Assembly: GCF_042477335.2 (NCBI RefSeq)
Contig: NC_091262.1
Span: 1,136,001-1,200,000 of the forward strand
Length of the DNA: 64,000 nucleotides
From: Ovis canadensis
Taxonomy: Eukaryota > Chordata > Mammalia > Artiodactyla > Bovidae
Direction of reading: 5' to 3'
Numbering within the stretch: the stretch's first letter is position 1; every line of letters starts with the position of its first letter. This document shows, in pieces, positions 1-64,000 of the stretch. Below the pieces are notes generated by a model that did no database searches, was not told the DNA's origin, and worked only from the letters and a program-made list of their open reading frames with translations. Position numbers and translations under genes: made by a program.

Positions 1-3000
1 AGCAGGCTGCGCGAGGCTAGGAGACGCCACTGGCGCTTCCTGACCTCAGCTCCGCTCCTGCCTTACCTTTTCATCTAGGCCCCAGGCCTCCTTGGGGAGG
101 GCTTAGGGGCCGGTGGCTTGCACACTGCCAAGGGCTCCTGCAGAAAGAGCTCTGTGTAAGCGAAGGAAAGGGCTAGTGCAGGGCTGCTCCAGCGGTTGCT
201 TGGCCGCCCAGACTCAACGCTGCACGGAGTGCACCAGGCTCCCAGGGTCCCTGGCTGGGGTCTGCAGCCCTGCACACCCGGAGGCTGACTCCCTGGGCTC
301 CCAGCAGCTGCCTCACACACGTAGCTTCCCTAGCGCTCTCCTCCCCAGCAGAGACGTGTGCAGCTGGTTGGGGCCTGCCCTTGCGTGCCTGGGATCCCGC
401 CCACAGCCCCAGCTCAGGGCAAGCAGCCCCTGAGCCAAGACCTGCAGGAGGCGCAGAGCGCCCCCACCTGGAAGCCGAGTGAACAGCTGGCGGGGAGGCG
501 AGCCTCCTCGAGGGAAGAAGAGGCAGCCCAGCCACGTTTGGCTCAAGCTCTACTTGGCTGGAGCCGAGTGCGCCTCCAGGACGGCAGAGCTCCAGCCCTG
601 CTCAGAGGCCCGATCCGGCAGAGTTGCTGGCGCGAGGCTGCTCTGCCCTGGGCGAGCTTTGTCCAGACTTGCCTCGCTGGGAGGCTTCCTTCCCAGGAAG
701 GAACAGGCTGCGCGCTGCTGGGAGACGCCACTGGCGCCTTCCTGGCCTCAGCTCCGCTCCTGCCTTGCCTTTGCACCTAGGCCCCAGGCGTCCTTGGGGA
801 GGGCTTAGGGGCCGGTGGCTAGCACACTGCCAAGGGCTCCAGCAGGAAGAGCTCTGTGCGAGGGAAGGGAAGGGACAGTGCAGGGCTCCTCCAGCGGTTG
901 CTTGGCCTCCCAGACTCAGCGCCGCGCGGACTGCACCAGGCTCCCAGGGCCCCTGGCTGGGGTCTGCAGCCCCGCACACCCGGAGGCTGACTCCCTGGGC
1001 ACCCAGCAGCTGCCTCACACACGTAGCTTCCCTAGCGCTCTCCTCCCCAGCAGAGACGTGTGCAGCTGGTTGGGGCCTGCCCCTGCGTGCCTGGTTTCCC
1101 GCCAACAGCCCCAGCTCAGGGCAAGCAGCCCCTGAGCCAAGACCTGCAGGACGCGCAAAGCGCCCCCACCTGGAAGCCGAGTGAACAGCTGGCGGGGAGG
1201 CGAGCCTCCTCGAGGGAAGAAGAGGCAGCCCAGCCTCGTTTGGCTCAAGCCCTACTTGGCTGGAGGCGAGTGAGCCTCCAGGACGGCAGAGCTCCAGGTC
1301 TGCTCAGAGGCCCGATCTGGCAGAGTTGCTGGCGCGAGGCTGCTCTGCCCTGGTCGAGCTTTGCCCAGACTTGCCTCGCTGCTAGGCTTCCTGCCCAGGA
1401 AGGAGCAGGCTGCGCGAGGCTGGGAGACGCCACTGGCGCCTTCCTGGCCTCAGCTCCGCTCCTGCCTTGCCTTTGCACCTAGGCCCCAGGCGTCCTTGGG
1501 GAGGGCTTAGGGGCCGGTGGCTTGCACACTGCCAAGGGCTCCAGCAGGAAGAGCTCTGTGCGAGGGAAGGGAAGGGCTAGTGCAGGGCTCCTCCAGCGGT
1601 TGCTTGGCCGCCCAGACTCAGAGCCGCAGGGAGTGCACCAGGCTCCCAGGGCCCCTGGCTGGGGTCTGCAGCCCCGCACACCCGGAGGCTGACTCCCTGG
1701 GCGCCCAGCAGCTGCCTCACACACGTAGCTTCCCTAGCGCTCTCCTCCCCAGCAGAGACGTGTGCAGCTGGTTGGGGCATGCCCCTGCGTGCCTGGGCTC
1801 CCGCGCACAGCCCCAGCTCAGGGCAAGCAGCCCCTGAGCCAAGACCTGCAGGAGGCGCAGAGCGCCCCCACCTGGAAGCCGAGTGAACAGCTGGCGGGGA
1901 GGCGAGCCTCCTCGAGGGAAGAAGAGGCAGCCCAGACTAGTTTGGCTCAAGCCCTACTTAGCTGGAGCCGAGTGCGCCTCCAGGACGGCAGAGCTCCTGC
2001 TCTGCTCAGAGGCCCGATCTGGCAGAGTTGCTGGCGCGAGGCTGCTCTGCCCTAGGCGAGCCTTGCCCAGACTTGCCTCACTGCTAGGCTTCCTTCCCAG
2101 GAAGGAGCAGGCTGCGCGCGGCTGGGAGACGCCACTGGAGCCTTCCTGGCCTCAGCTCCGCTCCTGCCTTGCCTTTGCACCTAGGCCCCAGGCGTCCTTG
2201 GGGAGGGCTTAGGGGCCGGTGGCTTGCACACTGCCAAGGGCTCCAGCAGGAAGAGCTCTGTGTGAGCGAAGGAATGGGCTAGTGCAGGGCTCCTCCATCG
2301 GTTGCTTGGCCGCCCAGACTCAACGCTGCACGGAGTGCACCAGGCTCCCAGGGTCCCTGGCTGGGGTCTGCAGCCTCGCACACCCGGAGGCTGACTCCCT
2401 GGGCGCCCAGCAGCTGCCTCACACACGTAGCTTCCCTAGCGCTCTCCTCCCCAGCAGAGACGTGTGCAGCTGGTAGGGGCCTGCCCCTGCGTGCCTGGGC
2501 TCCCGCCCACAGCCCTAGCTCAGGGCAAGCAGCCCCTGAGCCAAGACCTGCAGGAGGCGCAGAGCACCCCCACCTGGAAGCCGAGTGAACAGCTGGCGGG
2601 GAGGCGAGCCTGCTCGAGGGAAGAAGAGGCAGCCCAGCCTCGTTTGGCTCAAGCCTTACTTGGCTGGAGGCGAGTGAGCCTCCAGGACGGCAGAGCTCCT
2701 GCTCTGCTCAGAGGCCCGATCAGGCAGAGTTGCTGGCGCGAGGCTGCTCTGCCCTGGGCGAGCCTTGCCCAGACTTGCCTCGCTGCTAGGCTTCCTGCCC
2801 AGGAAGGAGCAGGCTGCGCGAGGCTGGGAGACGCCACTGGCGCCTTCCTGGCCTCAGCTCCGCTCCTGCCTTGCCTTTGCACCTAGGCCCCAGGCGTCCT
2901 TGGGGAGGGCTTAGGGGCCGGTGGCTTGCACACTGCCAAGGGCTCCAGCAGGAAGAGCTCTGTGCGAGGGAAGGGAAGGGCTAGTGCAGGGCTCCTCCAG

Positions 3001-6000
3001 CGGTTGCTTGGCCGCCCAGACTCAGCGCCGCACGGAGTGCACCAGGCTCCCAGGGGCCCTGGCTGGGGTCTGCAGCCCTGCACACCCGGAGGCTGACTCC
3101 CTGGGCGCCCAGCAGCTGCCTCACACACGTAGCCTCCCTAGCGCTCTCCTCCCCAGCAGAGACGTGTGCAGCTGGTTGGGGCCTGCCCCTGCGTGCCTGG
3201 GCTCCCGCCCACAGCCCCAGCTCAGGGCAAGCAGCCCCTGAGCCAAAACTTGCAGGAGGCGCCGAGTGCCCCCACCTGGAAGCCGAGTGAACAGCTGGCG
3301 GGGAGGCGAGCCTGCTCGAGGGAAGAAGAGGCAGCCCAGCCTCGTTTGGCTCAAGCCTTACTTGGCTGGAGGCGAGTGAGCCTCCAGGACGGCAGAGCTC
3401 CAGCTCTGCTCAGAGGCCCGATCAGGCAGAGTTGTTAGCGCGAGGCTGCTCTGCCCTGGGCGAGCCTTGCCAGACTTGCCTCGCTGCTAGGCTTCCTGCC
3501 CAGGAATGAGCAGGCTGTGCGAGGCTGGGAGACGCCACTGGCGCCTTCCTGACCTCAGCTCCGCTCCTGCCTTGCCTTTGCACCTAGGCCCCAGGCGTCC
3601 TTGGGGAGGGCTTAGGGGCCGGTGGCTTGCACACTGCCAAGGACTCCAGCAGGAAGAGCTCTGTGTGAGCGAAGGAATGGGCTAGTGCAGGGCTCCTCCA
3701 TCGGTTGCTTGGCCGCCCAGACTCAACGCTGCACGGAGTGCACCAGGCTCCCAGGGTCCCTGGCTGGGGTCTGCAGCCTCGCACACCCGGAGGCTGACTC
3801 CCTGGGCGCCCAGCAGCTGCCTCACACACGTAGCTTCCCTAGCGCTCTCCTCCCCAGCAGAGACGTGTGCAGCTGGTAGGGGCCTGCCCCTGCGTGCCTG
3901 GGCTCCCGCCCACAGCCCTAGCTCAGGGCAAGCAGCCCCTGAGCCAAGACCTGCAGGAGGCGCAGAGCACCCCCACCTGGAAGCCGAGTGATCAGCTGGC
4001 GGGGAGGCAAGCCTGCTCGAGGGAAGAAGAGGCAGCCCAGCCTCGTTTGGCTCAAGCCTTACTTGGCTGGAGGCGAGTGAGCCTCCAGGACGGCAGAGCT
4101 CCTGCTCTGCTCAGAGGACCGATCAGGCAGAGTTGCTGGCGCGAGGCTGCTCTGCCCTGGGCGAGCCTTGCCCAGACTTGCCTCGCTGCTAGGCTTCCTT
4201 CCCAGGAAGGAGCAGGCTGCACGCTGCTAGGAGACGCCACTGGCGCCTTCCTGATCACAGCTCCGCTCCTTCCTTGCCTTTGCACCTAGGCCCCAGGCGA
4301 CCTTGTGGAGGGCTTAGGGGCCGGTGGCTTGCACACTGCCAAGGGCTCCAGCAGGAAGAGCTCTGTGTGAGCGAAGGAAAGGGCTAGTGCAGGGCTCCTC
4401 CAGCGGTTGCTTGGCACCCAGACTCAACGCTGCACGGAGTGCACCAGGCTCCCCGGGTCCCTGGCTGGGGTCTGCAGCCCCGCACACCCGGAGGCTGACT
4501 CCCTGGGCGCCCAGCAGCTGCCTCACACACGTAGCTTCCCTAGCACGCTCCTCCCCAACAGAGACGTGTGCAGCTGGTTGGGGCCTGCCCCTGCGTGCCT
4601 GGGCTCCCGCCCACAGTCCCAGCTCAGGGCAACCAGCCCCTGAGCCAAGAACTGCAGGAGGCGCAGAGCGCCCCCACCTGGAAGCCGAGTGAACAGCTGG
4701 CGGGGAGGCGAGCCTGCTCGAGGGAAGAAGAGGCAGCCCAGCCTCGTTTGGCTCAAGCTCTACTTGGCTGGAGCCGAGTGCGCCTCCAGGATGGCAGAGC
4801 TCCAGCCCTGCTCAGAGGCCCGATCTGGCAGAGTTGCTTGAGCGAGGCTGCTCTTCCCTGAGCGAGCTTTGTCCAGACTTGCCTCGCTGCTAGGCTTCCT
4901 TCCCAGGAAGGAGCAGGCTGCACGCTGCTGGGAGACGCCACTGGCGCCTTCCTGGCCTCAGCTCCGCTCCTGCCTTGCCTTTGCACCTAGGCCCCAGGCG
5001 TCCTTGGGGAAGGCTTAGGGGCCGGTGGCTAGCACACTGCCAAGGGCTCCAGCAGGAAGAGCTCTGTGCGAGGGAAGGGAAGGGCTAGTGCAGGGCTCCT
5101 CCAGCGGTTGCTTGGCCGCCCAGACTCAGCGCCGAACGGAGTGCACCAGCCTCCCAGGGCCCGTGGCTCTTCTCTGCAGCCCCGCACACCTGGAGGCTGA
5201 CTCCCTGGGCGCCCAGCAGCTGCCTCACACACGTAGCTTCCCTAGCGCTCTCCTCCCCAGCAGAGACGTGTGCAGCTGGTTGGGGCCTGCCCCTGCGTGC
5301 CTGGGCTCCCGCCCACAGCCCCACCTCAGCGCAAGCAGCCCCTGAGCCAAGACCTGCAGGAAGCGCAGAGCGCCCCCACCTGGAAGCCGAGTGAACAGCT
5401 GGCGGGGAGGCGAGCCTCCTCGAGGGAAGAAGAGGCAGCCCAGCCTAGTTCGGCTCAAGCCCTACTTGGCTGGAGCCGAGTGAGCCTCCAGGACGGCAGA
5501 GCTCCAGCTCTGCTCAGAGGCCCGATCTGGCAGAGTTGCTGGCGCGAGGCTGCTCTGCCCTGGGCGAGCCTTGCCCAGACTTGCCTCGCTGCTAGGCTTC
5601 CTGCCAAGAAGGAGCAGGCTGCGCGAGGCTGGGAGACGCCACTGGCGCCTTCCTGGCCTCAGCTCCGCTCCTGCCTTGCCTTTGCACCTAGGCCCCAGGC
5701 GTCCTTGGGGAGGGCTTAGGGGCCGGTGGCTTGCACACTGCCAAGGTCTCCAGCAGGAAGAGCTCTGTGCAAGGGAAGGGAAGGGCTAGTGCAGGGCTCC
5801 TCCAGCGGTTGCTTGGCTGCCCAGACTCAGCGCTGCACGGAGTGCACCAAGCTCCCAGGGCCCCTGGCTGGGGTCTGCAGCCTCGCACACCCGGAGGCTG
5901 ACTCCCTGGGCGCCCAGCAGCTGCCTCACACACGTAGTTTCCCTAGCGCTCTCCTCCCCAGCAGAGACGTGTGCAGCTGGTTGGGGCCTGCCCCTGCGTG

Positions 6001-6470
6001 CCTGGGCTCCCGCCCACAGCCCCAGCTCAGGGCAAGCAGCCCCTGAGCCAAGACCTGCAGGAGGCGCAGAGCGCCCCCACCTGGAAGCCGAGTGAACAGC
6101 TGGCGGGGAGGCGAGCCTGCTCGAGGGGAGAAGAGACAGCCCAGCCTCGTTTGGCTCAAGCCCTACTTGGCTGGAGCCGAGTGAGCCTCCAGGACGGCAG
6201 AGCTCCAGCTCTGCTCAGAGGCCCGATCTGGCAGAGTTGCTGGCGCGAGGCTGCTCTGCCCTGGGCGAGCCTTGCCCAGACTTTCCTCGCTGCTAGGTTT
6301 CCTGCCCAGGAAGGAGCAGGCTGCGCGAGGCTGGGAGACGCCACTGGCGCCTTCCTCGCCTCAGCTCCCCTCCTGCCTTGCCTTTTCACGTAGGCCCCAG
6401 GCGTCCTTGGGGAGCTCATAGGGGCCGATGTCTTGTAACTGCCAAGGGCTCCAGCAGGAAGAGCTCTGTG
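1..6470 (+). repeat. Subtype A monomers with a partial ~1,403 bp dimer pattern
   Basis: These monomers share subtype A diagnostics: CAGCAGCTGCCTCACACACG at the middle box, GAGACGTGTGCAGCTGG after the CCCCAG tract, and GAAGCCGAGTGAACAGCTGG later in the unit. Alternate units are more alike than neighbours. For example, the monomers beginning near 2183 and 3586 share CTCCATCGG, where neighbours have CTCCAGCGG, as well as GCGAAGGAATGGG and GCAGCTGGTAGGGG. The spacing is about 1,403 bp, which points to local amplification of a dimer. A 1-2 base wobble in length comes from scattered indels. The switch towards subtype B happens inside the monomer that starts at 6392. Confidence 0.8.
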
Positions 6471-9400
6471 CGAGGGAAGGGAAGGGCTAGAGCAGGGCTC
6501 CTCCAGCGGTTCCTTGGCCGCCCCGACTCAGCGCCGCACGGAGTGCACCAGGCTGCCAGGGTCCCTGGCTGTGGTCTGCAGACCCGCACACACGGAGGCT
6601 GGTTCCTTTGGCGCCAAGCAAGTGCATGACAGACATAGGTTCCCTAGCACTATCCTCCCCAGCACAGACATACACAGGTGGTTGCGGCCTGAACCTGCGT
6701 GTCTGGGTTCCCGCACACAGCCCCAACTCAGGGAAGCCACCGCCGAGGCAAGACCTGCTGGAGGAGCCCTGCTCCCCCGTCTGATTGGCGAGTGCACAGC
6801 CAGCAGGGAAGCGAGCCCCCACGGGGGAAGAGGAGGCAGCCCAGCCTCGTCAAGTGGAAAGCCCTGCTTGCCCGGAGCCTAGTGAGCCGCCAGTAAGGCA
6901 GAGCTCTAGCTCTGCTCAGAGGCCCGATCTGGCAGAGTTCCTGTCGCGAGGCTGCTCTGCCATGGGCGAGCCTTGCCCAGACTTGCCTTGATTTTAGACT
7001 CCCTCCCCAGGAAGGAGCAGGCTGCGCGTGGCTGGGAGATGCCAATGGAGCCTTCCTGGCCTCAGCTCTGCTCCTGCCTTGCCTTTGCACCTAGGCCCCA
7101 GGCGTCCTAGGGCAGGGCTTAGGGGCTGGTGGGTTGCACACTGCCAAGGGGGCCGGCAGTAAGAGCTCTGTCAGAGGGAAGGGAAGGGCACCTGCATGGC
7201 TCCTCCAGCGGTTGCTTGGCCGCCCAGACTCTACACCGCACGGAGAGCACCAGGCTCCCAGGGCCATGGCTGGGTTCTGCAGCCCCGAAAACCCGGAAGC
7301 TGACTCCCTGGGCGCCCAGCAAGTGCATGACAGACGTAGGTTCCCTAGCACTCTCCTCCCCAGGAGAGACATGTGCCGGTGGTTGGGGCCTGATCCTGCG
7401 TGTCTGGGTACCCGCCCACAGCCCCAACTCAGTGGAAACAGCTCCTGAGGCAAGACCTGCTGGAGGAGCCCTGTGCCCCCGCCTGATCGGCGAGTGCACA
7501 GCCAGCAGGGAAGTGAGGCTCCTCGGGGGAAGACGAGGCAGCACAGCCCCCTCAAGCTGAAAGCCCTGCTTGCCCGGAGCTAAGTGAGCCTCCAGTACAG
7601 CACAGCTATAGCACTTCTCAGAAGCCCGATCTGGCAGAGTTACTGGCGCGAGGCTTCTCTGCCATGGGCGAGCCTTGCCCAGACTTACCTTGCTTTTACA
7701 CTCCCTCCCCAGGAAGGGGCAGGATGCGTGCTCGAGGCTGGGAGAAGCCCCTGGCGCCTTCCTGGGCTCAGCTCAGCTCCTCCCTTGCCTTTGAACCTAG
7801 CCCCCAGGGGTCCTTGGGGAGTGCTTAGGGACTGGTGGATTGCACACTGCCAAGGGCTCCAGCAGTGAGAGCTCTGTCCGACGGAAGGGAAGGGCGGGTG
7901 CAGGGCTCCTCCAGCGGTTGCTTGGCCGCGCAGACTAAGCGCCACACGTAGAGCACCAGGCTCCCAGGGCCCCTGGCTTGAGTCTGCAGCCCTGCACACC
8001 CGGAGGCTGACTCCGTGGACGCCCAGCAAGTCCATGACAGACGTAGGTTCCCTAGCACTCTCCTCCCCAGCAGAGACATGTGCCGGTGGTTCGGGCCTGA
8101 TCCTGCGTGTCTGGGTACCCGCCCACAGCCCCAACTCAGTGGAAATAGCTCCTGAGGCAAGACCTGCTGGAGGAGACCTGTGCCCCCACCTGATCGGGGA
8201 GTGCACAGCCAGCAGGGAAGTGAGGCTCCTCGGGGGAAGACGAGGCAGCACAGCCCCGTCAAGCTGAAAGCCCTGCTTGCCCGGAGCTAAGTGAGCCTCC
8301 AGTACAGCAGAGCTCTAGCTCTTCTCAGAAGCCCGATCTGGCAGAGTTCCTGTCGGAGGCTGCTCTGCCATGGGCGAGCCTTGCCCAGACTTGCCTTGCT
8401 TTTAGGCACCCTCCCCAGGAAGGAGCAGGCTGCGCGAGGTTGGGAGATGCCACTGGCGCCTTCCTGGCCTCCGCTCTGCTCCTGCCTTGCCTTTGCACCT
8501 AGGCCCCAGGCGTCCGAGAGCTGGGCTTAGGGGCTTGTGGGTTGCACAATGCCAAGGGCGCCGGCAGTGAGAGCTCTGTCAGAGGGAAGGGAAGGGCACC
8601 TGCAGGGCTCCTCCAGCGGTTCCTTGGCCGCCAAGACTCAGCGCCTCACGAAGAGCACCAGGCTCCCAGGGCCCCTGGCTGGGGTCTGCAGCCCCGCACA
8701 ACTGGAGGCTGACTCCGTGGGTGCCCAGCAAGTGCATCACAGACGAAGGTTCCCTAGCACTCTCCTCCCCAGCACAGACATGTGCCGGTGGTTGGGGCCT
8801 GATCCTGCCTGTCTCGGTTGCCGCCCACAGACCCAACTCAGGGAAGAAGCCCCTGAGGCAAAACCTGCTGGAGGAGCCCTGCGCCCCCGCCTGATCGGCG
8901 AGTGCACAGCCAGCAGGGAAGCGAGCCTCCTCTCGGGAAGAGGAGGCAGCCCAGCGCCGTCAAGCTGAAAGACCTGCTTGCCCAGGCCAAGTGCGCCTCC
9001 AGTACAGCAGAGCTCTAGCTCTGCTCAGAGGCCCGATCTGGCAGAGTTACTGGCGCGAGGCTTCTCTGCCAAGGGCCAGCCTTGTCCAGACTTTCCTTGC
9101 TTTCAGGCTCCCTCCCCAGGAAGGAGCAGGCTGCGCGAGGCTGGGAGAAGCCACTGGCGCCTTCCTGGGCTCAGCTCCGCTCCTCCCGTGCCTTTGAACC
9201 TAGGCCCCAGGAGTCCTTGTGGAGTGCTTAGGGGCTGGTGCATTGCCCACTGCCAGGGGCTCCAGCAGTGAGAGCTCTGTCAGACGGAAGGGAAGGGCGG
9301 TAGCAGGGCTCCTCCAGCGGTTGCTTGGCGCCAAGACTCAGCGCCTCACGAAGAGCACCAGGCTCCCAGGGCCATGGCTGGGTTCTGCAGCCCCGAAAAC

Positions 9401-11307
9401 CCGGAAGCTGACTCCGTGGGCGCCCAGCAAGTGCATGACAGACGTAGGTTCCCTAGCACTCTCCTCCCCAGGAGAGACATGTGCCGGTGGTTGGGGCCTG
9501 ATCCTGCGTGTCTGGGTACCCGCCCACAGCCCCAACTCAGTGGAAACAGCTCCTGAGGCAAGACCTGCTGGAGGAGCCCTGTGCCCCCGCCTGATCGGCG
9601 AGTGCACAGCCAGCAGGGAAGTGAGGCTCCTCGGGGGAAGACGAGGCAGCACAGCCCCCTCAAGCTGAAAGCCCTGCTTGCCCGGAGCTAAGTGAGCCTC
9701 CAGTACAGCACAGCTATAGCACTTCTCAGAAGTCCGATCTGGCAGAGTTACTGGCGCGAGGCTTCTCTGCCATGGGAGAGCCTTGCCCAGACTTACCTTG
9801 CTTTTACACTCCCTCCCCAGGAAGGGGCAGGATGCGTGCTCCAGGCTGGGAGAAGCCACTGGCGCCTCCCTCTGCTCAGCTCCGCTCCTCCCTTGCCTTT
9901 GAACCTAGCCCCCAGGGGTCCTTGGGGAGTGCTTAGGGACTGGTGGATTGCACACTGCCAAGGGCTCCAGCAGTGAGAGCTCTGTCCGACGGAAGGGAAG
10001 GGCGGGTGCAGGGCTCCTCCAGCGGTTGCTTGGCCGCGCAGACTAAGCGCCACACGTAGAGCACCAGGCTCCCAGGGCCCCTGGCTTGAGTCTGCAGCCC
10101 TGCACACCCGGAGGCTGACTCCGTGGACGCCCAGCAAGTCCATGACAGACGTAGGTTCCCTAGCACTCTCCTCCCCAGCAGAGACATGTGCCGGTGGTTC
10201 GGGCCTGATCCTGCGTGTCTGGGTACCCGCCCACAGCCCCAACTCAGTGGAAATAGCTCCTGAGGCAAGACCTGCTGGAGGAGACCTGTGCCCCCACCTG
10301 ATCGGGGAGTGCACAGCCAGCAGGGAAGTGAGGCTCCTCGGGGGAAGACGAGGCAGCACAGCCCCGTCAAGCTGAAAGCCCTGCAGCCCAGGCCAAGTGC
10401 CCCTCCAGTACTGCAGATCTCTAGCTCTGCTCAGAAGCCCGATCTGGCAGAGTTCCTAGCGCGAGGCTGCTCTGGTTAGGGCGATCGTTGCCCAGACTTT
10501 CCTTGCTTTTAGGCTCCCTCCCCAGGAAGGACAGGGTGCGCAAGGCTGGGAGACGCCACTGGCGCCTTCCTGGCCTCAGCTCCGCTCCTGCCTTGCCTTT
10601 GCACCTAGGCCCCAGGCGTCCTTGGGGAGGGCTTAGGGGCTGGTGGGTTGCACACTTCCAAGGGCTCCAGCAGTGAGAGCTCTGTCAGACGGAAGGGAAG
10701 GGCGGCTGCAGGGCTCCTCCAGCGGTTGCTTGGCCGCCCAGACTCAGGGCCACACGGAGAGCCCCAGGCTCCCAGGGCCCCTGGCTGGGGTCTGCAGCCC
10801 CGCACACCTGGAGGCTGACTCCGTGGGCGCCCAGCAAGTGCATGACAGACGTAGGTTCCCTAGCACTCTCCTCCCCAGCACAGACATGTGCTGGTGTTTG
10901 GGGCCTGATCCTGCGTGTCTGGGTTCCCGCCCACAGCCCCAACTCAGGGAAGCAGCCCCTGAGGCAAGACCTGCTGGAGGAGCCCTGCGCCCCCGCCTGA
11001 TTGGCGAATGCACAGCCAGCAGGGAAGGGAGCCTCCTCGGGGGAAGAGAAGGCAGCCCAGCCCCGTCAAGCTGAAAGCCCTGCTTGCCCGAGCCAAGTGT
11101 GCCTCCAGTACAGCAGAGCTCGAGCTCTGCTCAGAGGCCCGATCTGGCAGAGTTGCTGGCGCGAGGCTGCTCTGCCGTGGGCGAACCTTGCCCAGACTTG
11201 CCTTGCTTTTATGCTCCCTCCTCAGGAAGGAGCAGGCTGCGCGAGGCTGGTAGACACCACAGGCGCCTTCCCGGCCTCAGCTCCGCTCCTGCCTTGCCTT
11301 TGCACCT
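6470..11307 (+). repeat. Subtype B monomers of block 1
   Basis: From about 6,550 the middle box becomes CAGCAAGTGCATGACAGACG (CCAAGCAAG in the first unit), followed by ACATGTGC..GTGGTT and GGCGAGTGCACAGCCAGCA. These are the subtype B diagnostics that also dominate block 2. Units here differ from each other by more substitutions than those in the block 2 core, and some end in TTTGAACCTAG instead of TTTGCACCTAG. The array returns to A-like sequence near 11,308. Confidence 0.78.
7240..10385 (+). repeat. 2,108 bp trimer duplication inside block 1
   Basis: Sequence from about 7,240 to 8,280 reappears at about 9,350 to 10,385 with an offset of exactly 2,108 bp and only a few substitutions. The shared markers include the unusual GAAGCTGACTCC plus GGTTCTGCAGCC block, the TTTTACACTCCCTCCCC block, and the later CTTGAGTCTGCAGCC with GTGGACGCCCAGCAAG. 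The offset equals three monomers, so this is a local three-monomer duplication by unequal exchange. The intervening monomer (8,501-9,202) is less similar. Confidence 0.75.
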
Positions 11308-12798
11308 AGGCCCCCGGCGTCCTTGGGGAAGGCTTAGGGGCCTGTGGCTTGCACACTGCCAAGGACTCCAGCAGGGAGAGCTCTGCTAGAGCGAAGGGTA
11401 GGGCAAGTGCAGGGCTCCTCCAGTGGTTGCTTGGCCGACCAGACTCAGCGCCTCACAGAGTGCACTAGGCTCCCAGGGCCCCTGGCTGGGGTCTGCAGCC
11501 CTGCACACCTGGAGGCTGACTCCCTGGGCGCCCAGCAGCTGCCTCACACACGTAGCTTCCCTAGCGGTCTCCTCCCCAGTAGAGAGGTGTGCAGCAGGTT
11601 GTGGCCTGCCCCTGCGTGCCTGGGCTCCCGCCCACAGCCCCAGCTCAGGGCAAGCATCCCCTGAGCCAAGACCAGCCGGAGGCGCAGAGCTCCCAGCGTT
11701 GAAACCGAGTGATCAGCATGAGGGAGGCGAGCCTCCTCGAGGGAAGTAGAGGCAGCCCAGCCGAGTGCGGCTCAAGCCCTGCTTGGCTGGATCCGAGCGC
11801 GCCTCCAGTATGGCAGAGCTCCAGCTCTGCTCAGAGGCCTCATGTGGCAGAGTTGCTGGCGCGAGGCTGCTCTACCCTGGGCGAGCCTTGCCCAGACTTG
11901 CCTCACTGCTAGGCTTCCTGCCCAGGAAGGAGCAGGCTGCGTGAGCCTGGGAGACGCCACTGGCGCCTTCCTGACCTCAGCTCCGCATCTGCCTTGCCTT
12001 TGAACCTAGACCCCTGGCGTCCGTGGGTAGTGCTTAGGGGCCGGTGGCTTGCATACTGCCAAGGGCTCAGGCAGGGAGAGCTCTGTGAGAGGGAAGGGAA
12101 GGGCAAGTGCAGGGCTCCTTCAGCGGTTGCTTGGTCGCCCAGACTCAGCGCCGCACGAAGAACCGCACCTCCCAGGGCCACTGGCTGGGGTCTCCAGCCT
12201 GGCATACCTGGAGGCTGACTCCGTGGGTGCCCATCAGCTGCCTCTCACACGTCGTTCCCTTGCGGTCTCCTCTCCAGCAGAGACGTGTGCAGGTGGTTGG
12301 GTCCTGCACCTGTGTGTCTGGGCTCCCGCCCACAGCCCCAGCTCAGGGGAAGCAGCCCCTGATCCTAGACCAGAATGAGGGGCAGGGAGCCGGCGCCTGG
12401 AAGCCGAGTGAACAGCATGCGGGAATCGAGCTTCCTAGGGGGAAGACGAAGCAGCCCAGCCGCCTTAGGCTGCAAGCCCTTCTTCGGTGGAGTCGAGTGC
12501 GCCTCCAGGATGGCAGAGCTCCAGCTCTGCTCAGAGGCCCGATCTGGCAGAGTTCCTGGCGCGAGGCTACTCTGCCCTGGGCGAACCCTGCCCAGACTTG
12601 CCTCTCTGCTAGGCTTCCTACCCAGGAAGGAGCAGCCTTTGCGAAGTTGGGTGACGCTACTGGCGCCTTCCTGGCCTCAGCTCCACTCCTGCATTGCCTT
12701 TGCACCTAGGCCCCAGGCGTCCTTTGGGAGGCCTTAGGGGCCGGTGGGTTCCACACTGCCAAGGGCTCCCATAGTGAGAGGTCTGTTCAAGGGAAGGG
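11308..12798 (+). repeat. Diverged A-like monomers at the right edge of block 1
   Basis: Two full units and a stub. The first carries CAGCAGCTGCCTCACACACG, the A-type middle box. The second is strongly diverged, with CATCAGCTGCCTCTCACACG and GTCGTTCCC. The last unit ends near 12,798, where GGAAGGGATGGG leaves the satellite and enters unrelated sequence. Divergence at an array edge is expected, because edge units take part in fewer unequal exchanges. Confidence 0.78.
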
Positions 12799-12838
12799 AT
12801 GGGTATATTTGGAGTACAATCCTGTATCAGATGTGAGG

Positions 12839-13180
12839 CCCACACCTTCACCCTGAATGCTCACTCTGAACCCTCACCCCGAAACCTTACCCTCACCCAC
12901 ACCCTCACCCTGAACCCTCACCCTCACCCTCTCCCTGAACCCTCACCCTCACCCTCTCCCTGAACCCTCACCCTCACCCTCTCCCTGAATCCTCACCCTC
13001 ATCCTGAATCCTAACCCTCACCCTGAACCCTCACCCTTAATCCTTACCCTCACCCTCATCCTGAACCCTCACACCTCACCCCTCACCCTAACAAGTTTGG
13101 AGGGCTGTTCCACGAACTCTAACCTTTACCCTACCCTAACCCGACCCCCATCCACATCCTAACCCTAACCCACATCGTAG
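12839..13180 (-). repeat. Degenerate interstitial telomere-like array, CCCTAA orientation
   Basis: The plus strand reads as CCCTCA, CCCTGAA, CCCTAA and related variants for about 340 bases, so the G-rich TTAGGG-type strand is the minus strand. Within it, 12,911-12,985 is three perfect copies of a 25 bp subunit (TGAA followed by CCCTCA, CCCTCA, CCCTCT, CCC). True CCCTAA hexamers appear mainly at the right end, near 13,100-13,165. It is too degenerate to be a functional telomere. In this orientation the chromosome end would lie to the left, that is, towards satellite block 1. Confidence 0.85.
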
Positions 13181-14299
13181 TCACGCCCTCAGCCCTATAC
13201 TTACCCTTGAAGTACCTACCCGCATCTTCTTCATTTTTGACACTTCCCATGCATAACAAAAGACGAGGTTGTAAGGTTTCAAACATGGATCCAAGACCCA
13301 TTATCCACATAAAAGGGATATAAATACTATTTAAATCTCTTGCATCACCAAAATACCTCTCCACCACTTATCCAGTCGCCATTGATGGATCACATCTATC
13401 TCATACATTTTATAACTTAGCAATCAAATACGCACCAGGACTCTGGGTAATTATAGAGACAAGATTTATTTATACCATAAATATTTCAACAAATTCCACT
13501 TTCTACGATGAGTTCAATCTTCACAAAAGTAGGATGAACAGCACCTGTTTCCACTAGGATCCATAGAACGTGAAAATCTTAATGATGACCACCAGAAAGG
13601 TCAGCACGGTTGATATCACAGATTTTTCAGTGTTCCAATACAAGTTCTACCCAAATCCATAAAGAAAGACATACGCATAGGAAACTACAAATTGAAAGCA
13701 AGTCTATTGAGATAAATATTGGACATCAATTGTATGAATCTTTAAGGCATAACTGCAGACATTCTTCAGACATTCTTCAAATTCATAGAATGACAACAAA
13801 GTATGGCTACGTACAATCCATTCGGTTTTATGAACCACTCATGAATAACCTCACAAGCCATTTGAAACCAGATGACAATTTCAAATAGCTTTGATCTACA
13901 AACAAGGCTGTAAGACAGAAAGTTAAAATCGAAATACATGAAGTAAATCCTCAATAGATATGAAAACATCCCATGGTAGTGAAGTCAATTAGCATTAGTT
14001 ATTAGGGCTTTCATGCACAGACTCATCTCTGATCGATGTGATCCCAATTCATATTTGGCAAAAAATACGAAAGCTGATCTTAACAGTCATATTATTTTTC
14101 TTTGTACCCCTAAAAAGAAAAATGAACATGAAAAACTAAATTAAGCTTGGAGGCTCACATTTCCCAATCGGTATACAAAGCAACAGCATGTCAAACTTTC
14201 TAATTCACATATGCATTTAAATGAAATTGGATGAAATACCCCTAAATAAACACATACTTCTATGCCCAATGTTTCACAAGGCAGAAAACGCTCAATGAA
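13181..14299. other. AT-rich sequence, nothing recognised
   Basis: No repeat family, RNA gene or convincing coding region is visible. Short open frames (for example 13,610-13,888 on the plus strand) have no recognisable protein similarity and AT-rich codon content. The stretch may be old, decayed mobile-element DNA. Confidence 0.5.
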
Positions 14300-15035
14300 T
14301 GAAACTGAGAGGGTAACAGCCAGGAAGGCCAGGGGTCTCCAAAGGGAGGAAATGGGGTGCAAGTGTCAGACAGTTGTTATCTGTCACTTCCGAGGCAGGA
14401 GGAAACAAGCTGTTATCTTTTTTCCCCTTCTTGATACAAATTTAAACAGAGATTTTCTCTTACAATTCTGTGTTGCTATAATGACACCTGGTTCCGCCTG
14501 AACTTCACTTTTCTCATACTTTGAGCTGACCAAGGCATTTTTCTCATGGAAAGGTTTGCCTTAAGCTATGTGAATGTACTATGTATTTACCCTAGACTCT
14601 ATCTTCAAGTAGGTTCTGCCTAAAGGCTCAGAACTGACTTGACAAACCAATATGCTTTACTCATACATGGCTCTCCTGATCTATGTGAATGAAGCTATCC
14701 ATTTGCTCATATCAATCGTTTTATGGCCCAGGATGACTCACCTGGTGCCACGGTCATCTCCATATATCTTGTGGGTGAGGGGTCTGCTGCCATTCCTTTC
14801 TCTAATGAGTAGACTGCTAGTAGCTAGATAACATCCAGCCAAAGATGAGTAGGGGGGCACTCTTTCTGCCCCCTTCTGATGTCTATGTCAGAAGCTTTCT
14901 CTCTTTTATACTTTAATAAAACGTTGGGACACAAAAGCTCTGACTGATCAAGCCTCATCACTGGCCCCGGGTTGAATTCTTCCTCTAAGGAGCCCAAGAA
15001 TTCAAGCATCTTTCATGGTTAGACAACAACCTTTC
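14300..15035 (+). mobile_element. Solo ERV LTR-like element, copy 1 of an inverted pair
   Basis: This stretch is colinear with the reverse complement of 26,730-27,510. Shared blocks are GGCCAGGGGTCTCC, TGCAAGTGTCAGAC, TTGATACAAATTTAAA, CTAAAGGCTCAGAA, GACTTGACAAACCA, GATGACTCA and GACTGCTAGT, then an AATAAAA signal at 14,915-14,921. The polyadenylation signal sits about 115 bases before the end, as in an LTR R region. No gag, pol or env sequence borders it, so it looks like a solo LTR. The exact ends and the family name are uncertain. Confidence 0.75.
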
Positions 15036-15326
15036 CAAACAATGGTCTTTTCAAAAAAAAAAAAATGATGATAAGTGATGAGTATGCATATGTCTACGAA
15101 TGAAATGGGACCTATATGTCAAACCACATAAAAATATATCTTCCCTCAACATACATATAACACAACCAGGCCTTCACATGCATCGATTCTCCAACTATCA
15201 AGTCATACAAATATGGATGTAAAATATCACAATACATTCCAAAGTTTAAAAGTGATGGATATTGACTTTCGCCCGCTGGTGCTTCTTTTTATGTCATCTC
15301 CATTATATTAGCTATGACAACGAATC
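15036..15326. other. AT-rich spacer, nothing recognised
   Basis: A short A-run near 15,053 follows the LTR. No gene or named repeat is visible in the rest. Confidence 0.5.
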
Positions 15327-15557
15327 ATGTGCTGTGCGAAGTCACTTACATTGTGTCCAACTCCTTGGGATCATATGGACTAGGCCCCACCAGGCTCCTC
15401 TCTCCATGAGATTCTCTAGGCAAAGATACTGGAGGGGGTTGCCATGCTCTCCCTCAGGAGATCTTCCTGCCCCAGGGATGGAATCCATACCTCCCATGTC
15501 TCCTGCATGGGTATGTTCTGCATGTTCTTTACCACTAGAACCACCTGGGAAGCCCCA
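15327..15557 (-). mobile_element. Bov-tA SINE, minus strand
   Basis: Read on the plus strand, this has the familiar reversed Bov-tA order: GTGTCCAACTCCTTGGGATC, CACCAGGCTCCTC, then TACTGGAG..GGTTGCCATG. After that come GGGATGGAATCC and a terminal CCACCTGGGAAGC, which is the reverse complement of the tRNA-derived head. It therefore lies on the minus strand. Bov-tA is a ruminant SINE that joins a tRNA-derived head to a BovA unit. It is moderately diverged and not a gene. Confidence 0.9.
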
Positions 15558-16079
15558 AGACACATGAACATCAGTGGATTTGGGGATCCACGGGGCATAT
15601 ACAGAACCATTCCTCCAACAAAACTGAAGAATGACTTTAAAATCTCAAACAAAACATGAGTATATGTGTTCACAAACTTCATGGAGCAAGGGTTTCTTCG
15701 ATCTGAAAACTGGCATCGATGAAGGACTGTGTGAAGAATACTTCAAAGTCTATTTGGCAAACACAGCCTACGTTGGCTATATTTAGTCCTCAGTTGAATG
15801 GAATGTCATGAGTACTGGTCATTTCAAATAAGTAGCCTATGACGCTGTTTACACTTATTGGGACGCGTGGTATACCACATTCACACATTTCAGTAGCATT
15901 GGTGCAAAAACGATACATTTCTCAGGGGAAGCTTCTACATGGACTCCTGGGATCAGAGCTCTAACTCATACACACATACTTTTCCTTTTAAAATGATCCT
16001 GCATGATAAGCAAACAAAACACTGGATGAACACCTAGACGGTGAGCTCTGTACTAAATGATTTTAAAGCCAGTAGATGG
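15558..16079. other. Unassigned sequence
   Basis: I see no named repeat or coding potential. It lies next to the mitochondrial insertion and might hold further decayed ND4 sequence, but I could not align it by eye. Confidence 0.4.
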
Positions 16080-16369
16080 AATGAGCTGATGAGGAAGACT
16101 ACAAACGAGTCATCTTCTTCAACTTGGTCAAACTGCTCATAGTCATACAAGTGAATGAAAAGTTGAGCCTGTTGTCATTAAATCTGTTTAAAAGAAATAG
16201 AATAATAAAACAAATTAGTAAATCTTATTTTCTTAATAAACATTGTATTATTTCTGCACAGCTTTGTTACTGGCATGAATAGAATATCTACAATAATAAC
16301 TTGTCACAGTGAAATGGATTCACATTCGATATCGATTCACATCTATAATTGATGCCATAGCTGTTTGAT
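16080..16369 (-). pseudogene. Probable ND4 5' remnant (mitochondrial origin)
   Basis: Downstream of ND4L on the minus strand, an island near 16,180-16,150 reads ACAACAGGCTCAACTTTTCA. This resembles the early ND4 segment after the third helix. The remaining similarity is weak, and the end of the insertion is a guess. Confidence 0.45.
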
Positions 16370-16545
16370 ACTATTGCTTGAATGAATGCAACTTATGTGA
16401 CTTCACAAACTACAAACACGACTAACATAATAGGTATTAAAAAACCTTGAGTGACATGAGCGTGAAGACTTAGTAGAGTTGCTCTCAAGAATAATGATAC
16501 TATTATTCGCTCTAGCCATAGTACTGGAATCTGTACATTAACACC
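16370..16545 (-). pseudogene. ND4L pseudogene (mitochondrial origin)
   Basis: Minus-strand blocks in order are GTTAATGTACAGATTCCAG, GGCTAGAGCGAATAATAGTA, CACGCTCATGTCACTC, ATACCTATTATGTTAGTCGT, TGTGAAGTCACATAAG and ATAGTATCAAACAGCTATGG. These correspond to the ND4L core, including the region for the L-E-G-M-M motif and the final V-S-N-T-Y-G motif. The order and spacing are as in mammalian mitochondria. Broken by small indels. Confidence 0.8.
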
Positions 16546-16559
16546 CCTGCAAAACAAAA

Positions 16560-16699
16560 GGAAAGGATAGAATAATAATAAAGGAACTTCATAACTATAT
16601 TCCTACTGTAAACATTCAACACTATGTTTTCTTTTAAACTGACTTTCATATTTGGTCTACTGTAACCTCTTCTGTGTTCATTTTATGCTAAACTTATTG
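16560..16699 (-). pseudogene. ND3 3' end and tRNA-Arg remnant (mitochondrial origin)
   Basis: The minus strand has TTAGCAATAAGTTTAGC, a block with AAATGAACACAGAAGAGG, then AAATATGAAAGTCAGTTTAA. These align with the ND3 tail (the E-W-T-Q-K-G segment) and with the beginning of mitochondrial tRNA-Arg. The tRNA itself is not intact. Confidence 0.6.
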
Positions 16700-16974
16700 C
16701 TAACAGTAAAATTACCATACGAGCTCTAATTAATTTTTTTTTTTACTTGCAAAGCTACTGATAGAACCAAAGGCCAATATCTACATCAAACAGGAGAAAC
16801 GGAATGGAAACTGTAAACAATTTTATGGAAGAACATTTCCGTGCTCCTATTCAGTCAAATGGGCATTCAAAAGGATGTGATTTTTCTGAAAGTTTATTTC
16901 AGAAACTTGGAATTGGATGACTGCAAACAATAAAACTAACAATATATTGATACATAATATTAATAATATACAGT
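16700..16974 (-). pseudogene. ND3 pseudogene (mitochondrial origin)
   Basis: The minus strand contains GAAAAATCACATCCTTTTGA, then ATGCCCATTTGACTGAATAGG. It continues with TTCTTCCATAAAATT and CTCCTGTTTGATGTAGATAT. These match the conserved central part of NADH dehydrogenase subunit 3 (the S-P-Y-E-C-G-F-D-P stretch and the F-L-L-F-D-L-E-I stretch) in order. Indels break the frame. The 3' end runs on into the tRNA-Arg remnant. Confidence 0.8.
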
Positions 16975-17044
16975 GGGTCATTCTTTTTTTATTCTGCCAC
17001 AGCTAACAGACAGAAAGTCAGTTGTCATAACTACTACTAACATA
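16975..17044 (-). pseudogene. tRNA-Gly pseudogene (mitochondrial origin)
   Basis: Directly after the COX3 remnant, the minus strand keeps ACAACTGACTT followed by TCTGTTAGCTG and ends in GAATAAAAAAAGAATG. This matches the anticodon-arm and acceptor end of mammalian mitochondrial tRNA-Gly at its normal place between COX3 and ND3. The cloverleaf is too damaged to be functional. Confidence 0.65.
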
Positions 17045-17640
17045 AGACCCTCACCGATAAGTGAAGATATATAGGAAAATCCATAATAGCTCTAAAAACC
17101 ATCAAAGATAAAATGGTAATTAAAAAATACACTGACAGTTTAGCTGGTATAAGAAACAGGATGATTATGAAAGCAAAGCCAACAATCATGGATAGGCCAT
17201 GGAAGCCCGTGGCTGTCACCAGTGTTGACTTATATCCTTCATCTGAGGTTGTTAAAAGCGCTTGGTAAAATCCAGAGGTTTGCAGCAGTGGTAACCTCCT
17301 GAACAGACTGAAATAAAAAGGGTTTCCAGAATATCCTGATGATTTCCATCTACTAGGCTGTGATGAGCTCAAGCAATGCATACTCCAGAGGACAGAAGAC
17401 AGACAGGTTGGGAACACGTCTACTGCACTTACGGAGAAAGGGAATGTTGCTGCTCAGCCTAGTACAAGTGTAGAAGCAACACCTTGGTGATTCGACCTTT
17501 AAAGACTCGATACATATGAGAACGACTGGTATGAATAAACCTTCAGAAGTGCTTTCTCAGACCTCCTCCCATCATAAGCACAAGCATAATGAAAACGCTG
17601 AGTTTTCATGGTCTCACCCAAAATAAGACTCACTTATGGC
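17045..17640 (-). pseudogene. COX3 pseudogene (mitochondrial origin)
   Basis: On the minus strand a frame between about 17,290 and 17,130 still reads as the middle of cytochrome c oxidase subunit III. It contains a Q-S/T-S-x-x-Y-x-A motif, then SDEGYKST and the hallmark ATGFHG (codons near 17,215-17,190), followed by a hydrophobic helix. Upstream, the GAGAAAGCACTT block (17,570-17,540) and the GGAGTATGCATTGCTTGAGC block (17,395-17,365) match COX3 at the expected distances. The start is lost. The mitochondrial gene is about 780 bp; about 600 bp remain, with frameshifts. Confidence 0.85.
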
Positions 17641-18254
17641 TTTGCTTTGAGAATAGTTGAACTACTCATTGTTCAAGAGAAATGATCCTTTCTTCTCTGA
17701 AGATTTGTGAATCATTCACAGGGTGTGGTGAATAAACTACTTAAGGGTCTAATACATAAAAATGCAATAGGCTAAGCACAGAGATGTTTTTCTCCCTTTC
17801 TCAAAGGATGGAACATTTTGTATTTGCACTGATTTTATGTCTTGACTTCATGTACAATTATATACTGATTTTTTTAGTTGACATACAATAGGACTAAAAA
17901 TATTGATATAATACTGATAACTCATGTTGGTATGTGTGGTTGTCACATAGGATTCACAGGAGATTTAAATTCACAGTTGTCAACGTAAAGGATGAATGCT
18001 ATTTAGCTTCTTCGTGAATCTAGACCACGAATGAAGAGTTTTCCTCAACATATTTCACTGAGAGAAATACAAGGATGATAGGCATAATACTATGCTTCGA
18101 CTCATGGATATCTAAGCATTGCTCACAATACAGATCTGATTTTCAACATCAGGGTTCTTTCAGTGTCCTTGAACAGCATTTGTTTTTCTGTATACAGAAG
18201 AAAAAACTCATGAGTATCAAACTGGTTCACATAAAACATGTGTATGAATTGTTA
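17641..18254. other. AT-rich sequence, nothing recognised
   Basis: No named repeat, RNA gene or coding signal is visible. Confidence 0.45.
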
Positions 18255-18346
18255 TCTTCCTGAACCAGGGATCAAACCCACATCACTTCCCCCTCCTGCA
18301 CTGGTAGGCAGATTTTTTATTTATCAACTGTGCCACCTAGGAATCG
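18255..18346 (-). mobile_element. CHR-type tRNA-derived SINE fragment, minus strand
   Basis: Reverse complement begins TTCCTAGGTGGCACAG, continues with AATCTGCCTACCAGTGCAGG and GGGTTTGATCCCTGGTTCAG. This is the tRNA-derived head (A and B box region) of an artiodactyl CHR-type SINE. Only the head remains. Confidence 0.8.
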
Positions 18347-18918
18347 ACATACATTTCAAGGACCACTGCCATCAGCTTCTACTGTTCATGACCAAAGTAG
18401 GAGAAACAACATTGGAAGAAGTACTCATAAGGGTACTCATAGGAAGTACTCATAAGTCAAGGAACTGTTATACTGGGTACTCTCGTTGTTACTGGGACAA
18501 GTCAGTTCCTCCGATGATGATGGGTATAACTGAAAAATTATTACAAATGCATGGGCTGCGATGTCTACGTGATAAATGTGTTCCTCTTATACTATTGCTT
18601 CAGGGATGCCTACTTCAGCATGAAGGAATGCACTTCAAGGGATGCCCGCTATTCCAGCTCAAGCAACAGATAGTGAAGTGCAGATCATTGTCCTTTGTTG
18701 AAAATAATCAGCACTTTGTCAACATAGGGAACATGCCAGAGGGACCCTTGGGATGGAACTCTAAAAACAGGTTGGGCCCTCTTTTTGCCAAGCCCTGCGA
18801 TAAAATACAAATCAGAAAAAGAAAAATAGCATCGGTTTTGTCAGGACTTCCTCATCTTTTCTTTCTCGGTAGCAGGAAGCAGACATTGAGGCCAGAGGAC
18901 TGCAGGATTTCATTGTGA
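18347..18918 (+). other. Unrecognised open stretch (226-codon frame from 18,238)
   Basis: A plus-strand frame runs from 18,238 to 18,918. Its first ~35 codons are antisense SINE sequence, so any real coding part would lie downstream. The rest shows no domain I recognise, no signal peptide and no clear codon bias. It contains a local duplication near 18,420-18,455 (GAAGTACTCATAA repeated). It may be an old mobile-element remnant or a random frame. I do not call it a gene. Confidence 0.3.
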
Positions 18919-19439
18919 ACTAACGTTGGGTGGGGTGGAAGCTCATCACTCTAGTAAGAATGTGGTTCAATAAAATGGAATTTCATTCACTTCATGGACA
19001 TAGAGTTCTATAATCCTTCATTAAGGAATTCAATAAGCTATATTTCCTTACACCTTCACAATCTCTTGGTTTACGAGAACATCAATTGCTAGTCCAGCAC
19101 TTATACAATGAGTGTTACAGGTAGTATGAATGTATAAATGATGATGAGCAATGACAGGAAGTTTATTTAATCTCTGTTTGAATTCTTGATTTTTTATATA
19201 ATTTTTTATAATATCCTTACAGATGTGAATATTTTACTGACATGTATAAATACACGTTGAGTAGTGCTATGATAACTCATAGTGTTGGCACAATAAATAT
19301 CATGGTTACTATGTGCTTTTCATATATTCCTTTTGAGATTCTCTTCCATTATACATTATCATAAGATATTTAATAGTTTCCTAACCTGTACAGTAGGTCC
19401 TTGTGGCTTCTTTTATATATAGTAATGTACTTGTTAATA
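18919..19439. other. AT-rich sequence, nothing recognised
   Basis: Low-complexity TA-rich DNA with no gene or identifiable repeat. Confidence 0.45.
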
Positions 19440-20100
19440 ATTCAAACAAAAACTGGTACACAAATACTCATAGTGACATTCACAATAGCTCAAAGGTAGA
19501 ACTCATTCAAGTGTCCGTTGGTGGGAGACTGAATATGCAACACAAGGTATATTCAGAAGCTTGAACGGTATTCCACCATACGAAAAAGTACATTAAATGG
19601 TGCTGCCACTCTGCAAGACATTACAGAAATGACTCCAAAACAAACACATGGAATAAATACATAGTTCGATTCCAATTCAAGCTATGTACCCAAAAGGATT
19701 GGGAAAGGGGGCTGAAAAAATGGATACTTCTTCCGTCATACTCACAACAGCATGATTCACACTGGCAAACAAACAGAAGTGATCTAAGTGTCCATGGCAG
19801 CCAATTCCATAAACAAACTGTGGTATACACACAATGGAATCTGATTCGGCCCTTCAAAGTCAGTAATTCTGACAATGCGACAATGTGGACAAACCTTATG
19901 GTCATTAGATCATGTGAAATAAACCAGACCAAGAAAAGACAAACGTTCTGTGATTCCACTCATATGAGATATCCAAACAAGTCAAATCTGTCAGAAATAG
20001 CAGAGAGTGATTCCGACCGATCGAAAAGAGTTCATGTTTCATGGACCTCAGTTTCCCTTGGAAAAACTGACTTCCCGTGATATCTCCAAAACCAATTAGA
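19440..20100 (+). mobile_element. LINE-1 3' region fragments
   Basis: Two overlapping copies of the L1 tail motif are visible. At 19,475-19,540 there is CATTCACAATAGCTCAAAGG and GTGTCCGTTGGTGGGAGA. At 19,745-19,980 there is AAGTGTCCATGGCAGCCA, ATACACACAATGGAATCTGA, AAATAAACCAGACCAAGAAA and TCCACTCATATGAGATATCC. This order is typical of the mammalian L1 ORF2 end and 3' UTR. Heavily mutated and non-functional. Confidence 0.75.
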
Positions 20101-20199
20101 CAAATAATTGGAAGCTATATCCAGTCAAATGAATGTAGACATAATGTTATATACAGTGTACACCAAACTCACTCAAACTTCTTAACAGACAAAAGGCAA

Positions 20200-20640
20200 A
20201 ACTGTATCTATGGTACCTCAGCTTAGCTTAAAACTGTATCTACAGTACCTCACTTCTGCTTATAAAATTTAACAACAACAACAACAACACACTAAAGTCT
20301 ATCCAAAAAAGGATATAAAACATATATAACATTAACTTTAAAGAATTAGACATTTAAACTGTGAAAAACCTTATTCACAAAACTTAAACACAAGCCACAG
20401 GAAAATATATTTATAAAATACATATCTGATAAAGGATTGTACTCCAAATATACCAAAAAATCTAGAACAATCTCATAAAAAATGTATACACCTAAACACC
20501 TGGCCTACAAAAATATAAAGATAGCAAATAAGCCTATCAAAAAGACTCAAAATCACATATCATTAGGAAATTACAAACTAAAATAACAGTGAGGTAGCAC
20601 TGCACACCTATTAGATCCAGTAAACTCAAAAAAAAAAAAC
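20200..20640 (+). mobile_element. LINE-1 ORF2 C-terminal fragment
   Basis: Contains L1 ORF2 landmarks: GGAAAATATATTTATAAAATACATATCTGATAAAGG (in part), then CCTATCAAAAAGACTCAAAA and AACAGTGAGGTAGCACTGCA, followed by the CACACCTATTAGATCCA block. The CAA microsatellite at 20,270-20,288 lies inside. A CHR-type SINE interrupts it directly after the A-run at 20,630. Confidence 0.75.
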
Positions 20641-20649
20641 GGGGGTAGG

Positions 20650-20775
20650 GCACAACTTCTCCGGTGGCTCAGTGGTAAAGAATCTGCCTGACAATGCAAG
20701 ACACTCTAGTTTGATCCCTTACCCCAGAAGATCCCACATGCCACAGAGAAACATAGCTGGATTTTTCCACAGCTA
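20650..20775 (+). mobile_element. CHR-type SINE fragment inserted in LINE-1
   Basis: TTCTCCGGTGGCTCAGTGGT, AAAGAATCTGCCTGACAATG, GTTTGATCCCTTACCC and AGAAGATCCCACATGCCACA form the head of an artiodactyl CHR-type SINE on the plus strand. L1 sequence is found on both sides, so the SINE is the younger insertion. Confidence 0.85.
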
Positions 20776-20799
20776 AACAAAGCTCACCTGTGACCTGAA

Positions 20800-20990
20800 T
20801 ACTATATGGCTAGCACTTACTAAACAGCTTTGAAAACGTCCAGACAAAAAGTATCACATGATTATATACAACAGCTCTACTTGTAATAACTAAAAACTTT
20901 CAAATATCAGGATGTCTTCAGTAGATGACAGTGTAAACAAATGGGGATACATCCAAAGTGAAGGGGAGCAAATGCTACCACAAAATATAC
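20800..20990 (+). mobile_element. LINE-1 fragment, continuation after SINE
   Basis: ACAGCTTTGAAAACGTCCAG, CTACTTGTAATAACTAAAAA and GATGACAGTGTAAACAAATG are recognisable as diverged L1 tail sequence (the segment before the ATGGAATATTACTCAGCCAT-type motif). It continues the interrupted L1 from 20,200. Confidence 0.6.
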
Positions 20991-21284
20991 CACCTCAGCA
21001 TGAGAATTAGTGGGACCCAATTAACTTTTTTTTTTAGAGGACACATGATCATCTCTGAAACCCAAGTTCAAGACAGCTCTTCTGTGAGTCACATTTACCA
21101 GAGAAATCTCATTTCAAAGGAATCCTCTCTATATGCCAGATAGAAGGATGAGACACAGTCTTTTGAAACTCTTTTTTCTTTTCTATCGATAGGGAAAGCT
21201 AAGCCGTAAATCTGCACAACAACCATACCCTTCCTTTCCTTTGGTTGTATCTGTAAAATATTTGTTTCTTTTTTAATTTGGCTG
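20991..21284. other. Unassigned spacer
   Basis: No gene or repeat recognised. A short T-run lies near 21,026. Confidence 0.4.
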
Positions 21285-21445
21285 CGCCAGGTCAACCTTC
21301 ATTGAGGTAAGCCAGATATTTAGCTACAACATGCAAATTCTCCTTTGTGGCATGGGAGATCTAGCTCTTGGATCAGGGAATGAACCTGGGCCTCCTTCTT
21401 TGGGAGTGTCCAGTCTCAGCCACTGGACCACCAGAAAGTGCCTGT
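21285..21445 (-). mobile_element. CHR-type SINE fragment, minus strand
   Basis: The reverse complement starts CTTTCTGGTGGTCCAGTGGC and contains CCCAGGTTCATTCCCTGATC, the A and B box parts of an artiodactyl tRNA-derived SINE. It continues with TCTCCCATGCCACAAAGGAG. Moderately diverged. Confidence 0.8.
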
Positions 21446-22329
21446 TTTGTTTTCAGATGAAGATGGAATCTAAGGTGATATCTTGGGCCATTTCAGTCAC
21501 TGACTCAGTTTCCTGAGTTTCTCCAAAGCACGCACAAGGTGCACATTATTAAACTGGTTTGCAAAACAAGAAAAGGTTGTCTGCTACAACACTGTATGCT
21601 TACAAATATCTAAATGGTAAATGGCATATTATTTATTTTTAATTACTATGGGGGGGGGGAGAAAGAATGCAGGATTCATACATGTTACCACATGAATAAA
21701 TATTAAAACCATCTTCAGTGAAAAAGAAATCCACATAGAAAAGGCCACCCAGAACCCTTATTCACCATGTCTGCTTTCAATCCATCAAGTTTGTCCAAAT
21801 AACTGAAAATCTCAGTAACACTCTAAATAAAGAAAAAAGGATGACGATGGAAACAAAAGATATATTCATACACTTGAACAATTGCTAAAAGTGGAAGTGG
21901 GGCAGTGGATTACATTATAATGTAGGTACCATATGATTTCCTGATTTTGGAGATTATGTGCTGGTTCTGCAGAAGGTACCCATTTTGGATAAAACACATA
22001 GAGTATTTTAGATGATGTGGCAAATGCTAGCACTTGTTCCCATTGCTAGGCATTTTCTGTACATTTTAAATGACTGGAAAGTATACTAGGTTTCAAAACA
22101 ACCATGTCAATACCACAAAAGAAATTTAGAGCAGACAGGCAGGAAACTTTCTGATACAGGCCAAGACTTACCCAGATGAAGTTCAAGGGAAGCTGCGATG
22201 CTCACTGCCCGTGAAGGAGTCCACGTGGAATGAAGAAGTAGTGTGGGAAGTCTATTAGTAACCACCATGTCTTGGGTCCTCTGGATGACCTACTGCAGGA
22301 GAAACAGATCTTACAGATAAAATGTTCCA
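21446..22329. other. AT-rich spacer with a G-run
   Basis: Contains a run of nine to ten G residues near 21,650. No coding region or named repeat is recognised. Confidence 0.45.
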
Positions 22330-23075
22330 CATCACTTCACAAAAAGTTGTTAGACTACATTCAGTAAAGCTGAATCATTTTGGATTAATTTACAATCATA
22401 AAATACTACCCTTTACAGTCCAAAAATCACTTGCATTTCTATACACTAATAACAATCAGAAAAAAATATTAAGAAAATCCCACTTAAATAAAACATCTAG
22501 CAACAAACTTAATCAAGAACATAAAAAACCAGTAGTCAGAAAACTAGAAGGCACTGATAAAGAAACCAAAGAAAATACAAACACACAGAAAATTATTCCA
22601 CGCTCATGCACTGGAACAATGAGGAATTAAAAGGTCCATTCCAACCAAAGTCATCAACAAATACACGGACTGCAATCACAAAATAATATTCAATGGCATT
22701 TTTCACAGAAATAGAAATATTCCTAATATTAGGCTGCTACTGTTGAACAGGACCTTAAACGGCCAAAAAGACTCTGAGAAAGAGGAACACAGCTGGAGGC
22801 ATCTTCCTATCCCTCTTCAAACTACATCACGGAGCTGTAGTGACCACCACAGTGAGGAACTGGCAGGAACACAGACACATGGACTCCAGGAGAGAATAGA
22901 GAGCCCAGAAACGAACCCACCTGTACATGGTCAGTTCCTGAAAATCAAACCAGGAACGAGCGAAGAGGAAAGGACAGTCTTCTCAAGAAACAGTGACAGG
23001 AAAATGGCCACCTACACGGAAGAACATCAGTGTTCATCCTCTACATCATCTAACGCAAATCTAACTGAAAACCCA
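22330..23075 (+). mobile_element. LINE-1 ORF2 fragment
   Basis: Ordered L1 ORF2 landmarks are visible: TTGCATTTCTATACACTAAT, a block with AGTCAGAAAACTAGAAGGCA and CTGATAAAGAAACCAAAGAA, and AATGGCATTTTTCACAGAAA. Next come AGCTGGAGGCATCTTCCTAT, AATAGAGAGCCCAGAAACGA and AAAGGACAGTCTTCTCAAG. These are parts of the reverse transcriptase C-terminal half. Frames are broken by indels and stops. Confidence 0.85.
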
Positions 23076-23484
23076 CCGCTTTGCACACGGAGCTCTTTCC
23101 CCCTGAGTCCTCTGAGATGGACCTCCAGTCAGCCCTCAGCTGGACACAGGAAACGTCTACTCCATCCTCATTTTTCGCTCTTGCAGCGCCTCCCTGCTGG
23201 TGGGCACTGAGGCAACCCTGCTCCTCTCAGCCTGGATGCAGCCCTGTTATCCAGAAGCCTGAGCCCTGATGGTCCTGAGGAGACAAAGCTCCCGCCAGCT
23301 GCTCACGGAGCAGAGTCTAAAGGCAAAGCGTCCTGGGCCCGCGGGTCAGAGGGGCCTTTGGCGCCCCCTGCGGGCCACAAGAGAAGAGCGGGCAGCCCGG
23401 TGCTCACAGACCTCAGAGGGCTCACCCAGAAGCAGCTCTGCTGCGAGCACTCAGACTGGAAGCCCAAACTGAAATGGAGCAGAA
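23076..23484. other. GC-rich segment between two LINE-1 parts
   Basis: About 400 bases of CpG-containing, GC-rich DNA lie between the L1 ORF2 fragment and an L1 3' end, unlike the AT-rich surroundings. Open frames (23,081-23,269 and 23,269-23,472) show no domain I recognise. It could be a fragment of a gene or of another repeat. It carries a CTCF-like site, listed separately. Confidence 0.45.
23361..23374 (-). promoter_or_regulatory. CTCF-like motif
   Basis: The minus strand reads CCCGCAGGGGGCGC. This matches the CTCF core consensus CCASYAGRKGGCRS at 13 of 14 positions. It lies in a CpG-containing segment. This is a motif match only; occupancy is unknown. Confidence 0.45.
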
Positions 23485-23975
23485 TAGCTCCATGACCCTC
23501 CGCAAAACATGGCTAAGGAACAATCAGAGCCTGCATGGAATGCAGCCATAAAAAGGAACACATTTGAGTTTGTTCTAATAAAGGGGAGGGAAGTCAGTCA
23601 AAGAGAGAAAAACATGGAATCTAGAAGGATGGTACTGACGAGTCTGTTCACAGAGCAGCAATGGAGGTGCAGACATAGAGAACAGACTTACAGACAAGGG
23701 TGGAGAACAAGAGGGAGAGGGTGAGATGAATGGAGAGAGCAGCATGGATGCAGGTACACCTACATTTGTAAATAGACAACCAATGGGAATTTGCTGTATG
23801 ATTCAGGGAACTCAAACTGGGGCTCAGTAGTAACCTGGAGAGGTGGGAATGCGTGCGAGGTGGGAGGGAGATTCAAGAGCAAGAGGACATAGGTACACCT
23901 AATGTGGATGTATGACAAATCAAACCAATATTGTAAAGCAATGATCAATCAACTAAAAAGAAATAACTTTTAAAA
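23485..23975 (+). mobile_element. LINE-1 3' end
   Basis: Contains TGCAGCCATAAAAAGGAACA, AGCAGCATGGATGCAGGTAC, CCAATGGGAATTTGCTGTAT, GGAACTCAAACTGGGGCTCA and TTGTAAAGCAATGATCAATC, then an A-run. This is the usual order of the bovine-type L1 3' UTR. With 22,330-23,075 it may derive from a single L1 disrupted by the GC-rich segment. Confidence 0.8.
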
Positions 23976-24206
23976 AATCTGAACATAAACACAAACTTTG
24001 CAACAAGGTAACTCCATTTTAAAAACTATAGAATTTTAGAAAACTACTAAAGTTCTACATGACCTTTGGTCTGGTAATCAGGTCTAACATACACAAAACA
24101 AGCCAACTTACCAAATTATGAATATAAATTAGTTAAAACATTGCCTTTTATCATTTCATACATTTACCCCGTGGAGGACCTTACTCGAGAGAACCAAAAA
24201 CAAACT
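23976..24206. other. Spacer, nothing recognised
   Basis: AT-rich sequence after the L1 A-tail. No gene or named repeat seen. Confidence 0.4.
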
Positions 24207-24700
24207 GTTAAATGAACCACGGACCACCCACCCTGGCCAGGCAACAGAGAAAAGAAAACACTTGCAGGAGTCATCTTACAACAGGAGGCCCTGGGAAGGA
24301 ACAAGGAACGAACAAGCTACCACCAACCAGAATTCTGGAGAGGTCAGGTGATGGGAGGCTCCAGTTCAGAGGTCCTACCAACCTCCCAGGATCCACATTG
24401 CTGGAATCCATCTCAGCTGAGTGATGCGTGTGCCCCCAAGAGAGATCCCAATTCAGAATGCCTGGCAAGAGACAAACCAGAAATTAACCCAATGACCATA
24501 AAACCTGAGACTGTGAGCCACGTGACAGAGTGGTTCTCTCCGTTTCCCTCACCCTCCTGCCCTCCACCCCGGCAGCCCTTCCCAATAAAGCCTCTCGCTT
24601 GGACAGCACTCCTCTCCTCAGACAACTCATTGCCCAGTGTCAGACAAGAACTCACTCTCAAGCCCTGGGAAGGGATCCCCCTTCCTTCATCAAAAGCAAT
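24207..24700 (+). mobile_element. Class I-like ERV LTR
   Basis: Begins with TGTTAAATGAACC and has the organisation of a gammaretrovirus-type LTR. The block CCATAAAACCTGAGACTGTG lies ahead of the AATAAA signal at 24,583-24,588 (CCCAATAAAGCCTCTCGCTT), followed by a C-rich end. No internal viral genes adjoin it, so it is a solo LTR or an LTR fragment. It is truncated near the following BOV-A2 insertion. Confidence 0.7.
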
Positions 24701-24737
24701 ATCCAGGAGAAAATATCTTCAAAACGTTATCTTGTAG

Positions 24738-25033
24738 AGAAGGAAATGGCAATGGCAGCCCGCTCCAGTACCATTGCCTGGAGAATCCCATGGACAGAGA
24801 AGCCTGGTAGGCTGCAACCCCGGGGTCACTAAGAGACGGACACGACTTCACTGAGTGACTTCACTTTCACTTTTCACTTTCATGCACTGGAGAAGGACAT
24901 GGCAACCCACTCCAGTGTTCTTGCCTGGAGAATCCCAGGGACAGAGGAGCCTGGTAGGCTGCTGTCTATGGGGTCGCGCAGAGTCAGGCACGACTGAAGC
25001 GACGCAGCCGCAGCAGCAGCAGCAGCAGCAGCA
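24738..25033 (+). mobile_element. BOV-A2 SINE with AGC microsatellite tail
   Basis: Two BovA monomers in direct order. The first starts GAGAAGGAAATGGCAATGGC and has CTGGAGAATCCCATGGACAG. The second starts GGAGAAGGACATGGCAACCC and has CTGGAGAATCCCAGGGACAG and GGGGTCGCGCAGAGTCAGGC. The element ends in AGC triplets at about 25,007-25,033. BOV-A2 is specific to ruminants, so this is a strong taxonomic marker. Confidence 0.95.
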
Positions 25034-25115
25034 GAGAAGGAAATGGCACCACCTGCAGTACTCTGGTCTCAGAAATCCCAGGGATAGAGGAGCTTGGTGG
25101 GCTACAGTCCAAAAG
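25034..25115 (+). mobile_element. Extra BovA monomer
   Basis: GAGAAGGAAATGGCACCACC, CAGAAATCCCAGGGATAGAG and GAGCTTGGTGGGCTACAGTC form a third BovA monomer directly after the AGC tail of the BOV-A2 element. It is more diverged than the upstream pair. Confidence 0.75.
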
Positions 25116-25284
25116 CAGGGCATTTCTGATGGGAGGAAACAGTCCCAGGGAAGCTGAGCTGCTCACCAAAGGCCCCAGAGCTTTGGATAGCACACCAGAG
25201 CTGGGGCTGAGGATTCCCAGCTGCCATGCCTCTTGATCCTGGCCTCTTTCACTAGATACATGTGTGGAAAACTAGAATCTAAAA
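25116..25284. other. Spacer
   Basis: No gene or named repeat is recognised between the BovA monomer and the next SINE. Confidence 0.4.
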
Positions 25285-25603
25285 TATGCCCTGGTGGTTC
25301 CATAGTAAAGAATCCACCTGCCAGTGCTGGAGATGCATGTGCGATCCCTAGGATGGGAAGATCCCACATCCTATGGAGCCCGTGTGCCACAACAGCCGAG
25401 CGAGCCTGTGCTCTAGATCCTGGAAGCCACGATGCCGAGTTCACATGCTGCAGCCACTGAAGCCCGTGAGCCTGTGCCCCTCAACAAGAGGAGACACTGC
25501 AGTGAGAAGCCTGCAAACCACTAGTTATGGCCCATGCTCACCAAAACTAGAGAAAAGCCCACACACAAAGATGCAACACAGCCAACAATCAATAAAACTG
25601 TTT
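25285..25603 (+). mobile_element. CHR-type SINE, near full length
   Basis: Starts CCCTGGTGGTTCCATAGTAA, continues GAAGATCCCACATCCTATGG, CGTGTGCCACAACAGCCGAG, ACACTGCAGTGAGAAGCCTG and ACTAGAGAAAAGCCCACACA, and ends near AGCCAACAATCAATAAAA. This is the complete order of the long artiodactyl CHR-type SINE on the plus strand. Confidence 0.88.
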
Positions 25604-26047
25604 TCCTAAAAAAATGCATATCTGACAAAGAAACTGTACTCAAATTGTCCAAGAACACTAGAGCAAACAAGCCCATTCATAATTGGTAGTGACTGAAATA
25701 GGCCACTGAGGGTATACTGATAGTAAACTATCATAGAAAAACATACTCAAGATACTGGTGCAATGCATGCAGAGCCCCCTTTGAAAGACAATCTGACAGG
25801 TTTTTTTTTTTCAGTAACCACATGGGACAAGCACTGAATTCTGTGTATGACAAGCGGTGGAAGCCAGGTATCTTACCATTGGAAGGCAAAGTTACAGATA
25901 AACAAAAGGAAACGTTACAATGTCCATGTCGTGGTGGATCAGGTTGGAGACATCACAAATTACCTTTAACTGAATATGTTCAAAGGTGAGCATATTGAGC
26001 TCCTACATGTATGTTTTAAATATCATTCTCTAATAAAAGGGAACAGG
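25604..26047. other. Probable decayed LINE-1 and spacer
   Basis: The first part (ATCTGACAAAGAAACTGTAC and following) resembles diverged L1 ORF2 sequence. A T-run lies near 25,801. The rest is unassigned. Confidence 0.4.
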
Positions 26048-26318
26048 AAACATCTCTGATGGCCCAGTGGTAAAGAATCTGCCTACCGATGCAGGGAACA
26101 CGGGTTCAATCCCTGTGTAGAAGATTCCACACACCCAGGGACAACGAAGCCCTTGAACAACTCTTGAAGTTTGCATGCTCCAGAGCCCAAGTTCTGCAAA
26201 CAGAGAAAGCACTGCAATGAGAAGCCATGGCACAGCAACTAGAGGGTAGCCTCTGCTCACTACAACTAGACAAACGAGCAATAAAGACCCAGCACAGTCA
26301 AAAATAATGTAATGTTTA
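26048..26318 (+). mobile_element. CHR-type SINE, near full length
   Basis: CATCTCTGATGGCCCAGTGG, TAAAGAATCTGCCTACCGAT, GGGTTCAATCCCTGTGTAGA, GCACTGCAATGAGAAGCCAT and GACCCAGCACAGTCAAAAAT occur in the canonical CHR order on the plus strand, with an A-rich end. Confidence 0.88.
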
Positions 26319-26399
26319 AAAAAAGGACAGTTCTTTGAAGAAATGACTGAGACTAGGGGTGAGACTGTAAATATATGAGCCAGGGTCATCTTAAATTAT

Positions 26400-26705
26400 G
26401 AGAAATTAAAGAAACTAAAGACAACTATCAAGCTGTCCAAACTGATACAAATGAATGATGACACAGTGTTATCTGTATACACCAGCAAATAACAATCTGA
26501 AAGGGAATTTAAACAAACAATTCCCTTTCAATCATATCAACAGTAATAAAAGACTTTGCTATGGACAGAATGAGGATGACAAGACTGGCACACTGGAAAT
26601 GATACATGATTGCTGAAAAATACCCTAAAGACATGGACAGATACTCCATAGTGATGAAAAGGCTTCAGTTGGCAATACCGTGGAAGGCATCTTCAATCTG
26701 AAATG
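26400..26705 (+). mobile_element. LINE-1 ORF2 fragment
   Basis: The run with TATACACCAGCAAATAACAA, TCTGAAAGGGAATTTAAACA, AATTCCCTTTCAATCATATC and GACATGGACAGATACTCCAT follows the L1 ORF2 segment that also occurs at 22,440-22,720. Diverged and non-coding. Confidence 0.65.
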
Positions 26706-26729
26706 AAGATTCAATATGAATTACAAAAG

Positions 26730-27510
26730 GCTGAAACGTGGCTGCTAAACCACAAAAGATGCCAGCATTCTCGGCCTCCAGAGAATTCAATCCAGGGCAA
26801 GTGAAGAAGCTTGATGGCTCAGAGGTTTTCTGTTTAAAAGTTTTATTAAAGTATAAAAGAGATCGAGAGAGCTGCTGACATAGACATTAAAAGGGGGAAG
26901 AAAGAGTACCCCCTGCTAGTCTTTAGCCAGATGTTATAGAGCCACTAGCAGTCTGCTAATGAAAGAAAGACAATGTCTCAGAGAGTGGCACCAGGCCCCT
27001 CACCCACAGCAAGCATTGAGATAACATTGGCAGCAGATGAGTCATCCCAGGCCATAAAATGATGGACATGAATCTTGAAGAAAGGCAGATTTCCAAGCAA
27101 ATATATAGTTTCATTCACATAGATTAAGAGAACAAGGTATGAGTAAAACATACTGGTTTGTCAAGTCGTTTCTGAGCCTTTAGGGGGAAGTGACCTGAAG
27201 ACAGAGCCTTGGGTAAATACATAGCACATTAGCATACCTTAAGACAAACATTTCCATAAGAAAAATGCATTGCTTAGTTCAAGGTTTGAGAAAAGTTAAA
27301 TTCAGGTGGAGCCAGGAGTGGTCATGGCAACACAGAATTTTCAGAGAAACCTCCTTTTAAATTTGTATCAAGATGGAGAAAAAAAAATGCAGCACTCTTT
27401 TGTCTCCTCCTGCCTCTTAAGACAGAGAAAAAAACGTCTGACACTTGCAGTCTATTTTCTCTGGCTGGAGACCCCTGGCCTTCCTGCCTGTTATCCTCTC
27501 CAGGCCTGTA
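26730..27510 (-). mobile_element. Solo ERV LTR-like element, copy 2 of an inverted pair
   Basis: The reverse complement is colinear with 14,300-15,035 along almost the whole length. Shared blocks are GCAGGAAGGCCAGGGGTCTC, TGCAAGTGTCAGAC, TTGATACAAATTTAAA, CCCCTAAAGGCTCAGAA, GACTTGACAAACCAGTATG, GTGGGTGAGGGGCC and a TTTAATAAAACTTT signal, then GGATTGAATTCTCTGGAGGC at the end. It is somewhat longer than copy 1 in places. No viral genes adjoin it. Confidence 0.78.
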
Positions 27511-27534
27511 GGAAGCAACACACTAGGCTGCTTG

Positions 27535-28000
27535 GGAAAACCGCGCGGGTCTGAGCTTTATGCAAAGGGGTAAAGCGGCAAAACCCTTGGCCCCAAAGGC
27601 GAGGCTTTTCTGCGACCGCCATTTTAGTCGGCTCCGAGACTGCAAACAAAGAGGGCAGAATACATGGTTCCCTGCTCCACCCAGTCCGAGTTCCCTTACC
27701 TGTGGCCCACAGCCCTGCGCTCTACTCGCTGGATGCCAATCGACGGGGACCCAGGAGCCCACGAAACGAGCATTCCCAGCTGCAATGGCGAGCCCTGAGA
27801 GCACAACTGGGAAGCCTGGCCCCCGACGCGCCGCCATGTTCATCCCGCCCCAGACCCGCTCACGTGAGCCGCGCTCCTGACCAGCCGCCCAGGCTCGCCC
27901 CGCCCCCGACGCGCTCACGGTGCGCCCCACCCCCACGCCCCCTTCCAGGACAGGCCCGCGGGACCGCGACTGCCTCCAGGTGAAACACAAGGACAAGCAA
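27535..28000. promoter_or_regulatory. CpG island with promoter-type motifs
   Basis: About 460 bases of CpG-rich DNA in otherwise AT-rich surroundings. YY1-type motifs stand at 27,616-27,625 (CCGCCATTTT) and 27,831-27,840 (CCGCCATGTT). A CACGTG E-box lies at 27,861-27,866, and Sp1-type CCCCGCCCC sites at about 27,897-27,906. This is the composition of a TATA-less housekeeping-type promoter. Direction is undecided, but the exon signals on the minus strand suggest leftward transcription. Confidence 0.65.
27700..27843 (-). CDS. Candidate first coding exon, minus strand (unrecognised, partial)
   Basis: On the minus strand an ATG in strong context (AACATGGCG) lies at 27,837, with another in-frame ATG at 27,843. 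From the inner ATG the frame is open for exactly 46 codons and ends in CAG at 27,700, directly before a strong donor (GTAAGG). That is the structure of a short first exon with a phase-0 intron. The peptide begins MAARRGPGFPVV and has a weakly hydrophobic segment; I recognise no family. No downstream exon is identified, and an LTR on the same strand lies 200 bases further on. It could be a lncRNA, an orphan promoter or a truncated gene copy. Confidence 0.35.
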
Positions 28001-28116
28001 ATCCACCCCACCGAGACAATCCAAGCTTTTTCTCAGCTGATCTGTCTATGATTTAGGGATAAAACTATGACTATAGAAAGCAAAGATGACCTAGGACAGC
28101 CATGATAGTCTATAGA
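28001..28116. other. Short unassigned spacer
   Basis: Sequence between the CpG island and the first tRNA-like/telomeric unit. Nothing is recognised. Confidence 0.4.
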
Positions 28117-28171
28117 GCCAGACCCTGGCGGGCAGAGGCTTGAAGAGGGTCCGGGAGCTCTGTCAGAACAG

Positions 28172-28263
28172 CAAGCCTCTGTAGCGTAGCGGTTAGGTGC
28201 ACTGGTGAGCAGGCAGACGATGGTCTGTAAGTCAGGAGTTCAAGTCCGCAGCTTAACTCTTTT
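28172..28263 (+). ncRNA. tRNA-like pol III cassette, copy 1
   Basis: An A box at 28,182-28,192 (TAGCGTAGCGG) fits TRGYNNANNNG fully. A B box at 28,238-28,246 (GTTCAAGTC) fits GWTCRANNC fully, 56 bases from A-box start to B-box start. A TTTT terminator lies at 28,260-28,263. The T-arm and acceptor arm do not pair well, so it is not an intact tRNA; a tRNA pseudogene or SINE head is likely. Transcription is untested. Confidence 0.45.
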
Positions 28264-28334
28264 GCTCTTAGGGGGCGGGGGACAGCAACAGGCGGGACTT
28301 AGACCAGAAACGTTTATTTTTATTTTAGAGGTTT

Positions 28335-28510
28335 ATTGTTTAGCTTAGGGTTAGGGTTCGGGCAACCCCCCAACTTGTTCAGGTTCGGGTTCAGGGTTAG
28401 GGTTAGAATTTGGGGATCCCCCCTCTTCTAAGAGTTCGGGTTTGGGTTAGGGTTCATGTCAGGGTCAGGGTTCGGGTTACGGTTAGGGTTAGCATTAGTG
28501 TTGGGGTTAC
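28335..28510 (+). repeat. TTAGGG-variant telomere-like DNA, copy 1
   Basis: Repeated TTAGGG and TTCGGG hexamers (for example AGCTTAGGGTTAGGGTTCGG from 28,344), interrupted by GGGCAACCCCCC and by GGGGATCCCCCC. The G-rich strand is the plus strand, the opposite of the array at 12,839-13,180. Too degenerate and interrupted to act as a telomere. Confidence 0.85.
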
Positions 28511-28550
28511 AGCTTAAAGTGAGCCCTAATAGGGCCCATAGTTCTTTATT

Positions 28551-28925
28551 AGCCTGCCCTGGCGGGCCGAGGCTTGAAGAGGGTTCGGGAGCCCTGCTGA
28601 AAGCAGTAAGCCTCTGTGGCATAGGGGTTAGGCGGGCCAGTAGGCAGGCAGACTATGGCCTCTAAATCAGGAGTTCAAGTCTCTAGTCTGACCTTTTCGC
28701 TTTTAAGGGGCAGGGGACTGCAAGAGCCAGGGCTTAGACCAGAAAATTTTTTTATTTTAGAGGTTTATTGTTAAGCTTAGGGTTAGGGTTCGGGCAACCC
28801 CCCCCACTTGTTAGGGTTCGGGTTCAGGTTAGAATTCGGGGACCCCCCTCTTCTTAGAGTTCGGGGCGTTACCATTAGGGTTATAGGTTAAAGTGAGGGC
28901 TAAGAGGGTCCATAGTTCTTTATTA
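28551..28925 (+). repeat. tRNA-like/TTAGGG composite unit, copy 2
   Basis: Begins GCCTGCCCTGGCGGGC and follows the same order as copy 1, but its telomere-like part is shorter, giving 375 bases. TTAGGG-type DNA is at about 28,775-28,850, followed by a GGGTCCATAGTTCTTTATTA end. Confidence 0.75.
28607..28697 (+). ncRNA. tRNA-like pol III cassette, copy 2
   Basis: A box at 28,617-28,627 (TGGCATAGGGG) and B box at 28,673-28,681 (GTTCAAGTC) again fit both consensuses fully, with the same 56-base spacing. TTTT lies at 28,694-28,697. The T-arm keeps four of five pairs (AGGAG with CTCTA). The boxes, spacing and terminator are all retained although the sequence between them has diverged from copy 1. 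Confidence 0.45.
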
Positions 28926-28965
28926 GCCTGCCCTGGTGGGCTGAGGCTTGAAGAATGCCTGGGAG
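28926..28965 (+). repeat. Truncated third tRNA-like/TTAGGG unit and junction to satellite
   Basis: GCCTGCCCTGGTGGGC starts a third copy that stops after about 40 bases and passes directly into satellite. The bases GGAG at 28,962-28,965 are expected in both the composite unit (TTCGGGAGCC) and the satellite (CCGGAGGCTG), so the join shows 4-base microhomology. Confidence 0.7.
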
Positions 28966-29500
28966 GCTGACTCGTGGGCGCCCAGCAGCTGCCTCACACA
29001 CGTAGCTTCCCTAGCCCTCTGCTCCCCAGCAGGGGGGTGTGCAGCTGGTTGGGGCCTGCCCCTGCCTGTCTGGGCTCCCGCCCACAGCCCCAGCTCAGGG
29101 GGAGCAGCCCCTGAGCCAAGACCTGCAGCAGGAACAGAGCGTGCCCCCCCCCCCCCGGAAGCCAAGTGAACAGCATGCGGGGAAAAGAGCCTACTCCAGG
29201 GAAGAAAGGCAGCCCAGCCGCGTGAGGAAGCCCAGCCGCGAGCAGCTGCAAGCCCTGCTTGGGCGGAGCCCAGTGCGACTTCAGTACCACAGAGATTCAG
29301 CTCTCGTTAGGGGCCCGATCTAGCAGAGTTACTGGCGGGAGGTTGCTCTGCCCTGGGCAAGCCTTGCCCAGACTTGCATCGCTGCTAGGCTTCCTGCCCA
29401 GGAAGGAGCACGCTGCGCGAGGCTGGGAGACGCCACTGGCGCCTTCCTGGCCTCAGTTCCTCTTCTGCCTTGCCTTTGCACCAAAGCCCCAGGCCTCCTT
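28966..29500 (+). repeat. Left-edge A-type monomer of block 2
   Basis: Has the A diagnostics CAGCAGCTGCCTCACACACG and GTGTGCAGCTGGTTGGGGCC. It is diverged, with a C-run near 29,143-29,155 and a duplicated AGCCGCG block near 29,217-29,242. It passes to subtype B from about 29,500. Confidence 0.75.
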
Positions 29501-30599
29501 GGGGAGGGCTTAGATGCCAGTGGGTTGCACACTGCCAAGGGCTCCAGCAGTGTGAGCTCTGTCAGACGGAAGGGAAGGGCAGGTGCAGGGCTCCTCCAGC
29601 GGTTGCTTGGCCGCCCAGGCTCAGCGCCTAACGGAGAGCACCAGGCTCCCAGGGCCCCTGGCTGGGGTCTGCAGCCCCGCACACCCGGAGGCTGACTCCG
29701 TGGGCGCCCAGCAAGTGCATGACAGACGTAGGTTCCCTAGCACTCTCCTCCCCAGCAGAGACATCTGCAAGTGGTTGGGGTCTGATCCTGCCTGTCTGGG
29801 TTCCCACCCACAGCACCAACTCAGGGGAAGCAGCCCCTGAGGCAAGACCTGCTGGAGGAGCCCTGCGCCCCCGCCTGATCGGCGAGTGCACAGCCAAGAG
29901 GGAAGCGAGCCACCTCGGGGAAAGAGGAGGCAGCCCAGCCCCGTCAAGCTGAAATCCCTGCTTGCCCAGGCCAAGTGTGCCTCCAGTACAGCAGAGTTCC
30001 AGCTCTGATCAGAGGCCCGATCTGGCAGAGTTCCTGGCGCGAGGCTTCTCTGCCATGGGCGAGCCTTGCCCAGACTTGCCTTGCTTTTACGCTACCTCCC
30101 CAGGAAGGAGCATGCTGCGCAAGGCTGGGAGAAGCCACTGGAGCCTTCCTGGGCTCAGCTCCGCTCCTCCCTTGCCTTTGAACCTAGGCCCCAGGGGTCC
30201 TTGGGGATTGCTTAGGGCCTGGTGGATTGCACACTGCCAAGGGCTCCAGCAGTGAGAGCTCTGTGAGAGGGAAGGGAAAGGTAAGTGCAGGAATCCTCGA
30301 GCGGTTGCTTGGCAGCCAAGACTCAGCGGCTCACGAAGAGCACCAGGCTCCCAGGGCCCCTGGCTGGGGTCTGCAGCCCCGCACACCTGGAGGCTGACTC
30401 CGTGGGCGCCCAGCAAGTGCATGACAGACGTAGATTCCCTAGCACTCTCCTCCCCAGCACAGACATGTGCCGGTGGTTCGGGCCTGATCCTGCAAGTCTG
30501 GGTCCCGCCCACAGCCCCAACTCAGGGAAGCAGCCCCTGAGGCAAGACCTGCTGGAGGAGCCCAGCTACCTCGCCTGATTGGCGAGTGCACAGCCAGCA

Positions 30600-33500
30600 G
30601 GGAAGCGAGCCTCCTCGGGGGAAGAGGAAGCTGCCCAGCCCCTTCAGGCTGAAAGCCCTGCTTGCCCGAGCGAAGTGTGCCTCTGCCTGGGCTCCCGCCC
30701 CCAGCCCCAGCTCAGGGCAAGCAGCCCCTGAGCCAAGACCTGCAGGAGGGGCAGAGCGCCCCCGCCTGGAAGCCGAGTGAACAGCAGGGGGAGGCGAGCC
30801 TCCTCCAGGGAAGAAGAGGCAGCCCAGCCGCCTGTGGCTCTAGCCCTACTTGGCTGGGCCCCAGTGCGCCTCCAGTACGGCAGAGCTCCAGCTCTGCTCA
30901 GAGGCCCGATCTGGCATAGTTGCTGGCACGAGGATGCTCTGCTCTGGGCGAGCCTTGCCCAGACTTGGCTCGCTGATAGGCTTCCTGCCCAGGAAGGAGC
31001 AGGCTGCACGAGGCTGGGAGATGCCGCTGGCGCCTTCCTGGTGTCAGCTCCGCTCCTGCCTTGCCTTTGCACCTTGGCCCCAGGAGTCCTTGGCAAGGGC
31101 TTAGGGGCCGGTGGCTTGCACACTGCCAAGGGCTCCAGCAGTGAGAGCTCTGTGAGAGGGAAGGGAAGGGCAAGTGCAGCGCTCCTCCAGCGGTTCCTTG
31201 GCCGACAAGACTCAGCGCCTCACGGAGACCACCAGGCTCCCAGGGCCCCTGGCTGGGGTCTGCAGCCCCTCACACCCGGAGGCTGATTCCGTGGGCGCCC
31301 AGCAAGTGCATGACAGACGTAGGTTCCCTAGCACTCTCCTCCCCAGCACAGACATGTGCCGGTGGTTCCGGCCTGATCCTGCGTGTCTGGGTTCCCGCCC
31401 ACAGCCCCAACTCAGGGGAAGCAGCCCCTGAGGCAAGACCTGCTGGAGGAGCCCTGCTCCCCCGTCTGATTGGCGAGTGCACAGCCAGCAGGGAAGCGAG
31501 CCTCCTTGGGGGAAGAGGAGGCAGCCCAGCCCCGTCAAGCTGAAAGCCGTGCTCGCCGGAGCCAAGTGGGCCTCCAGAACAGCAGAGCTCCAGCTCTGCT
31601 CAGAGGCCCGATCTGGCAGAGTTCCTGGCGCAAGGCTTCTCTGCCATGGGCGAGCCTTGCCCAGACTTCCCTTGCTTTTAGGCACCCTCCCCAGGAAGGA
31701 GCAGGCTGCACGAGGCTGGGAGATGCCACTGGCGCATTCCTGGCCTCAGATCCACTCCTGCCTTGCCTTTGCACCTAGGCCCCAGGCTTCCTTGGGAGTG
31801 CTTAGGGGCTTGTGGGTTGCACACTGCCAAGGGCTCCAGCAGTGAGAGCTCTGTCAGACGGAAGTGAAGGAAACCTGCAGGGCACCTCCAGCGGTTGTTG
31901 GCCGCCCAGACTCAGCGCCTCACGAAGAGCACCAGGCTCCCAGGGCCCCTGGCTGGGGTCTGCAGCCGCGCACATCCGGAGGCTGACTCCATGGGCGCCC
32001 AGCAAGTGCATGACAGACGTAGGTTCCCTAGCACTTTCCTCCCCAGCAGAGACATGTGCAGGTGGTTCGGGCTTGTTCCTGCATGTCTGGGTACCCGCCC
32101 ACAACCCCAACTCAGTGGAAACAGCCCCTGAGTCAAAACCTGCTGGAGGAGCCCTGTGCCCCCGCCTGAACAGCGAGTGTACAGCCAGCAGGGAAGTGAG
32201 GCTCCTTGGGGAAGAGGAGGCAGCACAGCTCCATCAAGCTGAAAGCTCTGCTTGCCAGGGTCTACGTGAGCCTCCAGTACAGCAGAGCTCTAGGTCTTCT
32301 CAGAAGCCCCATCTTGCAGAGTTCCTGTCGCGAGGCTGCTCTGCCATGGGCGAGACTTGCCCAGACTTGCCTTGCTTTTAGGCACCCTCCCCAGGAAGGA
32401 GCAGGCTGCGCGAGGCTGGGAGACGCCACTGGCGCCTTAATGTCCTCAGCTCTGCTCCTGCCTTGCCTTTGCACCTAGGCCCCAGGCGTCCTTGCGGAGG
32501 ACTTAGGGGCCGGTGACATGCACACTGCCAGGGCTCCAGCAGGGAGAGCTCTGTGAGAGGGAAGGGAAGGGCAAGTGCAGGGATCCTCGAGCGGTTGCTG
32601 GGCCGCCCAGACTCATCGCCACACGGAGAGCTCAGGCTCCCAGGGCCCCTGGCTGGGGTCTGCAGCCCCGCACACCTGGAGGCTGACTCCGTGGGCGCCC
32701 AGCAAGTGCATGACAGACATAGGTTCCCTAGCACTCTCCTCCCCAGCACAGACATGTGAGGGTGGTTGGGGCCTGATCCTGCAAGTCTGGGTCGCGCCCA
32801 CAGCCCCAACTCAGGGAAGCAGCCCCTGAGGCAAGACCTGCTGGAGGAGCCCTGCTCCCCCGTCTGATTGGCGAGTGCAGAGCCAGCAGGGAAGCGAGCC
32901 TCCTCAGGGGAAGCGGAGGCCTCCCAGACCCTTCAAGCTGAAAGCCCTGCTTGCCCGAGCCAAGTGTGCCTCCAGTAGAGCAGGCTCCAGCTCTGCTCAG
33001 AGGCCCGATCTGGCAGAGTTCCTGGTGCGAGGCTGCTCTGCCCTGGGCGAGACTTGCCCATACTTGCCTTGCTTTTAGGCACCCTACCCAGGAAGGGGCA
33101 TGCTGGGCGAGGCTGGGAGATGCCACTGGCGGCTTCCTGGCCTCAGCTCCGCTCCTACATTGCCTTTGCACCTAGGCCCCAGGCGTCCTAGGGGAGGGCT
33201 TAGGGGCTGGTGGGTTGCACACTGCCACGGGCGCAGGCAGTGAGAGCTCTGTCAGAGGGAAGGGAAGGGCACCTGCAGGGCTCCTCCAGCGGGTGCTTGG
33301 CCGCCCAGACTCAGGGCCTCACGAAGAGCACCAGGTTCCCAGGGCCCCTGGCTGGGGTCTGCAGCCCCGCACACCTGGAGGCTGACTCCCTCGGCGCCCA
33401 GCAAGTGCATGACAGACGTAGGTTCCCTAGCACTCTCCTCCCCAGCACAGACATGTGCCGGTGGTTCGGGCCTGATCCTGCGTGTCTGGGTTCCCGCCCA

Positions 33501-36500
33501 CAGCCCCAACTCAGGGGAAGCAGCCCCTGAGGCAAGACCTGCTGGAGGAGCCCTGCTCCCCCATCTGATTGGCGAGTGCACAGCCAGCATGGAAGCGAGC
33601 CTCCTCGGGGGAAGAGGAGGCAGCCCAGCCCCGTCAAGCTGAAAGCCGTGCTTGCCGGGCCAAGTGTGCCTCCAGTACAGCAGAGCTCCAGCTCTGCTCA
33701 GAGGCCCGATCTGGCAGAGTTCCTGACGCGAGGCTTCTCTGCCATGGGGGAGCCTTGCCCAGACTTGCCTTGCTTTTATGCTCCCTCCTCAGAAAGGAGC
33801 CGGCTGCGCAAGGCTGGGAGATGCCACTGGCGCCTTCCTGGCCTCAGCTCCGCTCCTGCCTTGCCTTTGCACCTAGGCCCCAGGCGTCCTAGGGGAGGGC
33901 TTAGGGGCTTGTGGGTTGCACACTGCCAAGGGCGCCGGCAGTGAGAGCTCTGTCAGAGGGAAGGGAAGGGCACCTGCAAGGCTCCTCCAGCGGTTGCTTG
34001 GCCGCCCAGACTCAGGGCCCCACGGAGAGCACCAGGCTGCCAGGGCCCCTGGCTGGGGTCTGCAGCCCCGCACACCTGGAGGCTGACTCCGTGGGCGCCC
34101 AGCAAGTGCATGACAGACGTAGGTTCCCTAGCACTCTCCTGCCCAGCAGAGACATGTGCCGGTGGTTCGGGCCTGATCCTGCGTGTCTGGGTTCCCGCCC
34201 ACAGCCCCAACTCTGGGAACTCAGCCCCTGAGTCAAAACCTGCTGGAGGAGCCCTGCTCCCCCGTCTGATTGGCGAGTGCACAGCCAGCAGGGAACCGAG
34301 CCCCCTCGGGGGAAGAGGAGGCAGCCCAGCCCCGTCAAGCGGAAAGCCCTGCTTGCCCGGAGCCAAGTGAGCCGCCTGTAAGGCAGAGCTCTAGCTCTGC
34401 TCAGAGGCCCGATCTGGCAGAGTTCCTGTCGCGAGGCTGCTCTGCCATGGGCGAGACTTGCCCAGACTTGCCTTGCTTTTAGGCACCCTCCCCAGGAAGG
34501 AGCAGGCTGCGCGAGGCTGGGAGATGCCACTGGCGCCTTCCTGGCCTCAGCTCCGCTCCTGCCTTGCCTTTGCACCTAGGCCCCAGGGGTCCTAGGGCAG
34601 GGCTTAGGGGTTGGTGGGTTGCACACTGCCAAGGGCGCCGGCAGTGAGAGCTCTGTCAGAGGGAAGGGAACGGCACCTGCATGGCTCCTCCAGTGGTTGC
34701 TTGGCAGCCAAGACTCAGCGCCTCACGAAGAGCACCAGGCTCCCAGGGCCCCTGGCTGGGGTCTGCAGCCCCGCACACCTGGAGGCTGACTCCGTGGGCG
34801 CCCAGCAAGTGCATGACAGACGTAGGTTCCCTAGCACTCTCCTCCCCAGCACAGACATGTGCCAGTGGTTGGGGCCTGATCCTGCAAGTCTGGGTCCCGC
34901 CCACAGCCCCAACTCAGGGAAGCAGCCCCTGAGGCAAGACCTGCTGGAGGAGCCCTGCTACCCCGCCTGATTGGTGAGTGCACAGCCAGCAGGGAAGCGA
35001 GCCTCCTTGGGGGAAGAGGAGGCCGCCCAGCCCCTTCAAGCTGAAAGCCCTGCTTGCCCGAGCCAAGTGTGCCTCCAGTAGAGCAGGCTCCAGCTCTGCT
35101 CAGAGGCCCGATCTGGCAGAGTTCCTGGCGCGAGGCTGCTCTGCCCTGGGCGAGCCTTGCCCAGACTTGCCTTGCTTTTAGGCACCCTACCCAGGAAGGA
35201 GCCGGCTGCGCGAGGCTGGGAGATGCCACTGGCGCCTTCCTGGCCTCAGCTCCGCTCCTGCTTTTCCTTTGCACCTAGGCCCCAGGCGTCCTGGGCAGGG
35301 CTTAGGGGCTGGTGGGTTGCACACTGCCAATGGCCCAGGCAGTGAGAGCTCTGTCAGAGGGTAGGGAAGAGCAAGTGCAGGGCTCCTCCAGCGGTTCCTT
35401 TGCCGCCAAGGCTCAGCGCCGCATGGACAGAACCAGGATCCCAGGGCCCCTGGCTGGGGTCTGCAGCCCCGCACACCAGGAGGCTGACTCCCTCGGCGCC
35501 CAGCAAGTGCATGACAGACGTAGGTTCCCTAGCACTCTCCTCCCCAGCACAGACATGTGCCGGTGGTTCGGGCCTGAACCTGCGTGTCTGGGTTCCCGCC
35601 CACAGCCCCAACTCAGGGGAAGCAGCCCCTGAGGCAAGACCTGCTGGAGGAGCCCTGCTCGCCCGTCTGATTGGCGAGTGCACAGCCAGCATGGAAGCGA
35701 GCCTCCTCGGGGGAAGAGGAGGCTGCCCAGCCCCTTCAGGCTGAAAGCCCTGCTTGCCCGAGCGAAGTGTGCCTCTGCCTGGGCTCCCGCCCCCAGCCCC
35801 AGCTCAGGGCAAGCAGCCCCTGAGCCAAGACCTGCAGGAGGGGCAGAGCGCCCCCGCCTGGAAGCCGAGTGAACAGCAGGGGGAGGCGAGCCTCCTCCAG
35901 GGAAGAAGAGGCAGCCCAGCCGCCTGTGGCTCTAGCCCTACTTGGCTGGGCCCCAGTGCGCCTCCAGTATGGCAGAGCTCCAGCTCTGCTCAGAGGCCCG
36001 ATCTGGCATAGTTGCTGGCACGAGGATGCTCTGCTCTGGGCGAGCCTTGCCCAGACTTGGCTCGCTGAAAGGCTTCCTGCCCAGGAAGGAGCAGGCTGCA
36101 CGAGGCTGGGAGATGCCGCTGGCGCCTTCCTGGTGTCAGCTCTGCTCCTGCCTTGCCTTTGCACCTTGGCCCCAGGAGTCCTTGGCAAGGGCTTAGGGGC
36201 CGGTGGCTTGCACACTGCCAAGGGCTCCAGCAGTGAGAGCTCTGTGAGAGGGAAGGGAAGGGCAAGTGCAGCGCTCCTCCAGCGGTTCCTTGGCCGACCA
36301 GACTCAGCGCCTCACGGAGACCACCAGGCTCCCAGGGCCCCTGGCTGGGGTCTGCAGCCCCTCACACCCGGAGGCTGATTCCGTGGGCGCCCAGCAAGTG
36401 CATGACAGATGTAGGTTCCCTAGCACTCTCCTCCCCAGCACAGACATGTGCCGGTGGTTCGGGCCTGATCCTGCGTGTCTGGGTTCCCGCCCACAGCCCC

Positions 36501-39500
36501 AACTCAGGGGAAGCAGCCCCTGAGGCAAGACCTGCTGGAGGAGCCCTGCTCCCCCGTCTGATTGGCGAGTGCACAGCCAGCAGGGAAGCGAGCCTCCTCG
36601 GGGGAAGAGGAGGCAGCCCAGCCCCGTCAAGCTGAAAGCCGTGCTCGCCGGAGCCAAGTGGGCCTCCAGAACAGCAGAGCTCCAGCTCTGCTCAGAGGCC
36701 CGATCTGGCAGAGTTCCTGGCGCAAGGCTTCTCTGCCATGGGCGAGCCTTGCCCAGACTTCCCTTGCTTTTAGGCACCCTCCCCAGGAAGGAGCAGGCTG
36801 CTCGAGGCTGGGAGATGCCACTGGCGCATTCCTGGCCTCAGATCCACTCCTGCCTTGCCTTTGCACCTAGGCCCCAGGCTTCCTTGGGGAGTGCTTAGGG
36901 GCTTGTGGGTTGCACACTGCCAAGGGCTCCAGCAGTGAGAGCTCTGTCAGACGGAAGTGAAGGAAACCTGCAGGGCTCCTCCAGCGGTTGTTGGCCGCCC
37001 AGACTCAGCGCCTCACGAAGAGCACCAGGCTCCCAGGGCCCCTGGCTGGGGTCTGCAGCCGCGCACACCCGGAGGCTGACTCCGTGGGCGCCCAGCAAGT
37101 GCATGACAGACGTAGGTTCCCTAGCACTTTCCTCCCCAGCAGAGACATGTGCAGGTGGTTCGGGCTTGTTCCTGCATGTCTGGGTACCCGCCCACAACCC
37201 CAACTCAGTGGAAACAGCCCCTGAGTCAAAACCTGCTGGAGGAGCCCTGTGCCCCCGCCTGAACAGCGAGTGTACAGCCAGCAGGGAAGTGAGGCTCCTC
37301 GGGGAAGAGGAGGCAGCACAGCTCCATCAAGCTGAAAGCTCTGCTTGCCAGGGTCTACGTGAGCCTCCAGTACAGCAGAGCTCTAGGTCTTCTCAGAAGC
37401 CCCATCTGGCAGAGTTCCTGTCGCGAGGCTGCTCTGCCATGGGCGAGACTTGCCCAGACTTGCCTTGCTTTTAGGCACCCTCCCCAGGAAGGAGCAGGCT
37501 GCGCGAGGCTGGGAGACGCCACTGGCGCCTTAATGTCCTCAGCTCTGCTCCTGCCTTGCCTTTGCACCTAGGCCCCAGGCGTCCTTGCGGAGGACTTAGG
37601 GGCCGGTGACATGCACACTGCCAGGGCTCCAGCAGGGAGAGCTCTGTGAGAGGGAAGGGAAAGGCAAGTGCAGGGATCCTCGAGCGGTTGCTGGGCCGCC
37701 CAGACTCATCGCCACACGGAGAGCTCAGGCTCCCAGGGCCCCTGGCTGGGGTCTGCAGCCCCGCACACCTGGAGGCTGACTCCGTGGGCGCCCAGCAAGT
37801 GCATGACAGACATAGGTTCCCTAGCACTCTCCTCCCCAGCACAGACATGTGAGGGTGGTTGGGTCCTGATCCTGCAAGTCTGGGTCGCGCCCACAGCCCC
37901 AACTCAGGGAAGCAGCCCCTGAGGCAAGACCTGCTGGAGGAGCCCTGCTCCCCCGTCTGATTGGCGAGTGCAGAGCCAGCAGGGAAGCGAGCCTCCTCAG
38001 GGGAAGCGGAGGCCTCCCAGACCCTTCAAGCTGAAAGCCCTGCTTGCCCGAGCCAAGTGTGCCTCCAGTAGAGCAGGCTCCAGCTCTGCTCAGAGGCCCG
38101 ATCTGGCAGAGTTCCTGGTGCGAGGCTGCTCTGCCCTGGGCGAGACTTGCCCATACTTGCCTTGCTTTTAGGCACCCTACCCAGGAAGGGGCATGCTGGG
38201 CGAGGCTGGGAGATGCCACTGGCGGCTTCCTGGCCTCAGCTCCGCTCCTACATTGCCTTTGCACCTAGGCCCCAGGCGTCCTAGGGGAGGGCTTAGGGGC
38301 TGGTGGGTTGCACACTGCCACGGGCGCAGGCAGTGAGAGCTCTGTCAGAGGGAAGGGAAGGGCACCTGCAGGGCTCCTCCAGCGGGTGCTTGGCCGCCCA
38401 GACTCAGGGCCTCACGAAGAGCACCAGGTTCCCAGGGCCCCTGGCTGGGGTCTGCAGCCCCGCACACGTGGAGGCTGACTCCCTTGGCGCCCAGCAAGTG
38501 CATGACAGACGTAGGTTCCCTAGCACTCTCCTCCCCAGCACAGACATGTGCCGGTGGTTCGGGCCTGATCCTGCGTGTCTGGGTTCCCGCCCACAGCCCC
38601 AACTCAGGGGAAGCAGCCCCTGAGGCAAGACCTGCTGGAGGAGCCCTGCTCCCCCATCTGATTGGCGAGTGCACAGCCAGCATGGAAGCGAGCCTCCTCG
38701 GGGGAAGAGGAGGCAGCCCAGCCCCGTCAAGCTGAAAGCCGTGCTTGCCGGGCCAAGTGTGCCTCCAGTACAGCAGAGCTCCAGCTCTGCTCAGAGGCCC
38801 GATCTGGCAGAGTTCCTGACGCGAGGCTTCTCTGCCATGGGGGAGCCTTGCCCAGACTTGCCTTGCTTTTATGCTCCCTCCTCAGAAAGGAGCCGGCTGC
38901 GCGAGGCTGGGAGATGCCACTGGCGCCTTCCTGGCCTCAGCTCCGCTCCTGCCTTGCCTTTGCACCTAGGCCCCAGGCGTCCTAGGGGAGGGCTTAGGGG
39001 CTTGTGGGTTGCACACTGCCAAGGGCGCCGGCAGTGAGAGCTCTGTCAGAGGGAAGGGAAGGGCACCTGCAAGGCTCCTCCAGCGGTTGCTTGGCCGCCC
39101 AGACTCAGGGCCCCACGGAGAGCACCAGGCTGCCAGGGCCCCTGGCTGGGGTCTGCAGCCCCGCACACCTGGAGGCTGACTCCGTGGGCGCCCAGCAAGT
39201 GCATGACAGACGTAGGTTCCCTAGCACTCTCCTGCCCAGCAGAGACATGTGCCGGTGGTTCGGGCCTGATCCTGCGTGTCTGGGTTCCCGCCCACAGCCC
39301 CAACTCTGGGAACTCAGCCCCTGAGTCAAAACCTGCTGGAGGAGCCCTGCTCCCCCGTCTGATTGGCGAGTGCACAGCCAGCAGGGAACCGAGCCCCCTC
39401 GGGGGAAGAGGAGGCAGCCCAGCCCCGTCAAGCGGAAAGCCCTGCTTGCCCGGAGCCAAGTGAGCCGCCTGTAAGGCAGAGCTCTAGCTCTGCTAAGAGG

Positions 39501-41850
39501 CCCGATCTGGCAGAGTTCCTGTCGCGAGGCTGCTCTGCCATGGGCGAGACTTGCCCAGACTTGCCTTGCTTTTAGGCACCCTCCCCAGGAAGGAGCAGGC
39601 TGCGCGAGGCTGGGAGATGCCACTGGCGCCTTCCTGGCCTCAGCTCCGCTCCTGCCTTGCCTTTGCACCTAGGCCCCAAGGGTCCTAGGGCAGGGCTTAG
39701 GGGTTGGTGGGTTGCACACTGCCAAGGGCGCCGGCAGTGAGAGCTCTGTCAGAGGGAAGGGAACGGCACCTGCATGGCTCCTCCAGTGGTTGCTTGGCAG
39801 CCAAGACTCAGCGCCTCACGAAGAGCACCAGGCTCCCAGGGCCCCTGGCTGGGGTCTGCAGCCCCGCACACCTGGAGGCTGACTCCGTGGGCGCCCAGCA
39901 AGTGCATGACAGACGTAGGTTCCCTAGCACTCTCCTCCCCAGCACAGACATGTGCCAGTGGTTGGGGCCTGATCCTGCAAGTCTGGGTCCCGCCCACAGC
40001 CCCAACTCAGGGAAGCAGCCCCTGAGGCAAGACCTGCTGGAGGAGCCCTGCTACCCCGCCTGATTGGTGAGTGCACAGCCAGCAGGGAAGCGAGCCTCCT
40101 TGGGGGAAGAGGAGGCCGCCCAGCCCCTTCAAGCTGAAAGCCCTGCTTGCCCGAGCCAAGTGTGCCTCCAGTAGAGCAGGCTCCAGCTCTGCTCAGAGGC
40201 CCGATCTGGCAGAGTTCCTGGCGCGAGGCTGCTCTGCCCTGGGCGAGCCTTGCCCAGACTTGCCTTGCTTTTAGGCACCCTACCCAGGAAGGAGCCGGCT
40301 GCGCGAGGCTGGGAGATGCCACTGGCGCCTTCCTGGCCTCAGCTCCGCTCCTGCTTTTCCTTTGCACCTAGGCCCCAGGCGTCCTGGGCAGGGCTTAGGG
40401 GCTGGTGGGTTGCACACTGCCAATGGCCCAGGCAGTGAGAGCTCTGTCAGAGGGTAGGGAAGAGCAAGTGCAGGGCTCCTCCAGCGGTTCCTTTGCCGCC
40501 AAGGCTCAGCGCTGCATGGACAGAACCAGGATCCCAGGGCCCCTGGCTGGGGTCTGCAGCCCCGCACACCAGGAGGCTGACTCCCTCGGCGCCCAGCAAG
40601 TGCATGACAGACGTAGGTTCCCTAGCACTCTCCTCCCCAGCACAGACATGTGCCGGTGGTTCGGGCCTGAACCTGCGTGTCTGGGTTCCCGCCCACAGCC
40701 CCAACTCAGGGGAAGCAGCCCCTGAGGCAAGACCTGCTGGAGGAGCCCTGCTCGCCCGTCTGATTGGCGAGTGCACAGCCAGCATGGAAGCGAGCCTCCT
40801 CGGGGGAAGAGGAGGCTGCCCAGCCCCTTCAGGCTGAAAGCCCTGCTTGCCCGAGCGAAGTGTGCCTCTGCCTGGGCTCCCGCCCCCAGCCCCAGCTCAG
40901 GGCAAGCAGCCCCTGAGCCAAGACCTGCAGGAGGGGCAGAGCGCCCCCGCCTGGAAGCCGAGTGAACAGCAGGGGGAGGCGAGCCTCCTCCAGGGAAGAA
41001 GAGGCAGCCCAGCCGCCTGTGGCTCTAGCCCTACTTGGCTGGGCCCCAGTGCGCCTCCAGTATGGCAGAGCTCCAGCTCTGCTCAGAGGCCCGATCTGGC
41101 ATAGTTGCTGGCACGAGGATGCTCTGCTCTGGGCGAGCCTTGCCCAGACTTGGCTCGCTGAAAGGCTTCCTGCCCAGGAAGGAGCAGGCTGCACGAGGCT
41201 GGGAGATGCCGCTGGCGCCTTCCTGGTGTCAGCTCTGCTCCTGCCTTGCCTTTGCACCTTGGCCCCAGGAGTCCTTGGCAAGGGCTTAGGGGCCGGTGGC
41301 TTGCACACTGCCAAGGGCTCCAGCAGTGAGAGCTCTGTGAGAGGGAAGGGAAGGGCAAGTGCAGCGCTCCTCCAGCGGTTCCTTGGCCGACCAGACTCAG
41401 CGCCTCACGGAGACCACCAGGCTCCCAGGGCCCCTGGCTGGGGTCTGCAGCCCCTCACACCCGGAGGCTGATTCCGTGGGCGCCCAGCAAGTGCATGACA
41501 GATGTAGGTTCCCTAGCACTCTCCTCCCCAGCACAGACATGTGCCGGTGGTTCGGGCCTGATCCTGCGTGTCTGGGTTCCCGCCCACAGCCCCAACTCAG
41601 GGGAAGCAGCCCCTGAGGCAAGACCTGCTGGAGGAGCCCTGCTCCCCCGTCTGATTGGCGAGTGCACAGCCAGCAGGGAAGCGAGCCTCCTCGGGGGAAG
41701 AGGAGGCAGCCCAGCCCCGTCAAGCTGAAAGCCGTGCTCGCCGGAGCCAAGTGGGCCTCCAGAACAGCAGAGCTCCAGCTCTGCTCAGAGGCCCAATCTG
41801 GCAGAGTTCCTGGCGCGAGGCTGCTCTGCCCTGGGCGAGCCTTGCCCAGA
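30600..41850 (+). repeat. Seven-monomer higher-order repeat (~5,093 bp), two full copies and part of a third
   Basis: Copy 1 is about 30,600-35,690, copy 2 about 35,690-40,780, and a partial copy 3 runs to about 41,800. Offsets are 5,092-5,093 bp, and copies differ at only scattered positions (for example GGGCACCTCC at 31,880 against GGGCTCCTCC at 36,973). Each copy has seven distinguishable monomers, one of them 890 bp long. Copy 3 switches near 41,790-41,850 from monomer type 1 to type 6, which marks an unequal exchange. Monomers within one HOR are clearly more diverged than equivalent monomers in different copies. Confidence 0.88.
30684..31220 (+). repeat. Composite 890 bp monomer (B-A hybrid), first of four copies
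   Basis: A subtype B monomer runs to AGCGAAGTGTGCCTC near 30,684. It then jumps back about 190 bases into subtype A sequence (TGCCTGGGCTCCCGCCCCCA) and finishes the monomer as A, giving 890 bp. The A patch carries GCACCTTGGCCCC at the monomer end in place of GCACCTAGGCCCC. The same junction recurs near 35,776, 40,869 and 48,066, so one founding event was copied with the HOR. Confidence 0.82.
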
Positions 41851-44800
41851 CTTGCCTTGCTTTTAGGCACCCTACCCAGGAAGGAGCCGGCTGCGCGAGG
41901 CTGGGAGATGCCACTGGCGCCTTCCTGGCCTCAGCTCCGCTCCTGCTTTTCCTTTGCACCTAGGCCCCAGGCGTCCTGGGCAGGGCTTAGGGGCTGGTGG
42001 GTTGCACACTGCCAATGGCCCTGGCAGTGAGAGCTCTGTCAGAGGGTAGGGAAGAGCAAGTGCAGGGCTCCTCCAGCGGTTCCTTTGCCGCCAAGGCTCA
42101 GCGCCGCATGGACAGAACCAGGATCCCAGGGCCCCTGGCTGGGGTCTGCAGCCCCGCACACCAGGAGGCTGACTCCCTGGGCGCCCAGCAAGTGCATGAC
42201 AGACGTAGGTTCCCTAGCACTCTCCTCCCCAGCACAGACATGTGCCGGTGGTTCGGGCCTGATCCTGCGTGTCTGGGTTCCCGCCCACAGCCCCAACTCA
42301 GGGGAAGCAGCCCCTGAGGCAAGACCTGCTGGAGGAGCCCTGCTCCCCCATCTGATTGGCGAGTGCACAGCCAGCAGGGAAGCAAGCCTCCTCGGGGAAA
42401 GAGGAGGCAGCCCAGCCCCGTCAAGCTGAAAGCCGTGCTCGCCGGAGCCAAGTGGGCCTCCAGAACAGCAGAGCTCCAGCTCTGCTCAGAGGCCCGATCT
42501 GGCAGAGTTCCTGGCGCAAGGCTTCTCTGCCATGGGCGAGCCTTGCCCAGACTTCCCTTGCTTTTAGGCACCCTCCCCAGGAAGGAGCAGGCTGCGCGAG
42601 GCTGGGAGATGCCACTGGCGCATTCCTGGCCTCAGATCCACTCCTGCCTTGCCTTTGCACCTAGGCCCCAGGCTTCCTTGGGGAGTGCTTAGGGGCTTGT
42701 GGGTTGCACACTGCCAAGGGCTCCAGCAGTGAGAGCTCTGTCAGACGGAAGTGAAGGAAACCTGCAGGGCTCCTCCAGCGGTTGTTGGCCGCCCAGACTC
42801 AGCGCCTCACGAAGAGCACCAGGCTCCCAGGGCCCCTGGCTGGGGTCTGCAGCCGCGCACACCCGGAGGCTGACTCCGTGGGCGCCCAGCAAGTGCATGA
42901 CAGACGTAGGTTCCCTAGCACTCTCCTCCCCAGCACAGACATGTGAGGGTGGTTGGGGCCTGATCCTGCAAGTCTGGGTCGCGCCCACAGCCCCAACTCA
43001 GGGAAGCAGCCCCTGAGGCAAGACCTGCTGGAGGAGCCCTGCTATCCCGCCTGATTGGCGAGTGCAGAGCCAGCAGGGAAGCGAGCCTCCTCAGGGGAAG
43101 CGGAGGCCTCCCAGACCCTTCAAGCTGAAAGCCCTGCTTTCCCGAGCCAAGTGTGCCTCCAGTAGAGCAGGCTCCAGCTCTGCTCAGAGGCCCGATCTGG
43201 CAGAGTTCCTGGTGCGAGGCTGCTCTGCCCTGCGCGAGCCTTGCCCATACTTGCCTTGCTTTTAGGCACCCTACCCAGGAAGGGGCATGCTGGGCGAGGC
43301 TGGGAGATGCCACTGGCGGCTTCCTGGCCTCAGCTCCGCTCCTGCATTGCCTTTGCACCTAGGCCCCAGGCGTCCTAGGGGAGGGCTTAGGGGCTGGTGG
43401 GTTGCACACTGCCACGGGCGCAGGCAGTGAGAGCTCTGTCAGAGGGAAGGGAAGGGCACCTGCAGGGCTCCTCCAGCGGGTGCTTGGCCGCCCAGACTCA
43501 GGGCCTCACGAAGAGCACCAGGTTCCCAGGGCCCCTGGCTGGGGTCTGCAGCCCCGCACACCTTGAGGCTGACTCCCTCGGCGCCCAGCAAGTGCATGAC
43601 AGACGTAGGTTCCCTAGCACTCTCCTCCCCAGCACAGACATGTGCCGGTGGTTCGGGCCTGATCTTGCGTGTCTGGGTTCCCGCCCACAGCCCCAACTCA
43701 GGGGAAGCAGCCCCTGAGGCAAGACCTGCTGGAGGAGCCCTGCTCCCCCGTCTGATTGGCGAGTGCACAGCCAGCATGGAAGCGAGCCTCCTCGGGGGAA
43801 GAGGAGGCAGCCCAGCCCCGTCAAGCTGAAAGCCGTGCTTGCCGGGCCAAGTGTGCCTCCAGTACAGCAGAGCTCCAGCTCTGCTCAGAGGCCCGATCTG
43901 GCAGAGTTCCTGACGCGAGGCTTCTCTGCCATGGGGGAGCCTTGCCCAGACTTGCCTTGCTTTTATGCTCCCTCCTCAGAAAGGAGCCGGCTGCGCGAGG
44001 CTGGGAGATGCCACTGGCGCCTTCCTGGCCTCAGCTCCGCTCCTGCCTTGCCTTTGCACCTAGGCCCCAGGCGTCCTAGGGGAGGGCTTAGGGGCTTGTG
44101 GGTTGCACACTGCCAAGGGCGCCGGCAGTGAGAGCTCTGTCAGAGGGAAGGGAAGGGCACCTGCAAGGCTCCTCCAGCGGTTGCTTGGCCGCCCAGACTC
44201 AGGGCCCCACGGAAAGCACCAGGCTGCCAGGGCCCCTGGCTGGGGTCTGCAGCCCCGCACACCCGGAGGCTGACTCCGTGGGCGCCCAGCAAGTGCATGA
44301 CAGACGTAGGTTCCCTAGCACTCTCCTGCCCAGCAGAGACATGTGCTGGTGGTTCAGGCCTGATCCTGCGTGTCTGGGTTCCCGCCCACAGCCCCAACTC
44401 TGGGAACTCAGCCCCTGAGTCAAAACCTGCTGGAGGAGCCCTGCTCCCCCGTCTGATTGGCGAGTGCACAGCCAGCAGGGAACCGAGCCCCCTCGGGGGA
44501 AGAGGAGGCAGCCCAGCCCCGTCAAGCGGAAAGCCCTGCTTGCCCGGAGCCAAGTGAGCCGCCTGTAAGGCAGAGCTCTAGCTCTGCTAAGAGGCCCGAT
44601 CTGGCAGAGTTCCTGTCGCGAGGCTGCTCTGCCATGGGCGAGACTTGCCCAGACTTGCCTTGCTTTTAGGCACCCTCCCCAGGAAGGAGCAGGCTGCGCG
44701 AGGCTGGGAGATGCCACTGGCGCCTTCCTGGCCTCAGCTCCGCTCCTGCCTTGCCTTTGCACCTAGGCCCCAGGGGTCCTAGGGCAGGGCTTAGGGGTTG

Positions 44801-47800
44801 GTGGGTTGCACACTGCCAAGGGCGCCGGCAGTGAGAGCTCTGTCAGAGGGAAGGGAAGGGCACCTGCATGGCTCCTCCAGTGGTTGCTTGGCAGCCAAGA
44901 CTCAGCGCCTCACGAAGAGCACCAGGCTCCCAGGGCCCCTGGCTGGGGTCTGCAGCCCCGCACACCTGGAGGCTGACTCCGTGGGCGCCCAGCAAGTGCA
45001 TGACAGACGTAGGTTCCCTAGCACTCTCCTCCCCAGCACAGACATGTGCCAGTGGTTGGGGCCTGATCCTGCAAGTCTGGGTCCCGCCCACAGCCCCAAC
45101 TCAGGGAAGCAGCCCCTGAGGCAAGACCTGCTGGAGGAGCCCTGCTACCCCGCCTGATTGGTGAGTGCACAGCCAGCAGGGAAGCGAGCCTCCTTGGGGG
45201 AAGAGGAGGCCGCCTAGCCCCTTCAAGCTGAAAGCCCTGCTTGCCTGAGCCAAGTGTGCCTCCAGTAGAGCAGGCTCCAGCTCTGCTCAGAGGCCCGATC
45301 TGGCAGAGTTCCTGGTGCGAGGCTGCTCTGCCCTGCGCGAGCCTTGCCCAGACTTGCCTTGCTTTTAGGCACCCTACCCAGGAAGGGGCATGCTGGGCGA
45401 GGCTGGGAGATGCCACTGGCGGCTTCCTGGCCTCAGCTCCGCTCCTACATTGCCTTTGCACCTAGGCCCCAGGCGTCCTAGGGGAGGGCTTAGGGGCTGG
45501 TGGGTTGCACACTGCCACGGGCGCAGGCAGTGAGAGCTCTGTCAGAGGGAAGGGAAGGGCACCTGCAGGGCTCCTCCAGCGGGTGCTTGGCCGCCCAGAC
45601 TCAGGGCCTCACGAAGAGCACCAGGTTCCCAGGGCCCCTGGCTGGGGTCTGCAGCCCCGCACACGTGGAGGCTGACTCCCTTGGCGCCCAGCAAGTGCAT
45701 GACAGACGTAGGTTCCCTAGCACTCTCCTCCCCAGCACAGACATGTGCCGGTGGTTCGGGCCTGATCCTGCGTGTCTGGGTTCCCGCCCACAGCCCCAAC
45801 TCAGGGGAAGCAGCCCCTGAGGCAAGACCTGCTGGAGGAGCCCTGCTCCCCCATCTGATTGGCGAGTGCACAGCCAGCATGGAAGCGAGCCTCCTCGGGG
45901 GAAGAGGAGGCAGCCCAGCCCCGTCAAGCTGAAAGCCGTGCTTGCCGGGCCAAGTGTGCCTCCAGTACAGCAGAGCTCCAGCTCTGCTCAGAGGCCCGAT
46001 CTGGCAGAGTTCCTGACGCGAGGCTTCTCTGCCATGGGGGAGCCTTGCCCAGACTTGCCTTGCTTTTATGCTCCCTCCTCAGAAAGGAGCCGGCTGCGCA
46101 AGGCTGGGAGATGCCACTGGCGCCTTCCTGGCCTCAGCTCCGCTCCTGCCTTGCCTTTGCACCTAGGCCCCAGGCGTCCTAGGGGAGGGCTTAGGGGCTT
46201 GTGGGTTGCACACTGCCAAGGGCGCCGGCAGTGAGAGCTCTGTCAGAGGGAAGGGAAGGGCACCTGCAAGGCTCCTCCAGCGGTTGCTTGGCCGCCCAGA
46301 CTCAGGGCCCCACGGAGAGCACCAGGCTGCCAGCGCCCCTGGCTGGGGTCTGCAGCCCCGCACACCTGGAGGCTGACTCCGTGGGCGCCCAGCAAGTGCA
46401 TGACAGACGTAGGTTCCCTAGCACTCTCCTGCCCAGCAGAGACATGTGCCGGTGGTTCGGGCCTGATCCTGCGTGTCTGGGTTCCCGCCCACAGCCCCAA
46501 CTCTGGGAACTCAGCCCCTGAGTCAAAACCTGCTGGAGGAGCCCTGCTCCCCCGTCTGATTGGCGAGTGCACAGCCAGCAGGGAACCGAGCCCCCTCGGG
46601 GGAAGAGGAGGCAGCCCAGCCCCGTCAAGCGGAAAGCCCTGCTTGCCCGGAGCCAAGTGAGCCGCCTGTAAGGCAGAGCTCTAGCTCTGCTAAGAGGCCC
46701 GATCTGGCAGAGTTCCTGTCGCGAGGCTGCTCTGCCATGGGCGAGACTTGCCCAGACTTGCCTTGCTTTTAGGCACCCTCCCCAGGAAGGAGCAGGCTGC
46801 GCGAGGCTGGGAGATGCCACTGGCGCCTTCCTGGCCTCAGCTCCGCTCCTGCCTTGCCTTTGCACCTAGGCCCCAAGGGTCCTAGGGCAGGGCTTAGGGG
46901 TTGGTGGGTTGCACACTGCCAAGGGCGCCGGCAGTGAGAGCTCTGTCAGAGGGAAGGGAACGGCACCTGCATGGCTCCTCCAGTGGTTGCTTGGCAGCCA
47001 AGACTCAGCGCCTCACGAAGAGCACCAGGCTCCCAGGGCCCCTGGCTGGGGTCTGCAGCCCCGCACACCTGGAGGCTGACTCCGTGGGCGCCCAGCAAGT
47101 GCATGACAGACGTAGGTTCCCTAGCACTCTCCTCCCCAGCACAGACATGTGCCAGTGGTTGGGGCCTGATCCTGCAAGTCTGGGTCCCGCCCACAGCCCC
47201 AACTCAGGGAAGCAGCCCCTGAGGCAAGACCTGCTGGAGGAGCCCTGCTACCCCGCCTGATTGGTGAGTGCACAGCCAGCAGGGAAGCGAGCCTCCTTGG
47301 GGGAAGAGGAGGCCGCCCAGCCCCTTCAAGCTGAAAGCCCTGCTTGCCCGAGCCAAGTGTGCCTCCAGTAGAGCAGGCTCCAGCTCTGCTCAGAGGCCCG
47401 ATCTGGCAGAGTTCCTGGCGCGAGGCTGCTCTGCCCTGGGCGAGCCTTGCCCAGACTTGCCTTGCTTTTAGGCACCCTACCCAGGAAGGAGCCGGCTGCG
47501 CGAGGCTGGGAGATGCCACTGGCGCCTTCCTGGCCTCAGCTCCGCTCCTGCTTTTCCTTTGCACCTAGGCCCCAGGCGTCCTGGGCAGGGCTTAGGGGCT
47601 GGTGGGTTGCACACTGCCAATGGCCCAGGCAGTGAGAGCTCTGTCAGAGGGTAGGGAAGAGCAAGTGCAGGGCTCCTCCAGCGGTTCCTTTGCCGCCAAG
47701 GCTCAGCGCTGCATGGACAGAACCAGGATCCCAGGGCCCCTGGCTGGGGTCTGCAGCCCCGCACACCAGGAGGCTGACTCCCTCGGCGCCCAGCAAGTGC

Positions 47801-50800
47801 ATGACAGACGTAGGTTCCCTAGCACTCTCCTCCCCAGCACAGACATGTGCCGGTGGTTCGGGCCTGAACCTGCGTGTCTGGGTTCCCGCCCACAGCCCCA
47901 ACTCAGGGGAAGCAGCCCCTGAGGCAAGACCTGCTGGAGGAGCCCTGCTCGCCCGTCTGATTGGCGAGTGCACAGCCAGCATGGAAGCGAGCCTCCTCGG
48001 GGGAAGAGGAGGCTGCCCAGCCCCTTCAGGCTGAAAGCCCTGCTTGCCCGAGCGAAGTGTGCCTCTGCCTGGGCTCCCGCCCCCAGCCCCAGCTCAGGGC
48101 AAGCAGCCCCTGAGCCAAGACCTGCAGGAGGGGCAGAGCGCCCCCGCCTGGAAGCCGAGTGAACAGCAGGGGGAGGCGAGCCTCCTCCAGGGAAGAAGAG
48201 GCAGCCCAGCCGCCTGTGGCTCTAGCCCTACTTGGCTGGGCCCCAGTGCGCCTCCAGTATGGCAGAGCTCCAGCTCTGCTCAGAGGCCCGATCTGGCATA
48301 GTTGCTGGCACGAGGATGCTCTGCTCTGGGCGAGCCTTGCCCAGACTTGGCTCGCTGAAAGGCTTCCTGCCCAGGAAGGAGCAGGCTGCACGAGGCTGGG
48401 AGATGCCGCTGGCGCCTTCCTGGTGTCAGCTCTGCTCCTGCCTTGCCTTTGCACCTTGGCCCCAGGAGTCCTTGGCAAGGGCTTAGGGGCCGGTGGCTTG
48501 CACACTGCCAAGGGCTCCAGCAGTGAGAGCTCTGTGAGAGGGAAGGGAAGGGCAAGTGCAGCGCTCCTCCAGCGGTTCCTTGGCCGACCAGACTCAGCGC
48601 CTCACGGAGACCACCAGGCTCCCAGGGCCCCTGGCTGGGGTCTGCAGCCCCTCACACCCGGAGGCTGATTCCGTGGGCGCCCAGCAAGTGCATGACAGAT
48701 GTAGGTTCCCTAGCACTCTCCTCCCCAGCACAGACATGTGCCGGTGGTTCGGGCCTGATCCTGCGTGTCTGGGTTCCCGCCCACAGCCCCAACTCAGGGG
48801 AAGCAGCCCCTGAGGCAAGACCTGCTGGAGGAGCCCTGCTCCCCCGTCTGATTGGCGAGTGCACAGCCAGCAGGGAAGCGAGCCTCCTCGGGGGAAGAGG
48901 AGGCAGCCCAGCCCCGTCAAGCTGAAAGCCGTGCTCGCCGGAGCCAAGTGGGCCTCCAGAACAGCAGAGCTCCAGCTCTGCTCAGAGGCCCAATCTGGCA
49001 GAGTTCCTGGCGCGAGGCTGCTCTGCCCTGGGCGAGCCTTGCCCAGACTTGCCTTGCTTTTAGGCACCCTACCCAGGAAGGAGCCGGCTGCGCGAGGCTG
49101 GGAGATGCCACTGGCGCCTTCCTGGCCTCAGCTCCGCTCCTGCTTTTCCTTTGCACCTAGGCCCCAGGCGTCCTGGGCAGGGCTTAGGGGCTGGTGGGTT
49201 GCACACTGCCAATGGCCCTGGCAGTGAGAGCTCTGTCAGAGGGTAGGGAAGAGCAAGTGCAGGGCTCCTCCAGCGGTTCCTTTGCCGCCAAGGCTCAGCG
49301 CCGCATGGACAGAACCAGGATCCCAGGGCCCCTGGCTGGGGTCTGCAGCCCCGCACACCAGGAGGCTGACTCCCTGGGCGCCCAGCAAGTGCATGACAGA
49401 CGTAGGTTCCCTAGCACTCTCCTCCCCAGCACAGACATGTGCCGGTGGTTCGGGCCTGATCCTGCGTGTCTGGGTTCCCGCCCACAGCCCCAACTCAGGG
49501 GAAGCAGCCCCTGAGGCAAGACCTGCTGGAGGAGCCCTGCTCCCCCATCTGATTGGCGAGTGCACAGCCAGCAGGGAAGCAAGCCTCCTCGGGGAAAGAG
49601 GAGGCAGCCCAGCCCCGTCAAGCTGAAAGCCGTGCTCGCCGGAGCCAAGTGGGCCTCCAGAACAGCAGAGCTCCAGCTCTGCTCAGAGGCCCGATCTGGC
49701 AGAGTTCCTGGCGCAAGGCTTCTCTGCCATGGGCGAGCCTTGCCCAGACTTCCCTTGCTTTTAGGCACCCTCCCCAGGAAGGAGCAGGCTGCGCGAGGCT
49801 GGGAGATGCCACTGGCGCATTCCTGGCCTCAGATCCACTCCTGCCTTGCCTTTGCACCTAGGCCCCAGGCTTCCTTGGGGAGTGCTTAGGGGCTTGTGGG
49901 TTGCACACTGCCAAGGGCTCCAGCAGTGAGAGCTCTGTCAGACGGAAGTGAAGGAAACCTGCAGGGCTCCTCCAGCGGTTGTTGGCCGCCCAGACTCAGC
50001 GCCTCACGAAGAGCACCAGGCTCCCAGGGCCCCTGGCTGGGGTCTGCAGCCGCGCACACCCGGAGGCTGACTCCGTGGGCGCCCAGCAAGTGCATGACAG
50101 ACGTAGGTTCCCTAGCACTCTCCTCCCCAGCACAGACATGTGAGGGTGGTTGGGGCCTGATCCTGCAAGTCTGGGTCGCGCCCACAGCCCCAACTCAGGG
50201 AAGCAGCCCCTGAGGCAAGACCTGCTGGAGGAGCCCTGCTATCCCGCCTGATTGGCGAGTGCAGAGCCAGCAGGGAAGCGAGCCTCCTCAGGGGAAGCGG
50301 AGGCCTCCCAGACCCTTCAAGCTGAAAGCCCTGCTTTCCCGAGCCAAGTGTGCCTCCAGTAGAGCAGGCTCCAGCTCTGCTCAGAGGCCCGATCTGGCAG
50401 AGTTCCTGGTGCGAGGCTGCTCTGCCCTGCGCGAGCCTTGCCCATACTTGCCTTGCTTTTAGGCACCCTACCCAGGAAGGGGCATGCTGGGCGAGGCTGG
50501 GAGATGCCACTGGCGGCTTCCTGGCCTCAGCTCCGCTCCTGCATTGCCTTTGCACCTAGGCCCCAGGCGTCCTAGGGGAGGGCTTAGGGGCTGGTGGGTT
50601 GCACACTGCCACGGGCGCAGGCAGTGAGAGCTCTGTCAGAGGGAAGGGAAGGGCACCTGCAGGGCTCCTCCAGCGGGTGCTTGGCCGCCCAGACTCAGGG
50701 CCTCACGAAGAGCACCAGGTTCCCAGGGCCCCTGGCTGGGGTCTGCAGCCCCGCACACCTTGAGGCTGACTCCCTCGGCGCCCAGCAAGTGCATGACAGA

Positions 50801-52550
50801 CGTAGGTTCCCTAGCACTCTCCTCCCCAGCACAGACATGTGCCGGTGGTTCGGGCCTGATCTTGCGTGTCTGGGTTCCCGCCCACAGCCCCAACTCAGGG
50901 GAAGCAGCCCCTGAGGCAAGACCTGCTGGAGGAGCCCTGCTCCCCCGTCTGATTGGCGAGTGCACAGCCAGCATGGAAGCGAGCCTCCTCGGGGGAAGAG
51001 GAGGCAGCCCAGCCCCGTCAAGCTGAAAGCCGTGCTTGCCGGGCCAAGTGTGCCTCCAGTACAGCAGAGCTCCAGCTCTGCTCAGAGGCCCGATCTGGCA
51101 GAGTTCCTGACGCGAGGCTTCTCTGCCATGGGGGAGCCTTGCCCAGACTTGCCTTGCTTTTATGCTCCCTCCTCAGAAAGGAGCCGGCTGCGCGAGGCTG
51201 GGAGATGCCACTGGCGCCTTCCTGGCCTCAGCTCCGCTCCTGCCTTGCCTTTGCACCTAGGCCCCAGGCGTCCTAGGGGAGGGCTTAGGGGCTTGTGGGT
51301 TGCACACTGCCAAGGGCGCCGGCAGTGAGAGCTCTGTCAGAGGGAAGGGAAGGGCACCTGCAAGGCTCCTCCAGCGGTTGCTTGGCCGCCCAGACTCAGG
51401 GCCCCACGGAAAGCACCAGGCTGCCAGGGCCCCTGGCTGGGGTCTGCAGCCCCGCACACCCGGAGGCTGACTCCGTGGGCGCCCAGCAAGTGCATGACAG
51501 ACGTAGGTTCCCTAGCACTCTCCTGCCCAGCAGAGACATGTGCTGGTGGTTCAGGCCTGATCCTGCGTGTCTGGGTTCCCGCCCACAGCCCCAACTCTGG
51601 GAACTCAGCCCCTGAGTCAAAACCTGCTGGAGGAGCCCTGCTCCCCCGTCTGATTGGCGAGTGCACAGCCAGCAGGGAACCGAGCCCCCTCGGGGGAAGA
51701 GGAGGCAGCCCAGCCCCGTCAAGCGGAAAGCCCTGCTTGCCCGGAGCCAAGTGAGCCGCCTGTAAGGCAGAGCTCTAGCTCTGCTAAGAGGCCCGATCTG
51801 GCAGAGTTCCTGTCGCGAGGCTGCTCTGCCATGGGCGAGACTTGCCCAGACTTGCCTTGCTTTTAGGCACCCTCCCCAGGAAGGAGCAGGCTGCGCGAGG
51901 CTGGGAGATGCCACTGGCGCCTTCCTGGCCTCAGCTCCGCTCCTGCCTTGCCTTTGCACCTAGGCCCCAGGGGTCCTAGGGCAGGGCTTAGGGGTTGGTG
52001 GGTTGCACACTGCCAAGGGCGCCGGCAGTGAGAGCTCTGTCAGAGGGAAGGGAAGGGCACCTGCATGGCTCCTCCAGTGGTTGCTTGGCAGCCAAGACTC
52101 AGCGCCTCACGAAGAGCACCAGGCTCCCAGGGCCCCTGGCTGGGGTCTGCAGCCCCGCACACCTGGAGGCTGACTCCGTGGGCGCCCAGCAAGTGCATGA
52201 CAGACGTAGGTTCCCTAGCACTCTCCTCCCCAGCACAGACATGTGCCAGTGGTTGGGGCCTGATCCTGCAAGTCTGGGTCCCGCCCACAGCCCCAACTCA
52301 GGGAAGCAGCCCCTGAGGCAAGACCTGCTGGAGGAGCCCTGCTACCCCGCCTGATTGGTGAGTGCACAGCCAGCAGGGAAGCGAGCCTCCTTGGGGGAAG
52401 AGGAGGCCGCCTAGCCCCTTCAAGCTGAAAGCCCTGCTTGCCTGAGCCAAGTGTGCCTCCAGTAGAGCAGGCTCCAGCTCTGCTCAGAGGCCCGATCTGG
52501 CAGAGTTCCTGGTGCGAGGCTGCTCTGCCCTGCGCGAGCCTTGCCCAGAC
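38155..52550 (+). repeat. 7,197 bp tandem duplication, two nearly identical copies
   Basis: Copy 1 is about 38,155-45,352 and copy 2 about 45,352-52,550. Anchors agree to the base at an offset of 7,197 (38,267/45,464/52,661). I see only a few differences, such as TGCGCGAGGC against TGCGCAAGGC at 38,898/46,095 and CCAGGGCCCC against CCAGCGCCCC at 39,132/46,332. The unit contains ten monomers, including one 890 bp composite and several hybrid monomers. It was made from the earlier 5,093 bp HOR by unequal exchange. Confidence 0.87.
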
Positions 52551-52660
52551 TTGCCTTGCTTTTAGGCACCCTACCCAGGAAGGAGCCGGCTGCGCGAGGC
52601 TGGGAGATGCCACTGGCGCCTTCCTGGCCTCAGCTCCGCTCCTGCTTTTCCTTTGCACCT

Positions 52661-55600
52661 AGGCCCCAGGCGTCCTGGGCAGGGCTTAGGGGCTGGTGGG
52701 TTGCACACTGCCAATGGCCCCGGCAGTGAGAGCTCTGTCAGAGGGTAGGGAAGAGCAAGTGCAGGGCTCCTCCAGCGGTTCCTTTGCCGCCAAGGCTCAG
52801 CGCCGCATGGACAGAACCAGGATCCCAGGGCCCCTGGCTGGGGTCTGCAGCCCCGCACACCAGGAGGCTGACTCCGTGGGCGCCCAGCAAGTGCATGACA
52901 GACGTAGGTTCCCTAGCACTCTCCTCCCCAGCACAGACATGTGCCGGTGGTTCGGGCCTGATCCTGCGTGTCTGGGTTCCCGCCCACAGCCCCAACTCAG
53001 GGGAAGCAGCCCCTGAGGCAAGACCTGCTGGAGGAGCCCTGCTCCCCCGTCTGATTGGCGAGTGCACAGCCAGCAGGGAAGCGAGCCTCCTCGGGGGAAG
53101 AGGAGGCAGCCCAGCCCCGTCAAGCTGAAAGCCGTGCTCGCCGGAGCCAAGTGGGCCTCCAGAACAGCAGAGCTCCAGCTCTGCTCAGAGGCCCGATCTG
53201 GCAGAGTTCCTGGCGCAAGGCTTCTCTGCCATGGGCGAGCCTTGCCCAGACTTCCCTTGCTTTTAGGCACCCTCCCCAGGAAGGAGCAGGCTGCGCGAGG
53301 CTGGGAGATGCCACTGGCGCCTTCCTGGCCTCAGATCCACTCCTGCCTTGCCTTTGCACCTAGGCCCCAGGCTTCCTTGGGGAGTGCTTAGTGGCTTGTG
53401 GGTTGCACACTGCCAAGAGCTCCTGCAGTGAGAGCTCTGTCAGACGGAAGTGAAGGAAACCTGCAGGGCTCCTCCAGCGGTTGTTGGCCGCCCAGACTCA
53501 GCGCCTCACGAAGAGCACCAGGCTCCCAGGGCCCCTGGCTGGGGTCTGCAGCCGTGCACACCCGGAGGCTGACTCCGTGGGCGCCCAGCAAGTGCATGAC
53601 AGACGTAGGTTCCCTAGCACTTTCCTCCCCAGCAGAGACATGTGCAGGTGGTTCGGGCTTGTTCCTGCATGTCTGGGTACCCGCCCACAACCCCAACTCA
53701 GTGGAAACAGCCCCTGAGTCAAAACCTGCTGGAGGAGCCCTGTGCCCCCGCCTGAACAGCGAGTGTACAGCCAGCAGGGAAGTGAGGCTCCTCGGGGAAG
53801 AGGAGGCAGCACAGCTCCATCAAGCTGAAAGCTCTGCTTGCCAGGGTCTACGTGAGCCTCCAGTACAGCAGAGCTCTAGGTCTTCTCAGAAGCCCCATCT
53901 TGCAGAGTTCCTGTCGCGAGGCTGCTCTGCCATGGGCGAGACTTGCCCAGACTTGCCTTGCTTTTAGGCACCCTCCCCAGGAAGGAGCAGGCTGCGCGAG
54001 GCTGGGAGACGCCACTGGCGCCTTAATGTCCTCAGCTCTGCTCCTGCCTTGCCTTTGCACCTAGGCCCCAGGCGTCCTTGCAGAGGACTTAGGGGCTGGT
54101 GACATGCACACTGCCAGGGCTCCAGCAGGGAGAGCTCTGTGAGAGGGAAGGGAAAGGCAAGTGCAGGGATCCTCGAGCGGTTGCTGGGCTGCCCAGACTC
54201 ATCGCCACACGGAGAGCTCAGGCTCCCAGGGCCCCTGGCTGGGGTCTGCAGCCCCGCACACCTGGAGGCTGACTCCGTGGGCGCCCAGCAAGTGCATGAC
54301 AGACGTAGGTTCCCTAGCACTCTCCTCCCCAGCACAGACATGTGAGGGTGGTTGGGGCCTGATCCTGCAAGTCTGGGTCGCGCCCACAGCCCCAACTCAG
54401 GGAAGCAGCACCTGAGGCAAGACCTGCTGGAGGAGCCCTGCTACCCTGCCTGATTGGCGAGTGCAGAGCCAGCAGGGAAGCGAGCCTCCTCAGGGGAAGC
54501 GGAGGCCTCCCAGACCCTTCAAGCTGAAAGCCCTGCTTGCCCGAGCCAAGTGTGCCTCCAGTAGAGCAGGCTCCAGCTCTGCTCAGAGGCCCGATCTGGC
54601 AGAGTTCCTGGTGCGAGGCTGCTCTGCCCTGGGCAAGACTTGCCCATACTTGCCTTGCTTTTAGGCACCCTACCCAGGAAGGGGCATGCTGGGCGAGGCT
54701 GGGAGATGCCACTGGCTGCTTCCTGTCCTCAGCTCCGCTCCTGCATTGCCTTTGCACCTAGGCCCCAGGCGTCCTAGGGGAGGGCTTAGGGGCTGGTGGG
54801 TTGCACACTGCCACGGGCGCAGGCAGTGAGAGCTCTGTCAGAGGGAAGGGAAGGGCACCTGCAGGGCTCCTCCAGCGGGTGCTTGGCCGCCCAGACTCAG
54901 GGCCTCACGAAGAGCACCAGGTTCCCAGGGCCCCTGGCTGGGGTCTGCAGCCCCGCACACCTGGAGGCTGACTCCGTGGGCGCCCAGCAAGTGCATGACA
55001 GACGTAGGTTCCCTAGCACTCTCCTCCCCAGCACAGACATGTGCCGGTGGTTCGGGCCTGATCCTGCGTGTCTGGGTTCCCGCCCACAGCCCCAACTCAG
55101 GGGAAGCAGCCCCTGAGGCAAGACCTGCTGGAGGAGCCCTGCTCCCCCGTCTGATTGGCGAGTGCACAGCCAGCATGGAAGCGAGCCTCCTAGGGGGAAG
55201 AGGAGGCAGCCCAGCCCCGTCAAGCTGAAAGCCGTGCTTGCCGGGCCAAGTGTGCCTCCAGTACAGCAGAGCTCCAGCTCTGCTCAGAGGCCCGATCTGG
55301 CAGAGTTCCTGACGCGAGGCTTCTCTGCCATGGGGGAGCCTTGCCCAGACTTGCCTTGCTTTTATGCTCCCTCCTCAGAAAGGAGCCGGCTGCGCGAGGC
55401 TGGGAGATGCCACTGGCGCCTTCCTGGCCTCAGCTCCGCTCCTGCCTTGCCTTTGCACCTAGGCCCCAGGCGTCCTAGGGGAGGGCTTAGGGGCTTGTGG
55501 GTTGCACACTGCCAAGGGCGCCGGCAGTGAGAGCTCTGTCAGAGGGAAGGGAAGGGCACCTGCAAGGCTCCTCCAGCGGTTGCTTGGCCGCCCAGACTCA

Positions 55601-58600
55601 GGGCCCCACGGAGAGCACCAGGCTGCCAGGGCCCCTGGCTGGGGTCTGCAGCCCCGCACACCTGGAGGCTGACTCCGTGGGCGCCCAGCAAGTGCATGAC
55701 AGACGTAGGTTCCCTAGCACTCTCCTGCCCAGCAGAGACATGTGCCGGTGGTTCGGGCCTGATCCTGCGTGTCTGGGTTCCCGCCCACAGCCCCAACTCT
55801 GGGAACTCAGCCCCTGAGTCAAAACCTGCTGGAGGAGCCCTGCTCCCCCGTCTGATTGGCGAGTGCACAGCCAGCAGGGAACCGAGCCCCCTCGGGGGAA
55901 GAGGAGGCAGCCCAGCCCCGTCAAGCGGAAAGCCCTGCTTGCCCGGAGCCAAGTGAGCCGCCTGTAAGGCAGAGCTCTAGCTCTGCTAAGGGCCCGATCT
56001 GGCAGAGTTCCTGTCGCGAGGCTGCTCTGCCCTGGGCGAGACTTGCCCAGACTTGCCTTGCTTTTAGGCACCCTCCCCAGGAAGGAGCAGGCTGCGCGAG
56101 GCTGGGAGATGCCACTGGCGCCTTCCTGGCCTCAGCTCCGCTCCTGCCTTGCCTTTGCACCTAGGCCCCAGGGGTCCTAGGGCAGGGCTTAGGGGTTGGT
56201 GGGTTGCACACTGCCAAGGGCGCCGGCAGTGAGAGCTCTGTCAGAGGGAAGGGAAGGGCACCTGCATGGCTCCTCCAGTGGTTGCTTGGCAGCCAAGACT
56301 CAGCGCCTCACGAAGAGCACCAGGCTCCCAGGGCCCCTGGCTGGGGTCTGCAGCCGTGCACACCCGGAGGCTGACTCCGTGGGCGCCCAGCAAGTGCATG
56401 ACAGACGTAGGTTCCCTAGCACTTTCCTCCCCAGCAGAGACATGTGCAGGTGGTTCGGGCTTGTTCCTGCATGTCTGGGTACCCGCCCACAACCCCAACT
56501 CAGTGGAAACAGCCCCTGAGTCAAAACCTGCTGGAGGAGCCCTGTGCCCCCGCCTGAACAGCGAGTGTACAGCCAGCAGGGAAGTGAGGCTCCTCGGGGA
56601 AGAGGAGGCAGCACAGCTCCATCAAGCTGAAAGCTCTGCTTGCCAGGGTCTACGTGAGCCTCCAGTACAGCAGAGCTCTAGGTCTTCTCAGAAGCCCCAT
56701 CTGGCAGAGTTCCTGTCGCGAGGCTGCTCTGCCATGGGCGAGACTTGCCCAGACTTGCCTTGCTTTTAGGCACCCTCCCCAGGAAGGAGCAGGCTGCGCG
56801 AGGCTGGGAGACGCCACTGGCGCCTTAATGTCCTCAGCTCTGCTCCTGCCTTGCCTTTGCACCTAGGCCCCAGGCGTCCTTGCAGAGGACTTAGGGGCCG
56901 GTGACATGCACACTGCCAGGGCTCCAGCAGGGAGAGCTCTGTGAGAGGGAAGGGAAAGGCAAGTGCAGGGATCCTCGAGCGGTTGCTGGGCTGCCCAGAC
57001 TCATCGCCACACGGAGAGCTCAGGCTCCCAGGGCCCCTGGCTGGGGTCTGCAGCCCCGCACACCTGGAGGCTGACTCCGTGGGCGCCCAGCAAGTGCATG
57101 ACAGACGTAGGTTCCCTAGCACTCTCCTCCCCAGCACAGACATGTGAGGGTGGTTGGGGCCTGATCCTGCAAGTCTGGGTCGCGCCCACAGCCCCAACTC
57201 AGGGAAGCAGCACCTGAGGCAAGACCTGCTGGAGGAGCCCTGCTACCCTGCCTGATTGGCGAGTGCAGAGCCAGCAGGGAAGCGAGCCTCCTCAGGGGAA
57301 GCGGAGGCCTCCCAGACCCTTCAAGCTGAAAGCCCTGCTTGCCCGAGCCAAGTGTGCCTCCAGTAGAGCAGGCTCCAGCTCTGCTCAGAGGCCCGATCTG
57401 GCAGAGTTCCTGGTGCGAGGCTGCTCTGCCCTGGGCGAGACTTGCCCATACTTGCCTTGCTTTTAGGCACCCTACCCAGGAAGGGGCATGCTGGGCGAGG
57501 CTGGGAGATGCCACTGGCGGCTTCCTGGCCTCAGCTCCGCTCCTGCATTGCCTTTGCACCTAGGCCCCAGGCGTCCTAGGGGAGGGCTTAGGGGCTGGTG
57601 GGTTGCACACTGCCACGGGCGCAGGCAGTGAGAGCTCTGTCAGAGGGAAGGGAAGGGCACCTGCAGGGCTCCTCCAGCGGGTGCTTGGCCGCCCAGACTC
57701 AGGGCCTCACGAAGAGCACCAGGTTCCCAGGGCCCCTGGCTGGGGTCTGCAGCCCCGCACACCTGGAGGCTGACTCCGTGGGCGCCCAGCAAGTGCATGA
57801 CAGACGTAGGTTCCCTAGCACTCTCCTCCCCAGCACAGACATGTGCCGGTGGTTCGGGCCTGATCCTGCGTGTCTGGGTTCCCGCCCACAGCCCCAACTC
57901 AGGGGAAGCAGCCCCTGAGGCAAGACCTGCTGGAGGAGCCCTGTGCCCCCGCCTGAACAGCGAGTGTACAGCCAGCAGGGAAGTGAGGCTCCTCGGGGAA
58001 GAGGAGGCAGCACAGCTCCCTCAAGCTGAAAGCTCTGCTTGCCAGGGTCTACGTGAGCCTCCAGTACAGCAGAGCTCTAGGTCTTCTCAGAAGCCCCATC
58101 TGGCAGAGTTCCTGTCGCGAGGCTGCTCTGCCATGGGCGAGACTTGCCCAGACTTGCCTTGCTTTTAGGCACCCTCCCCAGGAAGGAGCAGGCTGCTCGA
58201 GGCTGGGAGACGCCACTGGCGCCTTAATGTCCTCAGCTCTGCTCCTGCCTTGCCTTTGCACCTAGGCCCCAGGCGTCCTTGCGGAGGACTTAGGGGCCGG
58301 TGACATGCACACTGCCAGGGCTCCAGCAGGGAGAGCTCTGTGAGAGGGAAGGGAAAGGCAAGTGCAGGGATCCTCGAGCGGTTGCTGGGCTGCCCAGACT
58401 CATCGCCACACGGAGAGCTCAGGCTCCCAGGGCCCCTGGCTGGGGTCTGCAGCCCCGCACACCTGGAGGCTGACTCCGTGGGCGCCCAGCAAGTGCATGA
58501 CAGACGTAGGTTCCCTAGCACTCTCCTCCCCAGCACAGACATGTGAGGGTGGTTGGGGCCTGATCCTGCAAGTCTGGGTCGCGCCCACAGCCCCAACTCA

Positions 58601-59160
58601 GGGAAGCAGCCCCTGAGGCAAGACCTGCTGGAGGAGCCCTGCTATCCCGCCTGATTGGCGAGTGCAGAGCCAGCAGGGAAGCGAGCCTCCTCAGGGGAAG
58701 CGGAGGCCTCCCAGACCCTTCAAGCTGAAAGCCCTGCTTGCCCGAGCCAAGTGTGCCTCCAGTAGAGCAGGCTCCAGCTCTGCTCAGAGGCCCGATCTGG
58801 CAGAGTTCCTGGTGCGAGGCTGCTCTGCCCTGGGCGAGACTTGCCCATACTTGCCTTGCTTTTAGGCACCCTACCCAGGAAGGGGCATGCTGGGCGAGGC
58901 TGGGAGATGCCACTGGCGGCTTCCTGGCCTCAGCTCCGCTCCTGCATTGCCTTTGCACCTAGGCCCCAGGCGTCCTAGGGGAGGGCTTAGGGGCTGGTGG
59001 GTTGCACACTGCCACGGGCGCAGGCAGTGAGAGCTCTGTCAGAGGGAAGGGAAGGGCACCTGCAGGGCTCCTCCAGCGGGTGCTTGGCCGCCCAGACTCA
59101 GGGCCTCACGAAGAGCACCAGGTTCCCAGGGCCCCTGGCTGGGGTCTGCAGCCCCGCACA
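52661..59160 (+). repeat. Region of chimeric monomers after the duplication
   Basis: Monomer types follow an irregular order. The unit at 55,461 runs as type 5 but carries a two-base deletion near 55,990 (CTAAGGGCCCG). The unit at 56,163 begins as type 6 and ends as type 2, the unit at 57,562 begins as type 4 and ends as type 2, and the type 3 unit occurs at 54,063, 56,865 and 58,264. Hybrids break at different monomer positions, each with nearly identical flanks, which shows recent short-range exchange. Confidence 0.75.
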
Positions 59161-62100
59161 CCCGGAGGCTGACTCTCTGGGCGCCCAGCAGCTGCCTCAC
59201 ACACGTAGATTCCCTAGCGCTCTCCTCCCCAGCAGAGACGTGTGCAGCTGGTTGGGGCCTGCACCTGCGTGCCTGGGCTCCCGCCCCCAGCCCCAGCTCA
59301 GGGCAAGCAGCCCCTGAGCCAAGACCTGCAGGAGGCGCAGAGCGCCCCCGCCTGGAAGCCGACTGAACAGCAGGCGGGAGGCGAGCCTCCTTGAGGGAAG
59401 AAGAGGCAGCCCAGCCGCGTGCGGCTCTAGCCCTACTTAGCTGGGCCCGAGTGCGCCTCCAGGACGGCAGAGCTCCAGCTCTGCTCAGAGGCCCGATCTG
59501 GCATAGTTGCTGGCACGAGGCTGCTCTGCTCTGGGCGCGCCTTGCCCAGACTTGCCTCGCTGCTAGGCTTCCTGCCCAGGAAGGAGCAGGCTGCACGAGG
59601 TTGGGAGATGCCACTGGCGCCTTTCTGGCGTCAGCTCCGCTCCTGCCTTGCCTTTGCACCTAGGCCCCAGGCGTCCTAGGGGAGGGCTTAGGGGCCGGTG
59701 CCTTGCACACTGCCAAGGGCTCCAGCAGTGAGAACTCTGTCAGACGGATGGGACGGGCACCTGCAGGGCTCCTCCAGCGTTAGCTTGGCCTGCCAGACTC
59801 AGCGCCGCACGGAGAGCACCAGGTTCCCAGGGACCCTGGCTGGGGTCTGCAGCCCCGCACACCCGGAGGCTGACTTCGTGGGCGCCAAGCAAGTGCATGA
59901 CAGACGTAGGTTCCCTAGCACCCTCCTCCCCAGCAGAGACATGTGCAGTTGGTTGGGGACTGATACTGCCTGTCTGGGTTCCAGCCCATAGCCCCAACTC
60001 AGTGGAAACAGCCCCCGAGGCAAGACCTGCTGGAGGAGCCCTGTGCCCCAGCCTGATCGGCGAGTGCACAGCCAACAGGGAAGCGAGCCTCCTCGGGGAA
60101 GAGGAGGCAGCCCAGCCCCTTGAAGCTGAAAGCCTTGCTTGCCCGGAGCCAAGTGCGCCTCCAGTAAGGCAGAGCCCTAGCTCTGCTCAGAGGACCCATA
60201 TGGCAGAGTTCCTGGCGCGAGGCTGCACTGTCGTGGGGGAAGCTTGCCCAGACTTGCCTTGACTTTAGACTCCCTCCCCAGGAAGGAGCCGCCTGTGCGA
60301 GGCTGGGAGATGCCACTGGCGCCTTCCTGGCCTCAGCTCCGCTCCTGCCTTGCCTTTGCACCTAGGCCCCAGGGGTCCTAGGGGAGGGAGTACGGGCTTG
60401 TGGGTTGCACACTGCCAAGGGCGCCGGCAGTGAAAGCTCTGTCAGAGGGAAGGGAAGGGCTAGTGCAGGGCTCCTCCAGCGGTTGCTTGGCCGCCCAGAC
60501 TAGGTACTGCATGGAGTGCACCAGCCTCCCAGGGCCCCTGGCTGGGGTCTGAAGCCCCGCACACCCGGAGGCTGTCTCCCTGGGCGCCCAGCAGCTGCCT
60601 CAAACACGTAGTTTCCCTAGCGCTCTCCTCCCCAGCAGAGACGTGTGCAGCTGGTTGGGGCCTGCCCCTGCGTGCCTGGGCTTCCTCCCAGAGCCCCAGC
60701 TCAGGTCAAGCAGCCCCTGAGCCAAGACCTGCAGGAGGCGCAGTGCGCCCCCGCCTGGAAGCCGAGTGAACAGCCGGCGGGGAGGCGAGCCTCCTCGAGG
60801 GAAGAAGAGGCAGTCGAGCCGCGTGCGGCTCAAGCCCTGCTTGGCTGGAACCGAGCGCGCATCCTGTATGGCAGAGCTCCAGCTCTGCTCAGAGGCTCCA
60901 TGTGGCAGAGTTGCTGGCGCGAGGCTGCTCTGCCTTGAGCGAGCCTTGCCCAGACTTGCCTTGCTGCTAGGCTTCCTGCCCAGGAAGGAGCAGGGTGCGC
61001 GAGGCTGGGATTCGCCCCTGGCGCCTTCCAGGCATCAGCTCCGCTCCTGCCTTGCCTTTGCACCTAGGCCCCAGGCCTCCTTGTGAAGGGCTTAGGGGCC
61101 GGTGGCTTGCACACTGCCAAGGGCTCCAGCAGGGAGAGCTCTGTGAGAGGGAAGGGAAGGGCAAGTGCAGGGCTCCTCCAGCGGTTGCTTGGCCGCCCAG
61201 ACTCAGTACCGCGCGGAGTGCACCAGGCCCCGTGGGCCCCTGGCTGGGGTCTGCAGCCCCGCACACCCGGAGGTTGTCTCCCTGGGTGCCCAGCAGCTGC
61301 CTCACACACGTTGCTTCTCTAGCGCTCTCCTCCCCAGCAGAGACGTGTTCAGGTGGTTGGGGCCTGCCCCTGTGTGCCTGGGCTTCCTCCCACAGCCCCA
61401 GCTCAGGGCAAGCAGCCCCTGAGACAAGACCTGCAGGAGGCGTAGTGCTCCCCCGCCTGGAAGCCGAGTGAACAGCCGGCGGGTAGGCGAGCCTCCTCGA
61501 GGGAAGAAGAGGCAGTCGAGCCGCGTGCGGCTCAAGCCCTGCTTGGCTGGAGCCGAGTGCGCCTCCAGTACGGCAGAGCTCCAGCTCTGCTCAGAGGCCC
61601 GATGTGGCCGAGTTGCTGGCGTGAGGCTGCTCTGCTCTGGGCGAGCCTTGCCCAGACTCGCCTCACTGCTAGGCTTCCGGCCCAGGAAGAGGCAGGCTGC
61701 GCGAGGCTGGGAGACGCCACTGGCGCCTTCCAGGCATCAGCTCCGCTCCTGCCTTGCCTTTACACCTAGGCCCCAGGCGTCGTTGTGGAGGGCTTAGGGG
61801 CCGGTGGCTTGCACACTGCCATGGGCTCAGGCAGGGAGAGCTCTGTGAGAGGGAAGGGAAGGGCAAGTGCAGGGCTCCTCCAGCGGTTGCTTGGCCGCCC
61901 AGACTCAGTACCGCACAGAGTGCACCAGCCTCCCAGGTCCCCTGGCTGGGGTCTGCAGTCCCGCACACCCGGAGGCTGTCTCCCTGGGCGCCCAGCAGCT
62001 GCCTCACACACGTTGCTTCCCTAGCCCTCTCCTCCCCAGCAGAGACGTGTGCAGCTGTTTGGGGCCTGCCCCTGCGTGCCTGGGCTCCCGCCCACAGCCC

Positions 62101-62678
62101 CAGCTCAGTGCAAGCAGCCCCTGAACCAAGACCTGCAGGAGGAGCAGAACGCCCCCGCCTGGAAGCCGAGTGAACAGCCGGCGGGGAGGCGAGCCTCCTC
62201 GAGGGAAGAAGAGGCAGCCAAGCGGCGAATTCTTTTGGGGAGTTGGAAATTATTAGTATAGTGTGTTGGTTAAGAATTATATTGGTGAAGGGTTTTTCAT
62301 TTGTTGTGTCAATAATTGCCACTAATTCCCTGCTCTGGGTGGGACAAGGCAAGCCCTACTTGGCTGGAGCCGAGTGCGCCTCCAGGACGGCAGAGCTCCA
62401 GCTCTTCTCACAGGCCCGATCTGGCAGAGTTGCAGGCGAGAGGCTGCTCTGCCCTGGGCAATCCTTGCCCAGACTTGCCTCACTGCTAGGCTTCCTGCTC
62501 AGGAAGGAGCAGGGTGCTCGAGGCTGGGAGACGCCACTGGCGCCTTCCTGGCCTCAGCTCCGCTTCTTCCTTGCCTTTGCACCTAGGCCCCAGGCGTCCT
62601 TGGGGAGGCCTCAGGGGCCGGTGTCGTGCACACTGCCAAGGGTTCCAGCAGGGAGAGCCCTGTCAGAGGGAAGTGAAG
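59160..62678 (+). repeat. Right-edge mixed and A-type monomers
   Basis: At about 59,160 the B-type unit switches to A (CAGCAGCTGCCTCACACACG). The monomer at 59,662 is B again (CAAGCAAGTGCATGACAGAC), and from about 60,460 all units are A. They share edge-specific changes such as GGAGGCTGTCTCCC and CAGTCGAGCCGCGTGCGG and are more diverged than the core. Confidence 0.78.
62224..62349 (+). mobile_element. 126 bp ERV LTR patch inside a satellite monomer
   Basis: Positions 62,224-62,349 equal 63,049-63,174 of the LTR that starts 330 bases downstream, with one mismatch (62,314 against 63,139). The patch replaces roughly 10-15 bases of the monomer, between GCAGCCAAGCG and CAAGCCCTACTTGG. It has no LTR ends and no target-site duplication, so it is not a retroviral integration. 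It looks like sequence copied from an LTR of this family during break repair. Confidence 0.9.
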
Positions 62679-64000
62679 TGCCGGGGGCCAGCCTGAGGAA
62701 TTCCGCCCATGGCAAGTTCATGAGGAAGGAGGCTTGCATACGCAAAGGCGTGATCAATCCTCTGGAAACCCCGTGTTCCCGAGCATCTAACCCCAAAACC
62801 AGAGTCTGTTTTATGCTCTCTCCTACACCTCTGGCTTTACGGGGGGCTCTCCCCCATAACCGTTTCTCTCGGAGAAGGAGTAAACGTGCAGCTCCAAGGC
62901 AACAAAAATTCCTGGGCGTGATAAGAGTGTTTCAGCATACGGACTCCTCTGAAGGTTATCTAGCCCACCTGTATAGGTTTGTCCGGCTACATGTGATTGT
63001 CTGCAGCCTCCTAACCTGAGAGGCACGAGATGTTTTAGACTTATTAATGGCGAATTCTTTTGGGGAGTTGGAAATTATTAGTATAGTGTGTTGGTTAAGA
63101 ATTATATTGGTGAAGGGTTTTTCATTTGTTGTGTCAATTATTGCCACTAATTCCCTGCTCTGGGTGGGACAAGGATGTCTCAGGTCAAACCTCTCTGCTG
63201 ACAGACTAGCTTGTGTGAGAGGATTATCCATACTCCTGCCACATGATTGTTTACTACCTCTCAACCATAAACAGCAGAGTTTTGGAGTATTTTGAGAGTC
63301 TTAATTAGCATAGGACTTTTTCTTCTTGTTGAGTCAATGATTGCCGCCAGGCCTCCATATCCTTAGGCTCTTGGGAATATATTAATCAATGTATTTGGAG
63401 TATAGCAAAGGAAATATAGTAGTTTTTGATGTTAGCAATACTAGACTTTTTGAGTTAATGGATTTTCTCTTTTGTAATAGATCACTGTACTTTGTTATAA
63501 ATCACTGTGTCCTTCCTATGTAAGAATGTAACTTTATCATATCTTAAGACTAAATAGATCTTAAGGGGAGCATTGGTGAAAGGATTTTCATTTGTTGGGC
63601 TGATGTTTGCTGCTAAATCTCCATGTTCCCTACTCTTATAATGAATATAACTAGCATATAGGAAGAAATAAGTATTAACCTTTAAGCATATAGGAGAAAT
63701 AAGTATTAACCTTTAAGACTAATCTTGTTAACCTTGGGTTAAATAAACTCCTTTCTTGATTGTAACTCACGACACCCTCACCTTATAGGAATGCAACTTT
63801 ATTTGGAGAGTGGTGCCTGGTTTAAGAAAAAACACCCTTGGAAAAAATAAGTTTTTTGGTTATCAGAAAGAAAGGATCATAAAATGTCAGCAGGTCTCAC
63901 TCATGGCCAGAAGATGATGTAATATTCCTAAGACCTTTTTTTTTGTACATTTATGTGAAGCACCTGATTTTGATAAAGGTCAGGACTGCTGACCCCCGCG
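62679..64000 (+). mobile_element. Long ERV LTR (class II-like), continues to or past window end
   Basis: Satellite ends at GTGAAG (62,673-62,678), and the element begins with TG at 62,679 (TGCCGGGGGCCAGCCTGAGG), as LTRs do. At least 1.3 kb of non-satellite sequence follows. A TTAAATAAACTCC polyadenylation-type signal lies near 63,739-63,751. Three imperfect direct copies of a CATTTGTTG..(T)GCC/TGC..AATTCCCTG-type segment lie near 63,106, 63,315 and 63,575. I recognise it as a bovid ERV LTR of the long, class II type, but not the exact family. No viral gene is in the window. Confidence 0.7.
63653..63715 (+). repeat. Two-copy 32/31 bp tandem repeat in the LTR
   Basis: The segment starting AGCATATAGGAAGAAATAAG at 63,653 is repeated at 63,685, with one base missing in the second copy. 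This is a short tandem duplication in the U3/R-like part of the LTR and may be family-specific. Confidence 0.85.

What the first reader, a model, noticed from the sequence alone, without database searches (positions are those of the whole stretch)
28117..28965. Composite repeat that couples a tRNA-like pol III cassette to TTAGGG-variant DNA
Two tandem units and a stub join a tRNA-like cassette to telomere-like sequence next to a satellite array. Both cassettes fit the A-box and B-box consensuses completely, with identical 56-base spacing and a T4 run 14 or 13 bases after the B box, although the intervening bases have changed. Retention of all three pol III signals in both copies hints at function, or at recent amplification of a transcribed element. 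If transcribed readthrough occurred, it would give TERRA-like RNA with a tRNA-like head. I do not recognise this unit as a named repeat.
Basis: partly seen in the sequence, partly recalled or inferred. Interest (0 to 1): 0.75.

Follow-up and report, generated by a model that had tools for sequence, protein, structure and literature searches.

The report
Sheep chromosome-end repeat with tRNA-type boxes
This is one copy of a repeated block found near one end of the one-armed chromosomes of a sheep-like genome; its repeat joins tRNA-type promoter boxes to decayed telomere sequence, and it is most likely a passenger of chromosome-end exchange, with an unproven hint that the boxes are or were active.

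Summary
In detail: two ~430-bp units plus a stub, each unit with complete A box, B box and T4 at 56-base spacing, joined to TTAGGG variants and abutting a 701/702-bp satellite. The "tRNA" part is only the boxes: no tRNA model hit, cloverleaf or convincing tRNA similarity. Close copies are not dispersed like a SINE: every listed copy lies in the first 2 Mb of C4-C26 of the window's own (sheep-like, inferred) genome, except one at C1:121.98 Mb. On C18 the end reads telomere, ~15-kb segment, CpG-rich stretch, units A-B-C, ~2 kb degenerate TTAGGG, satellite. The window copy is truncated, and its breakpoint into the satellite recurs on 23 of 23 acrocentrics, so these ends appear homogenised between chromosomes. 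Boxes are not strictly kept: 10 of 10 distinct C units have an imperfect B box; 5 of 25 distinct B units have lost a box. T runs precede the TTAGGG part, so a TERRA-like RNA with a tRNA-like head is unlikely; the CpG-rich stretch is the better promoter candidate. Unexpected: copy-to-copy variation peaks over the cassette in A and B units, not in C units, as transcription-associated mutagenesis would predict. That novel reading is testable and unproven.

The parts
1..12803 (.). 702-bp, GC-rich satellite array (SatII-like), left
   Evidence: period 702, GC 0.66; repeats of the right-hand array
12839..13250 (-). degenerate telomere-like DNA, CCCTCA/CCCTGA/CCCTAA on the + strand
   Evidence: TRF rows 12860-13089; sequence read; 12895-14855 matches the C18 end at 90%
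13251..27480 (.). ~15-kb subtelomeric segment, same as at the C18 end and in the C1 copy (parts compared)
   Evidence: C18 28-34 kb 96.6% to 20883-25991 and 96.3% to 25984-26827; C1 94.0% to 24432-27386 counting gaps
27540..27965 (.). CpG-rich stretch, candidate promoter; YY1-like words at 27616 and 27831 (motif recalled)
   Evidence: GC 0.66, CpG o/e 0.82 against 0.28 in the segment and 0.41/0.35 in the satellite; 33 of its 37 CpG shared with the C1 copy
28117..28550 (+). unit A: head, box cassette, T-rich linker, TTAGGG-variant part, tail
   Evidence: alignment with unit B
28182..28192 (+). A box of unit A, TAGCGTAGCGG
28238..28246 (+). B box of unit A, GTTCAAGTC
28260..28263 (+). T4 of unit A
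28551..28925 (+). unit B, with a shortened TTAGGG-variant part
   Evidence: alignment
28617..28627 (+). A box of unit B, TGGCATAGGGG
28673..28681 (+). B box of unit B, GTTCAAGTC
28694..28697 (+). T4 of unit B
28926..28965 (+). head of a third unit, cut off by the satellite; breakpoint shared by 23 of 23 acrocentrics
28962..62681 (.). 701-bp satellite array (SatII-like), right, with at least one short interruption near its end

Best explanation
The feature is a truncated copy of a subtelomeric module shared by the acrocentric chromosomes of what is probably an Ovis genome. In its fuller form the module runs, from the chromosome end inwards: CCCTAA telomere, ~15-kb segment, CpG-rich stretch, two to four ~430-bp units (A, B, sometimes a second B, C), a few kb of degenerate TTAGGG-type repeats, 702-bp satellite. 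Each unit couples a pol III-type box cassette to telomere-variant DNA because it arose at an old chromosome end, where a box-bearing element lay next to decaying telomere repeats and the two were duplicated together by unequal exchange (inferred). The module was then amplified inwards with the satellite (copies 27.8-27.9 kb apart on C22) and is homogenised between the 23 acrocentrics by exchange or conversion between non-homologous ends (the sharing is shown, the process is inferred). The boxes descend from a tRNA-type promoter (inferred); their present activity is not shown.
For: Genome search: window is G000:C18:1136001-1200000; 23 full-length copies at 99-100% on 22 acrocentrics (C7 not among the 40 scored of 211 candidates), all +. 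The composite/satellite junction motif occurs once on each of C4-C25 and twice on C18: 22 exact matches and one, on C10, with one mismatch; 0 reverse, control 0. C26 has the same breakpoint with one extra base and a different satellite monomer after it. Box 22-mer: 293 exact + and 0 - in 2.97 Gb (control 0 and 0); of the 100 listed, 99 lie on C4-C11 within 1.93 Mb of the contig start and 1 on C1. C18 starts with CCCTAA (1-6000 read) and has the colinear segment at 28-34 kb, units A-B-C at ~35.3-36.5 kb, degenerate array to ~38.5 kb, then satellite. The C1 copy has the same order with two units. Spacing on C22.
Against: The species is inferred from the numbering of acrocentrics, not named by any tool. 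The stretch between the telomere read at C18:1-6000 and the segment was not read continuously, and only C18 was read at its very end. Centromere positions were not established. Placement of near-identical ends depends on the assembly. A purely passive history does not by itself explain why variation peaks in the cassette of A and B units.
Confidence: 0.72

Rival explanations
1. The cassette is a working (or recently working) pol III unit, transcribed into a ~90-nt RNA in the germ line, and the TFIIIC bound there marks a boundary between telomeric and satellite chromatin.
For: Complete boxes in all 23 distinct A units and 20 of 25 distinct B units. Cassette-body changes exceed flank in A (19/62 nt vs 14/117 nt, P 0.009) and B (27/62 vs 6/117, P 4e-8) but not in C, whose B box is imperfect (2/62 vs 5/117). 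Half the variants of a 715-nt stretch around unit A fall in 100 nt over the cassette (18 of 36, P 3e-7, bins chosen after seeing the profile). Human tRNA genes show raised mutation in immediate flanks, attributed to transcription-associated mutagenesis (PMC8113476, one passage read).
Against: Recent box changes are as frequent per site as body changes (7/16 vs 35/62, P 0.70). Without CpG sites the A-unit excess vanishes (6/56 vs 12/107). No tRNA fold. No RNA or ChIP data here. The C contrast rests on 10-11 distinct sequences with few changes in all.
Confidence: 0.2
2. The segment is a fossil chromosome end: an old end (segment, units, degenerate TTAGGG pointing right) fused to the satellite of another chromosome and was later capped by a new telomere, leaving telomere-like DNA facing outward on both sides.
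For: CCCTAA-type on the left and TTAGGG-type on the right of the same segment in the window and on C18. TTAGGG against centromeric satellite is the structure at Indian muntjac fusion sites (PMC2760882, passages).
Against: The degenerate array could equally come from inversion or duplication at the same end; I had no outgroup sequence.
Confidence: 0.25
3. The boxes are chance matches in a subtelomeric repeat and never were a pol III promoter.
For: 0.05 pairs with T4 per resampled window, so chance is not excluded over a whole genome; box positions are not unusually slow within the unit (32 of 141 slid sets are as slow); tRNA similarity beyond the boxes is weak.
Against: The A-box consensus fits in all five deep lineages although the rest of the cassette differs by 23-45% between them; box positions are slower than random cassette positions (P 0.012); the D-loop-like GGTTAG after the A box is also kept in them (read).
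Confidence: 0.2

Closest known systems
Shared ~35-kb subtelomeric segment of dog telocentric autosomes (PMC13103737, passages read)
   Same: Repeat-rich segment between the short-end telomere and centromeric satellite, shared between chromosomes
   Different: No box-bearing or TTAGGG-bearing tandem unit in the passages read; sequence not compared
Cattle autosome short-end order: telomere, 93-bp SATVII with SINE/LINE/simple repeats, SATII, SATIV (PMC12663436, passages read)
   Same: Telomere, then a repeat-bearing zone, then SATII
   Different: Tandem Repeats Finder lists no 93-bp array in this window; sequence not compared
Goat centromeric SatII, 702 bp, said to match sheep SatII (PMC11579321, passages read)
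   Same: Period 701/702; high GC
   Different: Sequence identity to a named SatII record not tested
Human CpG-island TERRA promoters (PMC6600276, start of abstract in the listing)
   Same: CpG-rich stretch upstream of TTAGGG-type DNA in sense
   Different: Here it faces a degenerate inner array, not the terminal telomere; no expression data
[quoted passage not shown] its boundary role is recalled)
   Same: Tandem units carrying pol III-type promoters
   Different: True tRNA genes there; only boxes here
Indian muntjac telomere-satellite I fusion sites (PMC2760882, passages read)
   Same: TTAGGG and TTCGGG blocks against centromeric satellite
   Different: Satellite I rather than a 702-bp satellite; the main text has 0 uses of 'tRNA'

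Membership tests
tRNA gene | tRNA covariance model / ARAGORN hit | tested here: not met
   0 hits; no tRNA row at E up to 5 in 28000-29000
tRNA gene | cloverleaf fold | tested here: not met
   MFE folds of the two cassettes are not cloverleaves, z 0.03 and -1.47
tRNA gene | A and B boxes with T run | tested here: met
tRNA-derived SINE | many dispersed copies | tested here: not met
   361 + and 17 - box 22-mers at <=2 mismatches in 2.97 Gb (control 0 and 3); 100 of 293 exact ones listed, clustered. Relatives more than 2 mismatches away would not have been seen
tRNA-derived SINE | tRNA-similar head beyond the boxes | tested here: inconclusive
tRNA-derived SINE | target-site duplications and 3' tail | not tested
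   units are in tandem; no solo copy was seen
Telocentric short-end subtelomeric segment | between short-end telomere and satellite | tested here: met
   C18 end only
Telocentric short-end subtelomeric segment | shared between non-homologous chromosomes | tested here: met
TERRA promoter | CpG island upstream of TTAGGG in sense | tested here: met
   sequence only, and the TTAGGG there is degenerate
TERRA promoter | RNA starting there and containing UUAGGG | not testable with these tools
   no expression data
Caprine/ovine SatII | ~702-bp monomer | tested here: met
Caprine/ovine SatII | sequence identity to the named record | not tested
   record not compared

The most novel reading that the evidence does not exclude
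Every acrocentric end of this sheep-like genome carries tandem pol III units embedded in decayed telomere DNA, active in the germ line; their transcription leaves a mutation hotspot over the cassette that is absent in units whose B box has decayed, and TFIIIC there separates telomeric from satellite chromatin and may bring non-homologous ends together for exchange.
Probability: 0.13. Interest if true: 0.75.

Novelty: new member of a known kind. Interest (0 to 1): 0.45.

Why it matters
It gives a sequence-level marker, with a shared breakpoint, for exchange between all 23 acrocentric ends, the kind of region that takes part in Robertsonian fusions; the C1 copy, at 121.98 Mb of a chromosome inferred to be metacentric, looks like a relic of such a fusion. 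If the box cassette proves active, it would link pol III, chromosome ends and local mutation rate in a mammal.

Tried and rejected
Rejected: dispersed SINE, as far as close copies go; canonical tRNA gene; pol III readthrough into TTAGGG (T runs in between); A-B gene conversion as the main source of cassette variation (6 of 23 B body variants and 3 of 11 A body variants match an allele of the other unit or of C1 unit 1); protein-coding origin, from Pfam on 7 of the 26 listed ORFs (one search lists them): one COX3 piece at 17040-17453, E 2.7e-6, and one row at E 0.1 below its cut-off.

Led nowhere: viral contigs patterns and genome contigs patterns, 0 hits each; these collections hold no ruminant genomes as such, so no outgroup was tested. 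One search is a bacterial-type promoter/terminator scan and was not used. One search put three C-type units in the B set; its recent-change counts are superseded (its deep comparison uses one sequence per lineage and stands). One search failed in part and was rerun. The C12-C16 subset alone has little power: B 5/62 vs 1/106, P 0.03; A 2/62 vs 1/106, P 0.56; C one distinct sequence. In the B profile I left out the three last bins (28869 onward, 68 of 106 variants), where the window-type deletion makes copies of different structure misalign. Where the 17 reverse hits lie was not seen. Paper searches for a description of such a unit listed none that I recognised from titles and abstract starts; most subscription papers are not held, and the domestic sheep T2T paper was seen only in reference lists.

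Full report
What is there. The window holds two tandem units and the head of a third, each unit with a full A box, B box and T4, the two box pairs 56 bases apart start to start, followed by TTAGGG/TTCGGG-type DNA. Units A and B are 89% alike in the head, 74% in the cassette, 86% in the linker, 92% in the telomere-like part and 87% in the tail, gaps excluded; 60 of the 75 gap or mismatch-free-less columns that are gaps lie in the telomere-like part, that is, unit B has lost much of it. Left and right lie GC-rich arrays of period 702 and 701, which fit goat SatII (702 bp; PMC11579321, passages) by period and GC; sequence identity to a named record was not tested. The 15-kb stretch 12.8-28.1 kb starts with degenerate CCCTCA/CCCTAA DNA, contains two diverged copies in opposite orientation of what I read as an LTR (14346-15020 and 26748-27461, 75% alike; no repeat library was at hand) and ends with a CpG-rich stretch 27540-27965 (CpG o/e 0.82 against 0.28 in the rest).

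Where it lies. The window is G000:C18:1136001-1200000 of a 2.97-Gb genome in 42 contigs. Hits fall on C4-C26, the acrocentric numbers of sheep (chromosomes 4-26 acrocentric, 1-3 submetacentric in bighorn: PMC12747268, passages); Ovis is my inference. Of 40 scored candidates (211 found), 23 places are full-length at 99-100%, on 22 acrocentrics. The composite/satellite breakpoint motif occurs once on each of C4-C25 and twice on C18 (23 matches, 22 exact and C10 with one mismatch, 0 reverse); C26 has it with one extra base and another satellite monomer after it. So 23 of 23 acrocentrics share one breakpoint. Seven of the eight loci compared (L001-L008, of the 23) are 99.6-100% alike over 3.8 kb; the C26 locus is 94% to the others, with ~380 gap columns. 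The box 22-mer has 293 exact forward and no reverse match; 100 are listed, 99 on C4-C11 within 1.93 Mb of the contig start and one on C1 at 121.98 Mb. At up to two mismatches it has 361 forward and 17 reverse matches, control 0 and 3; I did not see where the reverse ones lie. A search with the second C1 unit gave 119 matches from 40 scored candidates of 165, all +, on C1 and 12 acrocentrics.

The full module. C18 begins with CCCTAA (1-6000 read). The segment is colinear there (28-34 kb, 96.6% in its longest piece), then units A, B, C, then ~2 kb of degenerate TTAGGG/TTTGGGG, then satellite from ~38.5 kb. Copies on C4 near 32 and 67 kb (L010, L012) show A-B-C and A-B-B'-C. C1 has the same order with two units and ~3.5 kb of degenerate array up to ~121.9816 Mb. 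Thus the window copy lacks unit C and the degenerate array. The telomere-like part of the unit points away from the short-end telomere. Copies recur every 27.8-27.9 kb on C22. Between window and C1 the segment is 95.5-99.5% alike in 200-nt bins from 24440 to 28039, unit A 89% and unit B 73%, so the units turn over faster than their surroundings, or different units are being compared.

Is it tRNA, SINE, pol III? No Rfam or ARAGORN hit; folds are not cloverleaves; with the boxes held fixed, similarity to ten recalled tRNAs is weak. Copy number and clustering exclude an ordinary SINE among close copies. T runs would stop a pol III RNA before the telomere-like part. Across 60 distinct units (from 173 hits, some of them the same place read twice), A keeps both boxes in 23 of 23, B in 20 of 25, C in 0 of 10 (the A box fits, the B box has one mismatch), C1 in 1 of 2. 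Over five deep lineages, box positions change less than the cassette body (mean 0.25 vs 0.97, P 1.4e-4) but not less than the flanks (0.44, P 0.26). Against 14 random cassette positions the boxes are slow (P 0.012), but sliding the box set along the unit, 32 of 141 positions are as slow. In recent changes boxes and body do not differ (7/16 vs 35/62, P 0.70). So there is no sound sign of present selection on the boxes.

The unexpected part. Variation between copies peaks over the cassette. Changes in the body (62 nt) against flank (117 nt): A 19 vs 14 (P 0.009), B 27 vs 6 (P 4e-8), C 2 vs 5. By 25-nt bins, 18 of 36 variants of a 715-nt stretch fall in the 100 nt at 28160-28259 (A, 15 distinct sequences), and 28 of 38 in the corresponding 100 nt, 28594-28693, of the first 300 nt of B (32 distinct sequences; the last three bins left out, see Tried and rejected) (one search's P of 4e-7 for B depends only on those counts). 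The bins were chosen after seeing the profile. Without CpG sites B keeps the excess (14/53 vs 2/112, P 7e-6); A does not (6/56 vs 12/107), nor does C show one (2/60 vs 3/111). With the later loci and a stricter flank: A 11/62 vs 7/106, P 0.048; B 23/62 vs 4/106, P 3e-7; C 2/62 vs 4/106. The copies are related and the tests treat sites and changes as independent, so the P values are optimistic; A, B and C differ in number and probably in age. Conversion from the other unit explains only a minority. Transcription-associated mutagenesis at tRNA genes (PMC8113476, passage; the primary paper was not held) could give this pattern; a sequence-intrinsic hotspot could too.

Verdict. A real, well-defined, chromosome-end repeat module; its placement and sharing between chromosomes are the firm result. 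It belongs with the shared short-end segments of dog (PMC13103737, passages) and cattle (PMC12663436, passages). High similarity of sheep and cattle acrocentric ends is already reported in general (PMC12212074, passages). The box-bearing unit itself I did not find described. Function as a pol III unit is possible, not shown.

Noticed in passing
window 17040-17453, - strand: Stop-to-stop ORF with a cytochrome c oxidase subunit III match (Pfam E 2.7e-6), probably a nuclear copy of mitochondrial DNA inside the subtelomeric segment.
   Followed up: no
window 14346-15020 and 26748-27461: Two LTR-like copies (my reading), 75% alike, in opposite orientation near both ends of the segment.
   Followed up: no
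L009 and L044; C1:121,977,716-121,985,000: Copy of the module with degenerate TTAGGG array and satellite in the interior of C1, possibly a relic of a Robertsonian fusion.
   Followed up: partly
window 62228-62349 and about 63049-63174: A short AT-rich stretch that interrupts the satellite recurs about 0.8 kb further on, just outside the array (seen).
   Followed up: no
window 27616 and 27831: Two YY1-like words (CCGCCATNTT) in the CpG-rich stretch (motif recalled).
   Followed up: no
C22:889,822-1,030,104: Module copies at a regular 27.8-27.9-kb spacing, a higher-order tandem block.
   Followed up: no
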